From Alcaligenes faecalis (lineage in GTDB: Bacteria > Pseudomonadota > Gammaproteobacteria > Burkholderiales > Burkholderiaceae_B), in NCBI RefSeq assembly GCF_009497775.1, contig NZ_CP031012.1, positions 1,860,001 through 1,924,000 on the forward strand: a stretch of 64,000 bases of DNA. Direction: 5' to 3'. The position numbers and the translations under genes are program-made. Below the pieces are notes generated by a model that searched no databases, was not told where the DNA came from, and saw nothing but the letters and a program-made list of their open reading frames with translations. Numbering within the stretch: the stretch's first letter is position 1; each line of letters opens with the position of its first letter. This document shows positions 1-64,000 of this stretch, piece after piece.

Positions 1-84
1 GGGCAGGGAGAGCGTACTTAGGTGTATACCCTGAAGGGTGAAAACTCTTGCTCCAGATCAAGGCCAGGCTGGCCTTCGGGCAAG

Positions 85-118
85 AAAAAAGGCTGAAAGC
101 CCGGGAGCTTTCAGCCTT
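85..118 (-). terminator. Rho-independent terminator of the PPC-domain gene
   Basis: A 12-bp stem (89-100 with 107-118) reads on the minus strand as a hairpin followed by six T residues. It begins 24 bases past the stop of the minus-strand gene at 142, so it most likely ends that transcript. Bases 1-84 hold no gene I can support. Confidence 0.85.
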
Positions 119-141
119 GATATCAGCTTGCCTGAATTGTC

Positions 142-1575
142 TTAGCGACGTTTCACCGACAGCTCATATTCCATGTCGCGGTCATAGCTGCCCAGGGACA
201 TGGCTTGTATTTCGTACTCGCCCACTTCCAGCTGAACTTCCAGACGAGCATTCAGATCGCCACCGCTATCGTCGTCTTCAGCCACTGTCTGGCCATTTTT
301 ACGCAAGGTCAGGTAGGTGTCGAAGGTAGGGGAGGTCATATCGATGACATAGCTGCCTGCCTGACGCACGGACAATTGGTAGCTGTCGCTGGTAATGCCT
401 TGCAGCATCAAAGCCTGACGAGGCTCGCCCACGCGGATCACGCCACCGCCGGCATTTTCAGGAACGCCATCTTCGGAGGCCGACAGCACAAACAGGCCAG
501 CCTGGTTGGAGCCGGAGATCTTGACCTTGTGTTCGCCAGCAGCCAGGACACCGCGTACGCGTTGTTGGCCGGCTTCATCGCCATACTGATTGGCGCTGGT
601 GGAGTCCACTTCCAGTGTGGCCTGGAAGCCTTGGGCGTCCATTTGTACCGTCACCAGTTTGGGCTCAGCCAAGGTGAAGCTGTAGGTTTGGGTTTCGCCG
701 GTAAACAAGCCGGTTTTGCCATCGCCGTCCAGTGTCAGGGTATCGCCATTCTTCAGTTCGATTTCGCCGGACATTTCTTCAGGCTTGATCTCCAGCGAGA
801 AGCCGCCCTGGAAGTTTTGTGCGCCCATGGCCGAGCTAGCCTGAACAATGTATTCACCGGCTTTCAGGTACACCTGCAAGCGTGCATCGGTGCCGCCACC
901 GCTGTCATCGTCCGAGGCCAGTTCCATGCCGCGACGATCCATCAGCTTCAGATAGGCGTCCATACTGTTTTGCTCGGCCTTCATGGCCAGGCTGTACAAG
1001 CCGTCCTTGTCGATATTCAAGCGGTAGCGCTTCTGGCCGCCCAGTGCCCAGTCATGAATGGTCTGGTCTTGAGTCAAAGGCTCGCCGGTGTAGGCTTTCA
1101 GAGTGTCGACGACAACCTGGAACGGACCGTAGGCGCTGGTGTTGAAACCGCTGACAACCACTTGGTAGGTGTCGTTGAAATCAGCCTTGAAGCCCAGTGT
1201 GGTGGCCTGGCCTTTGGTCTCGCTCTCGGGGCAGTCCTCGCAGCGCTGAGTACGTGTTACCAGCTCGCCGTTGCGCAGCACGCTGATTTGCGGGCGCAGG
1301 GGGCCGCTCACGCTGATCTTGATGATCTGGCCGGCTTCAGCCTTTACATCAAACAGGCTGCTGCGTACGCCATCGCTCAGGTTCAAAAAGCTCTTGCTGG
1401 TCAATTCGCCAGAGACGGATTGGCCCAATACCAGGGTTTGAGCAGCACCGATGCTGCTGGGGGCGCTGCTGATCGGGCTGCTTGCCGGTACGGGTACGTT
1501 TTTGGCGTAATAAATCGCGCCACCGGCGCCGATGACGACGCCCAACAGGGCTGCAAATAAGGTAGTTGGCTTCAT
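142..1575 (-). CDS. Secreted or membrane-anchored protein with PPC-type beta-sandwich domains
   Basis: 477 residues. The N terminus has one hydrophobic segment (LFAALLGVVIGAGGAIYYA) that could be a signal anchor, so the bulk of the protein is probably periplasmic. The rest reads as several bacterial pre-peptidase C-terminal (PPC) modules. Two of them, near the middle and at the C terminus, share a pattern of SYxxDMxS..DTYLxL, then ExDDDSGG..NARLxVxLxxGEYxIQA, typical of the family. PPC modules usually sit beside secreted peptidases, but no peptidase domain is visible here, so this is a stand-alone array of unknown ligand. The ATG at 1575 was chosen over a start 30 codons upstream because it places the hydrophobic segment at the N terminus. 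Two Cys (CEDC) may form a disulfide. Confidence 0.75.
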   Translation of the reverse strand: MKPTTLFAALLGVVIGAGGAIYYAKNVPVPASSPISSAPSSIGAAQTLVLGQSVSGELTSKSFLNLSDGVRSSLFDVKAEAGQIIKISVSGPLRPQISVLRNGELVTRTQRCEDCPESETKGQATTLGFKADFNDTYQVVVSGFNTSAYGPFQVVVDTLKAYTGEPLTQDQTIHDWALGGQKRYRLNIDKDGLYSLAMKAEQNSMDAYLKLMDRRGMELASDDDSGGGTDARLQVYLKAGEYIVQASSAMGAQNFQGGFSLEIKPEEMSGEIELKNGDTLTLDGDGKTGLFTGETQTYSFTLAEPKLVTVQMDAQGFQATLEVDSTSANQYGDEAGQQRVRGVLAAGEHKVKISGSNQAGLFVLSASEDGVPENAGGGVIRVGEPRQALMLQGITSDSYQLSVRQAGSYVIDMTSPTFDTYLTLRKNGQTVAEDDDSGGDLNARLEVQLEVGEYEIQAMSLGSYDRDMEYELSVKRR

Positions 1576-1820
1576 GATCTCTGAAGAGTAGCTAAAAGAG
1601 TAAGGCACCGATAAGCCGGCGGCCGTTAGCGGGCGATTGTACTGGAGCTGAGAGAGCCAGCGCACGCTGTTGCAACAAGATACTACGGTATGGGTCTTGA
1701 TTCCGGGTTTAGGGCCGGGGCGTGGATCAATAACTGGATTCGCTTCTTGGCCCGGCTTTGCTCTGGAAGCCCGGCTCGTGCTTGCGTACTTTGTTACGTT
1801 TTAAAGGGCTAATTCGGGCC

Positions 1821-3743
1821 TCAAGGCTGCACATAGGGTTGGGTGATGAAGGCGGGGGCTTCGCTAAAGGACTGTCCTCCTCCAGGGGGCGGGGCCTGCG
1901 TCAAGGCTACCTGCACCCACTTGCCATGACGGCGCTCCAGCAGTCGATAGCGCTGCAGGGGGCCGACGGGACGGCTGGCCAGATACAGCGTGCCGTTCAG
2001 TCTGTACAGAACGGGTTGCGAGGCGGATTGCTTGTCCACTTCCAGTTCCTGCCCCTGATCTAGCAGCACAATCGCGCCACCCGGACTCTTTTGAATCGCG
2101 ACGACGACTTGCTCTTTTTCGCCCAGGCTCAGTGCGGGAGTGCCTACGTAGTTCAAACCCAGGTCTTGCGGGCGGGACCAGCTTTGCGCGTTGCCCTGGG
2201 TCAGGCGTTGCAAGTGCTGGCTTTGCCGATCGCGCATATACAGCTCTATATGGCCTTGGGCATTCAGGATGGACGCCAGTCCGCCGCTGATGGGGGGTAC
2301 AGGAATCGTTTTCCAGGCCTGCCATTTCGAGTCGCTTTGCTGATAGGTCTGGAATAGCTGGCCTTGTAGATTGCTGGCGAAGACATGGGCGCGTCCCTGC
2401 GTATCCAGGCTAAGGGTCGCGGGGTAGGTGGCTTGCTCCAGTACTGGCAGAGCTTTCCAGGCACTCCAGCCGTAATCAGGCTGGCGGGCGGCGCTCCAGT
2501 AAAAACGACCATCGGTGCCCATGGCCAGAGCCTGGCTGTCGCGGCGGCTGACCACGGGGGTGTGCAGCACGCGCGGGCCGGGTATTTTTTGCCAGGCCAG
2601 CCAGTCGTCCTCATCCGGGGAGCGGCTGAACCAGACTTGTCCGGTTGCATCGCGTGCAAACAGGCCGGGGCTGCCGTCTGCGTACTGGAAGGCGCTCAAG
2701 GTATCCGCCGTGCGTCCGCCCAGAGTGGTCCAGCGCTGCGCCTGTACATCCCATTGATTGATGGCGTCGTTCTGTTCGCCCGAGGCGAAAAAGCTGAGCC
2801 TGCCTTCGCTGTCACTCAAGAGGCTGGCGGGATAGTCTGCGCGGCTGGTGTAGTAACTGCGTTGTACCCAGGCGGCGGCAGGGCCGGCCGGTTCCTGACA
2901 CACTGCGGGGCCTTTGCAGGCATGTTGATCGTGCCAGGCATAGCGCCGGAAAATCTCGGTTTTGCTGTGGATTTCATTCAAGGTCAGATTGCGGGCCTGC
3001 TCTTGAATGGGGTAGTCCACATAGCCAATTTGCGCGTAATTGCCGGGGGCGGCCAGCATGGCTTCCCGAACCAGGCGGGCGCTGGCGATATGGTCCGGGT
3101 GCCCGTGTCCGGTGCAACGCCAGCACAGCTGGGTATAAGGCACGGGATTGGTGTCGTCCAGATAGCGAACGCTGGTGGGCCGATACAGGCGTATCAGGGC
3201 GGCCAGTGTTTGAACCAGTTGCTCGCGGTTCAGCGTCTGTTGTGGGCTATCCAGTGTTTGTACGGTTTGGCCCGGCACGGATTCTGCACGGCTCAAGGGC
3301 GTCAGGCTTCCCCAGCCGGGGCCCAGCCACGGGTCTTGCAGACGCAAATGACTAAGCTGAATGCCGGGTCTGGCTCGCAAGGTAAATTGCGTGATCGAGG
3401 CACTGCCCACCATCAAGCGGGTTTGCTGCCATTCATTGACCAGCCCCGCCATATAAGCATAGGCGGCGCGCACCCCTTGTTCGCGGCTGTACATATATTC
3501 CAGCCCGCCTTTGCGTTCGCTGGCGGTTAGATACAGAACCTGCATGCAGGCACCGGCCTGGATATTGCTGGACAGGTCCGGGTTCATGAACAGCAGGTCG
3601 TCATCCATATGGCCTACAACGACCAGATCCCGGCTGCCATGGCAGGCATCAGCGGCCTGGGCAGAAAGCGGCAAGAGTACAGCACACAGTCCGCCAAGCA
3701 GAATGCGTTTCAGGAAGGGGCCAGCCGACAAGGCAAGAGACAT
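1821..3743 (-). CDS. Secreted PIG-L family deacetylase with beta-propeller-like C-terminal half
   Basis: 640 residues. A clear signal peptide ends near AQA|ADAC (residue 30). Residues about 35-280 form a PIG-L/LmbE deacetylase: the zinc motif HMDDD at residues 45-49 and a later HGHPDH motif supply the metal ligands. Enzymes of this family remove N-acetyl groups from GlcNAc-containing substrates. The C-terminal half (about 300-620) is made of repeats with W-x-x-W/G-WSAWKALP-type signatures, resembling the PLL/fucose-lectin-like seven-bladed propellers, and could bind sugar. The fusion suggests an exported enzyme acting on a polysaccharide or envelope glycan. The natural substrate is not known from sequence. 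It is probably monocistronic. Confidence 0.8.
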   Translation of the reverse strand: MSLALSAGPFLKRILLGGLCAVLLPLSAQAADACHGSRDLVVVGHMDDDLLFMNPDLSSNIQAGACMQVLYLTASERKGGLEYMYSREQGVRAAYAYMAGLVNEWQQTRLMVGSASITQFTLRARPGIQLSHLRLQDPWLGPGWGSLTPLSRAESVPGQTVQTLDSPQQTLNREQLVQTLAALIRLYRPTSVRYLDDTNPVPYTQLCWRCTGHGHPDHIASARLVREAMLAAPGNYAQIGYVDYPIQEQARNLTLNEIHSKTEIFRRYAWHDQHACKGPAVCQEPAGPAAAWVQRSYYTSRADYPASLLSDSEGRLSFFASGEQNDAINQWDVQAQRWTTLGGRTADTLSAFQYADGSPGLFARDATGQVWFSRSPDEDDWLAWQKIPGPRVLHTPVVSRRDSQALAMGTDGRFYWSAARQPDYGWSAWKALPVLEQATYPATLSLDTQGRAHVFASNLQGQLFQTYQQSDSKWQAWKTIPVPPISGGLASILNAQGHIELYMRDRQSQHLQRLTQGNAQSWSRPQDLGLNYVGTPALSLGEKEQVVVAIQKSPGGAIVLLDQGQELEVDKQSASQPVLYRLNGTLYLASRPVGPLQRYRLLERRHGKWVQVALTQAPPPGGGQSFSEAPAFITQPYVQP

Positions 3744-3790
3744 GGGGATGAGAGCGCGGAATAAACAAGGATCAGAACGATCCGTCCTGC

Positions 3791-3840
3791 GTTGCTTGCA
3801 GAGGGTGCAAGCAACGTGCCTGCTTAGTATAAGCAGGCAC
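3791..3840. repeat. Two adjacent perfect hairpins
   Basis: Bases 3791-3815 form a perfect 10-bp stem with loop GAGGG, and bases 3816-3840 form a second perfect 10-bp stem with loop AGTAT. Each unit is 25 bases and they abut with no gap. They lie in the 167-base interval between nnrS and the PIG-L gene, in the region that would carry the PIG-L promoter or leader. Function unknown. Confidence 0.7.
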
Positions 3841-3864
3841 TGTCAGGCAGAAAATAAAGATAAA

Positions 3865-3901
3865 CGGCGCCAGGGACTTTGTTTTTTAAAGTGTGGCGCC
3901 G
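3865..3901 (-). terminator. Hairpin downstream of nnrS
   Basis: An 8-bp GC-rich stem (3865-3872 with 3894-3901) continues into an inner ACTTT/AAAGT pairing and is followed on the minus strand by a T-rich but interrupted stretch. The outer stem lies 10 bases past the nnrS stop codon, so it probably ends nnrS transcription. Confidence 0.55.
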
Positions 3902-3910
3902 ACGCTGCGA

Positions 3911-5074
3911 TCAGTTCAGTCGGGGGCGAATCAACATGGGGGCAAACTGATGCAGGTAATTGAGCATGGCCAGAATCCAGCACAGGCCCGCGGCATGCAG
4001 CAAAGGCAGGCTCCAGCTGCTGGGGACCAGGGCCAGCAAACGCAAGACACAGGCGGCAATCAGGAAACCGTAACCCAGCACCACTTTGGGTGTGGCACGC
4101 AAGGGGCGGCCCAAATGACCCAGAGCGGTACGGGTCAGCATGCCGATAATCATTACGCTAAAACCGGCCAGACCCACAATATGCACCGGCCAGGCAGCGC
4201 GCAGAATCCAGCCTGCCTCATAGGCCGCCGCGCTGAGCAGACCCAGTGCCAGACCGGCATAGCCCAGGTACAGAATCCATAGCAGCGGCGTATTGCGGCT
4301 GGCCCAGGGCTTCCAGCGCAGCCACTGGAAGCAGGCGATCAAGCCCAAAGCGGCCAGAACAATGGCCAAAGGCAAACGCCAGGGGCTAAGCGACAAGGCA
4401 ATGGCAATGGCACTTAAACCCATTTGCCAATGGCCGCTGCGAGTTTGCGCAGGCAGGCTCAGGCCCGGCAAGGCACGCATGGCAAAGAAGGGGATGATGC
4501 GACGGGCAATCAGCAAGGTGATCAAGCCCATGGTCCAGAAGCCGCTGTAGAAGTAGGGCATGGGATCTTGCCCTTGCATCAGGCTGTACATGAACAGGGC
4601 ATGGCTAAGGCCCAGGGCCAGCATCGCAAGGGGAATGCCGTAATTGCGCTTGTTGCGGGCGATCAGAATGACACGGGCCAGTTCAGCCGCGGCAATGGCA
4701 AAGAAGAGGGCATCGAGCAGCAATGCCGCCATCAGGCCATTGGGAAGCAGCAGGCTGAAGCGCGCCAGAATCCAGATCAGACACAAGGCGCCCAACGAGG
4801 GGCCGCGCAGAGTGGGCTGTCCCGTCCAGGTAGCGCTGGCGGTCAGCAAAAAGCCCACGGCAATCGTGCCGATAAAGGCCCAGAGCATTTCATGGGCATG
4901 CCAATACAGGGAAGGGATGGCCGCATTGGCCAGCCAGCCGGGCGTATAGAGCCAGAGCGCAATGCTGGCAGCGCCCCAAAGCGTGGCTAAAAGATAAAGG
5001 GGACGAAATCCCAGTTCCAGGAATGCGCGCCATTCTGGGCGGGTAGAGGCGGGGGAGGCAGTCAAAGGAGTCAT
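3911..5074 (-). CDS. nnrS: NnrS family heme/copper-type membrane protein
   Basis: 387 residues, about twelve hydrophobic segments, starting with the family-typical FLELGFRPLYLLATLWG. His-rich motifs such as YWHAHEMLWAF and the late WPVHIVGLAGFSVMIIGMLTR are conserved NnrS features. NnrS proteins contribute to resistance against nitric oxide under low oxygen. The gene is single and is preceded by an NsrR-like palindrome centred 26 bases before the start codon, which fits NO-induced expression. The ATG at 5074 has only a weak Shine-Dalgarno sequence. No other denitrification gene is next to it. Confidence 0.9.
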   Translation of the reverse strand: MTPLTASPASTRPEWRAFLELGFRPLYLLATLWGAASIALWLYTPGWLANAAIPSLYWHAHEMLWAFIGTIAVGFLLTASATWTGQPTLRGPSLGALCLIWILARFSLLLPNGLMAALLLDALFFAIAAAELARVILIARNKRNYGIPLAMLALGLSHALFMYSLMQGQDPMPYFYSGFWTMGLITLLIARRIIPFFAMRALPGLSLPAQTRSGHWQMGLSAIAIALSLSPWRLPLAIVLAALGLIACFQWLRWKPWASRNTPLLWILYLGYAGLALGLLSAAAYEAGWILRAAWPVHIVGLAGFSVMIIGMLTRTALGHLGRPLRATPKVVLGYGFLIAACVLRLLALVPSSWSLPLLHAAGLCWILAMLNYLHQFAPMLIRPRLN

Positions 5075-5088
5075 GGCAGATCAGTTAT

Positions 5089-5111
5089 AAGATGTATTTT
5101 AAATATATCTT
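5089..5111. promoter_or_regulatory. NsrR-type nitric oxide operator
   Basis: Two 11-base half-sites, AAGATGTATTT and AAATATATCTT, are separated by one T. This matches the established NsrR consensus (AAGATGYATTT-N-AAATRCATCTT) at all but one position. It lies just before nnrS, whose regulation by NsrR is known in other proteobacteria. Confidence 0.85.
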
Positions 5112-5153
5112 AAAGGCCGAATAAAACATAGTCTCTTCAAGTGATGTTCGGCC

Positions 5154-5633
5154 TTATTCTTTGTCGTTCATATCCAGGGTGCTGTCTATCATTTTGCGTA
5201 GCAGATAGACGATGGCCACGCGTTCTGCGGGGTTCAGATTGCCCATGGTCAGTTCGCTGATGGTATGGGCACGGGGAATGACGCGATCGAGCAGGTCCAG
5301 TCCTTCCTGGGTCAGCTCCACAATGACCTTGCGTCTGTCGTCCTTGTCCGGTGCCAGTTCAATCAGATCGCGCGATTTCAGGCGCTGAATAATGCCCCGT
5401 ATGGTGGCCTGGTCGACCGCCGTGGCCTCGACCAGCTCGGTTTGCGAGCTGGGGCCGTGGTCGCGCAGCGCACAGAGAGTCACGAACTGAATAGCGGTTA
5501 GCTGGGTGTCGCCCACGTAATGCTGAAAGATGGCCGTATGTCGTTGGCCCGCCTTGCGCAGCAGGTGGCCGATTTGTTCGGTGACATCGTAGGACAAGGT
5601 TTGAGGCTCAGAAACGGGGGAGGTAGGCTGCAT
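5154..5633 (-). CDS. nicR: MarR family repressor of nicotinate catabolism (NicR/BpsR type)
   Basis: 159 residues with the MarR winged helix: LTAIQFVTLCALRDHGPSSQTELVEAT, a recognition helix around VDQATIRGIIQRLKSRDLI and the wing DKDDRRKVIVELT. The N terminus (MQPTSPVSEPQTLSYDVTEQ) and overall sequence closely resemble Bordetella BpsR, the counterpart of Pseudomonas NicR, which represses nicotinate genes and is released by 6-hydroxynicotinate. It is divergent from nicC with a 413-base interval. The ATG at 5633 is used; an upstream in-frame extension has no family similarity. In Bordetella the same protein also controls biofilm polysaccharide genes, which are not seen here. Confidence 0.85.
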   Translation of the reverse strand: MQPTSPVSEPQTLSYDVTEQIGHLLRKAGQRHTAIFQHYVGDTQLTAIQFVTLCALRDHGPSSQTELVEATAVDQATIRGIIQRLKSRDLIELAPDKDDRRKVIVELTQEGLDLLDRVIPRAHTISELTMGNLNPAERVAIVYLLRKMIDSTLDMNDKE

Positions 5634-5784
5634 AGTCTTTCTGTCTTGTTGTGGAATGGGCAGGCCAGTTGCGTAACAACTGGGCAAGTATACCTGTCCA
5701 GGGGCCTGTCCACGCCTGATCCAGATCAGTTCTTTCGTATTTAAAGCATCTGCTGTTTCAGGGTGTGCACCGCAATAAATGAGT

Positions 5785-7186
<1,402 letters not shown>

Positions 7187-7453
7187 GCAGTGCACTGCGC
7201 TGAACCCGGGAGCGATCCGGGCTCGGCGCATCACTCTGATCGGGTCCCGCTGTGCCTGACCTCTCTATAGATAGAGCAGGGCATGTGCAGTCGGGAGTCA
7301 CCGCTGATACATCATTCTTCATCTGTAAACGGTCTGCAGCCCAATGGGGGGAATGCGGACGCGTTCAGGGCCCTGCTGTGTTCTGTCAGGCGCTGTTATC
7401 AGGCAGTTTTCTGGTTCACCAGGCATACCAATAATTATCTGGAGATATACAAG

Positions 7454-8770
7454 GTGCATTCATCCATCCAAAGTCCCACGGCTGTGCCTGCAGGTCGGGA
7501 CGGAAACGGAGATCTCTACAAGAAGATCGTCTGGCGTCTGATCCCATTTCTGTGCTTTTGTTATTTGGCTGCTTATCTGGACCGCATCAACGTAGGTTTC
7601 GCCAAGCTGCAAATGCTCGATCATTTGCAGTGGAGTGAAACGGCGTACGGCCTGGGTGCGGGCCTGTTCTTTCTGGGCTACATCCTGTTTGAAGTACCCA
7701 GCAACCTGATTCTGGAACGTGTGGGCGCCAAGCTGTGGATTGCCCGCATCATGATTACCTGGGGTTTGCTCTCCGGCCTGACCATGTTCGTCACCACACC
7801 GACGCAGTTCTACATTCTGCGTTTTGTCCTGGGTGCAGCAGAAGCCGGTTTCCTGCCAGGTGTGTTGTACTACCTGACCCTGTGGTTCCCCACTTACCGA
7901 CGCGGCAAGATCATCGCCTTGTTCATGATTGGTTTGCCTTTGTCCAGCGTGATTGGTGGTCCTTTGTCCGGCTGGATTATCGGTCACTTTGATCACATGA
8001 ACGGCTGGCGCGGTTGGCAGTGGCTGTTCTTCCTGGAGGCGGTTCCTAGTGTCTTGCTCGGTATCCTGACCTTCTGGGCCTTGCCAAACAACTATCAGTC
8101 CGCGAAGTGGCTGAGCAATGAAGAAAAGTCCCTTCTGGCCGCTGACCTGGCTGCCGACGATGCCGAAGGCAAGGGCGTCAAGCACAGCTTTAAAGATGGC
8201 TTCTTCAATCTGAAAGTATGGATGCTGGGCGGGATCGACTTCTCCATTCTGTTGGGTACGTACTCTATCAGCTTCTGGATGCCGTCCTTTATCCGTGCGG
8301 CGGGTGTGCAGGATCCTTTCCAGATTGGTTTGATGACGGCTATTCCATCGCTGGCCGGTGTGGTGGGCATGTTGATGATTGGTGCCAGCTCGGACCGTTG
8401 CCGTGAACGTCGTTGGCACCTGATCGTGCCGCTGACCATCGGTGCAATTGCCCTGGTTGCCAGTACCTTTGTGGCGCATCACGCCTGGTTGACTGTTCTG
8501 GCCTTTACCGTGGCTTCGGCCGTGATTATGGGTGCGGTACCTGTGTTCTTCAGCTTGCCAGCAACCTTCCTGAAAGGTACGGCTGCAGCAACCGGTTTTG
8601 CTCTGGCTTGCTCGCTGGCCAATATTGCCGGTCTGGTCAGCAACTCCCTGATTGGTTGGGTGACCGACCTGACAGGTTCGGGCAGCGCCGCTCTGTGGCT
8701 GTTTGCTGGTAGTCTGATGGTGAGCTGCTTGTTGGCTTTCGCCTTGCCAGCCAAACAGGTGAACCGCTAA
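7454..8770 (+). CDS. nicT: MFS transporter, anion:cation symporter family (NicT-like)
   Basis: 438 residues and about twelve membrane helices. The N-terminal motif FLCFCYLAAYLDRINVGFAK and the loop LTLWFPTYRRGKIIALFM are characteristic of the ACS branch that imports organic acids. Its place directly after nicC and behind the same repressor suggests uptake of nicotinate or a hydroxylated derivative, as described for NicT. A GTG start at 7454 with GGAG nine bases before it is preferred; in-frame sequence upstream (7283-7453) is not transporter-like. A terminator follows at 8802. Confidence 0.82.
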   Translation: MHSSIQSPTAVPAGRDGNGDLYKKIVWRLIPFLCFCYLAAYLDRINVGFAKLQMLDHLQWSETAYGLGAGLFFLGYILFEVPSNLILERVGAKLWIARIMITWGLLSGLTMFVTTPTQFYILRFVLGAAEAGFLPGVLYYLTLWFPTYRRGKIIALFMIGLPLSSVIGGPLSGWIIGHFDHMNGWRGWQWLFFLEAVPSVLLGILTFWALPNNYQSAKWLSNEEKSLLAADLAADDAEGKGVKHSFKDGFFNLKVWMLGGIDFSILLGTYSISFWMPSFIRAAGVQDPFQIGLMTAIPSLAGVVGMLMIGASSDRCRERRWHLIVPLTIGAIALVASTFVAHHAWLTVLAFTVASAVIMGAVPVFFSLPATFLKGTAAATGFALACSLANIAGLVSNSLIGWVTDLTGSGSAALWLFAGSLMVSCLLAFALPAKQVNR

Positions 8771-8801
8771 GTTGCCGTTTGCTCCTGTCGTCTGAAACAC
8801 A

Positions 8802-8839
8802 AAAAACATACCCGGTTAACAGCCGGGTATGTTTTTTTT
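8802..8839. terminator. Bidirectional terminator after nicT
   Basis: A 14-bp stem (8802-8815 with 8823-8836) is flanked by A residues on the left and T residues on the right, so it can end transcription of nicT and of the convergent yggS operon. Confidence 0.9.
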
Positions 8840-8913
8840 ATGGTTGCGGCGTCTTGGGTACGCCGCTTTGCCGAACCACGGTGTTAGGCTTGTGACCTGA
8901 ACACCAATCAGGT

Positions 8914-9183
8914 TCAGGCAGTAACTTTGCTGCCCTGTTGCAACCAGGCTTGCAAATCCACGGTTTCGTACAGAACCTGTGCGCTGAGCACGCGCAAACC
9001 GTGCGGGCCGCTATCCAGAATGCGGTGTTCGCCTTTGGCTTGTTGCAGTTCCAGTTCGCTGTCAGGCAGCGTCATCAGGTGGCGGGCTACGGTAATCAGC
9101 TGCTCGGGTGGACAGCAGGGGCTGGACTCAAAGTGTCCGACTTCTTTACCGTTTTGGCGGATGATCAGGCGTAGTGGATTCAT
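8914..9183 (-). CDS. Small conserved-looking protein downstream of yggS
   Basis: 89 residues, not recognised. It is soluble and has a paired cysteine (SSPCCPPEQLI) that could bind metal, but no catalytic pattern I can name. Its start overlaps the yggS stop by four bases (ATGA), so the two are translationally coupled and probably act in related processes or are simply co-expressed. Confidence 0.65.
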   Translation of the reverse strand: MNPLRLIIRQNGKEVGHFESSPCCPPEQLITVARHLMTLPDSELELQQAKGEHRILDSGPHGLRVLSAQVLYETVDLQAWLQQGSKVTA

Positions 9184-9983
9184 GATGTTGTTGCCGTATC
9201 GGAGACGGGCCAGTAAAAGTTGTTGGGCGTGGCGCGTGCACCAAAAATGGCTTGTCCAACGCGCACAATCGTGGAGCCTTCGGAAATAGCGACTTCATAG
9301 TCACCCGACATACCCATGGACAACTCACGGATGTTTTCAGCGTGGGGAATGTCGTTGCGCAACTGATCACGCAAATTGCGCAGCAGGGCAAAACAAGGCC
9401 GTACCCGTTCCGGGTCAGCGTCCATCAAGGCCAGGGTCATCAGACCTTTGACTTTCAAGGCAGAGAACTGTGGTAATTCGCGCACAAAAGCGTGCACTTC
9501 TTCAGGTGGCAAACCGAACTTGCTGTCCTCGCTGGAGGTGTTCACCTGCACGAAAACGTCCAGACTGCGGCCTTCAATTTGCAGGCGGCGGTCCAGTGCT
9601 TCAGCGGTCTTGAGCTTGTCCAGCGCATGAAATTCAGAGGCAAAGCGTGCAACGGACTTGGCTTTATTGCTTTGCAGGTGTCCAATAACAGCCCATTCCA
9701 AATCCGGCAGTTCTTCGCGCAGGGCTTCGTACTTGCCTTCGGCCTCTTGCACCTTGTTCTCGCCCAGCAAGCGGCAACCGGCCTGGTAAGCCAGGCGGAT
9801 GCGGTCAATCCCGAAGGTTTTGCTGACGGTGAGCAAACGTACATCACCAGCGGCACGCCCGTAGCGCACGCAGGCAGCATCAATTCTTTGTTGTACCAGG
9901 GCAATGCGTTCCCGAAATGCCTCTACACTGGTGGAGGTGGGATAATGCTCGGTGTGAAGTAGATCAGGGGCGGATTCGGACAT
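9180..9983 (-). CDS. yggS: YggS/PLPBP family pyridoxal 5'-phosphate homeostasis protein
   Basis: 267 residues. The PLP-binding lysine lies in RLLTVSKTFGIDRIRLAYQAG; other family marks are LLGENKVQEAEGKYEAL, EWAVIGHLQSNKAK, and the phosphate-binding end LSMGMSGDYEVAISEGSTIV. The protein is a fold-type III PLP binder without known enzyme activity that buffers PLP and affects amino-acid and keto-acid balance. The ATG at 9983 gives the usual N terminus, with about 20 extra residues before the conserved core; its ribosome site is weak. It is divergent from a MocR regulator that should itself bind PLP. Confidence 0.92.
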   Translation of the reverse strand: MSESAPDLLHTEHYPTSTSVEAFRERIALVQQRIDAACVRYGRAAGDVRLLTVSKTFGIDRIRLAYQAGCRLLGENKVQEAEGKYEALREELPDLEWAVIGHLQSNKAKSVARFASEFHALDKLKTAEALDRRLQIEGRSLDVFVQVNTSSEDSKFGLPPEEVHAFVRELPQFSALKVKGLMTLALMDADPERVRPCFALLRNLRDQLRNDIPHAENIRELSMGMSGDYEVAISEGSTIVRVGQAIFGARATPNNFYWPVSDTATTS

Positions 9984-10060
9984 GGCGCACCAGTAAGGAA
10001 GAAAAAAAAGATAAACTCGACCCTGCGGGTCGCGCATAAACTATTATGTCATAGGTCAAA

Positions 10061-11368
10061 ATGAATATCCAGGGAAGCAATGCGAAGGAACTTTTCGATG
10101 ATATCCGACAGCAAGTGGCACTGGGGCGAATTGCTCCGGGCCAGATTTTGCCGCCGGTACGCGAATTGGCTCAAACACTGGGCTTGAACCGGAATACGGT
10201 TGCCCTGGCATACAAGCGCCTGGTCTCCGCCGGGGTGGCCGATGCACAAGGCCGTCGCGGGACACGGATTCGTGAAGCAATCCGGGAGCTGGCGCGGGAA
10301 GGGCATGGTGCCAGCTCGGCCTTGCAGGATCTGGCCAGCGGTAATCCGGCGCTGGGCTATTTGCCGGCTCCTACTCAATTGACAGCCGGGGTGCGTGGCC
10401 AAACCCAGGCTTTGTATGGTGCCGACCCCTTGGTGCCTGAATTGCGTGCCGTATGTCAGCAGGTGTTCCATAAAGACACGCCCTCAGAAACCGATTACCA
10501 CGTCAGCTACGGTGCGGTCGATGCGATCGAGCGTTTGCTGCAAGCCTTTTTGCTGGCGGGCGATAAGGTCGGGATTGAAGACCCAGGTTACCTGAATAGC
10601 ATTAATTCCGTGCACACGCTGGGCTACAAGCCAGTAGGCATTGCGGTTGATAGCGAAGGGATTGTGCCGGCCTCGCTGGAAGCGGCTTTGGAAGATGGTC
10701 TGCGCGCCCTGATTCTGACTCCACGTGCGCATAACCCTACGGGATGTTCCCTAAGCCGTGCCCGCGCCAAGCAGATCGAGCAAATCCTGAAGCAGTATCC
10801 CGAATTGCTGTTGATGATTGACGATCACTTCTGGATGCTGGCCAGCAGTCCTTACCGAAACGTGATTCCTGCCGATCATTTGCGTTGGGCCTTGATCCGT
10901 TCGGTGTCCAAAGGCTTGGGCCCGGATTTGCGTGTTGCCCTGGTGGCTTCAGACCTGCAAACCAGCGAACGCTTGTCGCAGCGTCTGGCTTCGGGAGCTC
11001 AATGGGTCAGCCATCTGTTGCAGCAAATGGTGGTGCACGGGCTGACGGATGCCGACATCAAGGCGCAGACTCGTGTTGCACAAGCTGCTTATGTACAGGC
11101 TCGTGCCGATCTGATGCAAGCCCTGAAAAAGCAGAGCATTCCTTTTTGGGATAGCGAGGAAGGCTTCAATCTGTGGATTCCGCTGGATCGGGAAGCCGAG
11201 CCGGTATTGGCAGGATTGGCTGCACGTGGCTGGCTGGTTCGATCCGGACAAGTCTTTGGGGTGAGCAATCCCGCTCAAGGCTTGCGTGTCAGCTTTGCGA
11301 ATCTGGATGCCAAAGACGCCCAGCGCTTTGCAACCGATTTGGCTCAAGTTCTGCAAGAACGCTATTAG
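10061..11368 (+). CDS. MocR-type transcription factor (GntR winged helix fused to aminotransferase fold)
   Basis: 435 residues. Residues about 8-75 are a GntR winged helix (LPPVRELAQTLGLNRNTVALAYKRLVSAG). Residues about 110-430 are a fold-type I aminotransferase domain with ILTPRAHNPTGCSLS and the PLP lysine in SVSKGLGPDLRVALVAS. MocR proteins sense PLP or amino-acid adducts rather than catalyse transamination. Divergent placement from yggS suggests a link with vitamin B6 control. The intergenic space holds a short palindrome, CGACCC-TGC-GGGTCG at 10018-10032, which could be an operator. The target genes are not proven. Confidence 0.85.
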   Translation: MNIQGSNAKELFDDIRQQVALGRIAPGQILPPVRELAQTLGLNRNTVALAYKRLVSAGVADAQGRRGTRIREAIRELAREGHGASSALQDLASGNPALGYLPAPTQLTAGVRGQTQALYGADPLVPELRAVCQQVFHKDTPSETDYHVSYGAVDAIERLLQAFLLAGDKVGIEDPGYLNSINSVHTLGYKPVGIAVDSEGIVPASLEAALEDGLRALILTPRAHNPTGCSLSRARAKQIEQILKQYPELLLMIDDHFWMLASSPYRNVIPADHLRWALIRSVSKGLGPDLRVALVASDLQTSERLSQRLASGAQWVSHLLQQMVVHGLTDADIKAQTRVAQAAYVQARADLMQALKKQSIPFWDSEEGFNLWIPLDREAEPVLAGLAARGWLVRSGQVFGVSNPAQGLRVSFANLDAKDAQRFATDLAQVLQERY

Positions 11369-11462
11369 TCACTATCTTGCTGCTTCTAGCGGAGTAGCAA
11401 GATAGTGAACTCTCTTATGCGCCCATCCAGATTGTTAAAAGGGGCGCTATTTTTATGGGCGC
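11369..11462. terminator. Two hairpins between convergent genes
   Basis: A perfect 13-bp stem (11369-11381 with 11396-11408) follows the MocR stop directly. A second stem (11419-11426 with 11455-11462) has GCGCCCAT/ATGGGCGC arms and lies just past the DMT transporter stop. Neither has a long T tract, but position fits termination from both sides. Confidence 0.6.
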
Positions 11463-11469
11463 AAGGTTC

Positions 11470-12339
11470 TTATTTGGCGGGGCGATTGCTGATCCACTGC
11501 ACTGCCAGCACACTACCCATCACCAAAATGATGCCCAGCAGGCTGGAGCCTGTCATGGCTTGCCCCAAAATCAGCCAACCCAGAATCACGGCGGTCAAAG
11601 GGCTAAGCAGACCCAGCGAGGACACGGCCACAGACGGCAGAACAGCAATCCCGCGGAACCACAGGGTATAGGCCAGCAGTGCACCGACCAGACACAGGTA
11701 AAGATAGCCGCCGATTTGCACGCCGCTCAAGGAACTGTCCAACGGCGGGTCCAGCCACAAGGCCAGAGGGGCCAGCATCAGGCCACCCAGCATCAATTGC
11801 CAGGCCGTAAAGGCCAGAATCGGCATGCCGCTACGCCAGCGATGTGACAAGTACGTGCCCATAGCCATGCACAACGCCCCGACAATCGCCGCGACCATGC
11901 CCCAGGTATCCCATTGGCTCTCTGGTGATAACAGCAAAATGCCCATGCCGACAATGCCGATCATGCAAGCGACTAAAGCCATGGTGACCGGGCGTTTGCC
12001 TTCCAAAGCCCAGGCCAGGGCAATCACCACCAAGGGTTGAGCTGCACCTACAACAGCCGCCAAGCCACCTGGCAGGCGGTAGGCGGCCACGAATAGCAGC
12101 GCCTGAAAGGCACCGATATTCAAGGCTGCCAGAATTAGGGTACGACCCCAGTCGCCTCGGGCAGGCATGCGTCGGCTCCACAAGAGCAGCATCACCCCAG
12201 CGGGAAAACAGCGCAAAAAGGCCGCGATAAAAGGGCGGTCGGGCGGCAGGATTTCTGTGGTCACAATGTAGGTGGAACCCCAGATGGCGGGGCCCAGGGC
12301 GGTCAAGGCCGTCACCAGCCAAAGAGAAAGTCGGTTCAT
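11470..12339 (-). CDS. EamA/DMT superfamily exporter
   Basis: 289 residues with ten predicted membrane helices in two EamA repeats. The first repeat begins LTALGPAIWGSTYIVTTEIL and the second repeat contains FTAWQLMLGGLMLAPLALWL. Members export amino acids or other small metabolites. The gene is divergent from a MarR regulator and two copies of a palindromic site lie between them, so it is very likely the regulator's target, perhaps induced by a toxic compound. The substrate cannot be read from the sequence. Confidence 0.88.
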   Translation of the reverse strand: MNRLSLWLVTALTALGPAIWGSTYIVTTEILPPDRPFIAAFLRCFPAGVMLLLWSRRMPARGDWGRTLILAALNIGAFQALLFVAAYRLPGGLAAVVGAAQPLVVIALAWALEGKRPVTMALVACMIGIVGMGILLLSPESQWDTWGMVAAIVGALCMAMGTYLSHRWRSGMPILAFTAWQLMLGGLMLAPLALWLDPPLDSSLSGVQIGGYLYLCLVGALLAYTLWFRGIAVLPSVAVSSLGLLSPLTAVILGWLILGQAMTGSSLLGIILVMGSVLAVQWISNRPAK

Positions 12340-12347
12340 GATGAAAG

Positions 12348-12404
12348 TATCTTGATATCGAGATAAATGCCAGTGTAGGGTTGAATTATCTTAATATCAA
12401 GATA
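12348..12404. promoter_or_regulatory. Twin MarR operators between exporter and regulator
   Basis: TATCTTGATATCGAGATA at 12348-12365 and TATCTTAATATCAAGATA at 12387-12404 are 18-bp near-perfect palindromes, centres 39 bp apart, with one mismatch each. The 85-base interval between the divergent genes contains nothing else, so they are probably bound by the adjacent MarR protein and repress both directions. Confidence 0.8.
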
Positions 12405-12424
12405 AATATCGAAATCGAGAAATC

Positions 12425-12934
12425 ATGAGCGAAAAACACGACGCGGTAGACCTGATCATCAATCAGTGGCGCGAACAACGGCCAGACTTGCAGAACCTGG
12501 ACGCCATGGCCTTGCTGGGCCGCATGACGCGCTGCTTCCAGCTGGTCCAAAAGCAAATGAGCGAGAACTTCAGGCGTCATGGCCTGCAGTTGGGCGAGTT
12601 TGATGTGCTGGCCAGCCTGCGCCGTTCCGGCCCGCCGTACACCTTGGCACCCACCGCTTTGTTTTCCACCTTGATGGTCAGCTCCGGCACCATGACGCAT
12701 CGTTTACAGGGTCTGGAAAAGCAGGGCTTGATCGAGCGCATTGCCGACCCGGAAGATGCCCGCCGTATTCTGGTGCGCTTGAGTCCTGCAGGTTTGGCCT
12801 GTGTGGATGCGGTTGTGGTGGACCATTTGGCCAATGAAGAAAATTTGCTGGAAGGTCTGGATGCCACGCAGCGGCAAAGTCTGGATACCTTGTTGCGCGA
12901 CTGGATGCGCTTGTTGGAGTCGCGCCCGGCTTGA
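12425..12934 (+). CDS. MarR family regulator
   Basis: 169 residues. The winged helix covers LGEFDVLASLRRSGPPYTLAPTALF with a recognition helix near MVSSGTMTHRLQGLEKQGLIE and the wing ADPEDARRILVRLSPAG. It is likely to autoregulate and to control the divergent DMT exporter through the two palindromes in between. MarR proteins usually bind a small phenolic or toxic ligand, which releases DNA. The translation start lies close to the second operator, so occupation of that site should block its own promoter. Confidence 0.88.
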   Translation: MSEKHDAVDLIINQWREQRPDLQNLDAMALLGRMTRCFQLVQKQMSENFRRHGLQLGEFDVLASLRRSGPPYTLAPTALFSTLMVSSGTMTHRLQGLEKQGLIERIADPEDARRILVRLSPAGLACVDAVVVDHLANEENLLEGLDATQRQSLDTLLRDWMRLLESRPA

Positions 12935-12973
12935 AGGAATGCTAAAGTAGCTGGATATATACACAGCCTACTT

Positions 12974-14641
12974 ATGACTCCGCCAGAGCTTCCTCCTTTT
13001 TACTATCTGCATAATTTCCATCAGGTTTTGCAGTGGGTACAGCACGCCAGTTCCGACCTGCTGGAGCCTGAACACGTCCAGTGCGGCCATCGTTTTGTGC
13101 ATGCGTCCCAGCCTGCGCAAGCCCTGTTGGTGCGTTTGCTGATGCGTAAAGGCCCGGTGTTCCGTATCGACAAGCTGCGTTATGCCGAGATCGACAACCT
13201 GGATGCGGCAGTGCAAGAACTGGCGGCTTGTGAACTGATAGAAACGGATCCCGAGCTGGATCTGGAAACCTTGTTTGCCGTCCATACAGTACCCGAGCTG
13301 CGCCGCTTGTTCAGTGATCTGCCAGCCACCGGGCGCAAGTCGGACTATCTGGAATGGATTGGGCAGGCTCATGGCGAACAGGCTCGGCCTTTTACGCAGT
13401 GGTGTGCCGATCCACTCCTGCAAGCCCCCACACTGCGTCTTTCACCGCAGGTCATGCATTGGGCGCAGCGTTTGCAATTGCTGTTTTTTGGCAATCATTA
13501 CCAGGACTGGTCCGAGTTCGTACTGAGCGATCTGGGCTTGTATCGCTACGAAACCGTGGTTCTGGATCAGGCCAGCCGGGCGTTTCGCCACAATGAGGAC
13601 GTGCGCCTGTATGAAACCTTGTCCGAACTACGTGACGCACAGGACGAAGCTGATCCAGAGCTGTGGGCCCAGCGCTTTGCCGCCGTTCAGGCGGTTGAGA
13701 CGGACAGCGACTGGCTGCAACGACGCAAGGCAAAGACCCTGTTTCAACTAGGCCAGCAAGCCGAACGCCAACACTGGTGGCCCTTGGCCGAGCAAGCTTA
13801 CTTGCAGACAAGCTGGCCCGGAGCCCGTTACCGTCAATTGCGTGTGCTGGAGCGTCAGGACAAGCATCAAGGAGCCTGGCCCCTGTTCTGTCAGGCCTGG
13901 GACCAGCCCGAAAATGAAAGCGAAACCCAGAAGTTGCTGCGTATGCTGCCCCGCATGCGTCGCAAGCTGGCGGTAGAGGCACCGCCCAGTTCGCCGTCCA
14001 ATAAACCGGCAAGCCGCACACAACGTAGTGATCTGGTTTTGTTTGATGATGGCAATCGGGTCGAGTCGCAGGTATTGGCTCATTGGGACAGCCCCTTGGC
14101 TCCGGTGTTTTACGTAGAAAACGCCTTGTTCCCGGCCTTATTGGGCTTGTTGAGCTGGGATGCTATTTTCGCTCCCTTGCCCGGCGCATTTTTCCACCCT
14201 TATCAAGCCTGTCCGGCTGACTGGGGGAACCCGGACTTTGTCTCACGCAGGCAGAGCTTGTTTGATCAGTCTTTAAGCGTGCTGGACGGCGCAGACTATA
14301 AAACCGTGATCTGGCAGCGCTGGCAGGAAAAGCGTGGCATACAGTGCCCCTTGCTGATCTGGCCTGCCTTGGATGAATCCTTGATCGAGCAGGCCTTGCA
14401 TTGCATCCCCGCCCAGCACTTACAACTGGTGTTCAAGCGTATCTTGCAGGATTGGCGGGACAACCGTTCGGGATTGCCGGATTTGGTGCGCTTCATGCCT
14501 GCCCAGCAAAGCTATGAATTGATTGAAGTAAAAGGCCCCGGAGACCGCTTGCAGGACAATCAGCGGCGTTGGTTAAGTTATTTCGAGCAGCACGCCATCC
14601 CTGCGCGTGTCTGCTATGTAACCCGGCCTGAATCCCCATGA
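12974..14641 (+). CDS. Bacterial FAN1-like VRR-NUC structure-specific nuclease
   Basis: 555 residues. The C terminus (about 485-545) is a VRR-NUC domain with the PD-(D/E)XK layout GLPDLVRF...ELIEVKGPGDRLQDNQRRWL. The N-terminal part (YYLHNFHQVLQWVQ, then winged-helix-like RKGPVFRIDKLRY) resembles the SAP/wHTH part of FAN1, and the middle is TPR-like (YRQLRVLERQDKHQGAW). Eukaryotic FAN1 and its Pseudomonas homologue cut 5' flaps and help unhook interstrand crosslinks. The stop overlaps the start of the downstream helicase by four bases, so the two products are probably partners in DNA repair. Confidence 0.85.
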   Translation: MTPPELPPFYYLHNFHQVLQWVQHASSDLLEPEHVQCGHRFVHASQPAQALLVRLLMRKGPVFRIDKLRYAEIDNLDAAVQELAACELIETDPELDLETLFAVHTVPELRRLFSDLPATGRKSDYLEWIGQAHGEQARPFTQWCADPLLQAPTLRLSPQVMHWAQRLQLLFFGNHYQDWSEFVLSDLGLYRYETVVLDQASRAFRHNEDVRLYETLSELRDAQDEADPELWAQRFAAVQAVETDSDWLQRRKAKTLFQLGQQAERQHWWPLAEQAYLQTSWPGARYRQLRVLERQDKHQGAWPLFCQAWDQPENESETQKLLRMLPRMRRKLAVEAPPSSPSNKPASRTQRSDLVLFDDGNRVESQVLAHWDSPLAPVFYVENALFPALLGLLSWDAIFAPLPGAFFHPYQACPADWGNPDFVSRRQSLFDQSLSVLDGADYKTVIWQRWQEKRGIQCPLLIWPALDESLIEQALHCIPAQHLQLVFKRILQDWRDNRSGLPDLVRFMPAQQSYELIEVKGPGDRLQDNQRRWLSYFEQHAIPARVCYVTRPESP

Positions 14642-16923
14642 AAGCCTGGACGGTAGGCGTACGCGCTTTATGTGAATTTACCGCCCGCAGCGGGGATCTG
14701 GACCTGCGTTTTACGCCTGCGGCTACGGCGCAGGAAGGTATCCTGGGCCACCAGCAGTTAAAGCTGCGTCGCCCCGAACACTATGAAGCCGAAGTACCAC
14801 TGTCGCATGAGATGGAAGGGCTATTGGTGCGTGGCCGGGCCGATGGATTTGATCCCGTCGGCAATTGCCTGGAAGAGCTGAAAACCTATCGGGGTGCTTT
14901 TGATGCCATCCCCGAGCACCATAGACGCCTGCATCAGGCGCAAGCCAAAGTCTACGCTGCCATCTTGTGCCAGGAGCGCGATTTGCCGGGGATGACAGTC
15001 AGCGTGGTGTATTACCACGTGGACAAGCACAAAGAGACCAGCATCTCCGAGTATCTGGAGCGCGCGGATCTATGGGCCTTTTTTGAGCAGCAATGCCGCG
15101 CTTATGTAGCGTGGGGGCGGCAGGAGCAAAAGCACAGGCTGGCACGCGATCAGGCTTGTACAGCCCTGCAGTTTCCCTATGAGCAGTTTCGTGCGGGTCA
15201 GCGGCAACTGGCCGTAGCCGCGTTCCGGGCACAGCGTGATGCACAGTGTCTGTTAGCCCAGGCGCCCACGGGTATAGGCAAAACCTTGGCAGTCGTATTC
15301 CCCGGCCTGAAAGCCATGCCCGAGGCTGGTCTGGACAAGCTGTTTTATCTGACGGCTAAAAACTCGGGTCGGCAAATGGCGCTGGACGCCTTGCAGCGCT
15401 TAAGCCCGGAAGGTGAGGGCGCGTGGCGGGTGCTGGAAATGGTGGCGCGCGACAAGCAGTGCCCCAATCCGGATAAAGCCTGCCATGGTCAATCCTGTCC
15501 GCTGGCCGAAGGTTTTTACGATCGTCTTCCCGCTGCCCGTCAGCAGGCTCTGGAGCAGCCCATGCTGACTAGCCAGCGCTTGCAACAAGTGGCCAGCGAA
15601 CACCAGGTCTGCCCCTATTACTTGAGCCAGGAAATGCTGCGCTGGGCAGACGCCATTGTGGGCGATTACAACTACTTTTTCGACACGCATGCGGTGCTGT
15701 ATAGCCAGACCCTGGTCCAGCAATGGCGCAGCGCTGTTCTGGTGGACGAGGCTCACAATCTGGTAGAACGCGCCCGTTCCATGTATTCCGCTTCCTTCTC
15801 GCAAGTGCAGCTACGCATGGCGCGTAAAGCCGCGCCTTCAGCTTTGAAGCGTCATTTCGCTCCCTTGACTCGCTTGATGGATGACTTGATACCCGAAGAA
15901 GGTGGCGATCAATGGGGGCTGGAAAAAATCCCGGAGGACTTGCTGGAGCAGTGCGAATACCTGGCCGCGCGTTTAGGGGCTTATGTGGCTGAGAACCCCA
16001 TGCCGCAAGACAGTCCCTTGCTGCAGTTTTATTTTGAGTTGCTGTACTTTGTGGACCTAGCCGGACAGTTCGGCTCGCATTCCTTGTTTGATATTTTGGC
16101 GCAGCGTGATGGCGTACTGCTGAACTTGCGCAATATCGTGCCTGCTCCATTTCTGGCCGAACGCTATGGCGATGCGCACGGTGTGGTGCTGTTCTCCGGC
16201 ACCATGAACCCCTCACAGTTTTATCGTGATGTCTTGGGTTTGCCGCCAGGCACGGCTGAGTTGAATGTGGCATCTCCTTATCGGGCCGAGCAGTTGCGGG
16301 TACGCCAATATGCCGGTTTGTCCACGCGCTATGCCGACCGGGCCCAGAGCCTGAGCGGGGTCTGCGATATTGTCGGGCAGGCCTATCAGGAGCAGCCGGG
16401 CAACTATCTCTTGTTCTTGAGCAGCTTTGATTATCTTGAGCAGGTCAGCCAGGCTTTGCAGGAGCGCTGGCCGGATATGCCGCTTTGGCATCAGCAACCG
16501 GGCATGAGCGATCTGCAAAGAACGCAGTTTCTGGACCGCTTTACGCTGGACGGGAAGGGAGTGGGTTTGGCAGTACTGGGTGGGGCGTTTTCAGAAGGGG
16601 TGGATTTACCCGGTAAACGCTTGATCGGTGCTTTTATTGCCACCTTGGGTTTGCCGCAATTCAACCCGGCCAATGAGTCTGTGCGGCAAGTCATGGCCCG
16701 GCTCTTTGGGGAGCGGCGGGCCTATGACTATACCTATCTGTATCCGGGGCTACGCAAGATTACACAGGCCGCGGGTCGTGTGATTCGCGATGAACAGGAT
16801 CAAGGTTTTGTGTATCTGCTGGACGAGCGCTATGGGCAGCGGCGGGTGCAGCAGCTGCTGCCGGACTGGTGGCAAATTGAGCAGGTGCGGACTGACGCTC
16901 GTTCTGAGCAATTACCTCGGTAA
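14638..16923 (+). CDS. XPD/DinG-like Fe-S helicase with N-terminal PD-(D/E)XK domain
   Basis: 761 residues. Residues about 60-150 look like a RecB/Cas4-type nuclease core (LLVRGRADGFDP, LEELKTYRG, HQAQAKVYAAIL). Then come Walker A APTGIGKTLA (about 209-218), the iron-sulfur cysteines C275, C282, C287 and C325, DEAH at 370-373, and the C-terminal helicase motif QAAGRVIRDEQD. XPD-family enzymes unwind 5' to 3'. Translational coupling to the FAN1-like gene suggests joint action on crosslinks or flaps. Its last 163 bases overlap the convergent dadA-like gene. Confidence 0.88.
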   Translation: MKAWTVGVRALCEFTARSGDLDLRFTPAATAQEGILGHQQLKLRRPEHYEAEVPLSHEMEGLLVRGRADGFDPVGNCLEELKTYRGAFDAIPEHHRRLHQAQAKVYAAILCQERDLPGMTVSVVYYHVDKHKETSISEYLERADLWAFFEQQCRAYVAWGRQEQKHRLARDQACTALQFPYEQFRAGQRQLAVAAFRAQRDAQCLLAQAPTGIGKTLAVVFPGLKAMPEAGLDKLFYLTAKNSGRQMALDALQRLSPEGEGAWRVLEMVARDKQCPNPDKACHGQSCPLAEGFYDRLPAARQQALEQPMLTSQRLQQVASEHQVCPYYLSQEMLRWADAIVGDYNYFFDTHAVLYSQTLVQQWRSAVLVDEAHNLVERARSMYSASFSQVQLRMARKAAPSALKRHFAPLTRLMDDLIPEEGGDQWGLEKIPEDLLEQCEYLAARLGAYVAENPMPQDSPLLQFYFELLYFVDLAGQFGSHSLFDILAQRDGVLLNLRNIVPAPFLAERYGDAHGVVLFSGTMNPSQFYRDVLGLPPGTAELNVASPYRAEQLRVRQYAGLSTRYADRAQSLSGVCDIVGQAYQEQPGNYLLFLSSFDYLEQVSQALQERWPDMPLWHQQPGMSDLQRTQFLDRFTLDGKGVGLAVLGGAFSEGVDLPGKRLIGAFIATLGLPQFNPANESVRQVMARLFGERRAYDYTYLYPGLRKITQAAGRVIRDEQDQGFVYLLDERYGQRRVQQLLPDWWQIEQVRTDARSEQLPR

Positions 16924-18121
16924 TGATTTGCGCGGTGGCGGCTGACAGTGTCCAGCCCAGATGACCGTGGCCGGTGTTGTAGTAGACGCCAGGGCGGCTG
17001 CCTGCTTTTACGCGCGGCATCATGTCCGGCATCATGGGACGCAAACCTGCCCACGGTACGACACGGTCAGTAGCCGCATCGTGGAAGTTGCGACGGGTCC
17101 AGTTGGTCAGCGGGGCGATACGGTCGGCGCGAATGTCCTTGTTGGCGCCGTTGTATTCTGCTGTGCCGGCCACACGCAGGCGGTCTTTGCCCAGGCGGCT
17201 GGTCACAATCTTGGCTTCTTCATCCAGCAGGCTGACCCAGGGGGCGGCATGTTGGGCTTCGGGCGTATCCAGATACACCGAGATCGAATAGCCTTTGACG
17301 GGGTAGATATTGATGTAGTCACCCAGCATATGAGCCAAGTGACGGCTGCCCACGCCAGCGCACACCACCAAGGAATCGACAGACAGCGTATGAGTGTGGG
17401 CCTCAGCGCCTTCACCGGTACGCAGCTGGATACGGTGTGGAGGGCCGCAATCAATACCCAGAACTTCCGTATCTTGCAGGAACTTCACGCCGCGTTTGGC
17501 GCATGCATCGGCCAGACCGCGTGTGTATTTGTGAATATCGCCCGTGGCGTCCGAAGGTGTAAAGAAACCGCCGTAGTAAGTGCCTTGCAAGGCAGGTTCG
17601 ATCTGGTGGATTTCTTCGTTGGTAACGGTACGGCGCTCCAGACCACCTTTTTGCAGCAGCTGGCTGACTTTCTTGCCAGACTCAAAGCCGCCGGGGGTGT
17701 GGTAGATGTGCAGAATGCCGCGCTGCTCCAGGTCGAAATCAATGTTTTCGTCCTTGGCCCATTGGTACAGATTCTCGCGGGCGGTAATGGCCAGCTTGAC
17801 GGTGTCTATGGTGTTGCGCTCGTAACCGGAAATCGCGCCCACAAATTGCGCCATCCAGCTGTATTTGTGCCAGCTTGGCTTGGGGTTGAACAGCAGTGGG
17901 GCGTCCTTGCGCATCATCCACTTCAAGCCCTTCAAAATGGTGCTGCGGCTGTTCCAGACTTCGGCATTGCACGCGGACAACTGCCCGCCGTTGGCGAAGG
18001 AGGTTTCCATCGCGGGGTAGCGCAGGCGGTCGATAACGGTAACTTGATAGCCTTTCAGGCTGAGGGCGTAGGCGGTGGTGATTCCGGAAATACCGGCGCC
18101 AATGACGGCAATATGCGACAT
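16760..18121 (-). CDS. dadA: DadA-like FAD-dependent D-amino acid dehydrogenase or glycine oxidase family protein
   Basis: 453 residues. The Rossmann motif VIGAGISGITTAYALSLKGY opens the protein; FANGGQLSACNAEVWNS and the C-terminal YYNTGHGHLGWTLS are DadA hallmarks. The family oxidises D-amino acids to 2-oxo acids with FAD and passes electrons to the respiratory chain. A tandem glycine riboswitch precedes it, which points to glycine (or a D-amino acid tied to glycine supply) as substrate. The family body ends near residue 415; the last 35 or so residues are Ala/Pro-rich and lie inside the 163-base overlap with the convergent helicase. RBS AGGAG sits seven bases before ATG. Confidence 0.85.
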   Translation of the reverse strand: MSHIAVIGAGISGITTAYALSLKGYQVTVIDRLRYPAMETSFANGGQLSACNAEVWNSRSTILKGLKWMMRKDAPLLFNPKPSWHKYSWMAQFVGAISGYERNTIDTVKLAITARENLYQWAKDENIDFDLEQRGILHIYHTPGGFESGKKVSQLLQKGGLERRTVTNEEIHQIEPALQGTYYGGFFTPSDATGDIHKYTRGLADACAKRGVKFLQDTEVLGIDCGPPHRIQLRTGEGAEAHTHTLSVDSLVVCAGVGSRHLAHMLGDYINIYPVKGYSISVYLDTPEAQHAAPWVSLLDEEAKIVTSRLGKDRLRVAGTAEYNGANKDIRADRIAPLTNWTRRNFHDAATDRVVPWAGLRPMMPDMMPRVKAGSRPGVYYNTGHGHLGWTLSAATAQIITEVIAQNERQSAPAQFATSPAAAAAPAAAHSARPADTQNLDPVHRESHDPRPV

Positions 18122-18164
18122 AACAGGCTCCTGACAGGTGAATTACCACCGAATAGTGGCAATA

Positions 18165-18332
18165 CCCCATCTGTCCTGTGACCTGAGAGTTTATCCAACC
18201 GATGTTTCAGGCTGGGCTCCTTCGGTGGGCGTCATGCGCCGCTCTCCAGAGTGTCGGGCTGGTACGATCCTTTTGCCTGAGAGATTCCGGGGTGGTTGCT
18301 CCGTCGGCGCCTGACTGAACAGGTCTCTTTCA
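18165..18332 (-). promoter_or_regulatory. Tandem glycine riboswitch
   Basis: Reading the minus strand, the leader has two consecutive aptamers. The first shows CGGAGCAACCACCCCGGAAT, then CTCTCAGGCAAAAGGA and a closing CTCTGGAGAGC; the second repeats the layout with CCGAAGGAGC, GGATAAACTCTCAGGT and CACAGGACAGA. These are the established core elements of the glycine riboswitch. It lies 43 bases before the dadA-like start. Glycine riboswitches usually turn genes on when glycine is plentiful. Confidence 0.92.
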
Positions 18333-18390
18333 TACCGCCTGTAGTGACGCGACTACATTAGCTGTGCTTACAAAAGTATGCAATCAGGGT

Positions 18391-18423
18391 AAACCGGGAG
18401 CTGCTGGGGGCAACTCCCGGTTT
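18391..18423 (-). terminator. Hairpin after the ABC transporter operon
   Basis: A perfect 10-bp stem (18391-18400 with 18414-18423) lies 12 bases beyond the ATPase stop. It has only a short T run, so termination is plausible but not certain. Confidence 0.6.
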
Positions 18424-18434
18424 GAGGCTGTGGA

Positions 18435-19505
18435 TCAGGAGGGGTAAATCCACAGCTTGGAGGGTGGCAATTGCAGGTGATGCACGCCACTGGGCAGGGG
18501 CTCGGGGCCGAAAGCACGCAAGGTGCCGGCAGACGGGTCTGCCATGCGGAATACGTGTTCCCACTTGTCGCCCAGGTACATGCTGGTGGACAGCTGCAAC
18601 TGCAGCGTATCGGGGCCGGGCTGCGCATTCAGTTGCACTTGCTCGACTCGAATCACGGCGGTGGCTTGCTGCCCGGCGTTCAGGGGAGCGGCGGCATGGC
18701 CCCACAAGTCCCAGCCGGGCCCGCTCAGGCGAATTTGCTGATCACGCTGTTCCGTCACCTTGCCTTGCAGACGGTTGTTTGAACCCATGAACTCTGCGGT
18801 GTACAGGGTCTTGGGATTGCTGTAGACCTCTTGCGGAGTGCCTTGCTGCTCGATTTCGCCACCGTTCAGCAACAGGATCCGGTCTGAAATCGCCATGGCT
18901 TCCGCCTGGTCATGGGTCACCATCAAAGCGGACAGGCCCATCTCCACAATCAGCTCGCGCAGGAACACGCGGGCTTCTTCACGCAGCTTGGCATCCAGGT
19001 TGGAGAGCGGCTCGTCCAGCAAAATCACAGGCGGGTTATAGACCAGGGCACGTGCAATGGCGACACGTTGCTGTTGCCCGCCAGAAAGCTGGCTGGGGTA
19101 GCGCTCGCCCAGACCCTTCAAGCCCAGTTGGTTCAGAATGGCATCCACTTTCTGGCGGCTTTCCGCTTTGGGTGTTTTGCGCAGCGTCAGTGGGTAAGCC
19201 ACGTTGTCCTGCACCGTCATGTGCGGCCACAAGGCGTAGGACTGGAACACCAGACCCAGATTGCGGGCTTCGGCGGGCAGGTCGATACGCTTTTGCGAGT
19301 CGTACAGCACGTCATCATTGATGGCGATACGGCCCTGGGACGGCTGCTCCAGCCCGGCAACAGCGCGCAGCAAGGTGGTTTTACCACTGCCCGAGGCACC
19401 CAGCAGGGACACCACTTCGCCTTTGTTCAGGCTCATGGAGACGCCTTTCAGGACGGGGTTGCGGTCGTAGGCCAGGTGGATATTTTCTACAGTCAGCTCG
19501 GTCAT
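18435..19505 (-). CDS. ABC importer ATPase, FbpC/PotA class
   Basis: 356 residues. Walker A GASGSGKT at 36-43, signature LSGGQQQRVAIARAL near 137, Walker B VILLDEPLSNLD and a C-terminal TOBE-like region identify the ATPase of an AfuABC/FbpABC-type importer. It hydrolyses ATP on the cytoplasmic face of the permease. The ATG at 19505 overlaps the permease stop by four bases; the in-frame stretch upstream of it is not ATPase-like. It is the last gene of a minus-strand operon. Confidence 0.92.
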   Translation of the reverse strand: MTELTVENIHLAYDRNPVLKGVSMSLNKGEVVSLLGASGSGKTTLLRAVAGLEQPSQGRIAINDDVLYDSQKRIDLPAEARNLGLVFQSYALWPHMTVQDNVAYPLTLRKTPKAESRQKVDAILNQLGLKGLGERYPSQLSGGQQQRVAIARALVYNPPVILLDEPLSNLDAKLREEARVFLRELIVEMGLSALMVTHDQAEAMAISDRILLLNGGEIEQQGTPQEVYSNPKTLYTAEFMGSNNRLQGKVTEQRDQQIRLSGPGWDLWGHAAAPLNAGQQATAVIRVEQVQLNAQPGPDTLQLQLSTSMYLGDKWEHVFRMADPSAGTLRAFGPEPLPSGVHHLQLPPSKLWIYPS

Positions 19506-21268
19506 CGTAGTTTCACTCCGAAGCGCAATGCGATGGTCAGGCCAATGACCACCAACACGATATTGATAAAGGACAGGGCAGCCACAATGTCGATCGCACC
19601 CGTGGCCCACAGGGACACCAGCATGGAACCAATGGTTTCCGTACCGGGTGTCAGCAAGTACACGCCGGTGGAGTATTCCCGCTCGAAAATCAGGAACATC
19701 AGCAACCAGGAGCCAATCAGGCCGAATTTCGCCAAGGGCAGGGTGATCTGGCGTGTGACCTGACCGGGACGGGCACCCGTACTGCGGGCCGCTTCCTCCA
19801 GTTCAGGACCTACTTGCAGCAAGGTGGAAGAGATCAGGCGCAAGCCATACGCCATCCAGACCACGCTGTAGGCCAGCCACACACTGAAGATGGTGCTACG
19901 CAGGGCACGCATGGGACCGACGACCGAACCTCGCAGCCATTCCGCCATGGGCAGTACTGACAGCCAGCCGTTTTCCAGGGACTGGTCCAGCCACATGGGC
20001 ACGAACAGGAACATCCACAAGAACGCCAGACCAGCCAGCAGACCGGGCACCGCGCGCGGAACCAGCACGCTGTAGTCCAGGAAGCGGGTGATGCCGTCTG
20101 GCTTGCGGTGCATGGCCAGACCGATAAAGGTGTAGCAGATCACCGCCAGGGCACCACCAAATACACCAATTGCGATCGAGTTCAAAATGGCGCGCAGCAG
20201 GTTGGCTTGGCCAAAGACTTGTCGGAACGCATCCAGAGACAGCACGTCCATCAGCGACACGCCAATGCCCCAGTTGGACACAAACGCACGCAGCACCACG
20301 CCAACAACCGGCACGATCACGGTAAAGAACAGCCACAGCGCAACCAGTGTGGCAGCCGCCCAGCGCCAGCGGCCCAGTGGCAGCGAGCGAGCTTGGGAAG
20401 CCTTGCCCTTGACGGTCACAAAGCGGTTGGCGGTACGCATCAGACGGCGTTGCAGCATCACCAGAGGAATGGTCATGGCGATCAGAATCACGGCAACCGC
20501 AGCCATCAGGTGATAGGAGGGGATGCCCAGCTTGTTGGTCAGTTTGTACAGGTAGGTGGCCAGGACCAGATGGCCTTCGGGGTCACCCAGCACCAGCACC
20601 AGACCAAACACTTCCAGACCCAGGAAAAACAGCAGCACGCAGGCATACAGAATGGCCGGGCGAACCATGGGCAGGCTGACCGAGCGCATTACTTGCCAGG
20701 GGCTGGCACCGGCGCTACGGGCGGCTTCTTCCACATCCGAACCCATGCTGCGCAGAGCGGAGGAAATGTACAGGTAAGCGTGTGGAACGTGTGTCAGACC
20801 GGCAATGATGACAATGCTGGTGAAGGAATAAATGTTCCAGGGCACAAAACCGATCAGGTCCAGCGTCCAGGTGGAGAAGAACCCGACAGGCCCGGCGGCA
20901 ACAATGTAGCCAAAGCCCAGCACCATGGGGGAGACAAAAATGGGGACCAGAATCAGCGGTTCAATCCAGGTACGGCCAGGCAAATCGGTACGCACCATCA
21001 GGAAGGCAAGAATGCCACCCAGGGGAATCGAGATACCGGCCAGTCCAAAGGCCATGATGAAACCGCTACCCAGGGCTTTGTAAAAGTCCGGGTCGTCGAA
21101 AATAAAACGGAAGGCATCCAGCCCCAGAGACTTGTCAGCCGCGAAAAAAGGGGCGGATAGCAGGCTTTGGATGATGATCAGGCTAAGCGGCACATAAATG
21201 GCCAGTGCCGTTATCAGAACAACGACATGGCGCGGCCAGGCCTGCCACCGAAGGCGTAAGGCTTGCAT
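19502..21268 (-). CDS. Fused two-domain ABC importer permease
   Basis: 588 residues with about twelve membrane helices. Two BPD_transp_1 domains are joined in one chain, each with the EAA loop that docks the ATPase (EEAARSAGASPWQVMRSVSL and EEAARSTGARPGQVTRQITL). This is the FbpB/AfuB layout. The gene starts 71 bases after the binding-protein stop. No Fur box is visible upstream of the operon, so iron is not supported as the substrate; phosphorylated compounds or phosphonates are alternatives known for this family. Confidence 0.92.
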   Translation of the reverse strand: MQALRLRWQAWPRHVVVLITALAIYVPLSLIIIQSLLSAPFFAADKSLGLDAFRFIFDDPDFYKALGSGFIMAFGLAGISIPLGGILAFLMVRTDLPGRTWIEPLILVPIFVSPMVLGFGYIVAAGPVGFFSTWTLDLIGFVPWNIYSFTSIVIIAGLTHVPHAYLYISSALRSMGSDVEEAARSAGASPWQVMRSVSLPMVRPAILYACVLLFFLGLEVFGLVLVLGDPEGHLVLATYLYKLTNKLGIPSYHLMAAVAVILIAMTIPLVMLQRRLMRTANRFVTVKGKASQARSLPLGRWRWAAATLVALWLFFTVIVPVVGVVLRAFVSNWGIGVSLMDVLSLDAFRQVFGQANLLRAILNSIAIGVFGGALAVICYTFIGLAMHRKPDGITRFLDYSVLVPRAVPGLLAGLAFLWMFLFVPMWLDQSLENGWLSVLPMAEWLRGSVVGPMRALRSTIFSVWLAYSVVWMAYGLRLISSTLLQVGPELEEAARSTGARPGQVTRQITLPLAKFGLIGSWLLMFLIFEREYSTGVYLLTPGTETIGSMLVSLWATGAIDIVAALSFINIVLVVIGLTIALRFGVKLR

Positions 21269-21339
21269 GATAAGGATTCCAGGCGGAAAAGAGGCGGGGT
21301 GGTGGCAGGGGCCACCACCCGATTCAAAGACGAGGCGTC

Positions 21340-22425
21340 TTACTTATTGGCGGCAGCGCGCCATTGCTTGATGAAGTCCAGACGTTCCTTTTGTTTCAGG
21401 AAGTCCAGCAGGGACGAATCTACTGGGATGGGGGTCAGTTCCACACCGGCCAGTTTCTTGGTCAGACCGTCCACGTCGTTATCGCCTTCCACGTCAGAGC
21501 GGATCGAGGCCAGTTCGGACTTGTTGGCCAGAATGTCCTGACCGTCTTTGGACAGCATGTAGTCCAGGAAGACACGGGCAGCGTTGGGGTTTTGTGCCTT
21601 GTTGCTGATGAACGCTACACGCGACAGGACCAGGGTGTAGTCAGAGGGGTACACAATCCCGATGGCCTTGTCCTTGGCAGCGCGGGTTTCTGCATACGAA
21701 CCCAGCAGGTTGTAGCCGATCAGGTTTTCACCCGAGCTGACGCGCTCCATCATGGTGCCGGTGGACGATTGCAGAACCAGATTGGCCGAGCCTACGCCCT
21801 TGATGAAATCCCAGTAGCTGTCGCCTTTCTTGCTGTCCTGAGCGGCCAGCATGTAGCCCACAGCGGATTTCTCGATGTCGTAGGTGGTGACCTTGTTGCG
21901 GAAACGATCCTTGTCGCTTTCGACCAGCTTGGCCAGTTCAGCGTGAGTCTTGGGCACTTCCTCGGGTTTGATCAGACGGTTGTTGTAGATGAACACCGTA
22001 GGCTCGTAGGTGGTGCCGAACGCCTTGTTTTCCCAAACAGCCCAGCTGGGCAGGGAGGGGATTTCCGGGGAGGCGTAGCTGGCGGCGTAGTCCGTAGCCA
22101 GGCGCATGGCCGAATCCATGGACGAACTCCAGACCACGTCACCACTATTGCTGCCCGAAGCCTGTTCGCTGATGTAGCGGTTGTACAGCTCGGTGCTGTT
22201 CATGTCGTGGTATTCGACTTTGATCTTGGGGTTGGCCGCTTCAAAGGCGGAAATCAGCGGAGCGGCTGCCTTGGTATCGGTCGTGGAGTAGACGATGACC
22301 TTGCCTTCTTTTTCGGCGGCTTGCGCTTGATCGCCTTGAGCCCAGGCCGCTTGACCGGCAAGCATGCTGGCACTGAGTGACAGGGCTAGCAGGCTAAGGC
22401 GGCTAGGGATGGTGAATGCTGACAT
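21340..22425 (-). CDS. ABC importer periplasmic binding protein (family 1/6, FbpA-like)
   Basis: 361 residues. The signal peptide ends near AAWAQG. The mature protein starts with AEKEGKVIVYSTTDTKAAAPL and contains YHDMNSTELYNRY and GYNLLGSYAETR. It belongs to the FbpA/AfuA/PgtC class of solute-binding proteins. The tandem Tyr pair that holds iron in FbpA is not evident. Its closest relative in the window is the C-terminal part of the neighbouring histidine kinase, which shares the same motifs in the same order. The gene probably captures the ligand that the two-component system also senses. Confidence 0.9.
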   Translation of the reverse strand: MSAFTIPSRLSLLALSLSASMLAGQAAWAQGDQAQAAEKEGKVIVYSTTDTKAAAPLISAFEAANPKIKVEYHDMNSTELYNRYISEQASGSNSGDVVWSSSMDSAMRLATDYAASYASPEIPSLPSWAVWENKAFGTTYEPTVFIYNNRLIKPEEVPKTHAELAKLVESDKDRFRNKVTTYDIEKSAVGYMLAAQDSKKGDSYWDFIKGVGSANLVLQSSTGTMMERVSSGENLIGYNLLGSYAETRAAKDKAIGIVYPSDYTLVLSRVAFISNKAQNPNAARVFLDYMLSKDGQDILANKSELASIRSDVEGDNDVDGLTKKLAGVELTPIPVDSSLLDFLKQKERLDFIKQWRAAANK

Positions 22426-22444
22426 TCGAGTCTCCTTGGTTTCA

Positions 22445-22466
22445 GAGCCCCGTCATGATGCGGGGC
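22445..22466 (+). terminator. Hairpin with T tract between kinase gene and binding-protein gene
   Basis: AGCCCCG (22445-22451) pairs with CGGGGCT (22460-22466) and is followed by T residues on the plus strand. All nearby genes run on the minus strand, so it would stop antisense transcription; on the minus strand it is a plain hairpin in the leader of the binding-protein gene. Confidence 0.6.
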
Positions 22467-22519
22467 TTTTTTGGGATCAATGTCATTCCATTGTGTTGAC
22501 TCTAGCTGTCAGCATCCTG

Positions 22520-25057
22520 TCACTGCTGATAGGGAACATCCCCTAGTCCGGTGGGCGTGTCCGTGACCAGACGCCGCCAGTTTTGCAGAAAACGCTGGCG
22601 TCGGGTGGGGTCCAGACCGACCAGCAGGGAAGGGTTCAGGATAAGGGGTTGAACGATTCCAATTGCTTGATTTGACACGGGTTTTGTGAACCAGCTGCCG
22701 GTTTCGATGGCATTGAGCGGGCCCAATCCGGCCGGGCCGGCAATGGTTTGCTGACCGCGGGGCGAGAGCAAATAATCGATAAACGTGGCAGCCAAATCGG
22801 GTCGACGAGCCTGTTTGTGAATCAAGGCGCTGCGGGTAAACACCGAGACGTAATCACTGGGAACGACGATGGCAATGTCTGAACCGGCTTTCTGACGGGC
22901 CAGGGCATAAGAGCCCAGCACGTTGTAGGCCACATCCAGAGTGCCGTTGTCCAGATCGTCCAGAATGGCGGCGGTATTGGCATACAAACGGGTGCCGACC
23001 CGGCCCAGGGCATTGGCCATCCCCCAGAAAGTGGAGGAGGTGCGTTCGTCATAGAGCGCAAACAGATAGCCCACGCCACTGATCTGGATGTCGTAGGTGC
23101 CGACACGGCCCATCAAACTGCCGCTATTGCGCTCCAGGAGCCGGAGCAGGGCCTCGCGAGAGGCGGGCAAATCGGGCGGCAAACGGGAAGGGGCATAGGC
23201 AATGACAGCCGGTTCCAGCGTGAAGCCGAACACCTCATTGCGCCAGCGCGCCCAGTTGGGCATGGCATTGGTCAGGCTGGACGAGTAGGGACGGGCGTAG
23301 CCATCGTTGGCCAGCTTTACCTGCAAGTCCGAGGCCGAGCTGATCAGCAAATCCGTGTCGGGCAGACTGCCTTGAGTGGTGTGCCGATACAGGGCGGTGG
23401 AATCCATCTCGTGGTAGCGAATGCTCACCTGAGGCTGGATTTTCTGGAAGTCGTGCACCAGTACTTCAAACAGTTCCGTATCGGTAGGGCCAGCGATCAC
23501 CAGCAAAGGCTGATCATCCGGATTTTGCTTGGGAGAAATCGCTGGGTATTCATGGCTGCGTATGCCCATATCGGGGCGCGCGGTCTTGTCCTGAGCATGA
23601 ACAGTGTCGGGATGTACGAGCAGGCCTGTCAACGCCAAGGCCAGAACGGCCAACGTCTGTGGCAGGGTGTTTGCAGGTTTGTGGCCTTGAATCAGCGCCG
23701 GGATTTCGATACGGACCGTCAGCCCTTGCGGGGAATGGTCACGCAAGAGCAAAGTTCCCTGATGGGCTTGCACTACCGTGCGCACAATTGACAGGCCCAA
23801 GCCCGATCCCGGTCTGCCGTGACTGCTGGGGCCACGTTGAAAGCGCTCCAGCAAGCGGGTTTTGTCCTCGTCACTGATGCCGGGGCCCAGGTCAGACACA
23901 TCAAACACTACCAAACCGCTGGGCCGGGTATAGATGCGTACCGAGATATGCTCGTCGCTGTAAAGCATGGCGTTGTCGATCACATTGCGCAGCATTTCCC
24001 GTAGCGAAACGTGATCGCCCAACACCTGGGCGCGCCGCGCCGAAGGGGTGATGTGGACTTGCAGCCTATGCGCGCGATCCGGGTCCACACGCCCCTGGAT
24101 TTCCTGAATCAGCGGGGTTACGTCCAGCGGGCGCATGGCGCTGCGATCCAGACGATGGCTGACCGTGGCATCCATCAGCAACTGGTTCAGCAAATGGGTG
24201 GCATGGGTGGTGTTGTTCAAAATCCGTTGCAGGCGCGGGCGTACGGCTTCCGAGCCGGGCTGGTCCATGGCAAGCTGGGTTTGCAAATGCACTGCCGCCA
24301 AAGGAGTGCGAATCTGGTGAGCCGCATCGGCTACCAGATTGTTCAAGGTGCCTACAGCAGTTTGTAGACGCTGCATGAAGGCATTCAGGGTCTCGACCAG
24401 ACGGCGAATCTCCTTGGGCACTGGCGTGTCGATGGGCTGCAAGTTGTCGTGAGAACGTTCCCTGAGCGCGGTCTCCAATTCCGCCAAGGGGGCGAAGGCG
24501 CGCCGAATCCCCAGACTGGTAATCATCAGGGCCAGCAAAATCAGGCCCGTCAGCGACAAGGTGCTGCGGCCCAGCAGCTCGTCCGCCAGCGCTTGCCGCG
24601 TTCCCAGGGTTTCGGCCACGCGTATGGTGATCCAGCCTCGGCCCAGTGAGTGTTCGCCCGTTAGCAAGCGCCCAATCGTGGCGACCCGCACGGGCGTGTC
24701 GTGATAGCTGATCGTGTCATATCGTGGTTCGGAACTGGTGGCGGGCGGGAGGGCGTCCCCCAAGTCCGGGTAGCCGGAAATCAGCCCGCTGGTCGAGCGC
24801 ACACTGTAAAAAATGTGCTCCTGCTCGGGCAGCATGGCCATGGCCGAGTAAGGCAGTTCCAGAGAGAGTTCGCCTTCATCAATCTGAATGGCGTTGGCAA
24901 TGGTCAGGGCGGCGGCTTTCAGGAGCCGGTCATAGGCGGAATCGGCAGCGCGTTGGGCGTATTGGCGTGACGCCAGGCCCAGAGCCAAAAGGGCGGCGGC
25001 CAACAGACAGACCGCCAGCGCCAGCACACGTTGCTGGATGGACAGGGAGCGACGCAT
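22520..25057 (-). CDS. Sensor histidine kinase fused to a solute-binding protein domain
   Basis: 845 residues. Residues about 10-30 and 170-187 are membrane helices around a periplasmic loop; a HAMP-like linker follows, then HisKA with phospho-acceptor H247 (AAHQIRTPLAAVHL) and HATPase with the N box MLRNVIDNAMLYSD, DLGPGISDED and GSGLGLSIV. A hydrophobic stretch near 465-482 with a signal-peptidase-like end (DTVHAQ) leads into about 355 residues related to the adjacent binding protein (YHEMDSTALY, GTYDIQISGVGYLF, VAYNVLGSYALAR). Normal kinases of this TctE/QseC type end near residue 450. The C-terminal domain could be a tethered or cleaved periplasmic co-sensor, as in the PgtB/PgtC pair. No frame break is seen at the joint. 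Confidence 0.88.
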   Translation of the reverse strand: MRRSLSIQQRVLALAVCLLAAALLALGLASRQYAQRAADSAYDRLLKAAALTIANAIQIDEGELSLELPYSAMAMLPEQEHIFYSVRSTSGLISGYPDLGDALPPATSSEPRYDTISYHDTPVRVATIGRLLTGEHSLGRGWITIRVAETLGTRQALADELLGRSTLSLTGLILLALMITSLGIRRAFAPLAELETALRERSHDNLQPIDTPVPKEIRRLVETLNAFMQRLQTAVGTLNNLVADAAHQIRTPLAAVHLQTQLAMDQPGSEAVRPRLQRILNNTTHATHLLNQLLMDATVSHRLDRSAMRPLDVTPLIQEIQGRVDPDRAHRLQVHITPSARRAQVLGDHVSLREMLRNVIDNAMLYSDEHISVRIYTRPSGLVVFDVSDLGPGISDEDKTRLLERFQRGPSSHGRPGSGLGLSIVRTVVQAHQGTLLLRDHSPQGLTVRIEIPALIQGHKPANTLPQTLAVLALALTGLLVHPDTVHAQDKTARPDMGIRSHEYPAISPKQNPDDQPLLVIAGPTDTELFEVLVHDFQKIQPQVSIRYHEMDSTALYRHTTQGSLPDTDLLISSASDLQVKLANDGYARPYSSSLTNAMPNWARWRNEVFGFTLEPAVIAYAPSRLPPDLPASREALLRLLERNSGSLMGRVGTYDIQISGVGYLFALYDERTSSTFWGMANALGRVGTRLYANTAAILDDLDNGTLDVAYNVLGSYALARQKAGSDIAIVVPSDYVSVFTRSALIHKQARRPDLAATFIDYLLSPRGQQTIAGPAGLGPLNAIETGSWFTKPVSNQAIGIVQPLILNPSLLVGLDPTRRQRFLQNWRRLVTDTPTGLGDVPYQQ

Positions 25058-25731
25058 CAGCTGACATCGCCCAGGCTGGCCATATAGCCGGTGCCCCGCA
25101 CCGTGTCGATGCGAATGGCAATATCGCTAAGCTTGCGCCGCAGGCGGGAGACATGCAGCTCCACCGCATTGGGGCTGGAGTCTTCATCAAAGTTGAACAG
25201 CTGCATCATCAGCCGTTCCTTGGTGACAACTTGCCCGGCACGGCTCAGAAGCAATTCCAGCAAGCAGAATTCGCGCTGACCAAACTCCACGGTCTGATCC
25301 CGGCTATTGATGCGCCGGGCGGCGATATCAATGCTGACGTGTCCCAACTGCCAGATTTCCGCTTGCGTGGTGGCGGGGCGACGCATCAGGGCGCGTAGCC
25401 GTGCTTCCAGTTCGCGCAGATCAAAAGGTTTGACCAGGTAATCGTCCGCCCCCAGATCCAGCATGGAAACACGGTCCTCGATTTCTGAGCGGGCTGTCAT
25501 CACCAGCACGGGTAGGCTGGGTGTTTGCCGACGCAGATGCCGCAAAATACTGAAACCGTCCTGATCGGGCAGCATGATATCCAACAGCAGGACATCCCAG
25601 TTATCCATCTCCAGATAGCGCAGGGCCTGCTCGCCATTCATGACCCACTCCACACTATGACCGCCCGCACTGAGCCGGCTGGCGATGGCTTCTCCCAAAT
25701 CCTCATTGTCCTCGACCATGAGTAATCGCAT
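25057..25731 (-). CDS. OmpR/PhoB family response regulator (TctD-like)
   Basis: 224 residues. The receiver domain has acidic pocket ED at 7-8, phospho-acceptor D51 (LLLDIMLPDQDGF) and conserved K near 102 (DDYLVKPFDLREL). The winged-helix output domain ends with VELHVSRLRRKL and TVRGTGYM. The stop TGA shares its last base with the kinase ATG, so the pair is tightly coupled. The likely targets are the downstream ABC transporter genes. Confidence 0.93.
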   Translation of the reverse strand: MRLLMVEDNEDLGEAIASRLSAGGHSVEWVMNGEQALRYLEMDNWDVLLLDIMLPDQDGFSILRHLRRQTPSLPVLVMTARSEIEDRVSMLDLGADDYLVKPFDLRELEARLRALMRRPATTQAEIWQLGHVSIDIAARRINSRDQTVEFGQREFCLLELLLSRAGQVVTKERLMMQLFNFDEDSSPNAVELHVSRLRRKLSDIAIRIDTVRGTGYMASLGDVS

Positions 25732-25814
25732 ATTGCCTCCATCGAATGGGCTCCTGCATGTTGAGGTGCCTCTTAATCTGATTTTTTTATTCTATCCCAT
25801 GGAGGCGGCGGGTC

Positions 25815-27527
25815 TTAGTCACTCCTGAAATGCGCACCCAGACTGTGCGGGCGAGCCAAGGCTGCTTGAGTTAGCAGCCAGGCCGTGTCCAGCTGCAGGC
25901 TGAGAGTACGTTGTTCCAGGCTGTCAGGGAGTTGGCTTGTTTGTTCGCGCCAATCGTCAATAGTGTGCAGGGCGTAGACCAGGCCCTGGCGATTGCGCAA
26001 CAGGCCGACATGCTCTTGCATCAAGTTGCGCAAGGAGAGAAGGGAGGGGGGATTGGTGGTTATGTTTTCCACTGCATTGGTTGCCGCCGCAGTCATAAGG
26101 GAAGGTCTTGGACTTGGCTTCGAACTCGAACTAGAGTTCAAACCCAAACCCCAATTGGGGCCGACACTAGCCTGTGAACTGGAACTGGAACTGGAACTGG
26201 AACTGGAACTGGAACTGGAACTGGAACTGGAACTGGAGTTTAGTTTTGAGTTTGTGTATGAACATGAAGTTGAAATCGAACTTGTATTTGCAATATCTGT
26301 CTCAGGGACCAACGCTGAACGCTGGGTCCTCTTGCTTCTAGTAATCGCCTCGGCAGCCGCCCGCCCCATGACGACGCACTCCAGCAAGGAGTTGCTGGCC
26401 AAGCGATTCGCCCCATGCAAACCTGTGCAGGCTACTTCACCCACGGCGTACAAACCAGCTACCGTTGTACGGCCTGACAAGTCTGTTTCAATCCCTCCAC
26501 AGCTGTAGTGCGCGGCAGGCGCTACTGGCACCCAGTCCTGACGTAAATCCAAACCCCGACGCAAGCCTTCTTCCAACGCTTTCGGGAAATGCTGCTGCAA
26601 AGTCTCCGCACCAAGATGGCGCACATCAAGCCAGACATGGTTGCTACCTTCATGCCGCATCTGCGCTGCGATAGCACGCGACACAATATCGCGTGGAGCC
26701 AGCTCCGCTCTAGCGTCGTAGCCTGATATGAAGCGGCGGCCTTGCTTGTCCAGCAGATGCCCACCCTCACCACGCAAGGCTTCGGTCAGCAGAAAGGTCG
26801 GCCCCTCTGCATGCAGGCAGGTCGGATGAAACTGCACAAACTCCAGATCGCGTATCGCGGCACCCGCACGCCAGGCCAAGGCAATCCCTTCTCCCAAAGC
26901 GCTGTCGGGATTGGTGCTGTGCGCATACAGGCTGCCTAGCCCACCTGTTGCCAGCACGATCTGGTCCGCCAAAATGGTTTCGTAGCGACGTGTGTGCTTG
27001 TCGTAGATGTCCACGCCAGCCACCGCGCCTTGTTCGTTGCGTCGTAAAGCCAATGCCTGGCAGTCTGTCCGCTGTTGAACATGAGAGGCTTGAGCCAATT
27101 CCGGAAACAGAGCCTGCATGATGGCGTAGCCGCTGGCATCGGCCGCGTGCACAATGCGTCGCTGGCTATGCCCACCCTCGCGAGTCAGATGCAATTGGCC
27201 ATCTTCGGTTCGGTCCAGAGGAACCTGCCTTTCCAATAGCCAATGCACTGCATCTGGCGCGGCTTGCAAAATCCCGCGTACCGCTTCCTTATCCGAGTGC
27301 CGAGCACCGGCCTCCAGCGTGTCTTCAATGTGTTGTTCCAGACTGTCCTGGGCGCTGAGTACGGCGGCCAGACCGCCCAAGGCCATAGGGCTGGCCCCAC
27401 AAGGAGCGGGGGCGCTGCTCAGCAAAGTCACATTCATCGAGGAGGGCAAGGACAGGGCCAGACTGGTGCCAGCCAGCCCCGCACCGATGATTAACACATC
27501 CGTCTGTGTTGAGCCTGATTGCATCAA
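25815..27527 (-). CDS. nadB: L-aspartate oxidase with a low-complexity serine-rich insertion
   Basis: 570 residues, longer than the usual 530-540. It oxidises L-aspartate to iminoaspartate, the first step of de novo NAD synthesis. The FAD motif [18 protein letters not shown], the fumarate-reductase-like active region [23 protein letters not shown] and [26 protein letters not shown] are intact. Between the FAD domain and the helical C-terminal domain, residues about 405-485 form a low-complexity insert with about 21 consecutive Ser at 431-451, coded by a hexanucleotide repeat, and a second short Ser run. The gene overlaps nadA by four bases. Since both flanking domains are complete, the enzyme is probably active. 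Confidence 0.92.
26181..26234. repeat. Hexanucleotide microsatellite inside nadB
   Basis: Nine exact copies of GGAACT (minus strand AGTTCC, coding Ser-Ser) with degenerate copies on both sides (from about 26120 to 26240). The six-base unit keeps the reading frame whatever the copy number, so slippage would change the length of the Ser tract only. Confidence 0.95.
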
Positions 27528-28657
27528 GCGGCTCCTACATGCTGGAACTGCTGACTGTGCTCGGCCAAGTCAGCACTCACGCGCAAATTGCTTTGCTGAG
27601 CAGCAGCAAAATCCATCATGCGTTGCAAGGAACGTCGTGCGCCTTCACGAAGGTCCGGGTCCACTTGAATACCAAGACCTGACTGACTCAAGCGTTGATG
27701 CAGAGCCTCCAGACTGTTCAAGGCCATCCAGGGGCAATAGGCGCAGCTTTTGCAGGTGGCGCTTTCGCCTGCCGTGGGTGCAGCCAGAAAGGTTTTACCC
27801 GGAGCCTGCTGACGCATGGCATGCAAAATCCCTTGATCGGTGGCGACGATAAAGGTGTCGGCAGGATGATTGATGGCAGCGCGCAGTAGCTGCGTTGTCG
27901 AGCCAACTACATCGGCTAGCGCAACCACTGAAGCGGGTGACTCGGGATGCACCAGTACCTGAGCATCGGGGTGCTCGCTCATCAAAGACTTCAAGCCATC
28001 GGCCTTGAACTCGTCATGGACCAGACAGGAACCTTGCCAGAGCAGCATGTCTGCGCCGGTTTGTTTCTGGATATAGGAGCCCAAATGACGATCCGGTGCC
28101 CACAGAATCTTTTTCCCTTGGGCATGCAAATGCCGCACGATGTCCAAGGCGATTGAGGACGTCACAACCCAATCCGCCTGTGCTTTGACGGCTGCGCTGG
28201 TATTGGCATACACCACCACTTCCCGGTCTGGATGCGCGGCACAAAACTGTTTGAAGTCTTCGGGGGCGCAACCCAGATCCAGAGAGCAAGTCGCTTCGTC
28301 ATGCACAGCCAGTACACGTTTTTCAGGGCTCAGGATTTTGGCGGACTCAGCCATAAATCCGACACCGGCCACCAACACCGTGCTGGCCCCATGCTCCTGC
28401 CCAAAGCGTGCCATCTCCAACGAGTCACCTACGCAACCCCCGGTTTCTAAAGCCAGATCCTGAATATCGGGGTCCGTGTAGTAGTGGGCGACCAGTACAG
28501 CGTCTTGCTCCTTCAACTGCTTGGCCAGGGCCTGTTTCAAGGTGGCCTTATCGCTTTGCAGACTGAGTTTGGAAGGCACTTCATGCCAGGTGATCTGGCG
28601 GCTCAAAGCGTCCTTGGTGTCAGGTTGGCAGACATCAACGGGGAAATGCTGAATCAT
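27524..28657 (-). CDS. nadA: Quinolinate synthase A
   Basis: 377 residues. NadA condenses iminoaspartate with dihydroxyacetone phosphate to quinolinate using a 4Fe-4S cluster. Visible features are [33 protein letters not shown], the cluster cysteines in [17 protein letters not shown] and the CxxCxxC motif [10 protein letters not shown]. The N terminus is about 30 residues longer than the conserved core. It overlaps nadB and is preceded by two NadQ-like palindromes. nadC is not in the window. Confidence 0.95.
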
Positions 28658-28668
28658 GTTTGTCCTTG

Positions 28669-28764
28669 ATGCTCATTTTGAGCATAAATGGATAAAAAAA
28701 ATGGGAAATATGAATTTCTGAGCGGAAAGAAAGGCGTCTCTTTTGTTATGCTTTTTTTGAGCAT
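28669..28764. promoter_or_regulatory. Two NadQ-like operators before nadA
   Basis: ATGCTCA-TTT-TGAGCAT at 28669-28685 is a perfect palindrome 11 bases before the nadA start. ATGCTTT-TTT-TGAGCAT at 28748-28764 repeats it with two mismatches in one arm, centres 79 bp apart. A regulator of NAD synthesis such as NadQ is the natural candidate; this is inferred from position and symmetry. No gene I can support lies in 28658-28866. Confidence 0.65.
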
Positions 28765-28824
28765 AAATAAAAAATCAGCGCTCTGCAAGCACAAGAACAG
28801 GAGAGGGAATAACAAAGAGGGGTG

Positions 28825-28856
28825 CCCCGCTTTGGATACTTGGGCTCAAAGCGGGG
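28825..28856 (-). terminator. Hairpin after the aldo/keto reductase gene
   Basis: A 10-bp stem CCCCGCTTTG (28825-28834) with CAAAGCGGGG (28847-28856) follows the reductase stop on the minus strand. The following sequence is only moderately T-rich. Confidence 0.6.
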
Positions 28857-28866
28857 TGAAAGCCAA

Positions 28867-29913
28867 TTAAGGCGCGGGGTTCGGGGTGTGGTGATGAATA
28901 GCGTTGATCTTGGCGATCAGCTCATCACTCAATTGAACATCCGCACTGGCGATGTTCTCGCGCAGTTGCTCCAGCGTGGTCGCACCGATCAGATTGCTGC
29001 TGGTAAAGGCTTGCTGGTTCACCCATGCCAGGGCCAGTTGGGTAGGCGTCAAACCGTTTTCGCGAGCCAGTTCGTTGTAGGCCAGCGCCGCTTCACGGGC
29101 ACGAGGGGCATCGTAGCGGGTGAAACGGTTGTATAGCGTCAAACGTCCTTTTTCAGGGCGAGCGCCGTTGTCATACTTGCCCGTCAACACTCCCATCGCC
29201 AAAGGCGAATAGGCCAGCAGCCCCAGGCCTTCATAACGGCAGAATTCGGACAGGCCTTCTTCAAACACGCGGTTCAGCAGGTTGTAGGGGTTCTGGATCG
29301 TGGCAATTAACGGCAGAGAGCGGGAACGCGACAACTCCAGAAAGCGCGAAACCCCCCAAGGCGTTTCATTGGACACACCGATGTGACGTATCTTGCCTTG
29401 ACGCACAAAGTCGTCCAATACCGACAAGGTCTCTTCGATAGGGATAGTGTCTTCTTCTTTCCACGGGTAGCTACGCTGCCCAAACGTCACCGTGCTGCGA
29501 TCTGGCCAGTGCAACTGATACAGGTCCAGATAGTCTGTTTGCAGTCGACGCAGGCTGTCATGCAGGGCTTGTTCCAGATTCTTGCGATCCAGGCTGGTGC
29601 CGCCATTGCGGATATGACCAGGGCGCTTGGGGTCACGTTGGGGACCGGCAATTTTGCTGGCCAGAACAATGTCCTTGCGGCGGCCGGTTTTAGCCAGCCA
29701 GGTGCCGATATATTGTTCGGTCAAACCTTGCGTGGCCGCTATAGGGGGAACAGGGTACATCTCGGCGGTATCCACCAGATTCACACCCAGTTCCAAGGCA
29801 AGGTCCAGCTGAGCGTGCGCATCGGCCTCGCTGTTCTGTTCCCCGTAAGTCATGGTGCCCAAACCAATCAGGCTGACGTCCAGGTCTGTATTGCCCAGCT
29901 TGCGGTATTTCAT
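28867..29913 (-). CDS. tas: Aldo/keto reductase, Tas family
   Basis: 348 residues. The AKR fold starts MKYRKLGNTDLDVSLIGLGT and shows the catalytic set D-Y-K-H: NLVDTAEMYPVPP, LASKIAGP and DLYQLHWPDRS. The end LGVN..GATTLEQLRENI-type NADPH-binding motif is present as SSNLIGATTLEQLRENIAS. It matches E. coli Tas over its length, including the long loop between strand 4 and helix 4. The NADPH-dependent substrate is unknown. RBS GGAG precedes ATG 29913. It is a single gene. Confidence 0.9.
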   Translation of the reverse strand: MKYRKLGNTDLDVSLIGLGTMTYGEQNSEADAHAQLDLALELGVNLVDTAEMYPVPPIAATQGLTEQYIGTWLAKTGRRKDIVLASKIAGPQRDPKRPGHIRNGGTSLDRKNLEQALHDSLRRLQTDYLDLYQLHWPDRSTVTFGQRSYPWKEEDTIPIEETLSVLDDFVRQGKIRHIGVSNETPWGVSRFLELSRSRSLPLIATIQNPYNLLNRVFEEGLSEFCRYEGLGLLAYSPLAMGVLTGKYDNGARPEKGRLTLYNRFTRYDAPRAREAALAYNELARENGLTPTQLALAWVNQQAFTSSNLIGATTLEQLRENIASADVQLSDELIAKINAIHHHTPNPAP

Positions 29914-29995
29914 TTGCTTCGACTCCCGAAAGCGCAGGGCCGGGCGGCCCTACAAACCGTGCATGGTAGCGTATTTAGCCGGCCTGCCGGGCAGC

Positions 29996-31732
29996 TTATT
30001 TTGCTGCTGTGTACACCAGACGGCCTTGGAAAATAGTCATCAGTACCGTGGTGTCGCTGATTTCATTGGGCTCAATCTTGAATAGATCCCGATCCAGCAC
30101 AATCAGATCAGCAGATTTTCCTGCTTCCAAAGAGCCGGTTTCTGTTTCTCGACCCAATGCTTTGGCCCCATTCTGCGTGAAAATCTGCAGTGCTTCGGTC
30201 AGATTCAAGGCTTGCTCAGCGCCCATTTGTTCACCTGGACGTTGTCCGAAGGGATTGGCACGAGTCATCAGTGCTTCAATCGCAGGCCAGGGATTGTTGT
30301 CCTTCACGCCAGAAGGCCAGTCCGAACCCGCAATAATGGTGACGTCCTGGTCGAGCAGGGCACGTGCCTGGAACATGCTTTTGCTGCGCTCACCAACTAC
30401 CGAGCTGATGGCGTCAATCAAACCCGATGGGTACCAGATATAGGGAGAAAAGTCGGCCGCTACATTCAGGGCTTTGAAGCGTGGCTTATCCTGATCATCT
30501 ACAAACTCCGAGTGCGCCAGTTCGTGCATCAAACCTTGAGATCCATTGGCTTTACGCGCTTTTTCAATGGCATTCAAGGCCACACGAATAGCCCGATCAC
30601 CCGCGGTATGCATCTTCAAGCCATAGCCGGCTGCATCCAAATGAGTGACGACGCGGTCCAGTTCGTTTTCTGGAACGACCAAGGCTCCCAAGGACAAAGG
30701 ATCGTCGTGATGAGTATCCGCGTAGGGCTCCAACATGGCTGCCGTATGCGCCGAGGTAGGTACCCCGTCGGTATAGATCTTGACGTAGTTGGTCTTCAGG
30801 CCGGGGCGAGCATACAGCTTGCTGATGCGGTCAATTTCTGCAAAGTCAAAAACATGCTTGCTGTCCTTGCCAGAGATCCGGATAGCAGTGGCAACATGGG
30901 CATTTAAACCTTCTTGTTTGTCCAGGTTGTAGTACGACCGCACAACAGCTTCGCTGGCGTCGGCATCTTTCAAACCTGTAATCCCGAATTGGTTGGACTC
31001 CTGGATGGCATACCGCGCTGCTTTCAGATATTGATCATCCGTCCAGTCCGGCACAAAAGAACGGATGTAGCTATTGGCCTCGACTAAAACCCCATTGGGT
31101 TCGCGGCTGTCTGCCTCGTGCTTGACGGTCATGCCATCAGGAGGCGTAAAGTTGGCGTCAATTTGCAGGAGGCTCAAAGCCTTGGAGTTCACCCAGGCGT
31201 TGTGACCCGTATCGTCGGTTAGAACAATAGCCTTGTCGCCAGAGACGGCATCCAGCCATTTTCGTGGCGAGTCAATTTTGTGAGTCTTGAAGAAATCACT
31301 ATCCCATTGGCCGCCCTGAATCCAGAGCGTTTCGCTACGAGCCACGCAGGCTTTTAGCGTGTCTGCCAATACATCCGGCGTTACTGTGAAGGGGAAGTTG
31401 CACTGGAACAGATGCTTCAACCCACCCCACACAGGATGGGAGTGCGCTTCATTAATACCGGGCATGGCCATCTTGCCGCCCAGATCAAGCAACTGAGTAT
31501 TGGCTCCACGTCGGGATTGCAGTTGCTCTGTGCTTCCCAGAGCTTCAATTTTCCCATCACGTATCGCAATGGCCTCTACCCAGGCCTGCTCCGGGTTTTG
31601 CGTATAAATACGTCCATTCACAATTAACAGGTCGGCGGCAGGTGAGGCCGCCGATGTTATGGGGCTGATGGAACTAAACCCAGCCAGGCACACCAATGAT
31701 GCAACTGCTAAACGTGAACGACTAAAACGCAT
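29996..31732 (-). CDS. Exported amidohydrolase, YtcJ-like (AMDHD3 group)
   Basis: 578 residues. A signal peptide ends near SAASPAADL. The metal site is built from EAHSHPVWGGL, the later KMHTAGDRA and AGSDWPSG; the C terminus NLTEALQIFTQNGAKALG and GSLEAGKSADLIVLDRDLF is typical of amidohydrolases. YtcJ-like proteins are predicted metal-dependent hydrolases of N-acyl or cyclic amide substrates. An upstream in-frame ATG-less extension (to 31825) is not used since the signal peptide begins at 31732. The gene stands alone. Confidence 0.86.
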   Translation of the reverse strand: MRFSRSRLAVASLVCLAGFSSISPITSAASPAADLLIVNGRIYTQNPEQAWVEAIAIRDGKIEALGSTEQLQSRRGANTQLLDLGGKMAMPGINEAHSHPVWGGLKHLFQCNFPFTVTPDVLADTLKACVARSETLWIQGGQWDSDFFKTHKIDSPRKWLDAVSGDKAIVLTDDTGHNAWVNSKALSLLQIDANFTPPDGMTVKHEADSREPNGVLVEANSYIRSFVPDWTDDQYLKAARYAIQESNQFGITGLKDADASEAVVRSYYNLDKQEGLNAHVATAIRISGKDSKHVFDFAEIDRISKLYARPGLKTNYVKIYTDGVPTSAHTAAMLEPYADTHHDDPLSLGALVVPENELDRVVTHLDAAGYGLKMHTAGDRAIRVALNAIEKARKANGSQGLMHELAHSEFVDDQDKPRFKALNVAADFSPYIWYPSGLIDAISSVVGERSKSMFQARALLDQDVTIIAGSDWPSGVKDNNPWPAIEALMTRANPFGQRPGEQMGAEQALNLTEALQIFTQNGAKALGRETETGSLEAGKSADLIVLDRDLFKIEPNEISDTTVLMTIFQGRLVYTAAK

Positions 31733-31966
31733 ATCTCTTTGCTCCAGTATTGTTATGACTATGTTTGCGTGTTGAATAAAGCTTGTTCGTGTCTTTGAAA
31801 GTCCAAAACAAGCTACATCCAACACCTGTAGGCTACAGGTCTGGAGCAGGGGTTTCTATAGGTAGAAACACAATGAGAAATCTACGGATAGCTTCGAATT
31901 CATTCAAACAATAGAATATCTCTGTGCTTGAAAAAGAAGCTTCATGTGTCAATTGATGTGCAACAA

Positions 31967-31999
31967 AAAAGCCTTCACGCATCAGCAGTGAAGGCTTTT
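31967..31999 (-). terminator. Terminator of the YkgJ-like gene
   Basis: AAAAGCCTTCAC (31967-31978) pairs perfectly with GTGAAGGCTTTT (31988-31999). On the minus strand the stem runs into six T residues, 26 bases past the stop at 32025. Confidence 0.9.
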
Positions 32000-32024
32000 C
32001 AAGAGAGGCTTGGCGGTACAGGTA

Positions 32025-32519
32025 TCAGGCCGCCTCATCATGCTCCGGCAAGGCGGGCGGAGCCGGCAACGGACGATTCGGCAGCAAAGGCAAACCGTGC
32101 TTGCTGCGCAAACGCTGGCAATCCACATTTGGGCTGCCATCCAGTTCCCAGATTTGGTAGTCACGACAGGGGGTAGGGCGATCCGGATAGATAGCACAAT
32201 GAATCCCGGGCTGGCCCAAAGTGCCGCGCAAGGCAATACAGCGGCCTTCACCTTGCTCGGTTCCTTTCATACAGGCGCGCAGCGGACCAACCTTGGTGGT
32301 CAACTCGACCGGCACCGTACCGCCAGTCTCGCCGCTTAACTCACCACTATAGAAAGACACCCGAAAGTGCGAACAGCACACGCCACAGCTTAAACAGGGG
32401 TTCTCGTCAAAAATCTCGTCATTGGGTGGCGTATAAAGCACCGCTTCCAGCGTGGTTTCCTGAACGCCAGGCAAATCCAGCAGTTGAGTTGGGGTAGGCG
32501 GGAGAGAAGAGCAAGTCAT
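32025..32519 (-). CDS. YkgJ family cysteine-cluster protein
   Basis: 164 residues. The CxxCxxCC motif (CLSCGVCCSHF) and the second group GRCIALRG...GIHCAIYPDRPTPCRDYQIWE form a putative zinc or iron-sulfur binding cluster (family DUF/UPF0153, CxxCxxCC). The biochemical role is not established. The C-terminal 30 residues are Pro-rich. Bases 32520-32855 upstream hold no gene; they are AT-rich with no feature I can support other than the tRNA promoter that follows. Confidence 0.85.
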   Translation of the reverse strand: MTCSSLPPTPTQLLDLPGVQETTLEAVLYTPPNDEIFDENPCLSCGVCCSHFRVSFYSGELSGETGGTVPVELTTKVGPLRACMKGTEQGEGRCIALRGTLGQPGIHCAIYPDRPTPCRDYQIWELDGSPNVDCQRLRSKHGLPLLPNRPLPAPPALPEHDEAA

Positions 32520-32855
32520 GTGCGTAGGTGTCCCGTAGCGGCCGCAGATCCGTTTCAGACGAGATCGATGATCTGTAGGCGTAAAGCAATTATTTTATTT
32601 TTGCCCGAAGAACTTGAATAGAAAAATCGTGTGGCAGTGGGGTGGCTTGATGCTGGCTGGAGACAGATTGTGTGTATCTATATGTTTCATTGATCTGTCT
32701 GCCCAGGAAAGGCGAAAATTTCTGAGAATCTGCCAATTTTTTGTTTAACTCTTATAAAACAATGGATTGCGATATTTCACAGGCCCAAAGAGCTATTTCT
32801 GGAGATGAGTCAGAAAAAAAAGATCATCTTTTTTATAGAAAAACGCAAAATAGTG

Positions 32856-32884
32856 TTGACAGGCCCATAGGGAAGATCTATTAT
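32856..32884 (+). promoter_or_regulatory. Sigma70 promoter of tRNA-Val
   Basis: TTGACA at 32856-32861 and TATTAT at 32879-32884 are spaced by 17 bases and lie 16 bases before the tRNA. This is a near-consensus promoter. Confidence 0.85.
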
Positions 32885-32900
32885 TTCATTTCTTCACCGC

Positions 32901-32977
32901 AGGCGGTTAGCTCAGTTGGTTAGAGCGCTACGTTGACATCGTAGAGGTCGCTGGTTCGAATCCAGTACTGCCTACCA
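32901..32977 (+). tRNA. tRNA-Val (anticodon GAC)
   Basis: 77 bases with CCA encoded. The acceptor stem AGGCGGT pairs with ACTGCCT, the anticodon loop TTGACAT carries GAC, and the T arm GGTTCGAATCC is standard. The integrase gene lies 160 bases downstream and reads toward it, so the 3' end of this tRNA is the probable attB/attL core for the prophage. Confidence 0.97.
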
Positions 32978-33010
32978 GAATACATGCACACAGCTCCAAG
33001 CTGTGCCAAG

Positions 33011-33046
33011 AAAAGCCCCAAGGATCAATGCTTTGGGGCTTTTTTG
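33011..33046 (+). terminator. Terminator after tRNA-Val
   Basis: AAAAGCCCCAA (33011-33021) pairs with TTGGGGCTTTT (33033-33043) and is followed by T residues on the plus strand. Confidence 0.88.
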
Positions 33047-33089
33047 TTGCTCAGCGTTCCAAGCTGAGCCAAGCCAGTCCCAGAGCGTT

Positions 33090-33134
33090 TGGGGGTATGG
33101 ATGGGGGTATGGTGTAACAGGAATGGGGGTATGG
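33090..33134. repeat. Three direct repeats beside the integrase gene
   Basis: TGGGGGTATGG occurs exactly at 33090-33100, 33102-33112 and 33124-33134, between the presumed att core and the integrase stop. Spacing of 12 and 22 bases and location fit arm-type integrase binding sites. Confidence 0.65.
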
Positions 33135-33137
33135 AAA

Positions 33138-34358
33138 TTACGCGGCTTTTTCAAGCTGTTCGTCCAGATAATCCGACCACCATTGCATCAGTTTTTTGCG
33201 CTCCTCCAGGTACATGGCGTGGTTGTATGCACGTCGAACCTTGTTTCTATCGCGATGGGCCAGTTGCCGTTCAATGGCGTCAGGGCGAAAGCCGCTGTGC
33301 TCATTCATGATGGTCGATGCCAACCCTCGGAAGCCGTGTCCTGTTTGCAGCTTCTCATAGCCCATGATTTTTAGGGCACGGTTCATGGTGTCGCTGCTCA
33401 TCACAGCACCGCGGCGATTATGAACATTGGGAAACAGGTACTGAAAGTGCCCCGAGTGCTGGCGTAGGCTTTCCAAGATCGCAAGAGCTTGGGTTGAAAG
33501 CGGCACGATATGGTCGGGCGCGCTCTGCTTTTGTGCCAGGCGTCCTTTCATGCGCTCGCCCGGTATCAGCCACAAGGCATTCTTCCAATCGATCTCGCTC
33601 CATTGCGCCCAGCGCAGCTCGTTGGTCCGCGGAAAAGTGCGCATCATCAGCTTGATGGCCAGACGCGTCTCAGGTCTGCCGTGATAACGCTCAACGCTGG
33701 CGAGTAGGGCGGGGAGGTCCGTTTCTGCTACGTGTGGGAAATGCTCTACCGGTGGGCGCTCCTGCAAAAACTGCCGTAGCCCTTGGGTGACGTCGTTTTG
33801 AATTAATCCAGTACCGCAGCCGTATCGGAAGACCATGCTAACTGCTTCGAGCACCCGAGCAGCCATCTCTAACGCGCCGCGCTGCTCTACTTGCTGCACC
33901 AGTTCCAGGACTGCTTTTCCTGTCACGCTGGAAATGGAGCGCTGGCCGATATGAGGATGCACGTTCGCGCTGAGCGCATTCGAGATCCGCGTAAAGTAGC
34001 CTTCGCTCCACACCGGCCGGCGGGTCTCCAGCCATTCGTCTGCGACCGTCTTGAATGTAATTCCTGTTGCCGACGGCGGGGGCCCCTCGCCAGGGTCAAG
34101 GCCTTCCGATAGCCGGGCCTTGGCCTTTTCGCGCTGCTCTCGGGCGACAGCAAGACCTATCTCCGGGTAAGAACCAAAGGTCAGTATGTTTTCTTTACCG
34201 GTCATGGGGTGCCGGTACTTCAATCTCCAGCGCTTGGAACCGGATGGGAGCAGCTCAAGGTACAAACCACCGCCGTCAAAAAGGCGGCACTTGCCGCCCG
34301 TGCCGAATTTTGCTGCTTTGCACTTTGAGTCCGTCAGCGGTGGGATCTTCTTTGCCAT
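33138..34358 (-). CDS. int: Tyrosine integrase with DUF4102 arm-binding domain (P4 type)
   Basis: 406 residues. The N-terminal domain (LTDSKCKAAKFGTGGKCRLF, GGLYLELLPSGSKRWRLKYR) is the DUF4102 arm-binding module of P4-like integrases. A SAM-like core-binding domain follows. The catalytic part shows FPRTNELRWAQWSEIDW (Arg), TGHGFRGLASTIMNE (HxxR) and QLAHRDRNKVRRAYNHAMYLEER (His and Tyr). It recombines the phage att site with the 3' end of tRNA-Val. The gene points toward the tRNA. The ORF is complete, so the prophage may be mobile. Confidence 0.94.
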   Translation of the reverse strand: MAKKIPPLTDSKCKAAKFGTGGKCRLFDGGGLYLELLPSGSKRWRLKYRHPMTGKENILTFGSYPEIGLAVAREQREKAKARLSEGLDPGEGPPPSATGITFKTVADEWLETRRPVWSEGYFTRISNALSANVHPHIGQRSISSVTGKAVLELVQQVEQRGALEMAARVLEAVSMVFRYGCGTGLIQNDVTQGLRQFLQERPPVEHFPHVAETDLPALLASVERYHGRPETRLAIKLMMRTFPRTNELRWAQWSEIDWKNALWLIPGERMKGRLAQKQSAPDHIVPLSTQALAILESLRQHSGHFQYLFPNVHNRRGAVMSSDTMNRALKIMGYEKLQTGHGFRGLASTIMNEHSGFRPDAIERQLAHRDRNKVRRAYNHAMYLEERKKLMQWWSDYLDEQLEKAA

Positions 34359-34374
34359 GTCTTTCTACTTCCTC

Positions 34375-34599
34375 TTATTTATAGGAGTCGGGGTTGTTGC
34401 GCCAAGCAAGGATGTCCTCACCCTTCCAGGCTGTGCAGGCTCTGCTTACCAGCTTGGCGGCCGGCGCTTGTCCAGCAAGTACTCTTTTGCGCCAGGTTTC
34501 TCGACTAAACGGGATGCGGTCGGCGAACTCGTCCCACCGATATAGGCCTTCGGGATGGATGGTGGGGGCGCTTTTTTGAGAGGATTGGGTGCTATTCAT
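34375..34599 (-). CDS. AlpA/Xis-like helix-turn-helix protein
   Basis: 74 residues. The helix-turn-helix lies at GLYRWDEFADRIPFSRETWRKRVLAGQAPAAKL, followed by AWKGEDILAWRNNPDSY, the layout of AlpA-type excisionases. Next to int on the same strand and overlapping the methyltransferase stop by four bases, it is the likely excisionase or int regulator. Confidence 0.75.
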   Translation of the reverse strand: MNSTQSSQKSAPTIHPEGLYRWDEFADRIPFSRETWRKRVLAGQAPAAKLVSRACTAWKGEDILAWRNNPDSYK

Positions 34600-35069
34600 G
34601 ACTGTCCTTTCATGAAGGTGATCCAGTGGGTATCGGCGCGTTTGCCGCTGGGATGGCCGAACAAGGGCTTGTTTGGGGTCAGCTCAAGGATTTGGCGAGT
34701 GGGGATCTGGATCTCATTCCACTTGAAGATCAGCACACCCTCGGGCTTGAGGACGCGGAAGCATTCCGCAAAGCCACGGCGCAGATCGTCCTGCCAGTCG
34801 TCACTAAGGATTCCGTACTTGGCACGTAGCCAGGACTCCCGGCCAGCGTGACGCAGGTGAGGGGGATCGAAGCAGACAAGGCGAAAGCTCTCGTCAGGAA
34901 ACGGCATTGCCCGGAAGTCCATATTCAGATCGGGCGTGATGTTGAATGCCCGCCCATCGCAAAGCGTGTGGTTCTCGCTGCGGATGTCCCCGAATAGGGC
35001 GCGTTGGTCCTGGCGGTTGAACCACATCATGCGGCCACCACAGCAGGGATCTAGAACAAGCTGTGTCAT
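34596..35069 (-). CDS. Phage class I SAM-dependent methyltransferase-like protein
   Basis: 157 residues. It begins MTQLVLDPCCGGRMMWFNRQ (SAM-binding motif I) and has CFDPPHLRHAG, resembling the DPPY catalytic motif of amino-methyltransferases. Its C terminus (RVLKPEGVLIFKWNEIQI) is a typical Rossmann methyltransferase end. It is short and lacks a visible target-recognition domain. DNA is the probable substrate, with RNA or protein as alternatives. The ATG at 35069 has GGAG eight bases upstream. Divergent from the EVE/HNH nuclease 17 bases away, so the two might form a modification/restriction pair; this is a guess. Confidence 0.72.
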   Translation of the reverse strand: MTQLVLDPCCGGRMMWFNRQDQRALFGDIRSENHTLCDGRAFNITPDLNMDFRAMPFPDESFRLVCFDPPHLRHAGRESWLRAKYGILSDDWQDDLRRGFAECFRVLKPEGVLIFKWNEIQIPTRQILELTPNKPLFGHPSGKRADTHWITFMKGQS

Positions 35070-35086
35070 GTAAATAGCTCCTATAT

Positions 35087-36559
35087 ATGGACGCAAAAAA
35101 AAACTCACTAAGCGTTACACTTGGTGAGCTAAGTTCAATTATTAAAAGGGGTTTGGGCGTGACTGAATTTAATGCTTGGGTTTTTCAGGGGAACCCTAAT
35201 TTTTATGACTTAGAGAAGTACATACAGTCCTCTAGACAGATTTACTGGAATACTCCCAATCGCAATAGAGCAAAGATAGCTATTGGAGATCCTGTCATTA
35301 TTTGGCGTTCAACAATTGATCGAGGCGCTATCGCGGTCGGTTATGTGAATGAGCTTCCTACAAAAGCTGCTGAGGTTTTACATCCAGAGGTTCTAGGGAG
35401 GGAGTTTTGGGTGGAGCATGAGGTTGTTAAGGAAGAAGAGTGGAAAACAGGGATTCAATTAGCAGGTGACATCCGCGTGAGCTCTGCCCAGGGCATGGTC
35501 ACGCATGAACAGTTTATGCAGCATCCGCTGTTGCAAAAATCGCAAATCATACAAAATCCTAGGGGAACTATATTTAGGTTGTCCCAAACCGAGTTTCAGG
35601 CGTTTGAAAAGCTGTGGAGAAGCTCGTCATTCCTTAGGGATGCGTGTTCATTTTGGTGGGTCAATCACAAGCAAACCCGTCGTCAGGAAGTGGAAGGTGG
35701 ATATATCTGGAGCCCCACCTCTAAGAAGAATGGCGCTTTTAATCAGACCTATGAAAATCTCAGGCTTGTGCAACCTGGAGATATAGTTTTTTCCTATGCT
35801 GATGGCCAAATTAAGGCGATCGGTAGAGCGCAGGCGGGTTATGAGAACGCCCCTAAGCCGAGTGAGTTTGGTTCAGTAGGCGATGTATGGGACCAATCCG
35901 GATGGCGGGTCCCAATTGTCTGGGAAGAGCTGGAGAACCCAGTACGGCCAAAGTCACACTTAACGGCTATTGCCCCGTTACTACCAACGAAACATTCACC
36001 TATTCGTGCCGCGAATGGTGATGGGATTCAAAGCTGCTATTTGGCAGGTATTTCAGAGAGCCTGGGAAATCTTCTTCTTGAGTTAGCGGGTAGAGACTCT
36101 CTGTCTACTGGAGAGTCTGAAATTGAGTCGGAAGAAGATAGGCAAGTGCAGTTGGTTTTGGCATCGAACATTTCACAAACAGAAAAAGAGCAAATCGTTA
36201 AAGCGCGGCGAGGTCAGGGCTTGTTTAGACGAAGAGTGGCTCAGGTTGAGTCAGTCTGCAGGCTCACCGGTGTGTCGGATCCGAGATTCTTAGTGGCCAG
36301 TCATATCAAGCCTTGGCGTGTGTCAAATAATGAAGAGCGTCTGGCTGGACATAACGGCTTGCTGTTATCTCCGCATGTAGACCTATTGTTCGACAAGGGA
36401 TACATCTCTTTTAAGGATGATGGGGCCATGCTGGTTAGCCAACGAGCCGCGGCGGTTCTACGAGCTTGGCAATTGCCCTTAACGGAGAGCGCTCGGCCGT
36501 TCACTCCTGAACAGAAAGTGTTTCTTGAGTATCACCGTGGGCATATTTTCAAAGAGTAA
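35087..36559 (+). CDS. EVE-like domains fused to HNH nuclease, modification-dependent restriction candidate
   Basis: 490 residues. Residues about 27-165 look like an EVE/PUA-like reader (FNAWVFQGNPNFYDLEKYIQ, IGDPVIIWRS, RGAIAVGYVNELP). Residues about 185-290 look like a second one (SFWWVNHKQTRRQEVEGGYIW, LVQPGDIVFSYADGQIKAIG). Residues about 380-465 are an HNH_2 nuclease (GQGLFRRRVAQVESVCRLTG, VASHIKPWR, GHNGLLLSPHVDLLFDKGYI). EVE-HNH proteins are type IV restriction enzymes that cut DNA with modified bases. The codon use is more AT-rich than the core phage genes, suggesting separate acquisition. No good ribosome site is seen; the mRNA may be short-leadered. Confidence 0.8.
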   Translation: MDAKKNSLSVTLGELSSIIKRGLGVTEFNAWVFQGNPNFYDLEKYIQSSRQIYWNTPNRNRAKIAIGDPVIIWRSTIDRGAIAVGYVNELPTKAAEVLHPEVLGREFWVEHEVVKEEEWKTGIQLAGDIRVSSAQGMVTHEQFMQHPLLQKSQIIQNPRGTIFRLSQTEFQAFEKLWRSSSFLRDACSFWWVNHKQTRRQEVEGGYIWSPTSKKNGAFNQTYENLRLVQPGDIVFSYADGQIKAIGRAQAGYENAPKPSEFGSVGDVWDQSGWRVPIVWEELENPVRPKSHLTAIAPLLPTKHSPIRAANGDGIQSCYLAGISESLGNLLLELAGRDSLSTGESEIESEEDRQVQLVLASNISQTEKEQIVKARRGQGLFRRRVAQVESVCRLTGVSDPRFLVASHIKPWRVSNNEERLAGHNGLLLSPHVDLLFDKGYISFKDDGAMLVSQRAAAVLRAWQLPLTESARPFTPEQKVFLEYHRGHIFKE

Positions 36560-36644
36560 GCTCTTGTGTTTGTGGATTTATTATCTCCGTATCGATGGGC
36601 AATAAAAACTGTCTGGTGGTCATGGGTTGATCCTAGAAAAGAAA

Positions 36645-36673
36645 AACCCCGGTTGAGTAAATCAAGCGGGGTT
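36645..36673 (-). terminator. Leftward terminator, probably of the early left operon
   Basis: AACCCCGGTTGA (36645-36656) pairs with TCAAGCGGGGTT (36662-36673) with one internal mismatch; the minus-strand transcript continues into TTTTTCTTTT. No minus-strand gene ends beside it, so it likely stops read-through from rdgC across the plus-strand gene at 36790. Confidence 0.7.
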
Positions 36674-36789
36674 ATGGGGTGTTGCTGTAGTCGTGATGCG
36701 TCATAAGGGAGGCATCCTATGTTTTAGCCACAGAGGTTCAGCTATGATCCTTGCGGATATAGGCAATAGAAACCTTTTGGAGGTCATGG

Positions 36790-37542
36790 GTGAGCGAAAA
36801 AAAATGTAGCTGTGAAGGACAAATGATCGCTGCCCTGATTGCAGGGGCGGTCTTAATGCTCACGGTGGGGTTTGTGCTTGGGTGGGCGTGGGATAAGCGG
36901 CAGGGCGTGCTAAGTGACGTGAGCATTCTCGAGGTAATGACCGCTTTCGGCACAGTGGGAGCGGCAGTGGGGGCTGCCTGGTCTGTTTTTTACACTGTTA
37001 ATGAGAAGAGAAAGTCTCAGCGACATAAAGATAAAGTTTTAAAGATACAGTTAGATTCCAATTTTTTTGATTGGGATTTATTGGTAGAGACTGTTCATTG
37101 CTCTATAGAAGACTTACTTACTGACGGCTATGATAATCACCCTGAAAGCTTGAGATATAAAATTGCTGTTCTTGAAAGGGCTGTTGTCAGGATTCGTGAG
37201 TTGGAAGTTGTTTCGGTATCAGACGCCAGGCTCAGTACAGCGTCAGAGAAACTGTATTTAAATATCGTTAACTTGATCGAAGAGCAAACACGATTAAAAA
37301 ACTTTTGCGACAGAGATGGCTTATTTGCGTCGCACCCCGTTTACAATAAATGCATTAGTGGAAGAAGAATAGCTGTTATTTTGCAGGCTTTAGATGCTAT
37401 TAATTCACTTTTGCAATTGGTGAGAACTTCAAGGCCGGCCTCGTTGCAAAGAAAGGATAGGTTCGATGAACGTATCTTGGGTTTGCTTAGGAGCATCGAA
37501 AAGGATGGTGAACTGCCCTTAATTAGAGGACTTACTCTCTGA
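36790..37542 (+). CDS. Membrane protein of unknown function
   Basis: 250 residues. Two hydrophobic segments (IAALIAGAVLMLTVGFVLGWAW and AFGTVGAAVGAAWSVFYTV) near the N terminus are followed by about 180 mostly helical, charged residues that should be cytoplasmic. GTG start with GGAGGT six bases upstream. AT-rich compared with its neighbours, and antisense to the terminal part of the left operon (11-base overlap with rdgC). This is a typical moron pattern. I do not recognise the family; two-helix anchored proteins with a cytosolic domain occur among phage-exclusion effectors, but nothing specific is visible. Confidence 0.7.
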   Translation: MSEKKCSCEGQMIAALIAGAVLMLTVGFVLGWAWDKRQGVLSDVSILEVMTAFGTVGAAVGAAWSVFYTVNEKRKSQRHKDKVLKIQLDSNFFDWDLLVETVHCSIEDLLTDGYDNHPESLRYKIAVLERAVVRIRELEVVSVSDARLSTASEKLYLNIVNLIEEQTRLKNFCDRDGLFASHPVYNKCISGRRIAVILQALDAINSLLQLVRTSRPASLQRKDRFDERILGLLRSIEKDGELPLIRGLTL

Positions 37543-38434
37543 AGCGGTCTCCGCCCAACACTTCGACCAGGTCGCTGATCATCTTGGCTAGCTCGGAGGT
37601 CATCAAGGTCATGTCGGCATCAAAGATTTCGTCATCGTTGACGGCGGTCACGTCCTGTTTTTCCGTCAGGATGTCCAGCGGGGCCACGCGTTTGACGTCC
37701 AGCGCATCGGTCAGCACAAAGCTGATGCGATCCGCCCAGGTCATGGCCAAACGAGTGCATTGCTTGCCGGCTTCAACGTGCTTGCGCACTTCGTCAATGT
37801 CGGCGTTTTGCTTTACGTAGCGCACGGCAGCACCGCTGTCGCCCGTGGATCGCAGCTCAGTATCTTGGTCGATGGTGAAATTGGCGGGGGCGTCATCATC
37901 GACCAGCCAGCTCGTCATAGCGCCAGCGGGTGACCACTCGGTATACAGCGGCTGCACAGGGAAGGGGTCTACGCTCTTGGCCAGCAGGCCCAGCACTTCA
38001 TCACTCTTAGCCACGGCAGCGGTATCAATCACAAACCAGTGGTTTCGTGTGTCGATCCACACTAGAGTGTCGCGCTGTACGGCATGGGAGCGGGGCATCA
38101 AATCAATGATGATCTGCTCTTTGATTTCCTTCATCTGCTTGCGGCCGGGCTTGTAGCCTTGCTGCTCTTCGATTTCGCGCGCCTTCTCGCGGGCCGCTTG
38201 GTTAACCACAGCGCTGGGCAGCAGCTTCTTTTCAGCACGCATGCAGATCAGATACTGCCCGTTCACTTCATGCACCAGCTCACCACCTTCACGCGGCGGG
38301 ACCCAGCCCAGGCTGAGAGGCTCTTGGCTGCCGCCAGGGGCAAACTGATGCTTGGACAACATGTCGGCCAGTTGTTGAGCGGACAGGGCAAATGCCGTAT
38401 CCAAGCGAGAGATACGAAGGTTTTTAAACCACAT
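37532..38434 (-). CDS. rdgC: RdgC, recombination-associated protein
   Basis: 300 residues starting MWFKNLRISRLD and containing KLLPSAVVNQAAREKAREIEEQQGY and PRSHAVQRDTLVWIDTRNHWFVID, all family signatures. RdgC forms a ring on duplex DNA and restrains RecA. A phage copy may guard the phage's own annealing pathway from RecA or stabilise replication. It is the last gene of the leftward recombination operon. Confidence 0.95.
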   Translation of the reverse strand: MWFKNLRISRLDTAFALSAQQLADMLSKHQFAPGGSQEPLSLGWVPPREGGELVHEVNGQYLICMRAEKKLLPSAVVNQAAREKAREIEEQQGYKPGRKQMKEIKEQIIIDLMPRSHAVQRDTLVWIDTRNHWFVIDTAAVAKSDEVLGLLAKSVDPFPVQPLYTEWSPAGAMTSWLVDDDAPANFTIDQDTELRSTGDSGAAVRYVKQNADIDEVRKHVEAGKQCTRLAMTWADRISFVLTDALDVKRVAPLDILTEKQDVTAVNDDEIFDADMTLMTSELAKMISDLVEVLGGDRFRE

Positions 38435-38512
38435 CAGAGAATCTCCAGTGAGTGATATGCGATGGGGATAGGTATGATTTGAGACTGCTGAAAGCTCAAA
38501 TGTGAGGGTGAA

Positions 38513-38839
38513 ATGTCTATTAGTAAAAAAAGTGATCTTCTGCCTAAAGACCCGAAGCTAAGAAAACTACGAGTTCGTCTAGAACACTCAACATCTATGC
38601 GGGCCACCGTTAATGACAATGGTGGCGTTGAGGCGACAGTTAAGGCGGGAGAGGTACTTGGAGATGAGTCTATTAAGTACGAGATCAAAATCTCCGAAGT
38701 GGAGATTAGATCGTTAATACGTGACCTCTCCGCAATTGCTGATAGGGCTGAATTGCAGTCCGCCCTTAAGGACGTTGCACGTGAGTTGAGCAGGCTATCG
38801 GCTGCCGCTTGCGGTATTGCAGTGAAAAGCGACCGCTAA
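38513..38839 (+). CDS. Small protein of unknown function
   Basis: 108 residues, charged and helical, with a beta-rich middle (TMRATVNDNGGVEATVKAGEV). Good ribosome site GAGGGTG before ATG 38513. It runs against the left operon between rdgC and ssb, so it has its own promoter and may be a moron. Not recognised. Confidence 0.6.
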   Translation: MSISKKSDLLPKDPKLRKLRVRLEHSTSMRATVNDNGGVEATVKAGEVLGDESIKYEIKISEVEIRSLIRDLSAIADRAELQSALKDVARELSRLSAAACGIAVKSDR

Positions 38840-38929
38840 AACGGCTTTATTTTTCACTTATTGCCTGTAAAACCAATCTATTAAACAAACCTGATTATGA
38901 ATTACTTAACAATAATTACTTTATGTCAT

Positions 38930-39406
38930 TCAAAACGGAATATCGTCATCCATATCGGCTAAGTTGTCCGTCATGGGTGGACGTTGTTGCGGCTGCCCGC
39001 GCCCGGTGGCTTCCGCGTAGTTGTTGCGCTGCTGGCCTTGGGGTGGCGAGTTGGGTTGCTGCGCTTCCCCATCACGGCCACCCAGCATTTGCATTTGCTC
39101 GGCAATGATCTCGGTCGTGAAACGCTCCTGACCGTCCTGGCCTGTCCATTTACGGGTGCGCAGACGACCTTCTACATAAACGGGGCGGCCTTTGCGCAGG
39201 TACTCACCCGCGATTTCAGCCAGACGGTTGTAGAACACCACACGGTGCCATTCGGTTTCCTCGCGGCGCTCGCCGGAGGTACGGTCTTTCCACTGCGAAG
39301 TCGTGGCAATGGAAATATTGCAGATGGCCGAACCTTCCGCGCTGTAGCGTACTTCTGGGTCACGGCCAAGATTGCCCACCAGAATGACTTTGTTGACTGA
39401 GGCCAT
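38930..39406 (-). CDS. ssb: Single-stranded DNA-binding protein
   Basis: 158 residues. The OB fold ([47 protein letters not shown]) and the acidic tail [10 protein letters not shown], which docks partner proteins, are intact. A Gln/Pro/Gly-rich linker joins them. It starts directly after the yqaJ stop (TAAATG), so it is part of the ERF/exonuclease/SSB recombination set. Confidence 0.97.
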
Positions 39407-40042
39407 TTATGCGGCCTCCAGCAGGGCGTCCCGCAGTTCGTGTTGATACTTGGTAACTGTCCGCTCGAACTCCATCAGATCGGATTCCAGCGAATCGATC
39501 TGGTTGTCGTCGCGCTCGATGCGGATGATCTTCATGCAGCCCAGGTCGTGAACCCACAAGACCAGATCCACCCACTTGCGGCCGAGCAACCACATTGCGC
39601 CATTGCACTGGTCTACATAGGCTGAAATATCGCCGTTCACAAACGCGGTGAACAGCGTATCGCTGCTGACCATCGTCTTAATTTCAATGATCCCGTCCTG
39701 GCCAACCAAGCCGTCCACGCTGACCCCAAACAGGCGGTCAGGCGTCGTGATGAAACCAGCCTCGTCAACGATATGGCCGGTTTTGCGCTCATAAACGGCG
39801 CGGGCGTATGGCTCTTGTTCGGTTCCCAGGCGCATGGCACCGTTCACAAAGACTTGCATGGGTTCACCGCCTTCGCGCTCTCGGGCTACGTCCATGGCGT
39901 AGTCCAAACATCTCTTGGATGGAGCGCCGCTTTTCAGGCAGTCGCGGCAGTCTTTGAAACGGCTGCCGGTGATGACGCCCTTACGGGCCTGGAGCCATTC
40001 TGGGGTGCCCTGTTCGGCTGTGTGAATGATTAAGCCTTCCAT
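39407..40042 (-). CDS. YqaJ-type viral recombinase exonuclease
   Basis: 211 residues. The nuclease core shows WLQARKGVITGSRFKDC, GTEQEPYARAVYERKTG, and the PD-(D/E)XK residues in GVSVDGLVGQDGIIEIKTM. It chews 5' ends to give 3' single strands for the ERF annealase, as lambda Exo does for Beta. ATG 40042 shares its A with the erf stop (TAATG), so the two are coupled. Confidence 0.92.
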   Translation of the reverse strand: MEGLIIHTAEQGTPEWLQARKGVITGSRFKDCRDCLKSGAPSKRCLDYAMDVAREREGGEPMQVFVNGAMRLGTEQEPYARAVYERKTGHIVDEAGFITTPDRLFGVSVDGLVGQDGIIEIKTMVSSDTLFTAFVNGDISAYVDQCNGAMWLLGRKWVDLVLWVHDLGCMKIIRIERDDNQIDSLESDLMEFERTVTKYQHELRDALLEAA

Positions 40043-40779
40043 TATTGAGCCTCCGTAAGCATTTTTTTCTTGTCCGATACGGCCTTTTTGAAGGCGTTGT
40101 AGTCGGCAAGGTTGTTGGTTGCGTAGATGATGTTGCCGCCTTCCTGCCAGATGGTTTCTAGCTGTTCCAGTGTTTCGGCTTTGGCTACTTCGCTGACCCA
40201 TGAATCTTTCAGAGCAGGATCTGCTGGGGCGCGGCCATCGGTGTCATCGTCCTGCTCGGACAAGCCGGTAATGGCCTTCAAGGTGTATCGCTCCAAGTAG
40301 GTCTTGGTGCTGGCGCGTGACTGAATAGCGTTGCGTCCTGGTCCGGTATCTGGTGGCCCGCCCATGCTCACACTTTCTTGGTGGCCGCCAACGTGCCGCA
40401 GGTAGCAAGTGACCTCCATCCAGTCCTTGTCATCCTTGGTCAGCTTCCAACTGGAAGAAAGCCCGTGCTTGGATAGGGCAGGGGTGACTGCATTCACAAC
40501 GTCATGCAGCTCGGCGTACTTCTGATTCTTAAGTGGGCCATCGGAACGAGCCTTGCCCTTGATGATCGTGACTGACTCGGCTTTGAATGCAGCGAACGCC
40601 TCGTCGTAGGCTTTTTTGGCCTGGGTGGCGTTATAGCGATCCTGCAGGTCCATCATTTGCCCGATCTGCTCAGGGCTCATGCCAGACTGCAGGGCTGCAA
40701 TTGCCATGGCCATTGGCGAACCTGCCGGGGCCGGTGCTGCGACAGCAGCCTGTGGAGCTTCAATGATTTCTGTGCTCAT
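40042..40779 (-). CDS. erf: ERF family single-strand annealing protein
   Basis: 245 residues. The ERF domain (residues about 50-190) contains AAFKAESVTIIKGK, YAELHDVVNAVTPALSKHGLSSSW and the end GRNAIQSRASTKTYLERYTLKAITGL. ERF proteins promote annealing and circularisation of phage DNA. It is coupled to the YqaJ exonuclease. Confidence 0.93.
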   Translation of the reverse strand: MSTEIIEAPQAAVAAPAPAGSPMAMAIAALQSGMSPEQIGQMMDLQDRYNATQAKKAYDEAFAAFKAESVTIIKGKARSDGPLKNQKYAELHDVVNAVTPALSKHGLSSSWKLTKDDKDWMEVTCYLRHVGGHQESVSMGGPPDTGPGRNAIQSRASTKTYLERYTLKAITGLSEQDDDTDGRAPADPALKDSWVSEVAKAETLEQLETIWQEGGNIIYATNNLADYNAFKKAVSDKKKMLTEAQ

Positions 40780-40786
40780 AGTGTCC

Positions 40787-41854
40787 TCAATATTGGATTC
40801 GGATAGCCGGAATCAGCCCCTTGGCGATCAGAATGACGGCTTGCTTGGCGCACTCGTCAGGCATACCGTTTTCGATGAATGCAGCTAGGGCGGCGTTGTT
40901 GATGCTGGCCTTGTGTGTGATATCGGCCTCGCGTTTCTGCTGCGCTGCCTCTGCTGCTGCCTTTTCGTCAGCTTGGCGCTTTATTTCTGCCTGGCGGGCG
41001 GCTTCGGCTGCATCCTTGGCGCGTTGCTCTGCGGCCAGCTTTTCAGCTTCGGCACGGGCCTCGGCCTGCTTCTGGCGTTCGATGGCTTCGGTCCGTTCCC
41101 GCTCAGCCTGTTCTGCGGCGGCTTTTGCATCGGCTTCACGCTTGGCGGCGGCATCGCGTTCAGCCTGGGCCTTGGTTTCGGCGTCGGCTCGGGCTTTGTC
41201 CGCGGCTTGGCGGGCGATCTCGGCCTCGCGGTCTTTCTGTTCCTGCTCGGCCTGCTTGCGGCGCAGCTCAGCCAGTTCTGCCTGCTCAGCTTCGTACCTC
41301 TGGCGCTCAGACAGGGCTGCGCTCAGGATTTCCAGCGCTTTGGCTTTGACCCGGTGAGCCTCGGCCTCAAACTCTTCCCAAGACTCGCCAATTACCTCGG
41401 CCTCTACCGATTTGATGCGCAGGCGAAGTGCGTCCGAATTAAGAGCTCCAACCTCTCGCGCTTGAGACGCCATGCTCTCCAAGCCGTTCCTGTGCATTGC
41501 TATCCGGTTGGCCTCTGCTTCCTCCCATTCCGTCAACGGCTTGCGGACCTCGTCGCGTAGCGAGTCCATCTTGGCGTTCCAGTCCCTGCGCTGTGCGTCG
41601 ATCTGTTTCGGCACTTCTTTGTATTTCGCCGACAGCGCGGCACCCATCTTTTCAACAGCCGTCTTTGTACGCGTTACCTTGTAGGCGTCAGCGGCGCAGG
41701 CTTCACGGTCCTTGCGGATCTTCATGTCGTACACCGTGCCGCTGACCTTCTCGCGCACCTGTTCGACATAGTGATCCAAGCCGCCAGGTGTGGTGAATGT
41801 TGCCAGTGCCGTGTCTTCCGATGGCAGCTCAATCAGTTCTGTGGATTCGGTCAT
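40787..41854 (-). CDS. Coiled-coil protein of the phage recombination operon
   Basis: 355 residues. Residues about 180-315 are a long Ala/Glu/Arg/Lys coiled coil (repeats like AAAKREADAKAAAEQAERERTE). The N-terminal 170 residues (ALATFTTPGGLDHYVEQVREKV, RTKTAVEKMGAALSAKYKEVPK) resemble a DUF1351-like phage protein. It could organise the recombination complex. ATG 41854 with GGAG six bases upstream. Function not assigned. Confidence 0.78.
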   Translation of the reverse strand: MTESTELIELPSEDTALATFTTPGGLDHYVEQVREKVSGTVYDMKIRKDREACAADAYKVTRTKTAVEKMGAALSAKYKEVPKQIDAQRRDWNAKMDSLRDEVRKPLTEWEEAEANRIAMHRNGLESMASQAREVGALNSDALRLRIKSVEAEVIGESWEEFEAEAHRVKAKALEILSAALSERQRYEAEQAELAELRRKQAEQEQKDREAEIARQAADKARADAETKAQAERDAAAKREADAKAAAEQAERERTEAIERQKQAEARAEAEKLAAEQRAKDAAEAARQAEIKRQADEKAAAEAAQQKREADITHKASINNAALAAFIENGMPDECAKQAVILIAKGLIPAIRIQY

Positions 41855-41855
41855 G

Positions 41856-42041
41856 TCATGCTCCAATCGCTCGGACCGCCAGAGTCGGGCCGAAAAAAAG
41901 CAGTCCGCAGACTGCTATGGCAATGATTAGGGTTAGGGACCAGCCCCAGGGCGGGGTGCTGCTATTGGGTGCGTAGCATCCCCGTCCGTCGAATTGATTG
42001 CGGCGGCGAGTGCGGGGGAAGCCGGGGTTTGGGTCTGTCAC
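41856..42041 (-). CDS. Small single-pass membrane protein
   Basis: 61 residues with one C-terminal membrane helix (LTLIIAIAVCGLLFFGPTL). GTG start with GGAGG five bases before it; its first four bases overlap the stop of the preceding 33-codon gene. The tight packing and strong ribosome site support a real gene. Role unknown. Confidence 0.65.
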   Translation of the reverse strand: MTDPNPGFPRTRRRNQFDGRGCYAPNSSTPPWGWSLTLIIAIAVCGLLFFGPTLAVRAIGA

Positions 42042-42139
42042 GGCTGCCTCCAGATACTAAGAACGCCCTCAATTCCGAGCGCAATAAAGAAAGCGGCGCA
42101 GCAAAAGAACACCGCGAAGATGAAAAACTCGATCAGCAC
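42038..42139 (-). CDS. Tiny hydrophobic protein, 33 residues
   Basis: The product is almost wholly membrane-like (FFIFAVFFCCAAFFIALGI). It starts with GTG at 42139, seven bases before the end of the upstream gene, with GGAGG at a good distance, and its stop overlaps the next GTG (GTGA). Both overlaps suggest translational coupling. Found by reading the gap; no family is known to me. Confidence 0.5.
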   Translation of the reverse strand: MLIEFFIFAVFFCCAAFFIALGIEGVLSIWRQP

Positions 42140-42492
42140 GGCAGCGCCTCCAGTTCTTGCCGGGTCATGCAGTTATGCGTGGTGTCTGCCCAGTCGCCGA
42201 TGATTCGTTCGCGTTCGGTGCGCAGGGTAGGGCGCAGGCTTTCATCATCTAGCGCAGCAAGCAGCTTGGAGCAATAGTCGAAACCTGCCGAGCTGGACGC
42301 CAGAAGCGAGTTCTCCATTTCTTCGATCAGCCCTATGCGGCTTACCTTTTGAGGAATCGATTGCAGGGTCCAGGCGATGTTTACGTACAGCGTTTTGCCA
42401 TACAGGCAGTTGCGGATCTGCTCCGCGATATAGGCGCGGCGGCGCTCCGCCAGCTCGTAAGTGCGTACTTCGCGCTCTGCGATAGCGTTCAT
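42133..42492 (-). CDS. Hypothetical phage protein
   Basis: 119 residues, helical and charged (AEREVRTYELAERRRAYIAEQIRN). ATG 42492 with GGAG six bases upstream. It lies in the left operon after a perfect 20-bp palindrome at 42569. Not recognised. Confidence 0.7.
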   Translation of the reverse strand: MNAIAEREVRTYELAERRRAYIAEQIRNCLYGKTLYVNIAWTLQSIPQKVSRIGLIEEMENSLLASSSAGFDYCSKLLAALDDESLRPTLRTERERIIGDWADTTHNCMTRQELEALPC

Positions 42493-42568
42493 GGTTAGCT
42501 CCGGGGGGATTGCGCCGCGTCCGGCGCTTGAGAATAGGAAGAGGGTTAGCCTGCGTCTGCCGCCGTCA

Positions 42569-42588
42569 CTGCATTTGCGCAAATGCAG
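42569..42588. promoter_or_regulatory. Perfect 20-bp palindrome in the left operon
   Basis: CTGCATTTGCGCAAATGCAG is fully self-complementary and lies between the genes at 42492 and 42729. The length and symmetry suggest a protein binding site or a strong hairpin in the transcript. The 236-base interval 42493-42728 has no other feature I can support. Confidence 0.6.
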
Positions 42589-42728
42589 GTATTGGCGGGT
42601 TCCGGGGTTCTATGCCCTCTAGTCGCAGCACTCCCGACCGCCCATGGCGTGGGCGGGTTTGATATCGAATTGGTTAAGGGAGTGGGAATGCTGCGGCTGG
42701 AGGGTGCCCCTCATAAGAAGGGCTGGGA

Positions 42729-43043
42729 TCACCACCATGCAGAAGCTTGCTTTTTTGCACGGATCAGATCGTCTTCGGTAAGGTGAGTGAACCCTCCATG
42801 CTTTTTGTCTAAGTCGCTACCTACCGCCCAAGCTTTAAGCATGTGGCTTTTGCTGCACCCTCTGTAATCAATGGCTGGGTTTAAGCAACTGAAAACCTGC
42901 GCTGTTCTGTGTGCAGTGATTCCCTTAAGGTGACGATTGAAAATTTCTGTTCGCTCCTTAATCCCGGCCCCTGCTTTCTCTTGCTTGTCATGCTTGCCAG
43001 GAAAGTCGCTGGGCCAGCACATTGGTTTGTCCTGCTGTTGCAT
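42729..43043 (-). CDS. First gene of the left operon, N-position protein of unknown function
   Basis: 104 residues, basic, with KERTEIFNRHLKGITAHRTAQVF and a C-terminal LTEDDLIRAKKQASAWW. AGGAG six bases before ATG 43043. It occupies the place of lambda N, just after a boxA/boxB-like leader, but a clear arginine-rich boxB-binding helix at the N terminus is missing. It could be an antiterminator or an unrelated early protein. Confidence 0.65.
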   Translation of the reverse strand: MQQQDKPMCWPSDFPGKHDKQEKAGAGIKERTEIFNRHLKGITAHRTAQVFSCLNPAIDYRGCSKSHMLKAWAVGSDLDKKHGGFTHLTEDDLIRAKKQASAWW

Positions 43044-43221
43044 GTCTATCTCCTATTTATCCGTCAGCACCCTGAGTCAAGATGCTGGTGGATAACCGCT
43101 GCGCTCCTGGCTACTCCCAGCCAAGCTGGCTCCAGGTAGCGCAACGTCCTAAATCCCCACGTCACGGGTTGTCCGTCTCACTCTTTATCAGGGGGTGTGG
43201 GGATGCGCCCTGGGCCTAGCC

Positions 43222-43274
43222 GTGCGCGTTCGCACCATTGGCCTGTTTATCGCTTTGCTCGTTGTTAAAGATCA
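43222..43274 (-). promoter_or_regulatory. nut-like boxA and boxB in the left leader
   Basis: On the minus strand TGATCTTTAACA (43263-43274) differs from the rrn boxA consensus TGCTCTTTAACA at one base. About 27 bases further along the transcript, GTGCG-AACG-CGCAC (43222-43235) is a 5-bp hairpin of boxB size. The pair lies about 70-145 bases after the left operators, as in nutL. No gene lies in 43044-43341. Confidence 0.55.
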
Positions 43275-43341
43275 TCCCGCTTCACCTCCGTTACTAGGCT
43301 GCCCTGAGGGCTAGGCTGTTCTGTGTTGGCGAAACATAATT

Positions 43342-43410
43342 AACTCACATATGAGTTGATAAGCGAATAATAAACCCATATTTGGGCTGTTGTCAACCCT
43401 GATATGGGTT
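43342..43410. promoter_or_regulatory. Left operator array and promoter (OL/PL)
   Basis: Three 16-bp sites: AACTCA-CATA-TGAGTT (43342-43357), AACCCA-TATT-TGGGCT (43373-43388) and AACCCT-GATA-TGGGTT (43395-43410). Between and under them is a leftward promoter: TTGACA (plus-strand 43391-43396) and TATTAT (43367-43372), spacer 18. Same sites occur at 48496-48565 beside cI and cro. Confidence 0.85.
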
Positions 43411-43424
43411 ATTGGTTGGTTTTA

Positions 43425-43664
43425 TTATCCGGCGAGGCGGATCTGATCTAGGAGGTCGATAGCAAATTCTGATGAGGCTAGCAGCGCAAGCAGGGCGTCA
43501 CGCTGCTCGGAGCGGGAGAGCTCCATAAAGCCGGAAAAATTTGCTGCGGTGATGAGGCGGATCTGGGCATGCACTTGGCGCATGGAATCACCTAAGGCCG
43601 CAACATCCTGTGAGGACGGTTGAGGCGGTGGCTGCGGAGGATCTTGGCTGGTATTACTCGTCAT
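43425..43664 (-). CDS. LexA-controlled small protein, candidate antirepressor
   Basis: 79 residues. The N terminus is Pro-rich (QDPPQPPPQPSSQD); the rest is amphipathic helix (AALGDSMRQVHAQIRLITAA, RDALLALLASSEFAIDLLDQIRL), suited to protein-protein contact. Its promoter region carries a near-perfect LexA box at 43766-43785, and it ends 15 bases before the left operators. In coliphage 186 (Tum) and Gifsy phages, small LexA-controlled proteins inactivate repressors that cannot cleave themselves. Since the repressor here has no cleavage domain, this gene is the best candidate for such a role. The start ATG 43664 has a weak GAGAAGAG ribosome site. No homologue is recognised by name. Confidence 0.7.
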   Translation of the reverse strand: MTSNTSQDPPQPPPQPSSQDVAALGDSMRQVHAQIRLITAANFSGFMELSRSEQRDALLALLASSEFAIDLLDQIRLAG

Positions 43665-43765
43665 ATCGCAATGCTCTTCTCTTACAAGTGGGCGTTTTAG
43701 ATACGCGCTCTGATTCGTGGGAGCTACGTGGAGCGCGTCAATATGGCGGGGCAGGGGGATATTAA

Positions 43766-43785
43766 TACTGTATATCTGCACAGTA
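43766..43785. promoter_or_regulatory. LexA (SOS) box
   Basis: TACTGTATATCTGCACAGTA contains CTGT-N8-ACAG and matches the enterobacterial consensus TACTGTATATATATACAGTA at 17 of 20 bases. It overlaps a leftward promoter with TTGACC just upstream (minus strand), pointing to the 79-residue gene. It is also 127 bases before the plus-strand protease gene, so that gene is an alternative target. Confidence 0.85.
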
Positions 43786-43911
43786 TTTTTGGTCAAGGTA
43801 ATGTGGCTGACTATGGGGTCTGGGCGTGATTTGATGCGCTGACTGGGTACGGCCTAGATGGCTCAATCTGGTAGCATCCAGATTTTGATTGTTACTTAGA
43901 GGAAGTATGGG

Positions 43912-45030
43912 ATGAGCAGGTATGCCACTTGCATGTTTCTATGGCTTTTTATGTTGAGCGGGGATGTTGCGGCGACCTCCCGGGCCGCAATGGCCTTCAG
44001 CACATTTAACCCTTGTGTAGGAAATGCGTCGTTTTGCGGTACTCGTATTTTAGCGAGTGGAGTAATAGAAGCCGATAGCTATAGAAAGTTGGCAAACTTT
44101 ATTGCAACATCGAAGGACGTGCCACCTGTGCCAACCATTGTTTTCGACAGCCCTGGAGGTAGTGTTTCGGGGGCCTTGGCTATGGGGCGATTGATCCGTA
44201 GTAGGGGTTATGACACTGCGTTAGAGAAGGATTATCAAGAAGAGCTATTGTTTAACGAAGGTATGCGGGACATCGCTTTAAATACTGTGTGTGTATCTGC
44301 TTGTTCTCTAGCTTTTCTTGGTGGGAAAAACCGTTTAGTAGGTCGTGATGCTCGTTATGGCGTACATCAATTTTATTCCAAGGATAGTGGTGCTGGGGAG
44401 GCTGCAGCGCAAGTGACGATGACTGCTTTGGCGCTCTATTTAGAAGAAATGGGGGTTAGTCGACGTCTACTTGATTTGTCATCTTTGGTGGCACCAGAGG
44501 GGGTGCTTTGGCTGACGAGTGACGAAATGCGAGTATTGAGAGTAGATAACTCAGAACCTGAGTTGAGTACGTGGCGTATTGATGTAGATGAGGCTGGTGA
44601 GCCTGTGTTAAATGTTACGCAAAAGGTGGATGCAGACCGCGAACTTTTTTTGTCGTTAAGTAATACAAAAGGCGGAGTGCTGCTTGTAGTTGTAGTGAAC
44701 ATTACTCTTGGTGAGTCTGCTGAAGACCGAACACCTATGTTCCCTGTAGGGGAGCGTCTGGATGTTTCTTTTAGCAATAAGGAGTGGCGGACGATTGCAA
44801 AGCCCACCTCTTTGGTGAGTTGGAGGAGGGCAGGCACTCCAATGGACAAGACGAAATCGTTCGTTGGCGCAGCTTTAATGACACACGACAATTTATTGAG
44901 GGTCTCTGCTAATCCTCTCGTAAGATTTGATGTTGGTTTTCCGAATGTTATACGGGACTTGAGTGCCACTACTATGCTATCGACGGAAGGGTTACGGAAT
45001 GGCGTGGGTTTGTTGGCACGGATGCGTTAA
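43912..45030 (+). CDS. Exported ClpP/SppA-like serine protease, prophage cargo
   Basis: 372 residues. A signal peptide (MFLWLFMLSGDVAATS) is followed by a ClpP/crotonase-fold domain at about 50-200: VFDSPGGSVSGALAMGRLIRS, the nucleophile elbow VCVSACSLAFLGGKNRLVG and RYGVHQFY with the likely catalytic His. The C-terminal half (about 210-372) is beta-rich and unknown. The family includes periplasmic or envelope proteins encoded in many prophages. GAGGAAG precedes ATG 43912. Codon use is AT-rich. It may be a lysogenic conversion factor. Confidence 0.78.
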   Translation: MSRYATCMFLWLFMLSGDVAATSRAAMAFSTFNPCVGNASFCGTRILASGVIEADSYRKLANFIATSKDVPPVPTIVFDSPGGSVSGALAMGRLIRSRGYDTALEKDYQEELLFNEGMRDIALNTVCVSACSLAFLGGKNRLVGRDARYGVHQFYSKDSGAGEAAAQVTMTALALYLEEMGVSRRLLDLSSLVAPEGVLWLTSDEMRVLRVDNSEPELSTWRIDVDEAGEPVLNVTQKVDADRELFLSLSNTKGGVLLVVVVNITLGESAEDRTPMFPVGERLDVSFSNKEWRTIAKPTSLVSWRRAGTPMDKTKSFVGAALMTHDNLLRVSANPLVRFDVGFPNVIRDLSATTMLSTEGLRNGVGLLARMR

Positions 45031-45183
45031 AAAGCAAGAGTAGCTCCTAACATCAAAATCACGGGAGGGGCTTTAGTGTGTGGGGGGCATTACAAAAAAA
45101 GCCTAAGTAACAGGCCCCATGAAAAGGCCTTGTTCTCTTAATCTGGTACGATTTTGTCTTTATTCGTTACTTGGGAGAGGGGT

Positions 45184-45582
45184 GTGTATAAACAGACATC
45201 CGGCGCAATGGGAATGATGGCCCTGCTTTTCGCATTATTTACCGTTATCGCTGCTACTGTTGCTATCTACACTTACGGGAAAATTGCCATCGTAGAGCCA
45301 GGCCTATATGGGCTTTCCTCGTCTGTTAAGACAGTGACTAATTGGCCTCTGATTATTTCTTGCGTTTCTGCGGGGTTTTATTCAATAGCGTTTGCCGCTT
45401 TGTTTATGTATGTAGAAACAACTAGAAATGCAGTTGCCAAGATAGCTAATCATCTTGGAATCAAGGAAGAAGAGCCAGGTAACGCCCAATCAACAAGCCA
45501 GGCTGCTGATGAGCAAGAACAACCAAGTGTCAGCGTGACCCCATCGAAGGGGAACATTAGGCGGGGACAGCGATCTGTATGA
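45184..45582 (+). CDS. Small two-helix membrane protein
   Basis: 132 residues. Two membrane helices (MMALLFALFTVIAATVAIYTYG and WPLIISCVSAGFYSIAFAALFMYVE) and a charged, disordered C-terminal tail. GTG start at 45184 with GGGAG six bases upstream is preferred. It follows the protease gene on the same strand with a 153-base gap. Not recognised; it might act with the protease or as an exclusion protein. Confidence 0.6.
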   Translation: MYKQTSGAMGMMALLFALFTVIAATVAIYTYGKIAIVEPGLYGLSSSVKTVTNWPLIISCVSAGFYSIAFAALFMYVETTRNAVAKIANHLGIKEEEPGNAQSTSQAADEQEQPSVSVTPSKGNIRRGQRSV

Positions 45583-45607
45583 CGCAACGCCTATAGCAGA
45601 CAACAAA

Positions 45608-45627
45608 AAAGCCCCGGGAGGGGCTTT
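45608..45627 (-). terminator. Terminator of the membrane protein gene at 45661
   Basis: AAAGCCCC-GGGA-GGGGCTTT; on the minus strand it continues into a T6 run. It lies 33 bases after the stop at 45661. Confidence 0.88.
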
Positions 45628-45660
45628 GATTCCTAGGATCCGTAAAAATTCCTTAGCGGT

Positions 45661-46641
45661 CTAAAACAATTTTTTTTGCTGCACATGGTCTGCAATTGTT
45701 GAAGGAGGATCGTAGGTCGTGTTCGCTATAAACGGCTTGATTGCCTGTGCGGGCTGGGTAGAATCTCCCATGCTTTTTATCACGATATTTGCGGGAATCA
45801 TCCTTGACTCATCGTGAGGGTCTGCTTTGTACAGAATGCTGATGTTTGCATAAGTAGCTCCCTTTAAGCTGGAGGTATTTATATGCGGATATAGGGTTAC
45901 AGCTAAGCGTTTGTCGAATCCAGCCGCGAGAGCTGACCATCCCTTACTTCGATAGTCTAAGTCCGTAGCCCTTATATCAAGGAGCACATTTTGATAGTCG
46001 ATTTCTTGACGGGTATCCAGCGGAGGGGGAGATAAAGGAACTTCAGCGATCGCAGCAGCCGGGATCACTATTGGAGCCGCTCCATCTCCAAAGGTAATTG
46101 ATGTCGATGAATCTGGCCTGGCTGGGGCTAATAAATCAAGGCTTGATTTGTACAGTCCTGGATTCTCTTTGATTGTATTTTCAATGATTTCTTTGACATC
46201 CACTTCGCTCAGGCCCGAGATATCTCGTCCAGCAGTGATGATGACACTATTCGCAGCCTCTATCTTTGTAGTGGGCTGATCTGTGCCTACCGCCATTTTA
46301 TAAGCCGTAACAGCGACAAAGGCTGCGAGCGCAAAATCGATTAGTTTCACAAGTTTTGGATGTTTTTGGCCAAATTGGTAGATGAAAGCATCTCTTTCTT
46401 CATCATTCCGAAATCTGAGTCTGGTCCAGAAGCGTATAAGTTCGCTGCCGGTTTCAACTGCTTCGAGTCGGAATTGAATGCCGTCTAAATTCAGATTTAG
46501 AAGCTGGTTGATGGCGGGCGGGAGAGCCTTTAAAGCGCCCTCTAGACCTTTGAGTGATCGTATTACATCTTTGAGAGCTACTGGGTCAGCACAGTCATAG
46601 TAAATGATATTGGGCTGCTCAAGATTATAGGTAATGCTCAT
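45661..46641 (-). CDS. Membrane-anchored protein of unknown family in the immunity region
   Basis: 326 residues. The N-terminal 100 residues are soluble (VALKDVIRSLKGLEGALKALP, FWTRLRFRNDEERDAFIYQ), then one membrane helix (FALAAFVAVTAYKMAVG) and a C-terminal beta-rich domain (RLAVTLYPHINTS, YANISILYKADPHDES) that would lie on the other side of the membrane or in the cytosol. It is leftward, downstream of the nuclease gene and cI, as rexB is in lambda, but a terminator separates it from the nuclease. AT-rich codon use. Function unknown; an exclusion role is a hypothesis. Confidence 0.7.
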   Translation of the reverse strand: MSITYNLEQPNIIYYDCADPVALKDVIRSLKGLEGALKALPPAINQLLNLNLDGIQFRLEAVETGSELIRFWTRLRFRNDEERDAFIYQFGQKHPKLVKLIDFALAAFVAVTAYKMAVGTDQPTTKIEAANSVIITAGRDISGLSEVDVKEIIENTIKENPGLYKSSLDLLAPARPDSSTSITFGDGAAPIVIPAAAIAEVPLSPPPLDTRQEIDYQNVLLDIRATDLDYRSKGWSALAAGFDKRLAVTLYPHINTSSLKGATYANISILYKADPHDESRMIPANIVIKSMGDSTQPAQAIKPFIANTTYDPPSTIADHVQQKKLF

Positions 46642-46688
46642 AGGAAAGATACGCTCTGCATCTGTTAGTTGCTTCGTAGTTAAAAAAT

Positions 46689-46708
46689 AAGGAGCCAAAT
46701 GGCTCCTT
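46689..46708 (-). terminator. Terminator of the nuclease gene
   Basis: AAGGAGCC-AAAT-GGCTCCTT, followed on the minus strand by TTATTTTTTA. It lies 68 bases after the nuclease stop at 46777. Confidence 0.88.
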
Positions 46709-46776
46709 GTCTCTTCCTGCTCAGTCCTTCTTACGTACAGCCTCCCTGGGCTGGGTAACGATTATGGAGCCCATGC

Positions 46777-47949
46777 TCACTCTTCCTCTGACTCGACCCT
46801 ACGAGAGGAGCGACGGAAGTTCTCGTCATTTTGGCAGTACATCAAGGCGTCTCGTAAGATGCCAGCGAGTCGGTACAGGTCTTCCGGCTTGTTCAAGATG
46901 ATCCGACCATTTTTGCCAATCTCTAACCCGGCTCGTTGAGCTTCCATATTGTGGATTTCGGTCATTGGCTCAATGAACTGAATCGCGGGGCGTCGCTTGT
47001 CACCCCAGAAGCGGAAGAGCCATCTATTCGATTTCCCACCAGAAATCACAGAGAAGTATGTCTCAGTGTCTCGCATGGACAAATCTTCGCCTGGAAGAAT
47101 TTCTTGGCAGATCTGGTAGAGCTTCTGTTCTTCTGGTGTCGTGATTATCTTTTCGTTATCAGGGTCAATGATTGGTGCATCTTCGTCGGATAGTACGACC
47201 ACTGGCGGCGCTTCCTCGGTTTTCTGCGGCCGTGAAAGGCTGGTGGCGACCATTGAGCTTACTGATTGAGCTACTGCTTGAACCACCAAGGGCTGAATGC
47301 TTTCTAGGAATCGCGCATTAAGCTGTCGTTGGATGGATGCTCGTGTCGCAACATAGCGCACAAAATCCACATCGCATTCGCGCAGGGAGGATGTGATGGC
47401 CTCTCGGAATGATGACAGGTAGATATTCTCTTCCGCCATAGCGCGTAGAGCGCCTGCCTCCAGCTTATCGTGATGGAAACGGAACAACTGCTCCGCAGCA
47501 TCTTCCTGTGGAGCCTCAAAGTCGACAGTTAAGAATGGATCTTTGTCCATTATGTTTCTGTTGACTAGGTCGGTGAAAAACCGCCATTCCCTGCCGTTTG
47601 TTATTGCAGCAACCGCCACCTCTGGCGTCGCGTTGTAGTACCTGGATAGTTGAGGGCAGTGGTTCGTCAGGTCTTGGGCGTATGCCTTGGCTTCAATAAA
47701 AAGCACAGGCGTCCCATTACTGAATAGCGCGTAATCAACACGCTCAGTGGCTTTCACTCCGGGGAAGTCAGAACCGTACTCTGCTTGAACTTTAGTTGGA
47801 TCGTAGGGACTGAAGCCAAGAATATCCAGCATTGGGAGGATCAAGGCTTGCTTGGTCGTCTCCTCCGAAATGCAGTGGGCACCAACTTTGTTCACATGCT
47901 CGATGTGTGAACTAACTCGCTGTATAAACCGTTCCATTGCCTCACTCAC
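46777..47949 (-). CDS. Type IV restriction-like nuclease (COG2810 / HSDR_N-type PD-(D/E)XK)
   Basis: 390 residues. The N terminus has the HsdR-like core: SEETTKQALILPMLDILGFSP, then RVDYALFSNGTPVLFIEAKAY with the D...EAK catalytic residues, and NGREWRFFTDL. The C-terminal part (RWLFRFWGDKRRPAIQFIEP) resembles the COG2810 partner domain. No helicase or methyltransferase is attached. It is read leftward after cI, the position of rexA in lambda, so it is probably expressed in the lysogen and could cut incoming phage DNA. GTG 47949 or ATG 47937 may be the start. Confidence 0.78.
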   Translation of the reverse strand: MSEAMERFIQRVSSHIEHVNKVGAHCISEETTKQALILPMLDILGFSPYDPTKVQAEYGSDFPGVKATERVDYALFSNGTPVLFIEAKAYAQDLTNHCPQLSRYYNATPEVAVAAITNGREWRFFTDLVNRNIMDKDPFLTVDFEAPQEDAAEQLFRFHHDKLEAGALRAMAEENIYLSSFREAITSSLRECDVDFVRYVATRASIQRQLNARFLESIQPLVVQAVAQSVSSMVATSLSRPQKTEEAPPVVVLSDEDAPIIDPDNEKIITTPEEQKLYQICQEILPGEDLSMRDTETYFSVISGGKSNRWLFRFWGDKRRPAIQFIEPMTEIHNMEAQRAGLEIGKNGRIILNKPEDLYRLAGILRDALMYCQNDENFRRSSRRVESEEE

Positions 47950-48082
47950 AAAACAATAATATTTAAAATTTCTGGTTACTTTACAGATAAAAAATATGGG
48001 GCCGTATAGACCCCATATCCCTCTATTCGGTTAGAACCCAACAATCAACTCAGTAACTTGGCCAGCGTGGCGTTTCATCGTT

Positions 48083-48523
48083 TCAACCTTCGTCCTTCTT
48101 TACATCCAGGCCGAGCTGGGCGGCAGTAAGCAGGATTGCGCCCTCAATCTTTGAAAGTTGATCCTTGCTTAGGTGGCCGAGCTTACTGATATCCACATCC
48201 TCAAAATTCAAGGTTGGATGTTCATTGCTTTCGTTTGCCAGTCTGGGCGGTTTTCGCACATCTAGATTTTGTGTGAAGAGCTGCCAGACCTCGACGCCGA
48301 ATGTCTTGGCGACACCATCCAACTTATCTATTCCCACCGATACTGAACCGGCTTTATCGACGTTTCTCAGGCGATCGAAGGTTGATCTGCTCACGCGGCC
48401 TTGGGAGGCTTTCTGCGCGGCCTCGTTAGACGAGTGAACGCCGCCACGCCCGATTAGGCGATTCATATTGGCGGCAAGGGTCACAAGGGCGTCATCACTC
48501 ATATCTGAGTATTTTCTCAGCAT
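48083..48523 (-). CDS. cI: CI-like repressor without a self-cleavage domain
   Basis: 146 residues from ATG 48523 (139 from ATG 48502, which has a better promoter fit). The helix-turn-helix spans LAANMNRLIGRGGVHSSNEA to VSRSTFDRLRNVDKAGSVSVG, then LDGVAKTFGVEVWQLF as in many phage repressors. The C-terminal 65 residues are a charged linker and one helix (LSKDQLSKIEGAILLTAAQLG). The Ser-Lys peptidase domain and cleavage site that make lambda CI SOS-sensitive are absent. Operators on both sides suggest it represses PL and PR and tunes its own promoter (TTGTTA-17-TAACTA). Confidence 0.82.
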   Translation of the reverse strand: MLRKYSDMSDDALVTLAANMNRLIGRGGVHSSNEAAQKASQGRVSRSTFDRLRNVDKAGSVSVGIDKLDGVAKTFGVEVWQLFTQNLDVRKPPRLANESNEHPTLNFEDVDISKLGHLSKDQLSKIEGAILLTAAQLGLDVKKDEG

Positions 48524-48570
48524 AGTTAACCCTTGTGTGGGTTGATAACAACCCAGATATGAGTCATAAT
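48496..48570. promoter_or_regulatory. Right operator array and divergent promoters (OR, PR, PRM)
   Basis: Sites: ACTCA-TATC-TGAGT (within 48496-48511), AACCCT-TGTG-TGGGTT (48528-48543) and AACCCA-GATA-TGAGTC (48550-48565), the same motif as the left array. The rightward promoter is TTGATA (48542-48547), 17 bases, CATAAT (48565-48570), which places transcription start at or next to the cro ATG. Confidence 0.8.
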
Positions 48571-48575
48571 TGGAC

Positions 48576-48785
48576 ATGGACTCTATTAATTTCCTCTCAG
48601 ATGTGCGTCTCAAGCTACGGGCTGAGGCCTATCGGAACCTGCCTCACGTTGCGCGTGAGTCAGGCGTTCCGGAAAGCACTATCAAAAAGATTCGCTCCGG
48701 TGAGGTTCAGGACCCGCGAGTTAGCACCATTCAGGCGCTGTATGAGTATTTCTGCCGCCCCAAAAAGGAGCGCGCAAATGTGTGA
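48576..48785 (+). CDS. cro: Cro-like repressor
   Basis: 69 residues from ATG 48576, with a helix-turn-helix at LPHVARESGVPESTIKKIRSGEVQDPRVSTIQALYEYF. It is divergent from cI across the right operators and is the first rightward gene. The predicted promoter leaves almost no leader, so translation may be leaderless. It probably binds the same 16-bp sites. Confidence 0.82.
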   Translation: MDSINFLSDVRLKLRAEAYRNLPHVARESGVPESTIKKIRSGEVQDPRVSTIQALYEYFCRPKKERANV

Positions 48786-48901
48786 GCAAACTGTGCGGTT
48801 GAGCTCGTTGGTTTTCCATAAGAATGCAACCGTTGTTGAGGCTGAGACAAGTTTTGATGAGTTCTGGGTTGCTCTGGGGCCTGGTCTCGGGTTTCTGCAT
48901 T

Positions 48902-49408
48902 TCACCCGACAGTACCTAAACCAAGAGCGGTTCCTATTGCGGCAAGTGCAGTCGGAGAGTTTGCCAATCCCAGGTCCACTAGTTTCAGTACAAGGTGTTT
49001 TGTGGTCTCGGCGGGCAGCTCTCGAAGCGAATCAAGCCATCTCTTCTTATCTGGCTGGGATAGATCAGATCGAAGAATCTTCCCCTCAATTAACGACTTC
49101 AAGGTGTCGTCATGAATCTTGATGGTCATGACTCCGAGGATGGCGGAAAGACCACCGTCTTCGGCAAGGAAATCAATGCCGCGGTTAGTGATTACAGCCC
49201 CTTCTTCATCAGTGTCGTACTCAGCTGCGCGAAACGAAATGAGGCCGTGCTCACGAAGATAAACAAGGTTTGCATAGAAGTCATAGTCGCCATCCTCCTG
49301 ATGTTTTGCATCAATGAGTCCCTTCAGGTGAGGGTGCTCCATGTCACCTGGGTAGCTCTCACGGAGTAGTTCGAGGATAGAACGCTGAACGTTTCTATTG
49401 AATTTCAC
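48902..49408 (-). CDS. Phage protein with winged-helix-like N-terminal part
   Basis: 168 residues from GTG 49408 with AGGA upstream. NVQRSILELLRESYPGDME and YANLVYLREHGLISFRAAEY, then AVITNRGIDFLAEDGG, look like the DUF2513/YjcQ kind of winged helix; the C terminus is helical with a Gly/Ala-rich end. It is antisense to the rightward early transcript, between cro and cII. Leftward reading from here would continue into cI, so it may belong to an establishment transcript. Function unknown. Confidence 0.75.
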   Translation of the reverse strand: MKFNRNVQRSILELLRESYPGDMEHPHLKGLIDAKHQEDGDYDFYANLVYLREHGLISFRAAEYDTDEEGAVITNRGIDFLAEDGGLSAILGVMTIKIHDDTLKSLIEGKILRSDLSQPDKKRWLDSLRELPAETTKHLVLKLVDLGLANSPTALAAIGTALGLGTVG

Positions 49409-49473
49409 GGCCAATTCCTTTCAGAAAGTTTGGTTACTCGCATTTCTAAGCATAGCTGATCGGAGTTGGCCAC

Positions 49474-49638
49474 TTAATGCAGTTCATGAGTAGGGCAGGC
49501 AGGTTCATCTAGTTCCCGCGTGTCCTGCTCATCACACAGACGCGCAAACAGTTGCATGACGGTTTGCTGCGTTGGTTCTTCAAAGGTGCGCCGTGCGATG
49601 TCTTCGGCGGCAGTCAAGATTTTCTCAGTTTTGGTCAT
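49474..49638 (-). CDS. Small hypothetical phage protein
   Basis: 54 residues (MTKTEKILTAAEDIARRTFE), helical and acidic, with start ATG 49638 divergent from cII. Same strand as the gene at 48902. It could be expressed from a CII-activated leftward promoter. Not recognised. Confidence 0.5.
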   Translation of the reverse strand: MTKTEKILTAAEDIARRTFEEPTQQTVMQLFARLCDEQDTRELDEPACPTHELH

Positions 49639-49671
49639 TTGATTGGCCCTTGTTTTATTTGGATGTATTCG

Positions 49672-49983
49672 ATGAACACAGAAACAGTATCGGGCGAGCG
49701 GCGCGAAAGCACACGCAAGAACGGTGCACGGATTCAAGCACTGATCATGAGCCGACTTGCAGAGGTAACGCAGGCCCGTGCATCGGCTTGCATCGGCGTG
49801 GACCCAAGCACGGTAAGCCGCTGGGTGAAGGATGACCTGGAGTCAATCTGTCTTCTGTTGGCTTCGTTGGGTTTTCAGGTTTCTCGAACCACATCGATGG
49901 TGGTTGATCGCGACGAGCTCAAGTTTATGAAGCGCGTTGTGGCCAAGTACTTCATTGCTGAGCTTGAGCGAGAAGAGGACTGA
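49672..49983 (+). CDS. cII: CII-like transcription activator
   Basis: 103 residues. IQALIMSRLAEVTQARASACIGVDPSTVSRWVKDDLESICLLLASLG follows the lambda CII helix-turn-helix pattern, and the acidic C-terminal end resembles the CII degradation/tetramer tail. It should favour lysogeny by activating leftward promoters for cI. A GGA element lies eight bases before ATG 49672. Confidence 0.85.
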   Translation: MNTETVSGERRESTRKNGARIQALIMSRLAEVTQARASACIGVDPSTVSRWVKDDLESICLLLASLGFQVSRTTSMVVDRDELKFMKRVVAKYFIAELEREED

Positions 49984-49984
49984 T

Positions 49985-50416
49985 ATGCAGATCGTAAATA
50001 GTGATGAGTCCTTGCAGCGCTTTTTTGGCGATGTGCGTAGCCAATACCAAGCGCATCGCTACCTCCGCATTTCCATAAAGACCGGCAAGGCCCGTACACA
50101 ACCCCAGAACGACATTACGCATGTTTGGTACGGGCAGATAGCGCGCGAGCTGCCCGAAGATGATGCGCTGGGTTGGCGCTGCTACTGCAAGCTGCATCAC
50201 GGCGTGCCGATCCTGCGGGCCGAAGACGCCGAGTTCCAAGGCATGTACGACTCGATCATCAAAGGCCGGAGCTACGAAGAAAAGCTGCTGGTAATGAAGT
50301 ATCTGCCGGTCACGTCACTGATGAGCCGCAAGCAGTTGAGCACGTACGCCGAGGCCGTGCAGGCTGATTTTCGAGAGCGCGGCGTATTTCTTGTGTTCCC
50401 GGGGAGCGAGGCATGA
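49985..50416 (+). CDS. NinB/YbcN-like recombination accessory protein
   Basis: 143 residues. YRISIKTGKARTQPQNDITH-type N terminus (seen as RYLRISIKTGKARTQPQND), HVWYGQIAREL and a C-terminal TSLMSRKQLSTYAEAVQADF match phage NinB/YbcN proteins, which bind single-stranded or branched DNA. Ends in ATGA overlap with the next small gene. The exact family is less sure than the genome position. Confidence 0.7.
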   Translation: MQIVNSDESLQRFFGDVRSQYQAHRYLRISIKTGKARTQPQNDITHVWYGQIARELPEDDALGWRCYCKLHHGVPILRAEDAEFQGMYDSIIKGRSYEEKLLVMKYLPVTSLMSRKQLSTYAEAVQADFRERGVFLVFPGSEA

Positions 50417-50544
50417 AGCTCTGGCAAATGTGGCTAATCATTTTTTATGTGTGTATCGCACGACTTGCCAGTGACGATGGGCTGGTAGTCATGGCCATAG
50501 GCGCGTTTCTGGCGGTTATCGGTTTTGGAGTAGCACGACGATGA
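50413..50544 (+). CDS. Small membrane protein, 43 residues
   Basis: Two hydrophobic stretches (MWLIIFYVCIARLA and VVMAIGAFLAVIGFGVA). The start overlaps the NinB-like stop (ATGA) and the stop overlaps the ref-like start (ATGA), a strong sign of a real, coupled gene. The upstream GGGGAGCGAG is a good ribosome site. Role unknown. Confidence 0.7.
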   Translation: MKLWQMWLIIFYVCIARLASDDGLVVMAIGAFLAVIGFGVARR

Positions 50545-50996
50545 GAGCCTGGAACAGCACATTCAAAGCCCCGGCAAAGCCTATGCAGCGCAGCGCATGG
50601 AAGCCAGCCAAGCCCAAGGCGATTAAGTCACGAGGCATGAAGGGGGCGGCAACCACGGCAGAGCAGAAGCGATTTCATAGCCTGATGGCCTCGCTCGGTT
50701 GCATCGCCTGCCACCTGGATAAGCGCTATCAGCCAGTCGTGAGCATTCACCACATTGACGGTCGCACCAAGCCCGATGCTCATTGGCAGGTGTTACCGCT
50801 GTGTGCTGGTCATCACCAGGACGGAACGGGCGCGCCTGGACTGGTTGCCGTCCACCCCTGGGGAAACAAGTTTGAGTCGATTTACAGCCCACAGCGCAAT
50901 CTGCTGCGCTTGTGCATACAAACATTGCTGGACCGTGGCGCCGTTGTACCAGATGGCGCGCTGAGGGCGGCAAATATGATTTTGGAGGTGGCATGA
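50541..50996 (+). CDS. Ref-like RecA-dependent nuclease
   Basis: 151 residues. A basic N terminus (FKAPAKPMQRSAWKPAKPKAI) is followed by the HNH-type zinc site GCIACHLDKRY, SIHHIDGRTKPDAHWQVLPLC and HHQDGTG..HPWGNKFESIYS. Phage P1 Ref cuts DNA within RecA D-loops. Here it travels with ERF, YqaJ, SSB, RdgC and NinB-like genes. Confidence 0.85.
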   Translation: MRAWNSTFKAPAKPMQRSAWKPAKPKAIKSRGMKGAATTAEQKRFHSLMASLGCIACHLDKRYQPVVSIHHIDGRTKPDAHWQVLPLCAGHHQDGTGAPGLVAVHPWGNKFESIYSPQRNLLRLCIQTLLDRGAVVPDGALRAANMILEVA

Positions 50997-51778
50997 GCAC
51001 TTCAATGCCCTGGTTCCGTATGTACACGGACTTTCTGAACGATCCCAAGATGATTGCCCTGGCCTTTGAGGATCAGCGTCACTTTATTGGTGTTCTGGCT
51101 CTGAAAAGTGACGGCGCGCTGGATCAGGGCTGCTGCCCGGATCTGTTGGATCGCATTGTGGCCCAGCGCCTGTGGATCGACCACGCCATCATCCGTGATG
51201 TGAAAAAGCGCTTGATGGCTGCTGGTTTGATTGACGACGCTTGGCAGCCGATTGCATGGGAAAAGCGTCAGTCTCGATCAGATAGCAGCGCTGAGCGCAC
51301 CCGTAAGTATCGGGAAAGACAGAAGAAACAGGAAGGTGACGGCGATATGACGTCACCGAAACGTCACAGTGACGCCCTAGATATAGATAAAGAAGAAGAT
51401 AAAGAAACAGATAAAGAAGAAAAGATAAAACCGCGCGCACGCGCTGCCGCGCCTGCTATCGATTTTTCGAGCTGGCCTGCTGTACCAAGCCCCGAAGTGG
51501 TCGCCGACTACCTGCGACACCGAAAAGAAATCAAAGCCCCGCTGACGCAGACCGCTGCAAACCGGCTGGGGACAGAAGCACAGCGGGCCATGGCCATGGG
51601 CTACAGCGTTGACGACTTTCTTGCTGAATGCATGCTGCGCGGCTGGCGGGGAGGGAAAGCCAGTTGGCTGGAAGACCGGGATAGCCGCAAGCCTGCTGGT
51701 CAGGAGAAATTCGACCCGCTTGCCTACGTGAACCAGGGCCGTATTCGCCAGGAGGAAGCGCATGTTATCGACGTGTGA
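50993..51778 (+). CDS. O-like replication initiator (DnaT/replisome organiser type)
   Basis: 261 residues. The N-terminal winged helix contains MPWFRMYTDFLNDPKMIAL and DRIVAQRLWIDHAIIRDVKKRLMAAGLID. A charged middle (SDALDIDKEEDKETDKEEKIK) is coded by the AT-rich origin repeats. The C-terminal domain (LTQTAANRLGTEAQRAMAMGYSVDDFL) resembles DnaT-like partners. It should bind the iterons at 51336-51374 and load the P-like protein encoded next. GGAGG precedes ATG 50993. Confidence 0.82.
   Translation: MSTSMPWFRMYTDFLNDPKMIALAFEDQRHFIGVLALKSDGALDQGCCPDLLDRIVAQRLWIDHAIIRDVKKRLMAAGLIDDAWQPIAWEKRQSRSDSSAERTRKYRERQKKQEGDGDMTSPKRHSDALDIDKEEDKETDKEEKIKPRARAAAPAIDFSSWPAVPSPEVVADYLRHRKEIKAPLTQTAANRLGTEAQRAMAMGYSVDDFLAECMLRGWRGGKASWLEDRDSRKPAGQEKFDPLAYVNQGRIRQEEAHVIDV
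51336..51430. other. Candidate phage replication origin inside the O-like gene
   Basis: Four hexamers CGTCAC/GTGACG (51336-51341, 51351-51356, 51362-51367, 51369-51374) are followed by an AT-rich, purine-biased stretch with GATAAAGAA at 51386, 51398 and 51410, period 12. Iterons next to an AT-rich unwinding element within gene O is the lambda ori layout. Confidence 0.7.
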
Positions 51779-52472
51779 ATCGAAAAGCAAATGGCTGATA
51801 ACTCACGCCAAGCTGGATGGTATCAGCTTGATGGACCACTTGTTCAACCGCTTGAACGGCACCTATCCGAACAAATTCCGAGCGAATTTCAAGGACAAGC
51901 AATCGATTCAGGACTGGAAAGACGCCTGGGCAGAAGCGTTTGACGAAGAAGGTATTGTTCCGCAGGACGTAGCCTTGGGCATCAAAAACTGCCGCCGCAT
52001 GTTCGACTGGCCGCCAAGCCTGCCCGAGTTCCTGCGCGCATGCCGGCCGCATCTGGAGGCTGATGTGGCGTTCTTTGAAGCGGTACGTGGTATGCAGGCC
52101 CGAGCAAAGGGCGAAGTAGGCGCCTGGTCACACCCAGCCATCTTTCACGCTGCCATTGCGGTCGGGCAATACGACATGATGAACCAGGCTTACCAGCAAC
52201 TGGAGAACCGCTGGAACAAAGCGTTGGCCAGTCAGCTTGCCTTGGGCGCTTGGGCTGATATTCCAGATCCGACGCTGGCCTTGCCGTCGCCTGTGGACTC
52301 CAAAGAAGTGCGCGCAGAGGGACAGAAGAAAGTGCGAGATCTGACGCAGCAGGCTGTCAGCCAGACGGGGAAAGACCAAAATGCTTGGGCTGGGAAGATC
52401 CTGCGAGCCCCCAAGGGCCGCACTTTGACAGTGTTGAATATGGCCCGTGCAGCTCAGGGAGAGGCCGCATGA
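51762..52472 (+). CDS. Lambda P-like helicase loader
   Basis: 236 residues. MDHLFNRLNGTYPNKFRANFKDKQSIQDWKDAWAEAF, RRMFDWPPSLPEFLRACRP and HPAIFHAAIAVGQYDM follow the lambda P family. It would bring host DnaB helicase to the phage origin. GGAGGAAG before ATG; 17-base overlap with the O-like gene. Confidence 0.87.
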   Translation: MLSTCESKSKWLITHAKLDGISLMDHLFNRLNGTYPNKFRANFKDKQSIQDWKDAWAEAFDEEGIVPQDVALGIKNCRRMFDWPPSLPEFLRACRPHLEADVAFFEAVRGMQARAKGEVGAWSHPAIFHAAIAVGQYDMMNQAYQQLENRWNKALASQLALGAWADIPDPTLALPSPVDSKEVRAEGQKKVRDLTQQAVSQTGKDQNAWAGKILRAPKGRTLTVLNMARAAQGEAA

Positions 52473-52804
52473 AGCGCAAGTACGGAAACCGCAAGACGGT
52501 GATCGACGGCCATACCTTCGACTCAAAGCGGGAAGCGTCCCGGTATGGCGCCCTCAAGCTGCTGGAGCGGGCAGGGCAGATCACCGACCTGGAACTGCAG
52601 CCCCGTTTCGAGCTGATCCCCAAGCAGCGCCGCGATGACGGTAAGCCGGAGCGCGCCTGTGAGTACGTGGCCGACTTTCGCTATACGGACACCGCCACCG
52701 GTCAGCAGGTAATCGAGGACGCCAAAGGCATGCGTACGCGGGACTACATCATGAAACGCAAGCTCATGCTCCAGGTTCACGGCATTTCGGTGCGGGAGGT
52801 TTGA
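52469..52804 (+). CDS. DUF1064 phage PD-(D/E)XK nuclease-like protein
   Basis: 111 residues. KYGNRKTVIDGHTFDSKREASRYGALKLLERAGQI and the active-site pair EYVADFRY...VIEDAKGMRTRDY fit DUF1064, a small phage nuclease family possibly involved in junction resolution. The start overlaps the P-like stop (ATGA). Confidence 0.87.
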   Translation: MKRKYGNRKTVIDGHTFDSKREASRYGALKLLERAGQITDLELQPRFELIPKQRRDDGKPERACEYVADFRYTDTATGQQVIEDAKGMRTRDYIMKRKLMLQVHGISVREV

Positions 52805-52805
52805 T

Positions 52806-52976
52806 ATGTCATACCCAAGCTGGATGTACCAGGACCCGTCCAAGCATGTTGATTTTGTGCGCCGGAAGCGGCAAGAGCATCAGGAGCGGCAGCCCGAGGC
52901 GAAACAGGCACGGGCTCGGGAAGGACTCAAAGCGTTATTCGGGGAGGGCAGCCATGCAAAAACTGACCGGCGATGA
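52806..52976 (+). CDS. Small basic phage protein, 56 residues
   Basis: MSYPSWMYQDPSKHVDFVRR, then a Lys/Arg/Gln-rich helix. It begins two bases after the DUF1064 gene and overlaps the next gene by 23 bases. A hydrophilic, likely nucleic-acid-contacting small protein; function unknown. Confidence 0.6.
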   Translation: MSYPSWMYQDPSKHVDFVRRKRQEHQERQPEAKQARAREGLKALFGEGSHAKTDRR

Positions 52977-53313
52977 TTTGCTTTGGAATTGGGCTCGCTG
53001 GTGCTGGTCCGGAGAGACGGTTGGGAACATGGAGCGGTACGTGCCATGGGAGGACGATTATCGGCCGATCAATCAGGACCACGCCCAGGCTGTGAATGTT
53101 CTGTACCTGCGTCTGCCGCTTTATCAGGCCATGGTGGTGCAGGCGGAGTACACCCGCAAGAACTCGCACTTCCGGGATTTGTCGGCATCTGAGCGCTTGG
53201 TTGTGGCTCGTCGGTGGATTCGTCAGATTACCGGAGCCATCTTGCGAGACGAGGATTACAAACGGCACCTGGAAGGATTCAGGGCCAAGGTGGAAAAGGA
53301 GGTGTTGCCGTGA
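52954..53313 (+). CDS. Hypothetical protein in the position of antiterminator Q
   Basis: 119 residues (LLWNWARWCWSGETVGNMER, LYLRLPLYQAMVVQAEYTRKN, SERLVVARRWIRQITG). Trp/Arg-rich. GGGGAGGG precedes ATG 52954. Small late regulators of lambdoid phages map here, but a Q-specific motif is not evident. The next gene overlaps by four bases. Confidence 0.7.
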   Translation: MQKLTGDDLLWNWARWCWSGETVGNMERYVPWEDDYRPINQDHAQAVNVLYLRLPLYQAMVVQAEYTRKNSHFRDLSASERLVVARRWIRQITGAILRDEDYKRHLEGFRAKVEKEVLP

Positions 53314-53618
53314 AGTATGCGTCGGAGGTGATTGACTTGCTGGCGGCGTATCCGAATCGGGCCTTCAAGATGATTCAGATTGTGCGTCACGTGGCTGACG
53401 GTCATCCAGAAAGCCCCAAGGAATGGGAGCGTGTCCGCAAAGGTGTGCGCCGTGTCCTGGACAGCCTGGAAGAGAGTGGGCAGGTCAGTTCAAACCGGAT
53501 TGGGGCAGCGAATGGTGGCTCCGCTCTGTATCAGTGGAAACCGGGACATGAACTTCTGGCAAACCGGGACAGAAACCGGGACAATATCAGCAAGCACAAC
53601 TGTGCCTATAGGTTTTGA
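53310..53618 (+). CDS. Winged-helix-like phage protein
   Basis: 102 residues from GTG 53310, with AAGGAGG upstream and a four-base overlap. YPNRAFKMIQIVRHVADGHP and VRKGVRRVLDSLEESGQVSSNRIGAANGGSALYQWK look like a winged helix-turn-helix. It may regulate late genes. A terminator follows 4 bases after the stop. Confidence 0.7.
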   Translation: MKYASEVIDLLAAYPNRAFKMIQIVRHVADGHPESPKEWERVRKGVRRVLDSLEESGQVSSNRIGAANGGSALYQWKPGHELLANRDRNRDNISKHNCAYRF

Positions 53619-53621
53619 ACA

Positions 53622-53657
53622 GGGCCGCCAGTCGAAAGATTGGGCGGCCTTTGTCTT
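53622..53657 (+). terminator. Terminator of the replication operon
   Basis: GGCCGCC (53623-53629) pairs with GGCGGCC (53643-53649), followed by TTTGTCTTT on the plus strand. Confidence 0.8.
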
Positions 53658-53694
53658 TATACGTAGGGCTATCCGGTTCTTTTAGGCGGCCGAG

Positions 53695-53847
53695 TTAGAG
53701 TGCCGATAATATAGAGAAATACACTGCCGAAAAGCCAGCGCTTAGCACCGTAATCGCGATGCTTAGTGCTCGATCAACTCCGCGAGTTCGCCAGGCCAGC
53801 ACAAGTGAAAGCAACGTAATGATCGGAAGAAGAACAATGATTGGCAT
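53695..53847 (-). CDS. Possible small membrane protein
   Basis: 50 residues with two hydrophobic segments (MPIIVLLPIITLLSLVLAW and ALSIAITVLSAGFSAVYFSIL). Isolated on the minus strand before the packaging genes; weak ribosome site. A holin would normally be rightward, so this is not called one. The interval 53619-54006 holds nothing else besides the terminator. Confidence 0.4.
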   Translation of the reverse strand: MPIIVLLPIITLLSLVLAWRTRGVDRALSIAITVLSAGFSAVYFSILSAL

Positions 53848-54006
53848 GGGGTCGCTTTTCCAATGGGTAAGGCATGTGATGTTAGCACTCAGCACAGGCA
53901 AAGTACGCCCGCCCATCGAAAGATCGGCAGGTTTTCTATAGGCTATGGGATGGTGTTAGTCTGTTAATCAGTGATATGCTGGTGTCCTTAAATGGTTGGA
54001 TAAGTT

Positions 54007-54201
54007 ATGGGAACAGAAGCTGAAATTAAAGCCGAGCGTATTAAGCGCGATCAATCTATCGAGGAAAGGGATAGGATAATCAACGGCAGGACAAACTCTG
54101 AGTTAACATCTCACGATAGAGCGGTGCTAGCGGTCATGGAAAAGAAGATAGCGTCGGAAAACGACGCATATAAAAAGGCGCTAGAAGGGCCCTCTGATTA
54201 A
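54007..54201 (+). CDS. Small hydrophilic protein of unknown function
   Basis: 64 residues, highly charged helix (EIKAERIKRDQSIEERDRII). ATG 54007, followed by a good terminator at 54225, so it forms a stand-alone transcription unit. AT-richer than the flanking phage genes. Not recognised. Confidence 0.5.
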   Translation: MGTEAEIKAERIKRDQSIEERDRIINGRTNSELTSHDRAVLAVMEKKIASENDAYKKALEGPSD

Positions 54202-54224
54202 TTTAGTGCAGTTGTCGATCATGT

Positions 54225-54249
54225 AAACCGCCTTCGGGCGGTTTTTTAT
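54225..54249 (+). terminator. Rho-independent terminator
   Basis: AAACCGCC-TTCG-GGCGGTTT with a following T run. Stable TTCG tetraloop. Confidence 0.92.
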
Positions 54250-54354
54250 GGATGAAAGAAATGGCGCTGATAGCAAAGCAGCGCCTTTTCGTTGACGCGC
54301 GTACGATCGGGCTTAGCAGGCCATTATCTCGTAGCTACTCTACGTATTGCTGTC

Positions 54355-55161
54355 TTAAAATTTCCCAAACTTCGCTCTGTGTAATGCTAAGTATTTTTGT
54401 TGATCAGCATTCAGTGGAGGTAAGTAGCGTTTTATTATTCCCAGAGCGCTTACTTGGTTTTCAATTTGTTCGGTTAGCAGGAGTTCACCAGTATCAGAGA
54501 AGCTGATTAGGTGCCGATCGAACAAAGCGTCAACGCTGGCGGCAAGTAATAGCCCATTGTTTGAGCTGAGTCTATCGTAATTGGTTGCTCGTTTGTCTGC
54601 CCATGCCAAGATATGAGATGCCCGAAGTGCTTCAGGAATAGTGCATCCTGTTATCGGGCACTCACTGTTCCATTGTTCTAAAAGTGTCGTACGGAAAGCT
54701 CCCTGGCCGATACGAGCCTCTATCAATGTTTTCCGTGTTGTTGCTGAGGGTTCTGCCTCTACCGCCCTCTGTGCTTGGTGCACATCTATAGTTTCATCAT
54801 CGAAAGCAAGGCTATCCGGATCAAACTGAGTCCAGTTGAGCTTCGCTAGATCAAGTCCAAGCTCGTGTGTTGGGACATATGAGTAGGGTAGCCGATTTAT
54901 AGGGCCGTATCTGGGGACGTCAAGGTACGCATACTTGCTGATGTTGACGCATATACGCCCATACTCATTTTGAGTGACGCCACTCACCTTTCCAATAAGA
55001 AATGCTTTTCTGTGTATGTCGGGGGCATTCTGTTGATTGTGAGTGCAGACAACGTAGTCACAGTTTTGTACTCTTTTCGCGGCTGCTGTCCACCATGCAA
55101 TACCGTCTTCGTATCGAAAGTCAGACATACCCTTACGAGTTAGAACGATTAGTGATTCCAT
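54355..55161 (-). CDS. HNH endonuclease, restriction-like cargo
   Basis: 268 residues. The C-terminal part is an HNH_2 domain (RIGQGAFRTTLLEQWNSECPITGC, RASHILAWADKRATNYDRLSSNNGLLL, SVDALFDRHLISF) with the same layout as the nuclease at 35087. The N-terminal 100 residues (AKRVQNCDYVVCTHNQQNAP, AFLIGKVSGV) could be a small reader domain. It runs opposite to the packaging genes and is AT-rich. HNH proteins near terS can help cos cutting, but these are usually co-oriented and shorter; restriction of foreign DNA is the alternative. Confidence 0.78.
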   Translation of the reverse strand: MESLIVLTRKGMSDFRYEDGIAWWTAAAKRVQNCDYVVCTHNQQNAPDIHRKAFLIGKVSGVTQNEYGRICVNISKYAYLDVPRYGPINRLPYSYVPTHELGLDLAKLNWTQFDPDSLAFDDETIDVHQAQRAVEAEPSATTRKTLIEARIGQGAFRTTLLEQWNSECPITGCTIPEALRASHILAWADKRATNYDRLSSNNGLLLAASVDALFDRHLISFSDTGELLLTEQIENQVSALGIIKRYLPPLNADQQKYLALHRAKFGKF

Positions 55162-55259
55162 GATCTTTGGCCTACTTCCTTCATAGATACATTGTGTTTG
55201 AATGCCTATTGTCACATTAAGTGGGTCACTTTATTTTGGCGAACAATGAGGATAGATAT

Positions 55260-55868
55260 ATGGCCGCTAGAGATAAGGCAGCCGCTAGGTCTTTCGGTGT
55301 TCGGGCCCTGACAACAAAGCAACGATGCTTTGTTGAGGAATACTTAATTGACCTGAACGCCACGCAGGCTGCTATTCGCGCTGGGTATAGTCCCAAGACA
55401 GCAGGTCAGATCGGTGAGCAGAACTTGAAGAAACTTGAAATTGCTAATGCGATTCAAGAGGCTCAGGCAAAACGGTCTGAGCGTGTCCAGGTAGACGCAG
55501 ATTATGTGCTGGCCCGTCTGGTCGAGATAGACCGAATGGACGTACTGGACATCATGACAGACGCAATGAGTCTGAAGCCGCTCAGTGAGTGGCCCAGGGT
55601 ATGGCGGCAATACTTGACCGGGTTCGACCTAGCTGAGTTGTTTGGGGGGGCGGGCGATGATCGTGCGGCCATCGGCGTCCTCAAGAAAATCAAATGGCCT
55701 GACAAGGTGAAGAACCTGGAACTGTTGGGCAAGCATGTCAGCGTCCAGGCGTTCCGCGAGCAGGTTGGGCATGGCAGCCCTACTGGCGGGCCGATTGAGC
55801 TGGCCACCCTGACGAAAGAAGAATACAAACAGGCCCGGCAGGAGATGCTGGCTGATGACGACTGCTGA
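55260..55868 (+). CDS. terS: Terminase small subunit
   Basis: 202 residues. ALTTKQRCFVEEYLIDLNATQAAIRAGYSPKTAGQIGEQNL is the terminase_2 DNA-binding helix-turn-helix, and VDADYVLARLVEIDRMDVLDI continues the family. It recognises the packaging site. GAGGA precedes ATG 55260; its last 14 bases overlap terL. Confidence 0.93.
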   Translation: MAARDKAAARSFGVRALTTKQRCFVEEYLIDLNATQAAIRAGYSPKTAGQIGEQNLKKLEIANAIQEAQAKRSERVQVDADYVLARLVEIDRMDVLDIMTDAMSLKPLSEWPRVWRQYLTGFDLAELFGGAGDDRAAIGVLKKIKWPDKVKNLELLGKHVSVQAFREQVGHGSPTGGPIELATLTKEEYKQARQEMLADDDC

Positions 55869-57330
55869 CCAACGAACATACGCCCGCAAGATTGAGTGTG
55901 AAGAAGACGGCCTATATTTTGGCCGTTTTTTTTTCAAACAACGCATGGGCGCCAAGATGATAGTGGCCCCGCACCACAAGGTGATCCAGCAAACGCTCGA
56001 TCGCGTGGTGTCTGGAGAGATTACCCGCCTGATCATTAATGTCCCGCCTGGTTATACAAAGACCGAGCTAGCCACGATCAACATGATTGGGCGCGGCCTG
56101 GCGCTGAATAACCGGGCCCGGTTCATGCATCTGTCGTACTCGCATAACCTGGCGCTGCTGAACTCCAGCACAGCGCGCGGTGTCGTCAAATCTCAGGCCT
56201 ACCAGGCCATGTGGCCCATGGTGCTGCGCGACGATGCCGACAGTAAGGCCATGTGGTGGACCGAGCATGGTGGAGGTGTGTATGCGTCCTCCGCTGCCGG
56301 TCAGGTCACTGGCTTTCGGGCCGGGCATATGGAGCCAGGCTGGCAAGGGGCGCTGATTATTGATGACCCGGTCAAGCCTGATGACGCATACAGCGACACG
56401 GTGCGGGGCGGCATTAACGACCGATTCAACGAAACGATCAAATCACGGCTGGCAATTGAAACCACGCCAATGATTGTGATCATGCAGCGGATTCACTACC
56501 AGGACCTGAGCGGCTATTTGCTGCGTGGCGGGTCCGGGGAAAAATGGCACCATTTGAATCTGCCGGTGATCATCGACAACAGCTTGCCGTACCCGGAAGA
56601 GAATACACACGGTATACCGATTGATCATGGCCTGCCTGATGGCTGGCTCTGGCCTTTCAAGCACAACGAAACACACCGGGCCGCTCTGTTTTCTCACCGA
56701 CGAACGGCAGAGGCGCAGTACATGCAGCGTCCACGGCGATTCAACGCTGAGGGAGCGCTGTGGACTGAGGCACTGATTACAGCAGCCCATGCCCTGCAGA
56801 TAGGGCATGAGCTGGTACGCACGGTGGTGGCGGTTGACCCGGCCACGACTGCGAGCGACGAAAGCGACGAGACCGGCATTGTGGTGGCCAGCTCCTACGG
56901 GGCAGGCGACAACCGTCAGTACTCGGTAGATGGTGACTACAGCGGCAAGTACAGTCCGAATAGCTGGGCGCTGAAGGCCATTGGTGCATACGAGCAGCAC
57001 AATGCCGACGCTATCGTCATTGAGACGAACCAGGGCGGCGATATGGCTGAGTCCACGCTGCGTAATGCTGGATTTAAGGGCCGCATCGTCCGTGTCCATG
57101 CCAGCAAGGGCAAGTTCGCCCGAGCTGAGCCTATCTCAGCACTCTATGAACAGGGCCGGGTGGCGCATAAAGGCGCACTGTATCTGCTCGAAAACCAACT
57201 TATGGAATATGTGCCAGCAACGGCTAAGAAATCGCCCGACCGGCTTGATGCCGCAGTTTGGGCATTGACCGAGTTGGCACCAAATATCGGCTTGAAGTCG
57301 GCCGGAGTTGTCACAACCGCTTTTGGATAA
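55855..57330 (+). CDS. terL: Terminase large subunit
   Basis: 491 residues. The ATPase part has the Walker-like NVPPGYTKTELAT near residue 64 and Walker B ALIIDDPVKPDDAYS; the nuclease part has VVAVDPATTASDESDETGIVV, VIETNQGG and SPDRLDAAVWALTEL. It pumps DNA into the procapsid. A run of nine T residues lies at 55926-55934 (coding FFF), a spot prone to slippage or sequencing error; the frame is intact. Confidence 0.95.
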   Translation: MTTADQRTYARKIECEEDGLYFGRFFFKQRMGAKMIVAPHHKVIQQTLDRVVSGEITRLIINVPPGYTKTELATINMIGRGLALNNRARFMHLSYSHNLALLNSSTARGVVKSQAYQAMWPMVLRDDADSKAMWWTEHGGGVYASSAAGQVTGFRAGHMEPGWQGALIIDDPVKPDDAYSDTVRGGINDRFNETIKSRLAIETTPMIVIMQRIHYQDLSGYLLRGGSGEKWHHLNLPVIIDNSLPYPEENTHGIPIDHGLPDGWLWPFKHNETHRAALFSHRRTAEAQYMQRPRRFNAEGALWTEALITAAHALQIGHELVRTVVAVDPATTASDESDETGIVVASSYGAGDNRQYSVDGDYSGKYSPNSWALKAIGAYEQHNADAIVIETNQGGDMAESTLRNAGFKGRIVRVHASKGKFARAEPISALYEQGRVAHKGALYLLENQLMEYVPATAKKSPDRLDAAVWALTELAPNIGLKSAGVVTTAFG

Positions 57331-57334
57331 TCAC

Positions 57335-58759
57335 ATGCAAGACCCAAGTATCAAGCACCCGGAGTACATCAGCTTTACTCCTTCATGGGAGTTGATGCGT
57401 GATGCGGTAGCGGGTGAGGACGATGTTAAGGAAAAAGGCGAGAAATACTTGCCGATGAAGACCGGCACAACAGCCATTGAGGATCTGGTCGCCAAGGCCC
57501 GCGTTTACGACCTATATAAGACGCGGGCAGAGTTTCCCGAGGTTACGGCGCCAACAATTCGGGGGGCGGTCGGCATTATGCTGGCCAAGCCTGCGAAGGT
57601 TGAGCTTCCGGAGTCTATGGAGCATCTGCGCGAGCGAGCCACGCTTGACGGCTTGACACTGGACGCCCTGCACCGGCGCATGGGCATGGAAATCATGACC
57701 ACCGGCCGGTATGGGCTGTTGCCTGGTCTTACCGGGGACGGGATTCCTTATCTGTCCGGCTACGTGGCTGAGTCCATCATTAACTGGGACTCTACTGGTG
57801 GCGTGCCGGACTATGTTGTTTTGGACGAATCTGGCCCTATCCGTGATCGTGAAACTGGCGAGTGGAAGCAGGTGACACGCCTGCGTGAGTGTTTAGCGTA
57901 TGACGGCGTGTACCGCGCCCGAGTCTGGGAAAAGGTTAATGGCGTTTGGTCTGCAGGTGAAGAGGTCGCCGCCTCCACGCCACGAGGAGTGGCGCTGGAC
58001 TTTCTGCCGTTCGTGTTTGCTGGCTCGTTGGACTTAACGCCTGAGCCAGACGATGTGCCGCTTTATGGGTTAGCAAAGCTGGCCGTGCGCATTTACCGCC
58101 TGGATGCTGATTTCTCCTTCTCGTTGCACATGACCAGCGAGCCGACTCCGGTTGCTATCGGATTTGACGATCCTGTAAGTGCAATTCAGCAAGGACTTGC
58201 GCCCAAGACGCTGGGTTCTTCAGTGTTGTGGATTTTGCCGCAAGGTGGCGACGCCAAGTATTTGGAGTTTACTGGCCCAGGTCTGGAGAAGCAGGCTAAT
58301 GCCATTCAAGAAGCCCTTGCACGAGCGGCTCAGTTTGGCGCCCAGGTACTCCAGTCAGGCCAATCGGCTGAAAGCGGAGAGGCTCTAAAGCTACGCGCTG
58401 CCAGCCAGACTGCCACACTTACAAGCATTGCCCAGACCTCTGCCGCTGGTCTGGAGCGGGCACTGCGCAATATTGCTAAGTGGATTGGCGAAGATCCTGA
58501 AAAGGTCGTTGTGACGCCGAACTTGGAGTTCTTCGATCGTTCTATCACAGCTCAGGACATTCAGGCACTGGTCGCCGCGTGGCAGAGCGGTGCTATGTCG
58601 CACCGGGCGCTGTTCGACAAGCTGCAGCAAGGCGGCGTGATTCACGAAGATAAATCTTACGAAGAAGAGGAGAGAGATATTGGCGACGACGACGCTGATA
58701 GCGATCCTCTGGCGGGCGTAGGCTCGCTATTTCCCAGCGCCGAGGGCGCTACCAACTAA
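57335..58759 (+). CDS. Portal protein, DUF4055 family
   Basis: 474 residues. KYLPMKTGTTAIEDLVAKARVYDL, VTAPTIRGAVGIMLAKPAKVELP and the long helix ALARAAQFGAQVLQSGQSAESGEALKLRAASQTATLTSIA identify the DUF4055 portal-like family. It forms the dodecameric DNA gate of the head. Start ATG 57335 with GGA upstream. The C-terminal tail is very acidic. Confidence 0.9.
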   Translation: MQDPSIKHPEYISFTPSWELMRDAVAGEDDVKEKGEKYLPMKTGTTAIEDLVAKARVYDLYKTRAEFPEVTAPTIRGAVGIMLAKPAKVELPESMEHLRERATLDGLTLDALHRRMGMEIMTTGRYGLLPGLTGDGIPYLSGYVAESIINWDSTGGVPDYVVLDESGPIRDRETGEWKQVTRLRECLAYDGVYRARVWEKVNGVWSAGEEVAASTPRGVALDFLPFVFAGSLDLTPEPDDVPLYGLAKLAVRIYRLDADFSFSLHMTSEPTPVAIGFDDPVSAIQQGLAPKTLGSSVLWILPQGGDAKYLEFTGPGLEKQANAIQEALARAAQFGAQVLQSGQSAESGEALKLRAASQTATLTSIAQTSAAGLERALRNIAKWIGEDPEKVVVTPNLEFFDRSITAQDIQALVAAWQSGAMSHRALFDKLQQGGVIHEDKSYEEEERDIGDDDADSDPLAGVGSLFPSAEGATN

Positions 58760-58771
58760 GGAGGCCATGAC

Positions 58772-59518
58772 GTGGCTTTGAAATCTTTCTATACCGAAGC
58801 AGGCGAGGTTCCAGAAAACCTCAAAGACCTATACACAGAAGCGGCCGATGGCCGCTTTGTTTTGGACGTCGAGGATATCGACGCGCACCCGAAGGTTTCC
58901 GGCGTGATTCGCGCCAACAAGGAAAACGCTGCCAAGGCCAAAGAGCGCTTGACCAAGATCGAGGAACTGGAAGGCCGCATTGGTGCGTTGCCCGAGGACT
59001 TCGACGCTGACGAATGGGAGCGCCTTAAATCAGGGGCCAAGCCGGATGAACAGCTAGCTCAGCTTAAGGATCAGCATGCCCGGGCGGTCGAGGGCCTGAA
59101 AGCCAAGCACAAGACGGACCTAGACGCCATGACGGCGCAGGTGGCCGAGCGTGACGGCTATATCGACGGGCAGACTCGGCGTGATGCGCTGAATGCGGCC
59201 CTTGATGAAGCAGGTTTTGACCCTGCCCATAAGCCAATGCTTTCCAAGTTCCTTGCCGATCAGATCAAGGTGCGTCGCGAAGACGATGGCCAGCGAGTCG
59301 CTTTTGCAGATACCGATCTGGGTGAAGTCTCACCGGTTGAGTTTGTGAAAGATTTTGCTGCCAAGCAAGGCAAGGCGTATCTGGCCAAGGCGTCCGGTCC
59401 CGGCGCGCCTGGAAGCCACGGTGCAGGGCAGCGCGGTCAGGCTGCTGGGAATTTTGGTGGTTCCAAAGAGGAACGCCAACAAGCAATCGCTGCCAAGTAT
59501 CCAGAGCTTGGCCGATAG
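58772..59518 (+). CDS. Scaffold-like protein
   Basis: 248 residues. A helical, charged middle (KAKERLTKIEELEGRIGALPE, LKDQHARAVEGLKAKHKTDL) and a Gly-rich C terminus match phage scaffolds encoded between portal and capsid. GTG start at 58772 with AAGGAGG upstream; an ATG five bases earlier is out of frame. Confidence 0.82.
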   Translation: MALKSFYTEAGEVPENLKDLYTEAADGRFVLDVEDIDAHPKVSGVIRANKENAAKAKERLTKIEELEGRIGALPEDFDADEWERLKSGAKPDEQLAQLKDQHARAVEGLKAKHKTDLDAMTAQVAERDGYIDGQTRRDALNAALDEAGFDPAHKPMLSKFLADQIKVRREDDGQRVAFADTDLGEVSPVEFVKDFAAKQGKAYLAKASGPGAPGSHGAGQRGQAAGNFGGSKEERQQAIAAKYPELGR

Positions 59519-59544
59519 ATAGCTGCCCCGATGGGTGCAGCAAC

Positions 59545-59582
59545 GCGCGAGGCGCGACAACACAAGCTTAGCCGCCTCGCGC
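59545..59582. other. Strong hairpin between scaffold and capsid genes
   Basis: GCGCGAGGCG (59545-59554) pairs perfectly with CGCCTCGCGC (59573-59582), loop 18. There is no T tract, so it is not a classic terminator. It could stabilise the capsid mRNA 5' end or mark an RNase processing site. The capsid ribosome site lies 23 bases further. Confidence 0.75.
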
Positions 59583-59614
59583 GGCATCCATCTTTACAGC
59601 TATAGGAGCTACAG

Positions 59615-60589
59615 ATGTCTCTCTCTCAAATGGAAGTATTCAATAAGTACTTCATGCCAGCGACGATTGAAACGCTGGCGCAAATGGTCGATAAATTCAA
59701 TGCCGCCTCCAACGGTGCCATTGTTCTGACTACTGAAGGTTTTGAAGGCGATTTCGTGATGACTTCGTTCTTCAAAAACCTGTCCAATGCGCGTCGCCGC
59801 GTTGACCGCTATGGCACCAACAATGCCGTGACACCGATTGATCTGTCTCAGGATAAGTTCGTCGCGGTGAAGATTGCTGGTGGCTTTGGCCCTGTGCGCT
59901 ATGAGCCGTCTCAGATGACGTGGCTGAATAAGCCTACGGCTGAAGGTGTCGAGGTTGCCTCTCGCGCCTTTGCGGAGTTGCTGCTGCAAGACCAGCTCAA
60001 TACCGTCATTGCCGCGCTGGTGGCCGCCATTGGCAATCAGGGGGCGGCCGCTACCGTGGATGTGTCTGCATCCAAGAAAGTTGATTATTTGACGGTGAAC
60101 GAGTCGCACGCTTTGTTTGGCGATCATTCCAGCCAGATCGTTGCTCAGGTGATGGATGGCATTCAGTACCACAACTTCATCGCTCTGAATCTGGCCAATG
60201 CTCAAACGCTATTCCAGGCCGGCAACGTGCGCGTCGTCGATATTTTGGGCCGCCCATCGATTGTGACTGATGCGCCAGCTCTGTTTACTGCAGCCGCAGC
60301 GGAAGACCCCGCGAAGCGTCGTGTTTTGTCTTTGACTACCGGCGCGGCCTTGGTGCGCGATCCTCGCAACCTGGTCTCCAACGTGGAAACGAGCAACGGC
60401 AAGGAACGAATTGAAACCACGCTGCAGATTGACTACGACTTTACCGTTGGCCTGAAAGGCTATGCCTGGGACATGGCGAATGGCGGCAAATCTCCTACTG
60501 ACTCCGAGATCGCTACCGGGTCAAACTGGGATCTGGTTGTGTCCAGCATCAAGCACAGTGCAGGTGTGATGGCCGAAGGCCAGGGTTGA
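59615..60589 (+). CDS. Major capsid protein
   Basis: 324 residues. MSLSQMEVFNKYFMPATIET, NAASNGAIVLTTEGFEGDF, and GGFGPVRYEPSQMTWLNKPT resemble major capsid proteins of podo/siphophages that use DUF4055 portals; a late segment KGYAWDMANGGKSPTDSEI is typical. Strong ribosome site TAGGAG. Confidence 0.88.
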   Translation: MSLSQMEVFNKYFMPATIETLAQMVDKFNAASNGAIVLTTEGFEGDFVMTSFFKNLSNARRRVDRYGTNNAVTPIDLSQDKFVAVKIAGGFGPVRYEPSQMTWLNKPTAEGVEVASRAFAELLLQDQLNTVIAALVAAIGNQGAAATVDVSASKKVDYLTVNESHALFGDHSSQIVAQVMDGIQYHNFIALNLANAQTLFQAGNVRVVDILGRPSIVTDAPALFTAAAAEDPAKRRVLSLTTGAALVRDPRNLVSNVETSNGKERIETTLQIDYDFTVGLKGYAWDMANGGKSPTDSEIATGSNWDLVVSSIKHSAGVMAEGQG

Positions 60590-60633
60590 TCGGTAGGAGC
60601 GGCTTCGGCCGCTCTCCTTAATTGGAGATTTGA

Positions 60634-60987
60634 ATGAAAGTTATCTATCAAAAGCACCCGGTTACTCCAGAGCAGAAAGTGGAGCTGCGGTCTCAGGGCT
60701 ACAAGATCATTGATGCGGCTTTTGCTCCGGCTGGTTACGAGCACCCGTTTACACGGCGTGAGCAGACTGAGGAGCAAGCTAAAGCTGAGCTCGAAGCGAA
60801 GTCCACAGAGCGCATTGAGGCTGAAAAGCTGGCGTCTGATGCAGCTAATGCCAATACAACGCTTGGGGATGGGCTGGACGAGCTAAACGCAGAACAACTG
60901 CATGCTTTGGCTAAGGAACGCGGGGTTTCCGTTCATCACAAGGCGGGTGCTGACAAAGTACGCGAGGCGTTGCGTCAAACGGCGTAA
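60634..60987 (+). CDS. Head-region protein with C-terminal HeH/SAP-like motif
   Basis: 117 residues. The N-terminal part (VIYQKHPVTPEQKVELRSQGYKI) and acidic middle are followed by LNAEQLHALAKERGVSVHHKAGADKVREAL, a short LEM/SAP-like helix-extended loop-helix fold often found in small phage head proteins. It may contact DNA or the capsid inner face. Confidence 0.75.
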   Translation: MKVIYQKHPVTPEQKVELRSQGYKIIDAAFAPAGYEHPFTRREQTEEQAKAELEAKSTERIEAEKLASDAANANTTLGDGLDELNAEQLHALAKERGVSVHHKAGADKVREALRQTA

Positions 60988-60996
60988 GGAGCCGGT

Positions 60997-61509
60997 ATGA
61001 AATATTACGGCTCTCTGGATGGGGCACTGGAGTATCACTCGATGTCGGCCGGTGGTGCCGCGTGGTCTGCTGATGGTGTGGCTAATGCCCAGCGCACAGC
61101 CGCGCTTGTGCGAGCTAGCCGGTCGTTGGATGGGCAGTATGGGGAACGTTACCCGGGCAAGCCCACGCAAGGCCGCGCACAGTCCCTGGCATGGCCAAGA
61201 TCAGGCGCTGTCGATCATTGTGCAAATGAGGCGTTGCCCGACCATTCCGTACCGCTCGAGATCGAGCATGCCGCCTATGCACTCGCGCTGGTGGAGCTTT
61301 TGACACCAGGCGTGTCCAGCCCGAGTTTTACTCCGGGTGCTGTGAACAAGCGTGAGCGCGTGGATGTGATCGAGCGTGAACGATTCGGGCCGGCTGATGG
61401 CGTTGCGCTGACTCTTGATATGCAGCGCGCCCAACTGGCCGAAGTTGAGGATTTGCTGCGCTGCCTACTGGTCAACCGTGGCGCAACACAGTGCATTTTG
61501 AGAGTGTGA
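60997..61509 (+). CDS. Head-tail connector, DnaT-like domain type
   Basis: 170 residues. ALVRASRSLDGQYGERYPGKP and AQSLAWPRSGAVDHCANEALP, then EIEHAAYALALVELL, match the head-connector family that annotators label DnaT_2. It lies in the usual adaptor place after capsid. Confidence 0.8.
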   Translation: MKYYGSLDGALEYHSMSAGGAAWSADGVANAQRTAALVRASRSLDGQYGERYPGKPTQGRAQSLAWPRSGAVDHCANEALPDHSVPLEIEHAAYALALVELLTPGVSSPSFTPGAVNKRERVDVIERERFGPADGVALTLDMQRAQLAEVEDLLRCLLVNRGATQCILRV

Positions 61510-61510
61510 T

Positions 61511-61903
61511 ATGGCCGACTTCTATTCAGACATGGCTAAGATGGCCGGTGACTTACTGACCCCGACGAGCCAAGGTGGACTAGGGCAGGGCGAGATAAAG
61601 CTGACCCGCAAGATTCCCGGCACCCTGGACCCGAGTAAGCCATGGGAACCGGTTGAGCCTACGACTCAGACGGAGCCCTTGCGTGGTGCAGTACGCGGCG
61701 TGAGCAAACAGCTTATTGGTACTGAGATGGACGGGACCGTAATTCTGGCTTCTGATCGTCAGGCTATATGTACCGTCCCAGCGATGCAGTACACAGCGGG
61801 TGATGTCCTTTCTGTGGATGGCGCACCGGTTCACATTATTGCGGTTGAAAAGATCCCGGCTGCAGGGGTTGTGAGCGCGGTGAAATTCATTATTCGGGGC
61901 TGA
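61511..61903 (+). CDS. Head closure-like protein
   Basis: 130 residues, beta-rich (RGAVRGVSKQLIGTEMDGTVI, DRQAICTVPAMQYTAGDVLSVDGAPVHIIAVEKIP). It starts one base after the previous stop. Size and order fit the head-closure/stopper protein of siphophage necks. Confidence 0.75.
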   Translation: MADFYSDMAKMAGDLLTPTSQGGLGQGEIKLTRKIPGTLDPSKPWEPVEPTTQTEPLRGAVRGVSKQLIGTEMDGTVILASDRQAICTVPAMQYTAGDVLSVDGAPVHIIAVEKIPAAGVVSAVKFIIRG

Positions 61904-61904
61904 T

Positions 61905-62960
61905 ATGGCTACACGTAAACCCAATCGGTCGCAGGCACGCCTATTCGCACAATTGATCGCTGATCTTGAGCCGGAGATTCACCGGGCTTTCATGGCTTCG
62001 GTCACTGACCTGCAAGCCCAGGTTGATTGGCGGGCTTTGCTTGATGCGTTGACCAGAACGGACATCGAGGGTGCGATTGCTGCGCTCAATATCAATGAAG
62101 CGGCCTGGGCTGAGTACTCGTCCAAGATGACGCAAGAGTATGCACTGGCCGGCGCATCTACGGCGGCGCAGATCCAGGCGCAGGGACTGGGCGGCATCGG
62201 TACGCGATTCCGCATGACTAACCCCGGCGCTCAAGAGTGGATTCGGCAGAACGTCGCCAATCGCGTTGCGGGCTTTGCCGAGGAACAGACTCAAGTGGCC
62301 CGCATGGTCATTGAGGCTGGGTTTGGCAGAGGCCAAGGTCCACGTAATATCGCAGTCGATCTGGCAGGCAGAGTGCAGGGCGGGCTACGCGCTGGCGGCG
62401 TGCTGGGGCTGGATGCCCCCCGTGCAGCACGCTTGCAGGCTGTCACGCAGGGCATGCGCACTGCAGATGGGGTGCGGGATTTGGTGATTGCTCGTCAGGA
62501 CGGCAAACTGGCGCTCCGGTACAAGGTGAACGCCGCGACCGAGCAGCGGATTATCCGGGCCTACAAAGCAGGAACAGCGGTGCCAGAAGCTGATCGTTTG
62601 ATCAGTGAGCGGCAGTTCAGCAATGCCCTGTTGAAATCCAGGGCTGATACGGTGGCCTCCACAGAGACAGCCAACGCCGTTATGTCGGCGCGGGATGAGC
62701 AGTGGCAGCAGTTGGTGGAAGCTCAAGGGGTTGATGCCAGTGCGGTTAAAAAGACTTGGCGTCATCGGCGCGGCAGCAAGGATGGCAGGCCCGAACATAT
62801 TGCCATGAGCGGAGTATCTGTCATGGGATTAAATACCCCCTTCGTACTGCCTGATGGAACAACTATGCAGCACCCCCATGATCCAGCGGGTGGAGCCAAG
62901 CACAATATACATTGCGGGTGCGATTGCACGTACCAACTGACATTTAAGGGGCTTGAATAA
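61905..62960 (+). CDS. Minor head protein, Mu F/SPP1 gp7-like
   Basis: 351 residues. A helical N terminus, then SRADTVASTETANAVMSARDEQW, KTWRHRRGSKDGRPEHIAMSG and the terminal HPHDPAGGAKHNIHCGCDCTY, the conserved end of phage head morphogenesis proteins (PF04233). Few copies sit near the portal and aid head assembly or DNA ejection. Confidence 0.88.
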   Translation: MATRKPNRSQARLFAQLIADLEPEIHRAFMASVTDLQAQVDWRALLDALTRTDIEGAIAALNINEAAWAEYSSKMTQEYALAGASTAAQIQAQGLGGIGTRFRMTNPGAQEWIRQNVANRVAGFAEEQTQVARMVIEAGFGRGQGPRNIAVDLAGRVQGGLRAGGVLGLDAPRAARLQAVTQGMRTADGVRDLVIARQDGKLALRYKVNAATEQRIIRAYKAGTAVPEADRLISERQFSNALLKSRADTVASTETANAVMSARDEQWQQLVEAQGVDASAVKKTWRHRRGSKDGRPEHIAMSGVSVMGLNTPFVLPDGTTMQHPHDPAGGAKHNIHCGCDCTYQLTFKGLE

Positions 62961-63403
62961 TGGCTACGTCTTTTGCGGCACAGGTTGGCGCTTGGGCTGC
63001 CAAGTCAGAGGCACGGCTCCAGGCCACTAGAAATCGGGCCATTGTCTTGCTGGGCGAGGAAATGGCCCGGACGAAAGAAGAGGGTGGCAGAGTTCCGTTT
63101 GAGAAAGGAAATCTTGCAAGGTCATTGGTAGCTTCTGAACAGGGAATGCCAAAGACAGCAGAAGGGCCGTTCTCTGGAGGCAATGTAGGGGCAGTGGCTG
63201 TACTGCTGCCGCTGACCAAGGCCATATGGCTCGGATATCAAGCGGTTTACGCCCGGCGCATGAATTATGGGTTTGTGGGCGCTGATTCTTTGGGTCGAGT
63301 CTATAACCAGGCTGGAAATCATTTCGTTGAGGGCGCTATCGCACAATGGCCTCAGTTGGTCGCTCAGGCCGCCAAGGAAGTGCAGAGCGAGGCCACGGGA
63401 TGA
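62960..63403 (+). CDS. Tail completion/neck protein, HK97 gp10-like
   Basis: 147 residues. ATRNRAIVLLGEEMARTKEEGGRVPFEKGNLARSL and YQAVYARRMNYGFVGADSLGRVYNQAGNHFVEGAIAQWPQLV follow the gp10 family pattern. It overlaps the previous stop by one base. Confidence 0.82.
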   Translation: MATSFAAQVGAWAAKSEARLQATRNRAIVLLGEEMARTKEEGGRVPFEKGNLARSLVASEQGMPKTAEGPFSGGNVGAVAVLLPLTKAIWLGYQAVYARRMNYGFVGADSLGRVYNQAGNHFVEGAIAQWPQLVAQAAKEVQSEATG

Positions 63404-63825
63404 GCGCAAAAACTGAAACGGCAATTTGGCTGGCCATAAAGGGCCGGGTTGAATCGTTGCCACTGTCCTATACCAAGGCTTGGCCAGGCCAGACCTTTGA
63501 GGTGCCGCATGCAGGCGGGCTGCCGCAGCCTTACTTGCGAGTAGGGCGAGTCACCGTGGCGCCAGTTCGGCAAATGATCGCGCCAGGTAAGCCGCATCGG
63601 CGCACGGGGGCCTTGATCATCACTCTGGTTTATCCACTTGGCCAGGACGTTTCAGCCTACGACCAGATCGCGGGAACGGTTGCAGATCATTTTCGTGACG
63701 GCACGCAAATGACCTACGGCGGGGTGTGTGTGTCAGTGACTGACTATCCCCACGCCCAAGAGGGTTATGAAGAAAACGGGTTCTGGACTGTTCCGGTCCG
63801 CATCCCATGGCAGTGTTTTGCATAG
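63400..63825 (+). CDS. Tail terminator-like protein (DUF4128)
   Basis: 141 residues. RVESLPLSYTKAWPGQTFEVP, GRVTVAPVRQMIAPGKPHRRTGALIITLVYPLGQD and IAGTVADHFRDG match tail-tube terminators of siphophages. The start overlaps the previous stop (ATGA). Confidence 0.83.
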   Translation: MSAKTETAIWLAIKGRVESLPLSYTKAWPGQTFEVPHAGGLPQPYLRVGRVTVAPVRQMIAPGKPHRRTGALIITLVYPLGQDVSAYDQIAGTVADHFRDGTQMTYGGVCVSVTDYPHAQEGYEENGFWTVPVRIPWQCFA

Positions 63826-63831
63826 GAGATA

Positions 63832-64000
63832 ATGATGTGCACAGATTGTGAGGCCCGGCGAAAGCTGGCGCGTGATGCTTGGGTGAAGGGGAAAATTGGT
63901 GAGGCTGCCGGCCATATGGCTAAAGGCGCAGCCGAGATGGTGGGCCTGAAATCGAAAGCGGGCGGCCAGGAGTTAGCCAGAAAACCGGAGCGGACGAAAA
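63832..64000 (+). CDS. Partial gene, small CxxC-containing phage protein
   Basis: At least 56 codons, open at the window edge. MMCTDCEARRKLARDAWVKG starts with a CxxC pair, then helical and basic residues. GGAG lies before ATG 63832. Likely a small protein of the tail module; continues outside the window. Confidence 0.6.
   Translation, partial: MMCTDCEARRKLARDAWVKGKIGEAAGHMAKGAAEMVGLKSKAGGQELARKPERTK

Follow-up and report, generated by a model that had tools for sequence, protein, structure and literature searches.

SOS-antirepressor logic is already known from 186 Tum, N15 AntC, Gifsy, and SPC32H. The antirepressors GfoA, GftA, and GfhA of Gifsy-1, -2, and -3 act on the short repressors GfoR, GtgR, and GfhR (Lemire 2011, PMC3121763). 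As described there, the Gifsy repressor has 136 aa and no cleavage domain, a LexA box over the small protein gene provides the SOS induction logic, and this gene belongs to an operon that begins with a dinI homologue and is not part of the immunity region. Tum is a LexA-controlled antirepressor; the protein has 146 aa and a DinI-like half, as described in PMC3121763, and tum is located approximately 6 kb from CI in U32222. Ant of SPC32H (KC911856) is small (86 aa), with a LexA-like box just upstream of its gene, and ant is approximately 14 kb from rep in that record. According to the accounts in PMC3121763 and PMC10432266, AntC of N15 is an SOS-regulated antirepressor. TF-smORF modules were described in Vibrio and Aeromonas prophages, in which a small orphan protein inactivates the cI of its own phage (Silpe 2023, PMC10432266). 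As reported there, phage transcription factors turn these modules on without involvement of SOS, and DNA damage still leads to cleavage of the cI of phage 72.

In the present study, we analyzed a stretch of 64,000 nt (the window). The most likely interpretation is that it carries a prophage that appears lambda-like, with an SOS-coupled switch and a repressor unable to cleave itself (Table 1). Our main reading, to which we assign a probability of approximately 75%, is that DNA damage would free a LexA-controlled promoter and that the small protein of 79 residues would inactivate the repressor CI. The initial annotation had likened this circuit to 186 Tum and Gifsy. The shared logic was confirmed: as in Gifsy, the repressor is short (139 aa) and a LexA box lies over a small protein gene, and as with Tum, AntC, and SPC32H Ant, the product would be an antirepressor under SOS control. 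The TF-smORF proteins resemble the proposed protein in their action on cI, but not in how they are switched on. However, ancestry with Tum was not upheld because no similarity was detectable: Tum showed no profile match to the small-protein family and an hhalign probability of 0.1%. SPC32H Ant similarly showed no profile match (hhalign probability, 0.6%), and the SPC32H Rep of 198 aa aligned only weakly (hhalign probability, 16.5%). The small protein had no named match in PHROG or Pfam. Unlike the Gifsy gene as described in PMC3121763, the window gene is located within the immunity region, adjacent to the left operators. The new elements are, thus, the protein family and the position of its gene within the immunity region, in an orientation that leads across the left operators and on into the left operon.

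Table 1. Predicted features of the immunity region and left operon (positions in the window)
Feature	Sequence	Positions	Strand	Remarks
Left operon		33138-43043	minus	Erf-like annealing protein, SSB, recombination exonuclease, and integrase included (PHROG matches)
boxA-like element	CTTTAACA	43263-43270	minus	left leader; sole copy in the window
Left operator 3	AACTCACATATGAGTT	43342-43357	.	2 mismatches, alone at chance level in the window; backed by conserved spacing
Left promoter PL	TTGACA - 18 - TATTAT	43367-43396	minus	11/12 consensus; overlapped by operators 1 and 2
Left operator 2	AACCCATATTTGGGCT	43373-43388	.	1 mismatch; spacing kept among relatives
Left operator 1	AACCCTGATATGGGTT	43395-43410	.	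0 mismatches; spacing kept among relatives
79-codon gene, candidate antirepressor		43425-43664	minus	ATG 43664, stop 43425; inside a longer ORF
LexA (SOS) box	TACTGTATATCTGCACAGTA	43766-43785	.	3 mismatches vs the 20-base consensus
SOS promoter	TTGACC - 18 - TACAGT	43767-43796	minus	9/12 consensus bases
Repressor CI		48083-48502	minus	139 aa without a peptidase domain; N-terminal part of HTH type (inferred via relatives), followed by a short tail
Possible third right operator		48496-48511	.	degenerate, over the CI start; read by eye, unscored
Right operator	AACCCTTGTGTGGGTT	48528-48543	.	0 mismatches
Right operator	AACCCAGATATGAGTC	48550-48565	.	2 mismatches
Cro-like repressor		48576-48785	plus	69 aa; phrog_9425, E 9e-17, scanned from 48570

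The 20-base LexA box was found once in the window against 0.00 expected from shuffles, while the bare CTGT-N8-ACAG pattern was not significant (1 found vs 0.93 expected). This box and the SOS promoter overlap at the spacer and -10 element of the latter. Only five sites with up to 3 mismatches are present in the genome of 4.16 Mb, including this box, and the backward-read control yielded 0. Three of the other four adjoin lexA, recA, and imuA, each identified above its NCBIfam cut-off; no obvious gene was found beside the fourth (L040). Two antirepressor genes served as positive controls for the same scan: the annotated LexA site of 186 tum was recovered with 2 mismatches, and SPC32H ant was preceded closely by a site with 3 mismatches. 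It also returned two 4-mismatch sites in the fetched stretch of the N15 record, in which antC was not found by name. The initial annotation of a near-consensus box on the promoter of the 79-residue gene was, thus, corroborated. The box adjoins the small gene and is approximately 355 bp away from the left operators rather than on them. LexA presumably binds at 43766-43785 and controls transcription from the SOS promoter.

The repressor had been annotated at 48083-48523 as a DNA-binding part and a short tail without a peptidase domain. The absence of a peptidase domain held, with no match to S24 or any other peptidase in Pfam and NCBIfam. However, CI probably starts at 48502 rather than at 48523. 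The CI ORFs of the related phages L083 and L086 open at the Met equivalent to 48502; the ORF extends further upstream in the remaining three relatives, for which the equivalent Met was chosen as the start. The structure model of CI was too poor for use (pLDDT 41.6). The CI tail of the Allopusillimonas provirus weakly matched NCBIfam DicA (E 0.0025, far below the cut-off), whereas the window CI did not match it, and the CIs of L082, L083, L086, and L089 had no match to it at E 0.01.

Operator-pattern scans and CI-alignment scans identified six distinct phages with the same immunity, including that of the window. Locus L046 is a copy of the Allopusillimonas provirus, and the operator-pattern matches L084 and L091 were dropped because they lack this immunity. 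All six phages share the operators, a short CI, and a gene for a protein of 67-80 residues at the left operators. With the chosen starts, the CIs are 129-142 aa, and none matched S24 or another peptidase in Pfam or NCBIfam (NCBIfam only for L086). Inactivation of CI by RecA-dependent proteolysis despite the missing S24 domain, for which the only argument found is the way lambda-type repressors generally behave, is very improbable given these lengths and profiles, which resemble the uncleaved Gifsy repressor described in PMC3121763. A LexA-type box with up to 6 mismatches is located upstream of the small gene in all six phages. It retains an intact CTGT-N8-ACAG in five; the sixth is a weaker, degenerate CTGG variant, and another of the six boxes has 6 mismatches. 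The background at this threshold was 0 across the other loci retrieved, approximately 496 kb in total, with overlaps kept and known SOS loci and family loci excluded. No box with up to 7 mismatches was found in any of 11 loci with more distant CI homologues, and an order-wide search with a two-row alignment (399 genomes from the larger group) returned no other CI at E 1e-5. With a layout common to six of six phages, SOS control of the small gene coupled to a non-self-cleaving repressor, as originally claimed, is well supported.

The small protein is 25-45% identical among the six phages and, as annotated, could not be assigned to a named family. It did not match Pfam or NCBIfam, including DinI, and its two matches in PHROG were weak and unnamed. 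Three helices are predicted (18-38, 40-48, and 51-78), and the structure model, built from a two-sequence alignment, has a pLDDT of 82.6. A fold search returned nothing at E 0.001 or better and no solved structure that was convincingly alike. No relative was found in single-protein scans of genome contigs and viral contigs, in a two-row alignment scan of viral contigs, or by tblastn of the window protein against phages and against plasmids; tblastn against phages with the Allopusillimonas and L086 forms also found none. The order-wide alignment search gave weak matches only for this protein. A family-wide search returned one real homologue and 12 other weak matches, five of which were inspected. 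Three (G072:C4, G199, and G088) were dropped as antisense to genes that read by eye like UbiG methyltransferases, and two (G119 and G001) as lying over larger unrelated ORFs.

Distant relatives of the small protein are encoded in three other genomes of the same bacterial family; two adjoin an ATPase-like gene, and no LexA-type box was found within the 3 kb fetched. These relatives are consistent with a different target of the small protein during SOS, such as DinI-like modulation of RecA, cell division, or a host regulator, with CI lost otherwise. LexA-controlled phage operons carry such genes, for example, the DinI-like half of Tum and the Gifsy dinI homologue as described in PMC3121763. However, we regard another target as unlikely: no DinI or other Pfam/NCBIfam domain was matched, the gene keeps a fixed position by the left operators within a single immunity type, and the divergence of the protein parallels that of CI.

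Among the six phages, the correlation of small-protein divergence was r 0.77 for the CI tail (5 of 720 label permutations), lower for the CI N-terminal part (r 0.42; 36/720), and slight for Cro (r 0.26; 161/720). The CI tail also correlated with Cro (r 0.57; 26/720). In a five-phage set, the tail and small protein yielded r 0.91 with one alignment and r 0.75 (5/120) with another, and the N-terminal part r 0.77 (1/120). The tail is not singled out because the N-terminal part correlates equally well in this set. The divergence of the small protein, thus, appears to track the repressor more than Cro, for these few phages. A blastp comparison of the ORFs of at least 50 aa located between CI and the box revealed no similarity from one phage to another (lowest E 0.027), and CI and the small gene both persist at the ends of this dissimilar DNA. 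Together with synteny, these patterns lend indirect support, and only that, to binding and inactivation of CI by the small protein.

The small gene points into PL in all six phages. A gap of 10-14 bp separates its stop from the first left operator in five of them (14 bp in the window), the gene overlaps this operator in the sixth, and a similar PL-like promoter is present in the other phages. No sense-strand terminator was predicted between the stop and PL in any phage scanned, the operator palindrome in the window apart. Based on this proximity, orientation, and lack of a predicted terminator, the SOS transcript probably crosses the operators into the left operon, the extent of which was inferred from gene direction and which is a candidate target of read-through. 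SOS may, therefore, also act by read-through, as initially proposed. When two leaders from each of two phages were folded as RNA, no strong signal emerged (z 0.17 to -1.91). The proximity, orientation, and lack of a predicted terminator would also fit read-through alone, in which the post-damage transcript crosses the left operators and expresses the left operon despite CI, and the small ORF plays no part. However, this is improbable because the ORF is conserved at the protein level, its divergence follows CI, which is unexpected for a leader, and PR and replication would stay repressed.

We favor inactivation of CI by the small protein. In the lysogen, host LexA would occupy the promoter at 43767-43796, while CI would be bound to both sets of operators, left and right. 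DNA damage would lead RecA to trigger LexA self-cleavage, the SOS promoter would fire, and the 79-residue protein would be made. This protein would inactivate CI by direct contact, perhaps via the CI tail, and PL and PR would open, while the same transcript would also extend over the left operators and into the operon beyond them. We more tentatively speculate, considering it a possibility short of even odds, that the switch is two-pronged: an antirepressor of a new family frees CI in trans, and transcription from the LexA promoter through the operators into the boxA-bearing left operon displaces or bypasses CI in cis, with the antirepressor and CI (perhaps the tail above all) co-diverging as a specificity pair swapped independently of Cro.

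If the main reading is correct, the list of SOS-controlled antirepressors would gain a family without detectable relation to Tum or SPC32H Ant, in phages that include some from the window's own bacterial family. It would also support the pairing of a non-cleavable repressor with an SOS-made inhibitor having arisen several times. With the gene always placed at the left operators, whether induction also takes a second, cis-acting route can be tested directly, and the six diverged repressor-inhibitor pairs would be a ready set for studying the evolution of specificity.

The mechanism that we infer is based on a LexA-type control sequence, a short repressor, and a fixed layout. SOS derepression would lead to synthesis of the small protein encoded by the 79-codon gene, which would then inactivate CI, the prophage repressor. 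The initial annotation had placed a near-consensus LexA box on the promoter of this gene, and the scans agree. The box has 3 mismatches against the 20-base consensus and overlaps a TTGACC-18-TACAGT promoter directed at the gene, and shuffling the window yielded 0.00 sites of this quality (≤3 mismatches). The bare CTGT-N8-ACAG pattern by itself was not significant in the window. Genome-wide (4.16 Mb), 5 places had ≤3 mismatches, the box in the window included, against 0 in the control. One adjoins lexA and two others adjoin recA and imuA, and all three genes scored above the NCBIfam cut-off. The fifth (G000:C1:1415696-1415715, locus L040 of the same genome; 2 mismatches) has no obvious neighbouring gene.

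Features of the immunity region and of related phages (window coordinates unless a locus is named)
Feature	Position	Strand	Remarks
Left operators	43342, 43373, 43395		pattern scan
Right operators	48528, 48550		pattern scan
Degenerate palindrome	over CI start		read directly from sequence
Small gene	43425-43664	minus	79 codons
LexA box	43766-43785		TACTGTATATCTGCACAGTA
boxA-like element	43263-43270	minus	CTTTAACA; left leader; single copy in window
CI gene	48083-48523		as first called; better start 48502
Cargo gene	46777-47937	minus	HSDR_N / phage endonuclease match; weak PADLOC PDC-S26 match
490-aa protein	35087-36559	plus	near integrase; C-terminal HNH / type II restriction-like PADLOC match
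TTTAGTTTGATGTG motif	L029 ~9309; L082 ~7760; L083 ~3145; L086 ~7540	minus	cargo of related phages

The view of CI as a repressor without a peptidase domain was also borne out, as neither Pfam nor NCBIfam gave a peptidase match. CI had no Pfam match at E 1. HTH matches in its homologues from the same bacterial family were weak in two and above the cut-off in one, and CI is probably an HTH protein, identified through these relatives. AlphaFold2 with two sequences gave no usable model. The originally proposed start at 48523 gives way to 48502, because the CI ORFs of the related phages L083 and L086 begin at the equivalent Met; for the remaining relatives, we picked this Met ourselves.

The operators are palindromes of the form AACYC-N6-GRGTT. 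A promoter (PL; TTGACA-18-TATTAT) shares bases with left operators 1 and 2. Perfect AACCC-N6-GGGTT sites occur in the window only at 43395 and 48528. Since 29 sites in the window match with two mismatches, it is conserved spacing that supports the weaker operators. The long operator-promoter pattern (≤3 mismatches) was detected in 2/268 genomes of the bacterial family, namely, that of the window and G072 (taken as Allopusillimonas ginsengisoli KCTC 22046). The provirus of G072 was the first relative found, with homologues of the small gene (34%, E 4.8e-5) and CI (61%) approximately 2.6 kb apart. A shorter operator pattern recovered five stretches on viral contigs (L082, L083, L086, L085, and L084); we take L085 as the Allopusillimonas provirus, and the match in L084 was spurious. 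Of five loci from a CI alignment scan, only L089 was new, and L091, the sole addition from a second pattern scan, lacks this immunity. Six distinct phages with this immunity were thus counted, including that in the window.

A gene of 67-80 codons lies at the left operators in all six. Its stop is 10-14 bp from the first operator in five; in L089, gene and operator overlap. The left operators are spaced by 22 and 31 bp in four phages and by 21 and 31 bp in L089; just two operators matched the pattern in L086. The LexA box has 3 mismatches in four phages, 5 in L089 (CTGG in place of CTGT), and 6 in L086. No box with ≤6 mismatches was present in ~496 kb of other fetched loci (overlaps counted; loci of this family and known SOS loci set aside, along with a duplicate provirus). 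The same scan recovered the LexA site annotated for 186 tum and detected a site upstream of SPC32H ant; the N15 stretch gave two. Since none of 11 loci with more distant CI homologues had a box at ≤7 mismatches, the coupling of the small gene to CI belongs to this immunity type.

CI and the box are separated by 1.1 to 4.3 kb. For interval ORFs of ≥50 aa, blastp found no similarity from one phage to another (lowest E 0.027), and nucleotide matches were short (22-39 nt); CI and the small gene are therefore retained as a pair across differing intervening DNA. Although the genes of this interval, the cargo, are dissimilar, four of the six phages have in common there a ~30-nt motif (TTTAGTTTGATGTG with its flanks), which is possibly a shared start signal of these genes; it was not found in the cargo of the window or L089. 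The cargo gene at 46777-47937 may be a defence gene within the immunity region. The 490-aa protein near the integrase weakly matches a phosphorothioate-DNA restriction enzyme in NCBIfam.

Across the six phages, pairwise identity of the small protein followed that of the CI tail (r 0.77, 5/720 permutations), less closely that of the CI N-terminal part (r 0.42, 36/720), and hardly that of Cro (r 0.26, 161/720); the tail was itself correlated with Cro (r 0.57, 26/720). The phages are few and the alignments shift with the set: with the same five phages, tail against small protein gave r 0.91 in the first alignment and 0.75 (5/120) in a later one, and the N-terminal part gave r 0.77 (1/120), equal to the tail. 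The clearest case among the first five is L082, in which the tail (44%) and small protein (41%) are both nearest those of the window, whereas Cro is nearest that of L083 (82%, versus 49% to the window). The small protein is linked more firmly to CI as a whole than to the tail.

A second, cis-acting effect may also exist. The small gene is directed through the left operators into the left operon, which encodes an Erf-like protein, SSB, a recombination exonuclease, and the integrase. Between its stop and PL, no sense-strand terminator was predicted in the six phages except an operator palindrome in the window; one weak candidate lies upstream of the small gene in L083 and one ~375 nt beyond it in L082. 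The left leader has a boxA-like element in four phages (the window, Allopusillimonas [L029 near 12079], L082, and L086), which suggests antitermination of the left operon; it was not found in the L083 and L089 stretches searched. The orientation, the boxA-like leader, and the lack of a predicted terminator apart from the palindrome make read-through of the SOS transcript plausible.

In the predicted structure of the small protein (pLDDT 82.6, pTM 0.61), a proline-rich N terminus modelled with low confidence precedes three helices. Fold searches against solved structures gave no match at E 0.001 or better, and sequence searches gave none that was convincing. Besides the first Met, D20, H32, I38, F43, Q54, L58, and S65 are invariant in a five-member alignment; the L089 protein, aligned later, differs at some of these positions. 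Distant relatives occur at L094-L097 (genomes G158, G160, and G162; best E 2.3e-5), with no LexA box within the 3 kb fetched. In L094 and L095, the relative adjoins a gene that we read as a Lon-type ATPase.

SOS-antirepressor logic is already known from Tum, AntC, and the Gifsy proteins, as described in PMC3121763, and the SPC32H record annotation indicates the same logic. The proposed parallel with Tum and Gifsy holds for this logic; in a sequence comparison covering Tum and SPC32H Ant, neither was detectably related to the small-protein family. PMC3121763 places the Gifsy antirepressor gene outside the immunity region, whereas the small gene lies inside it, against the left operators. Among the matches listed for antirepressors with Alcaligenes, Allopusillimonas, and related genera, titles and abstract openings in the open-licence literature did not describe this module. 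As far as these comparisons extend, the logic is known, and what differs is the protein family (from Tum and SPC32H Ant) and the placement at the left operators (from the Gifsy location).
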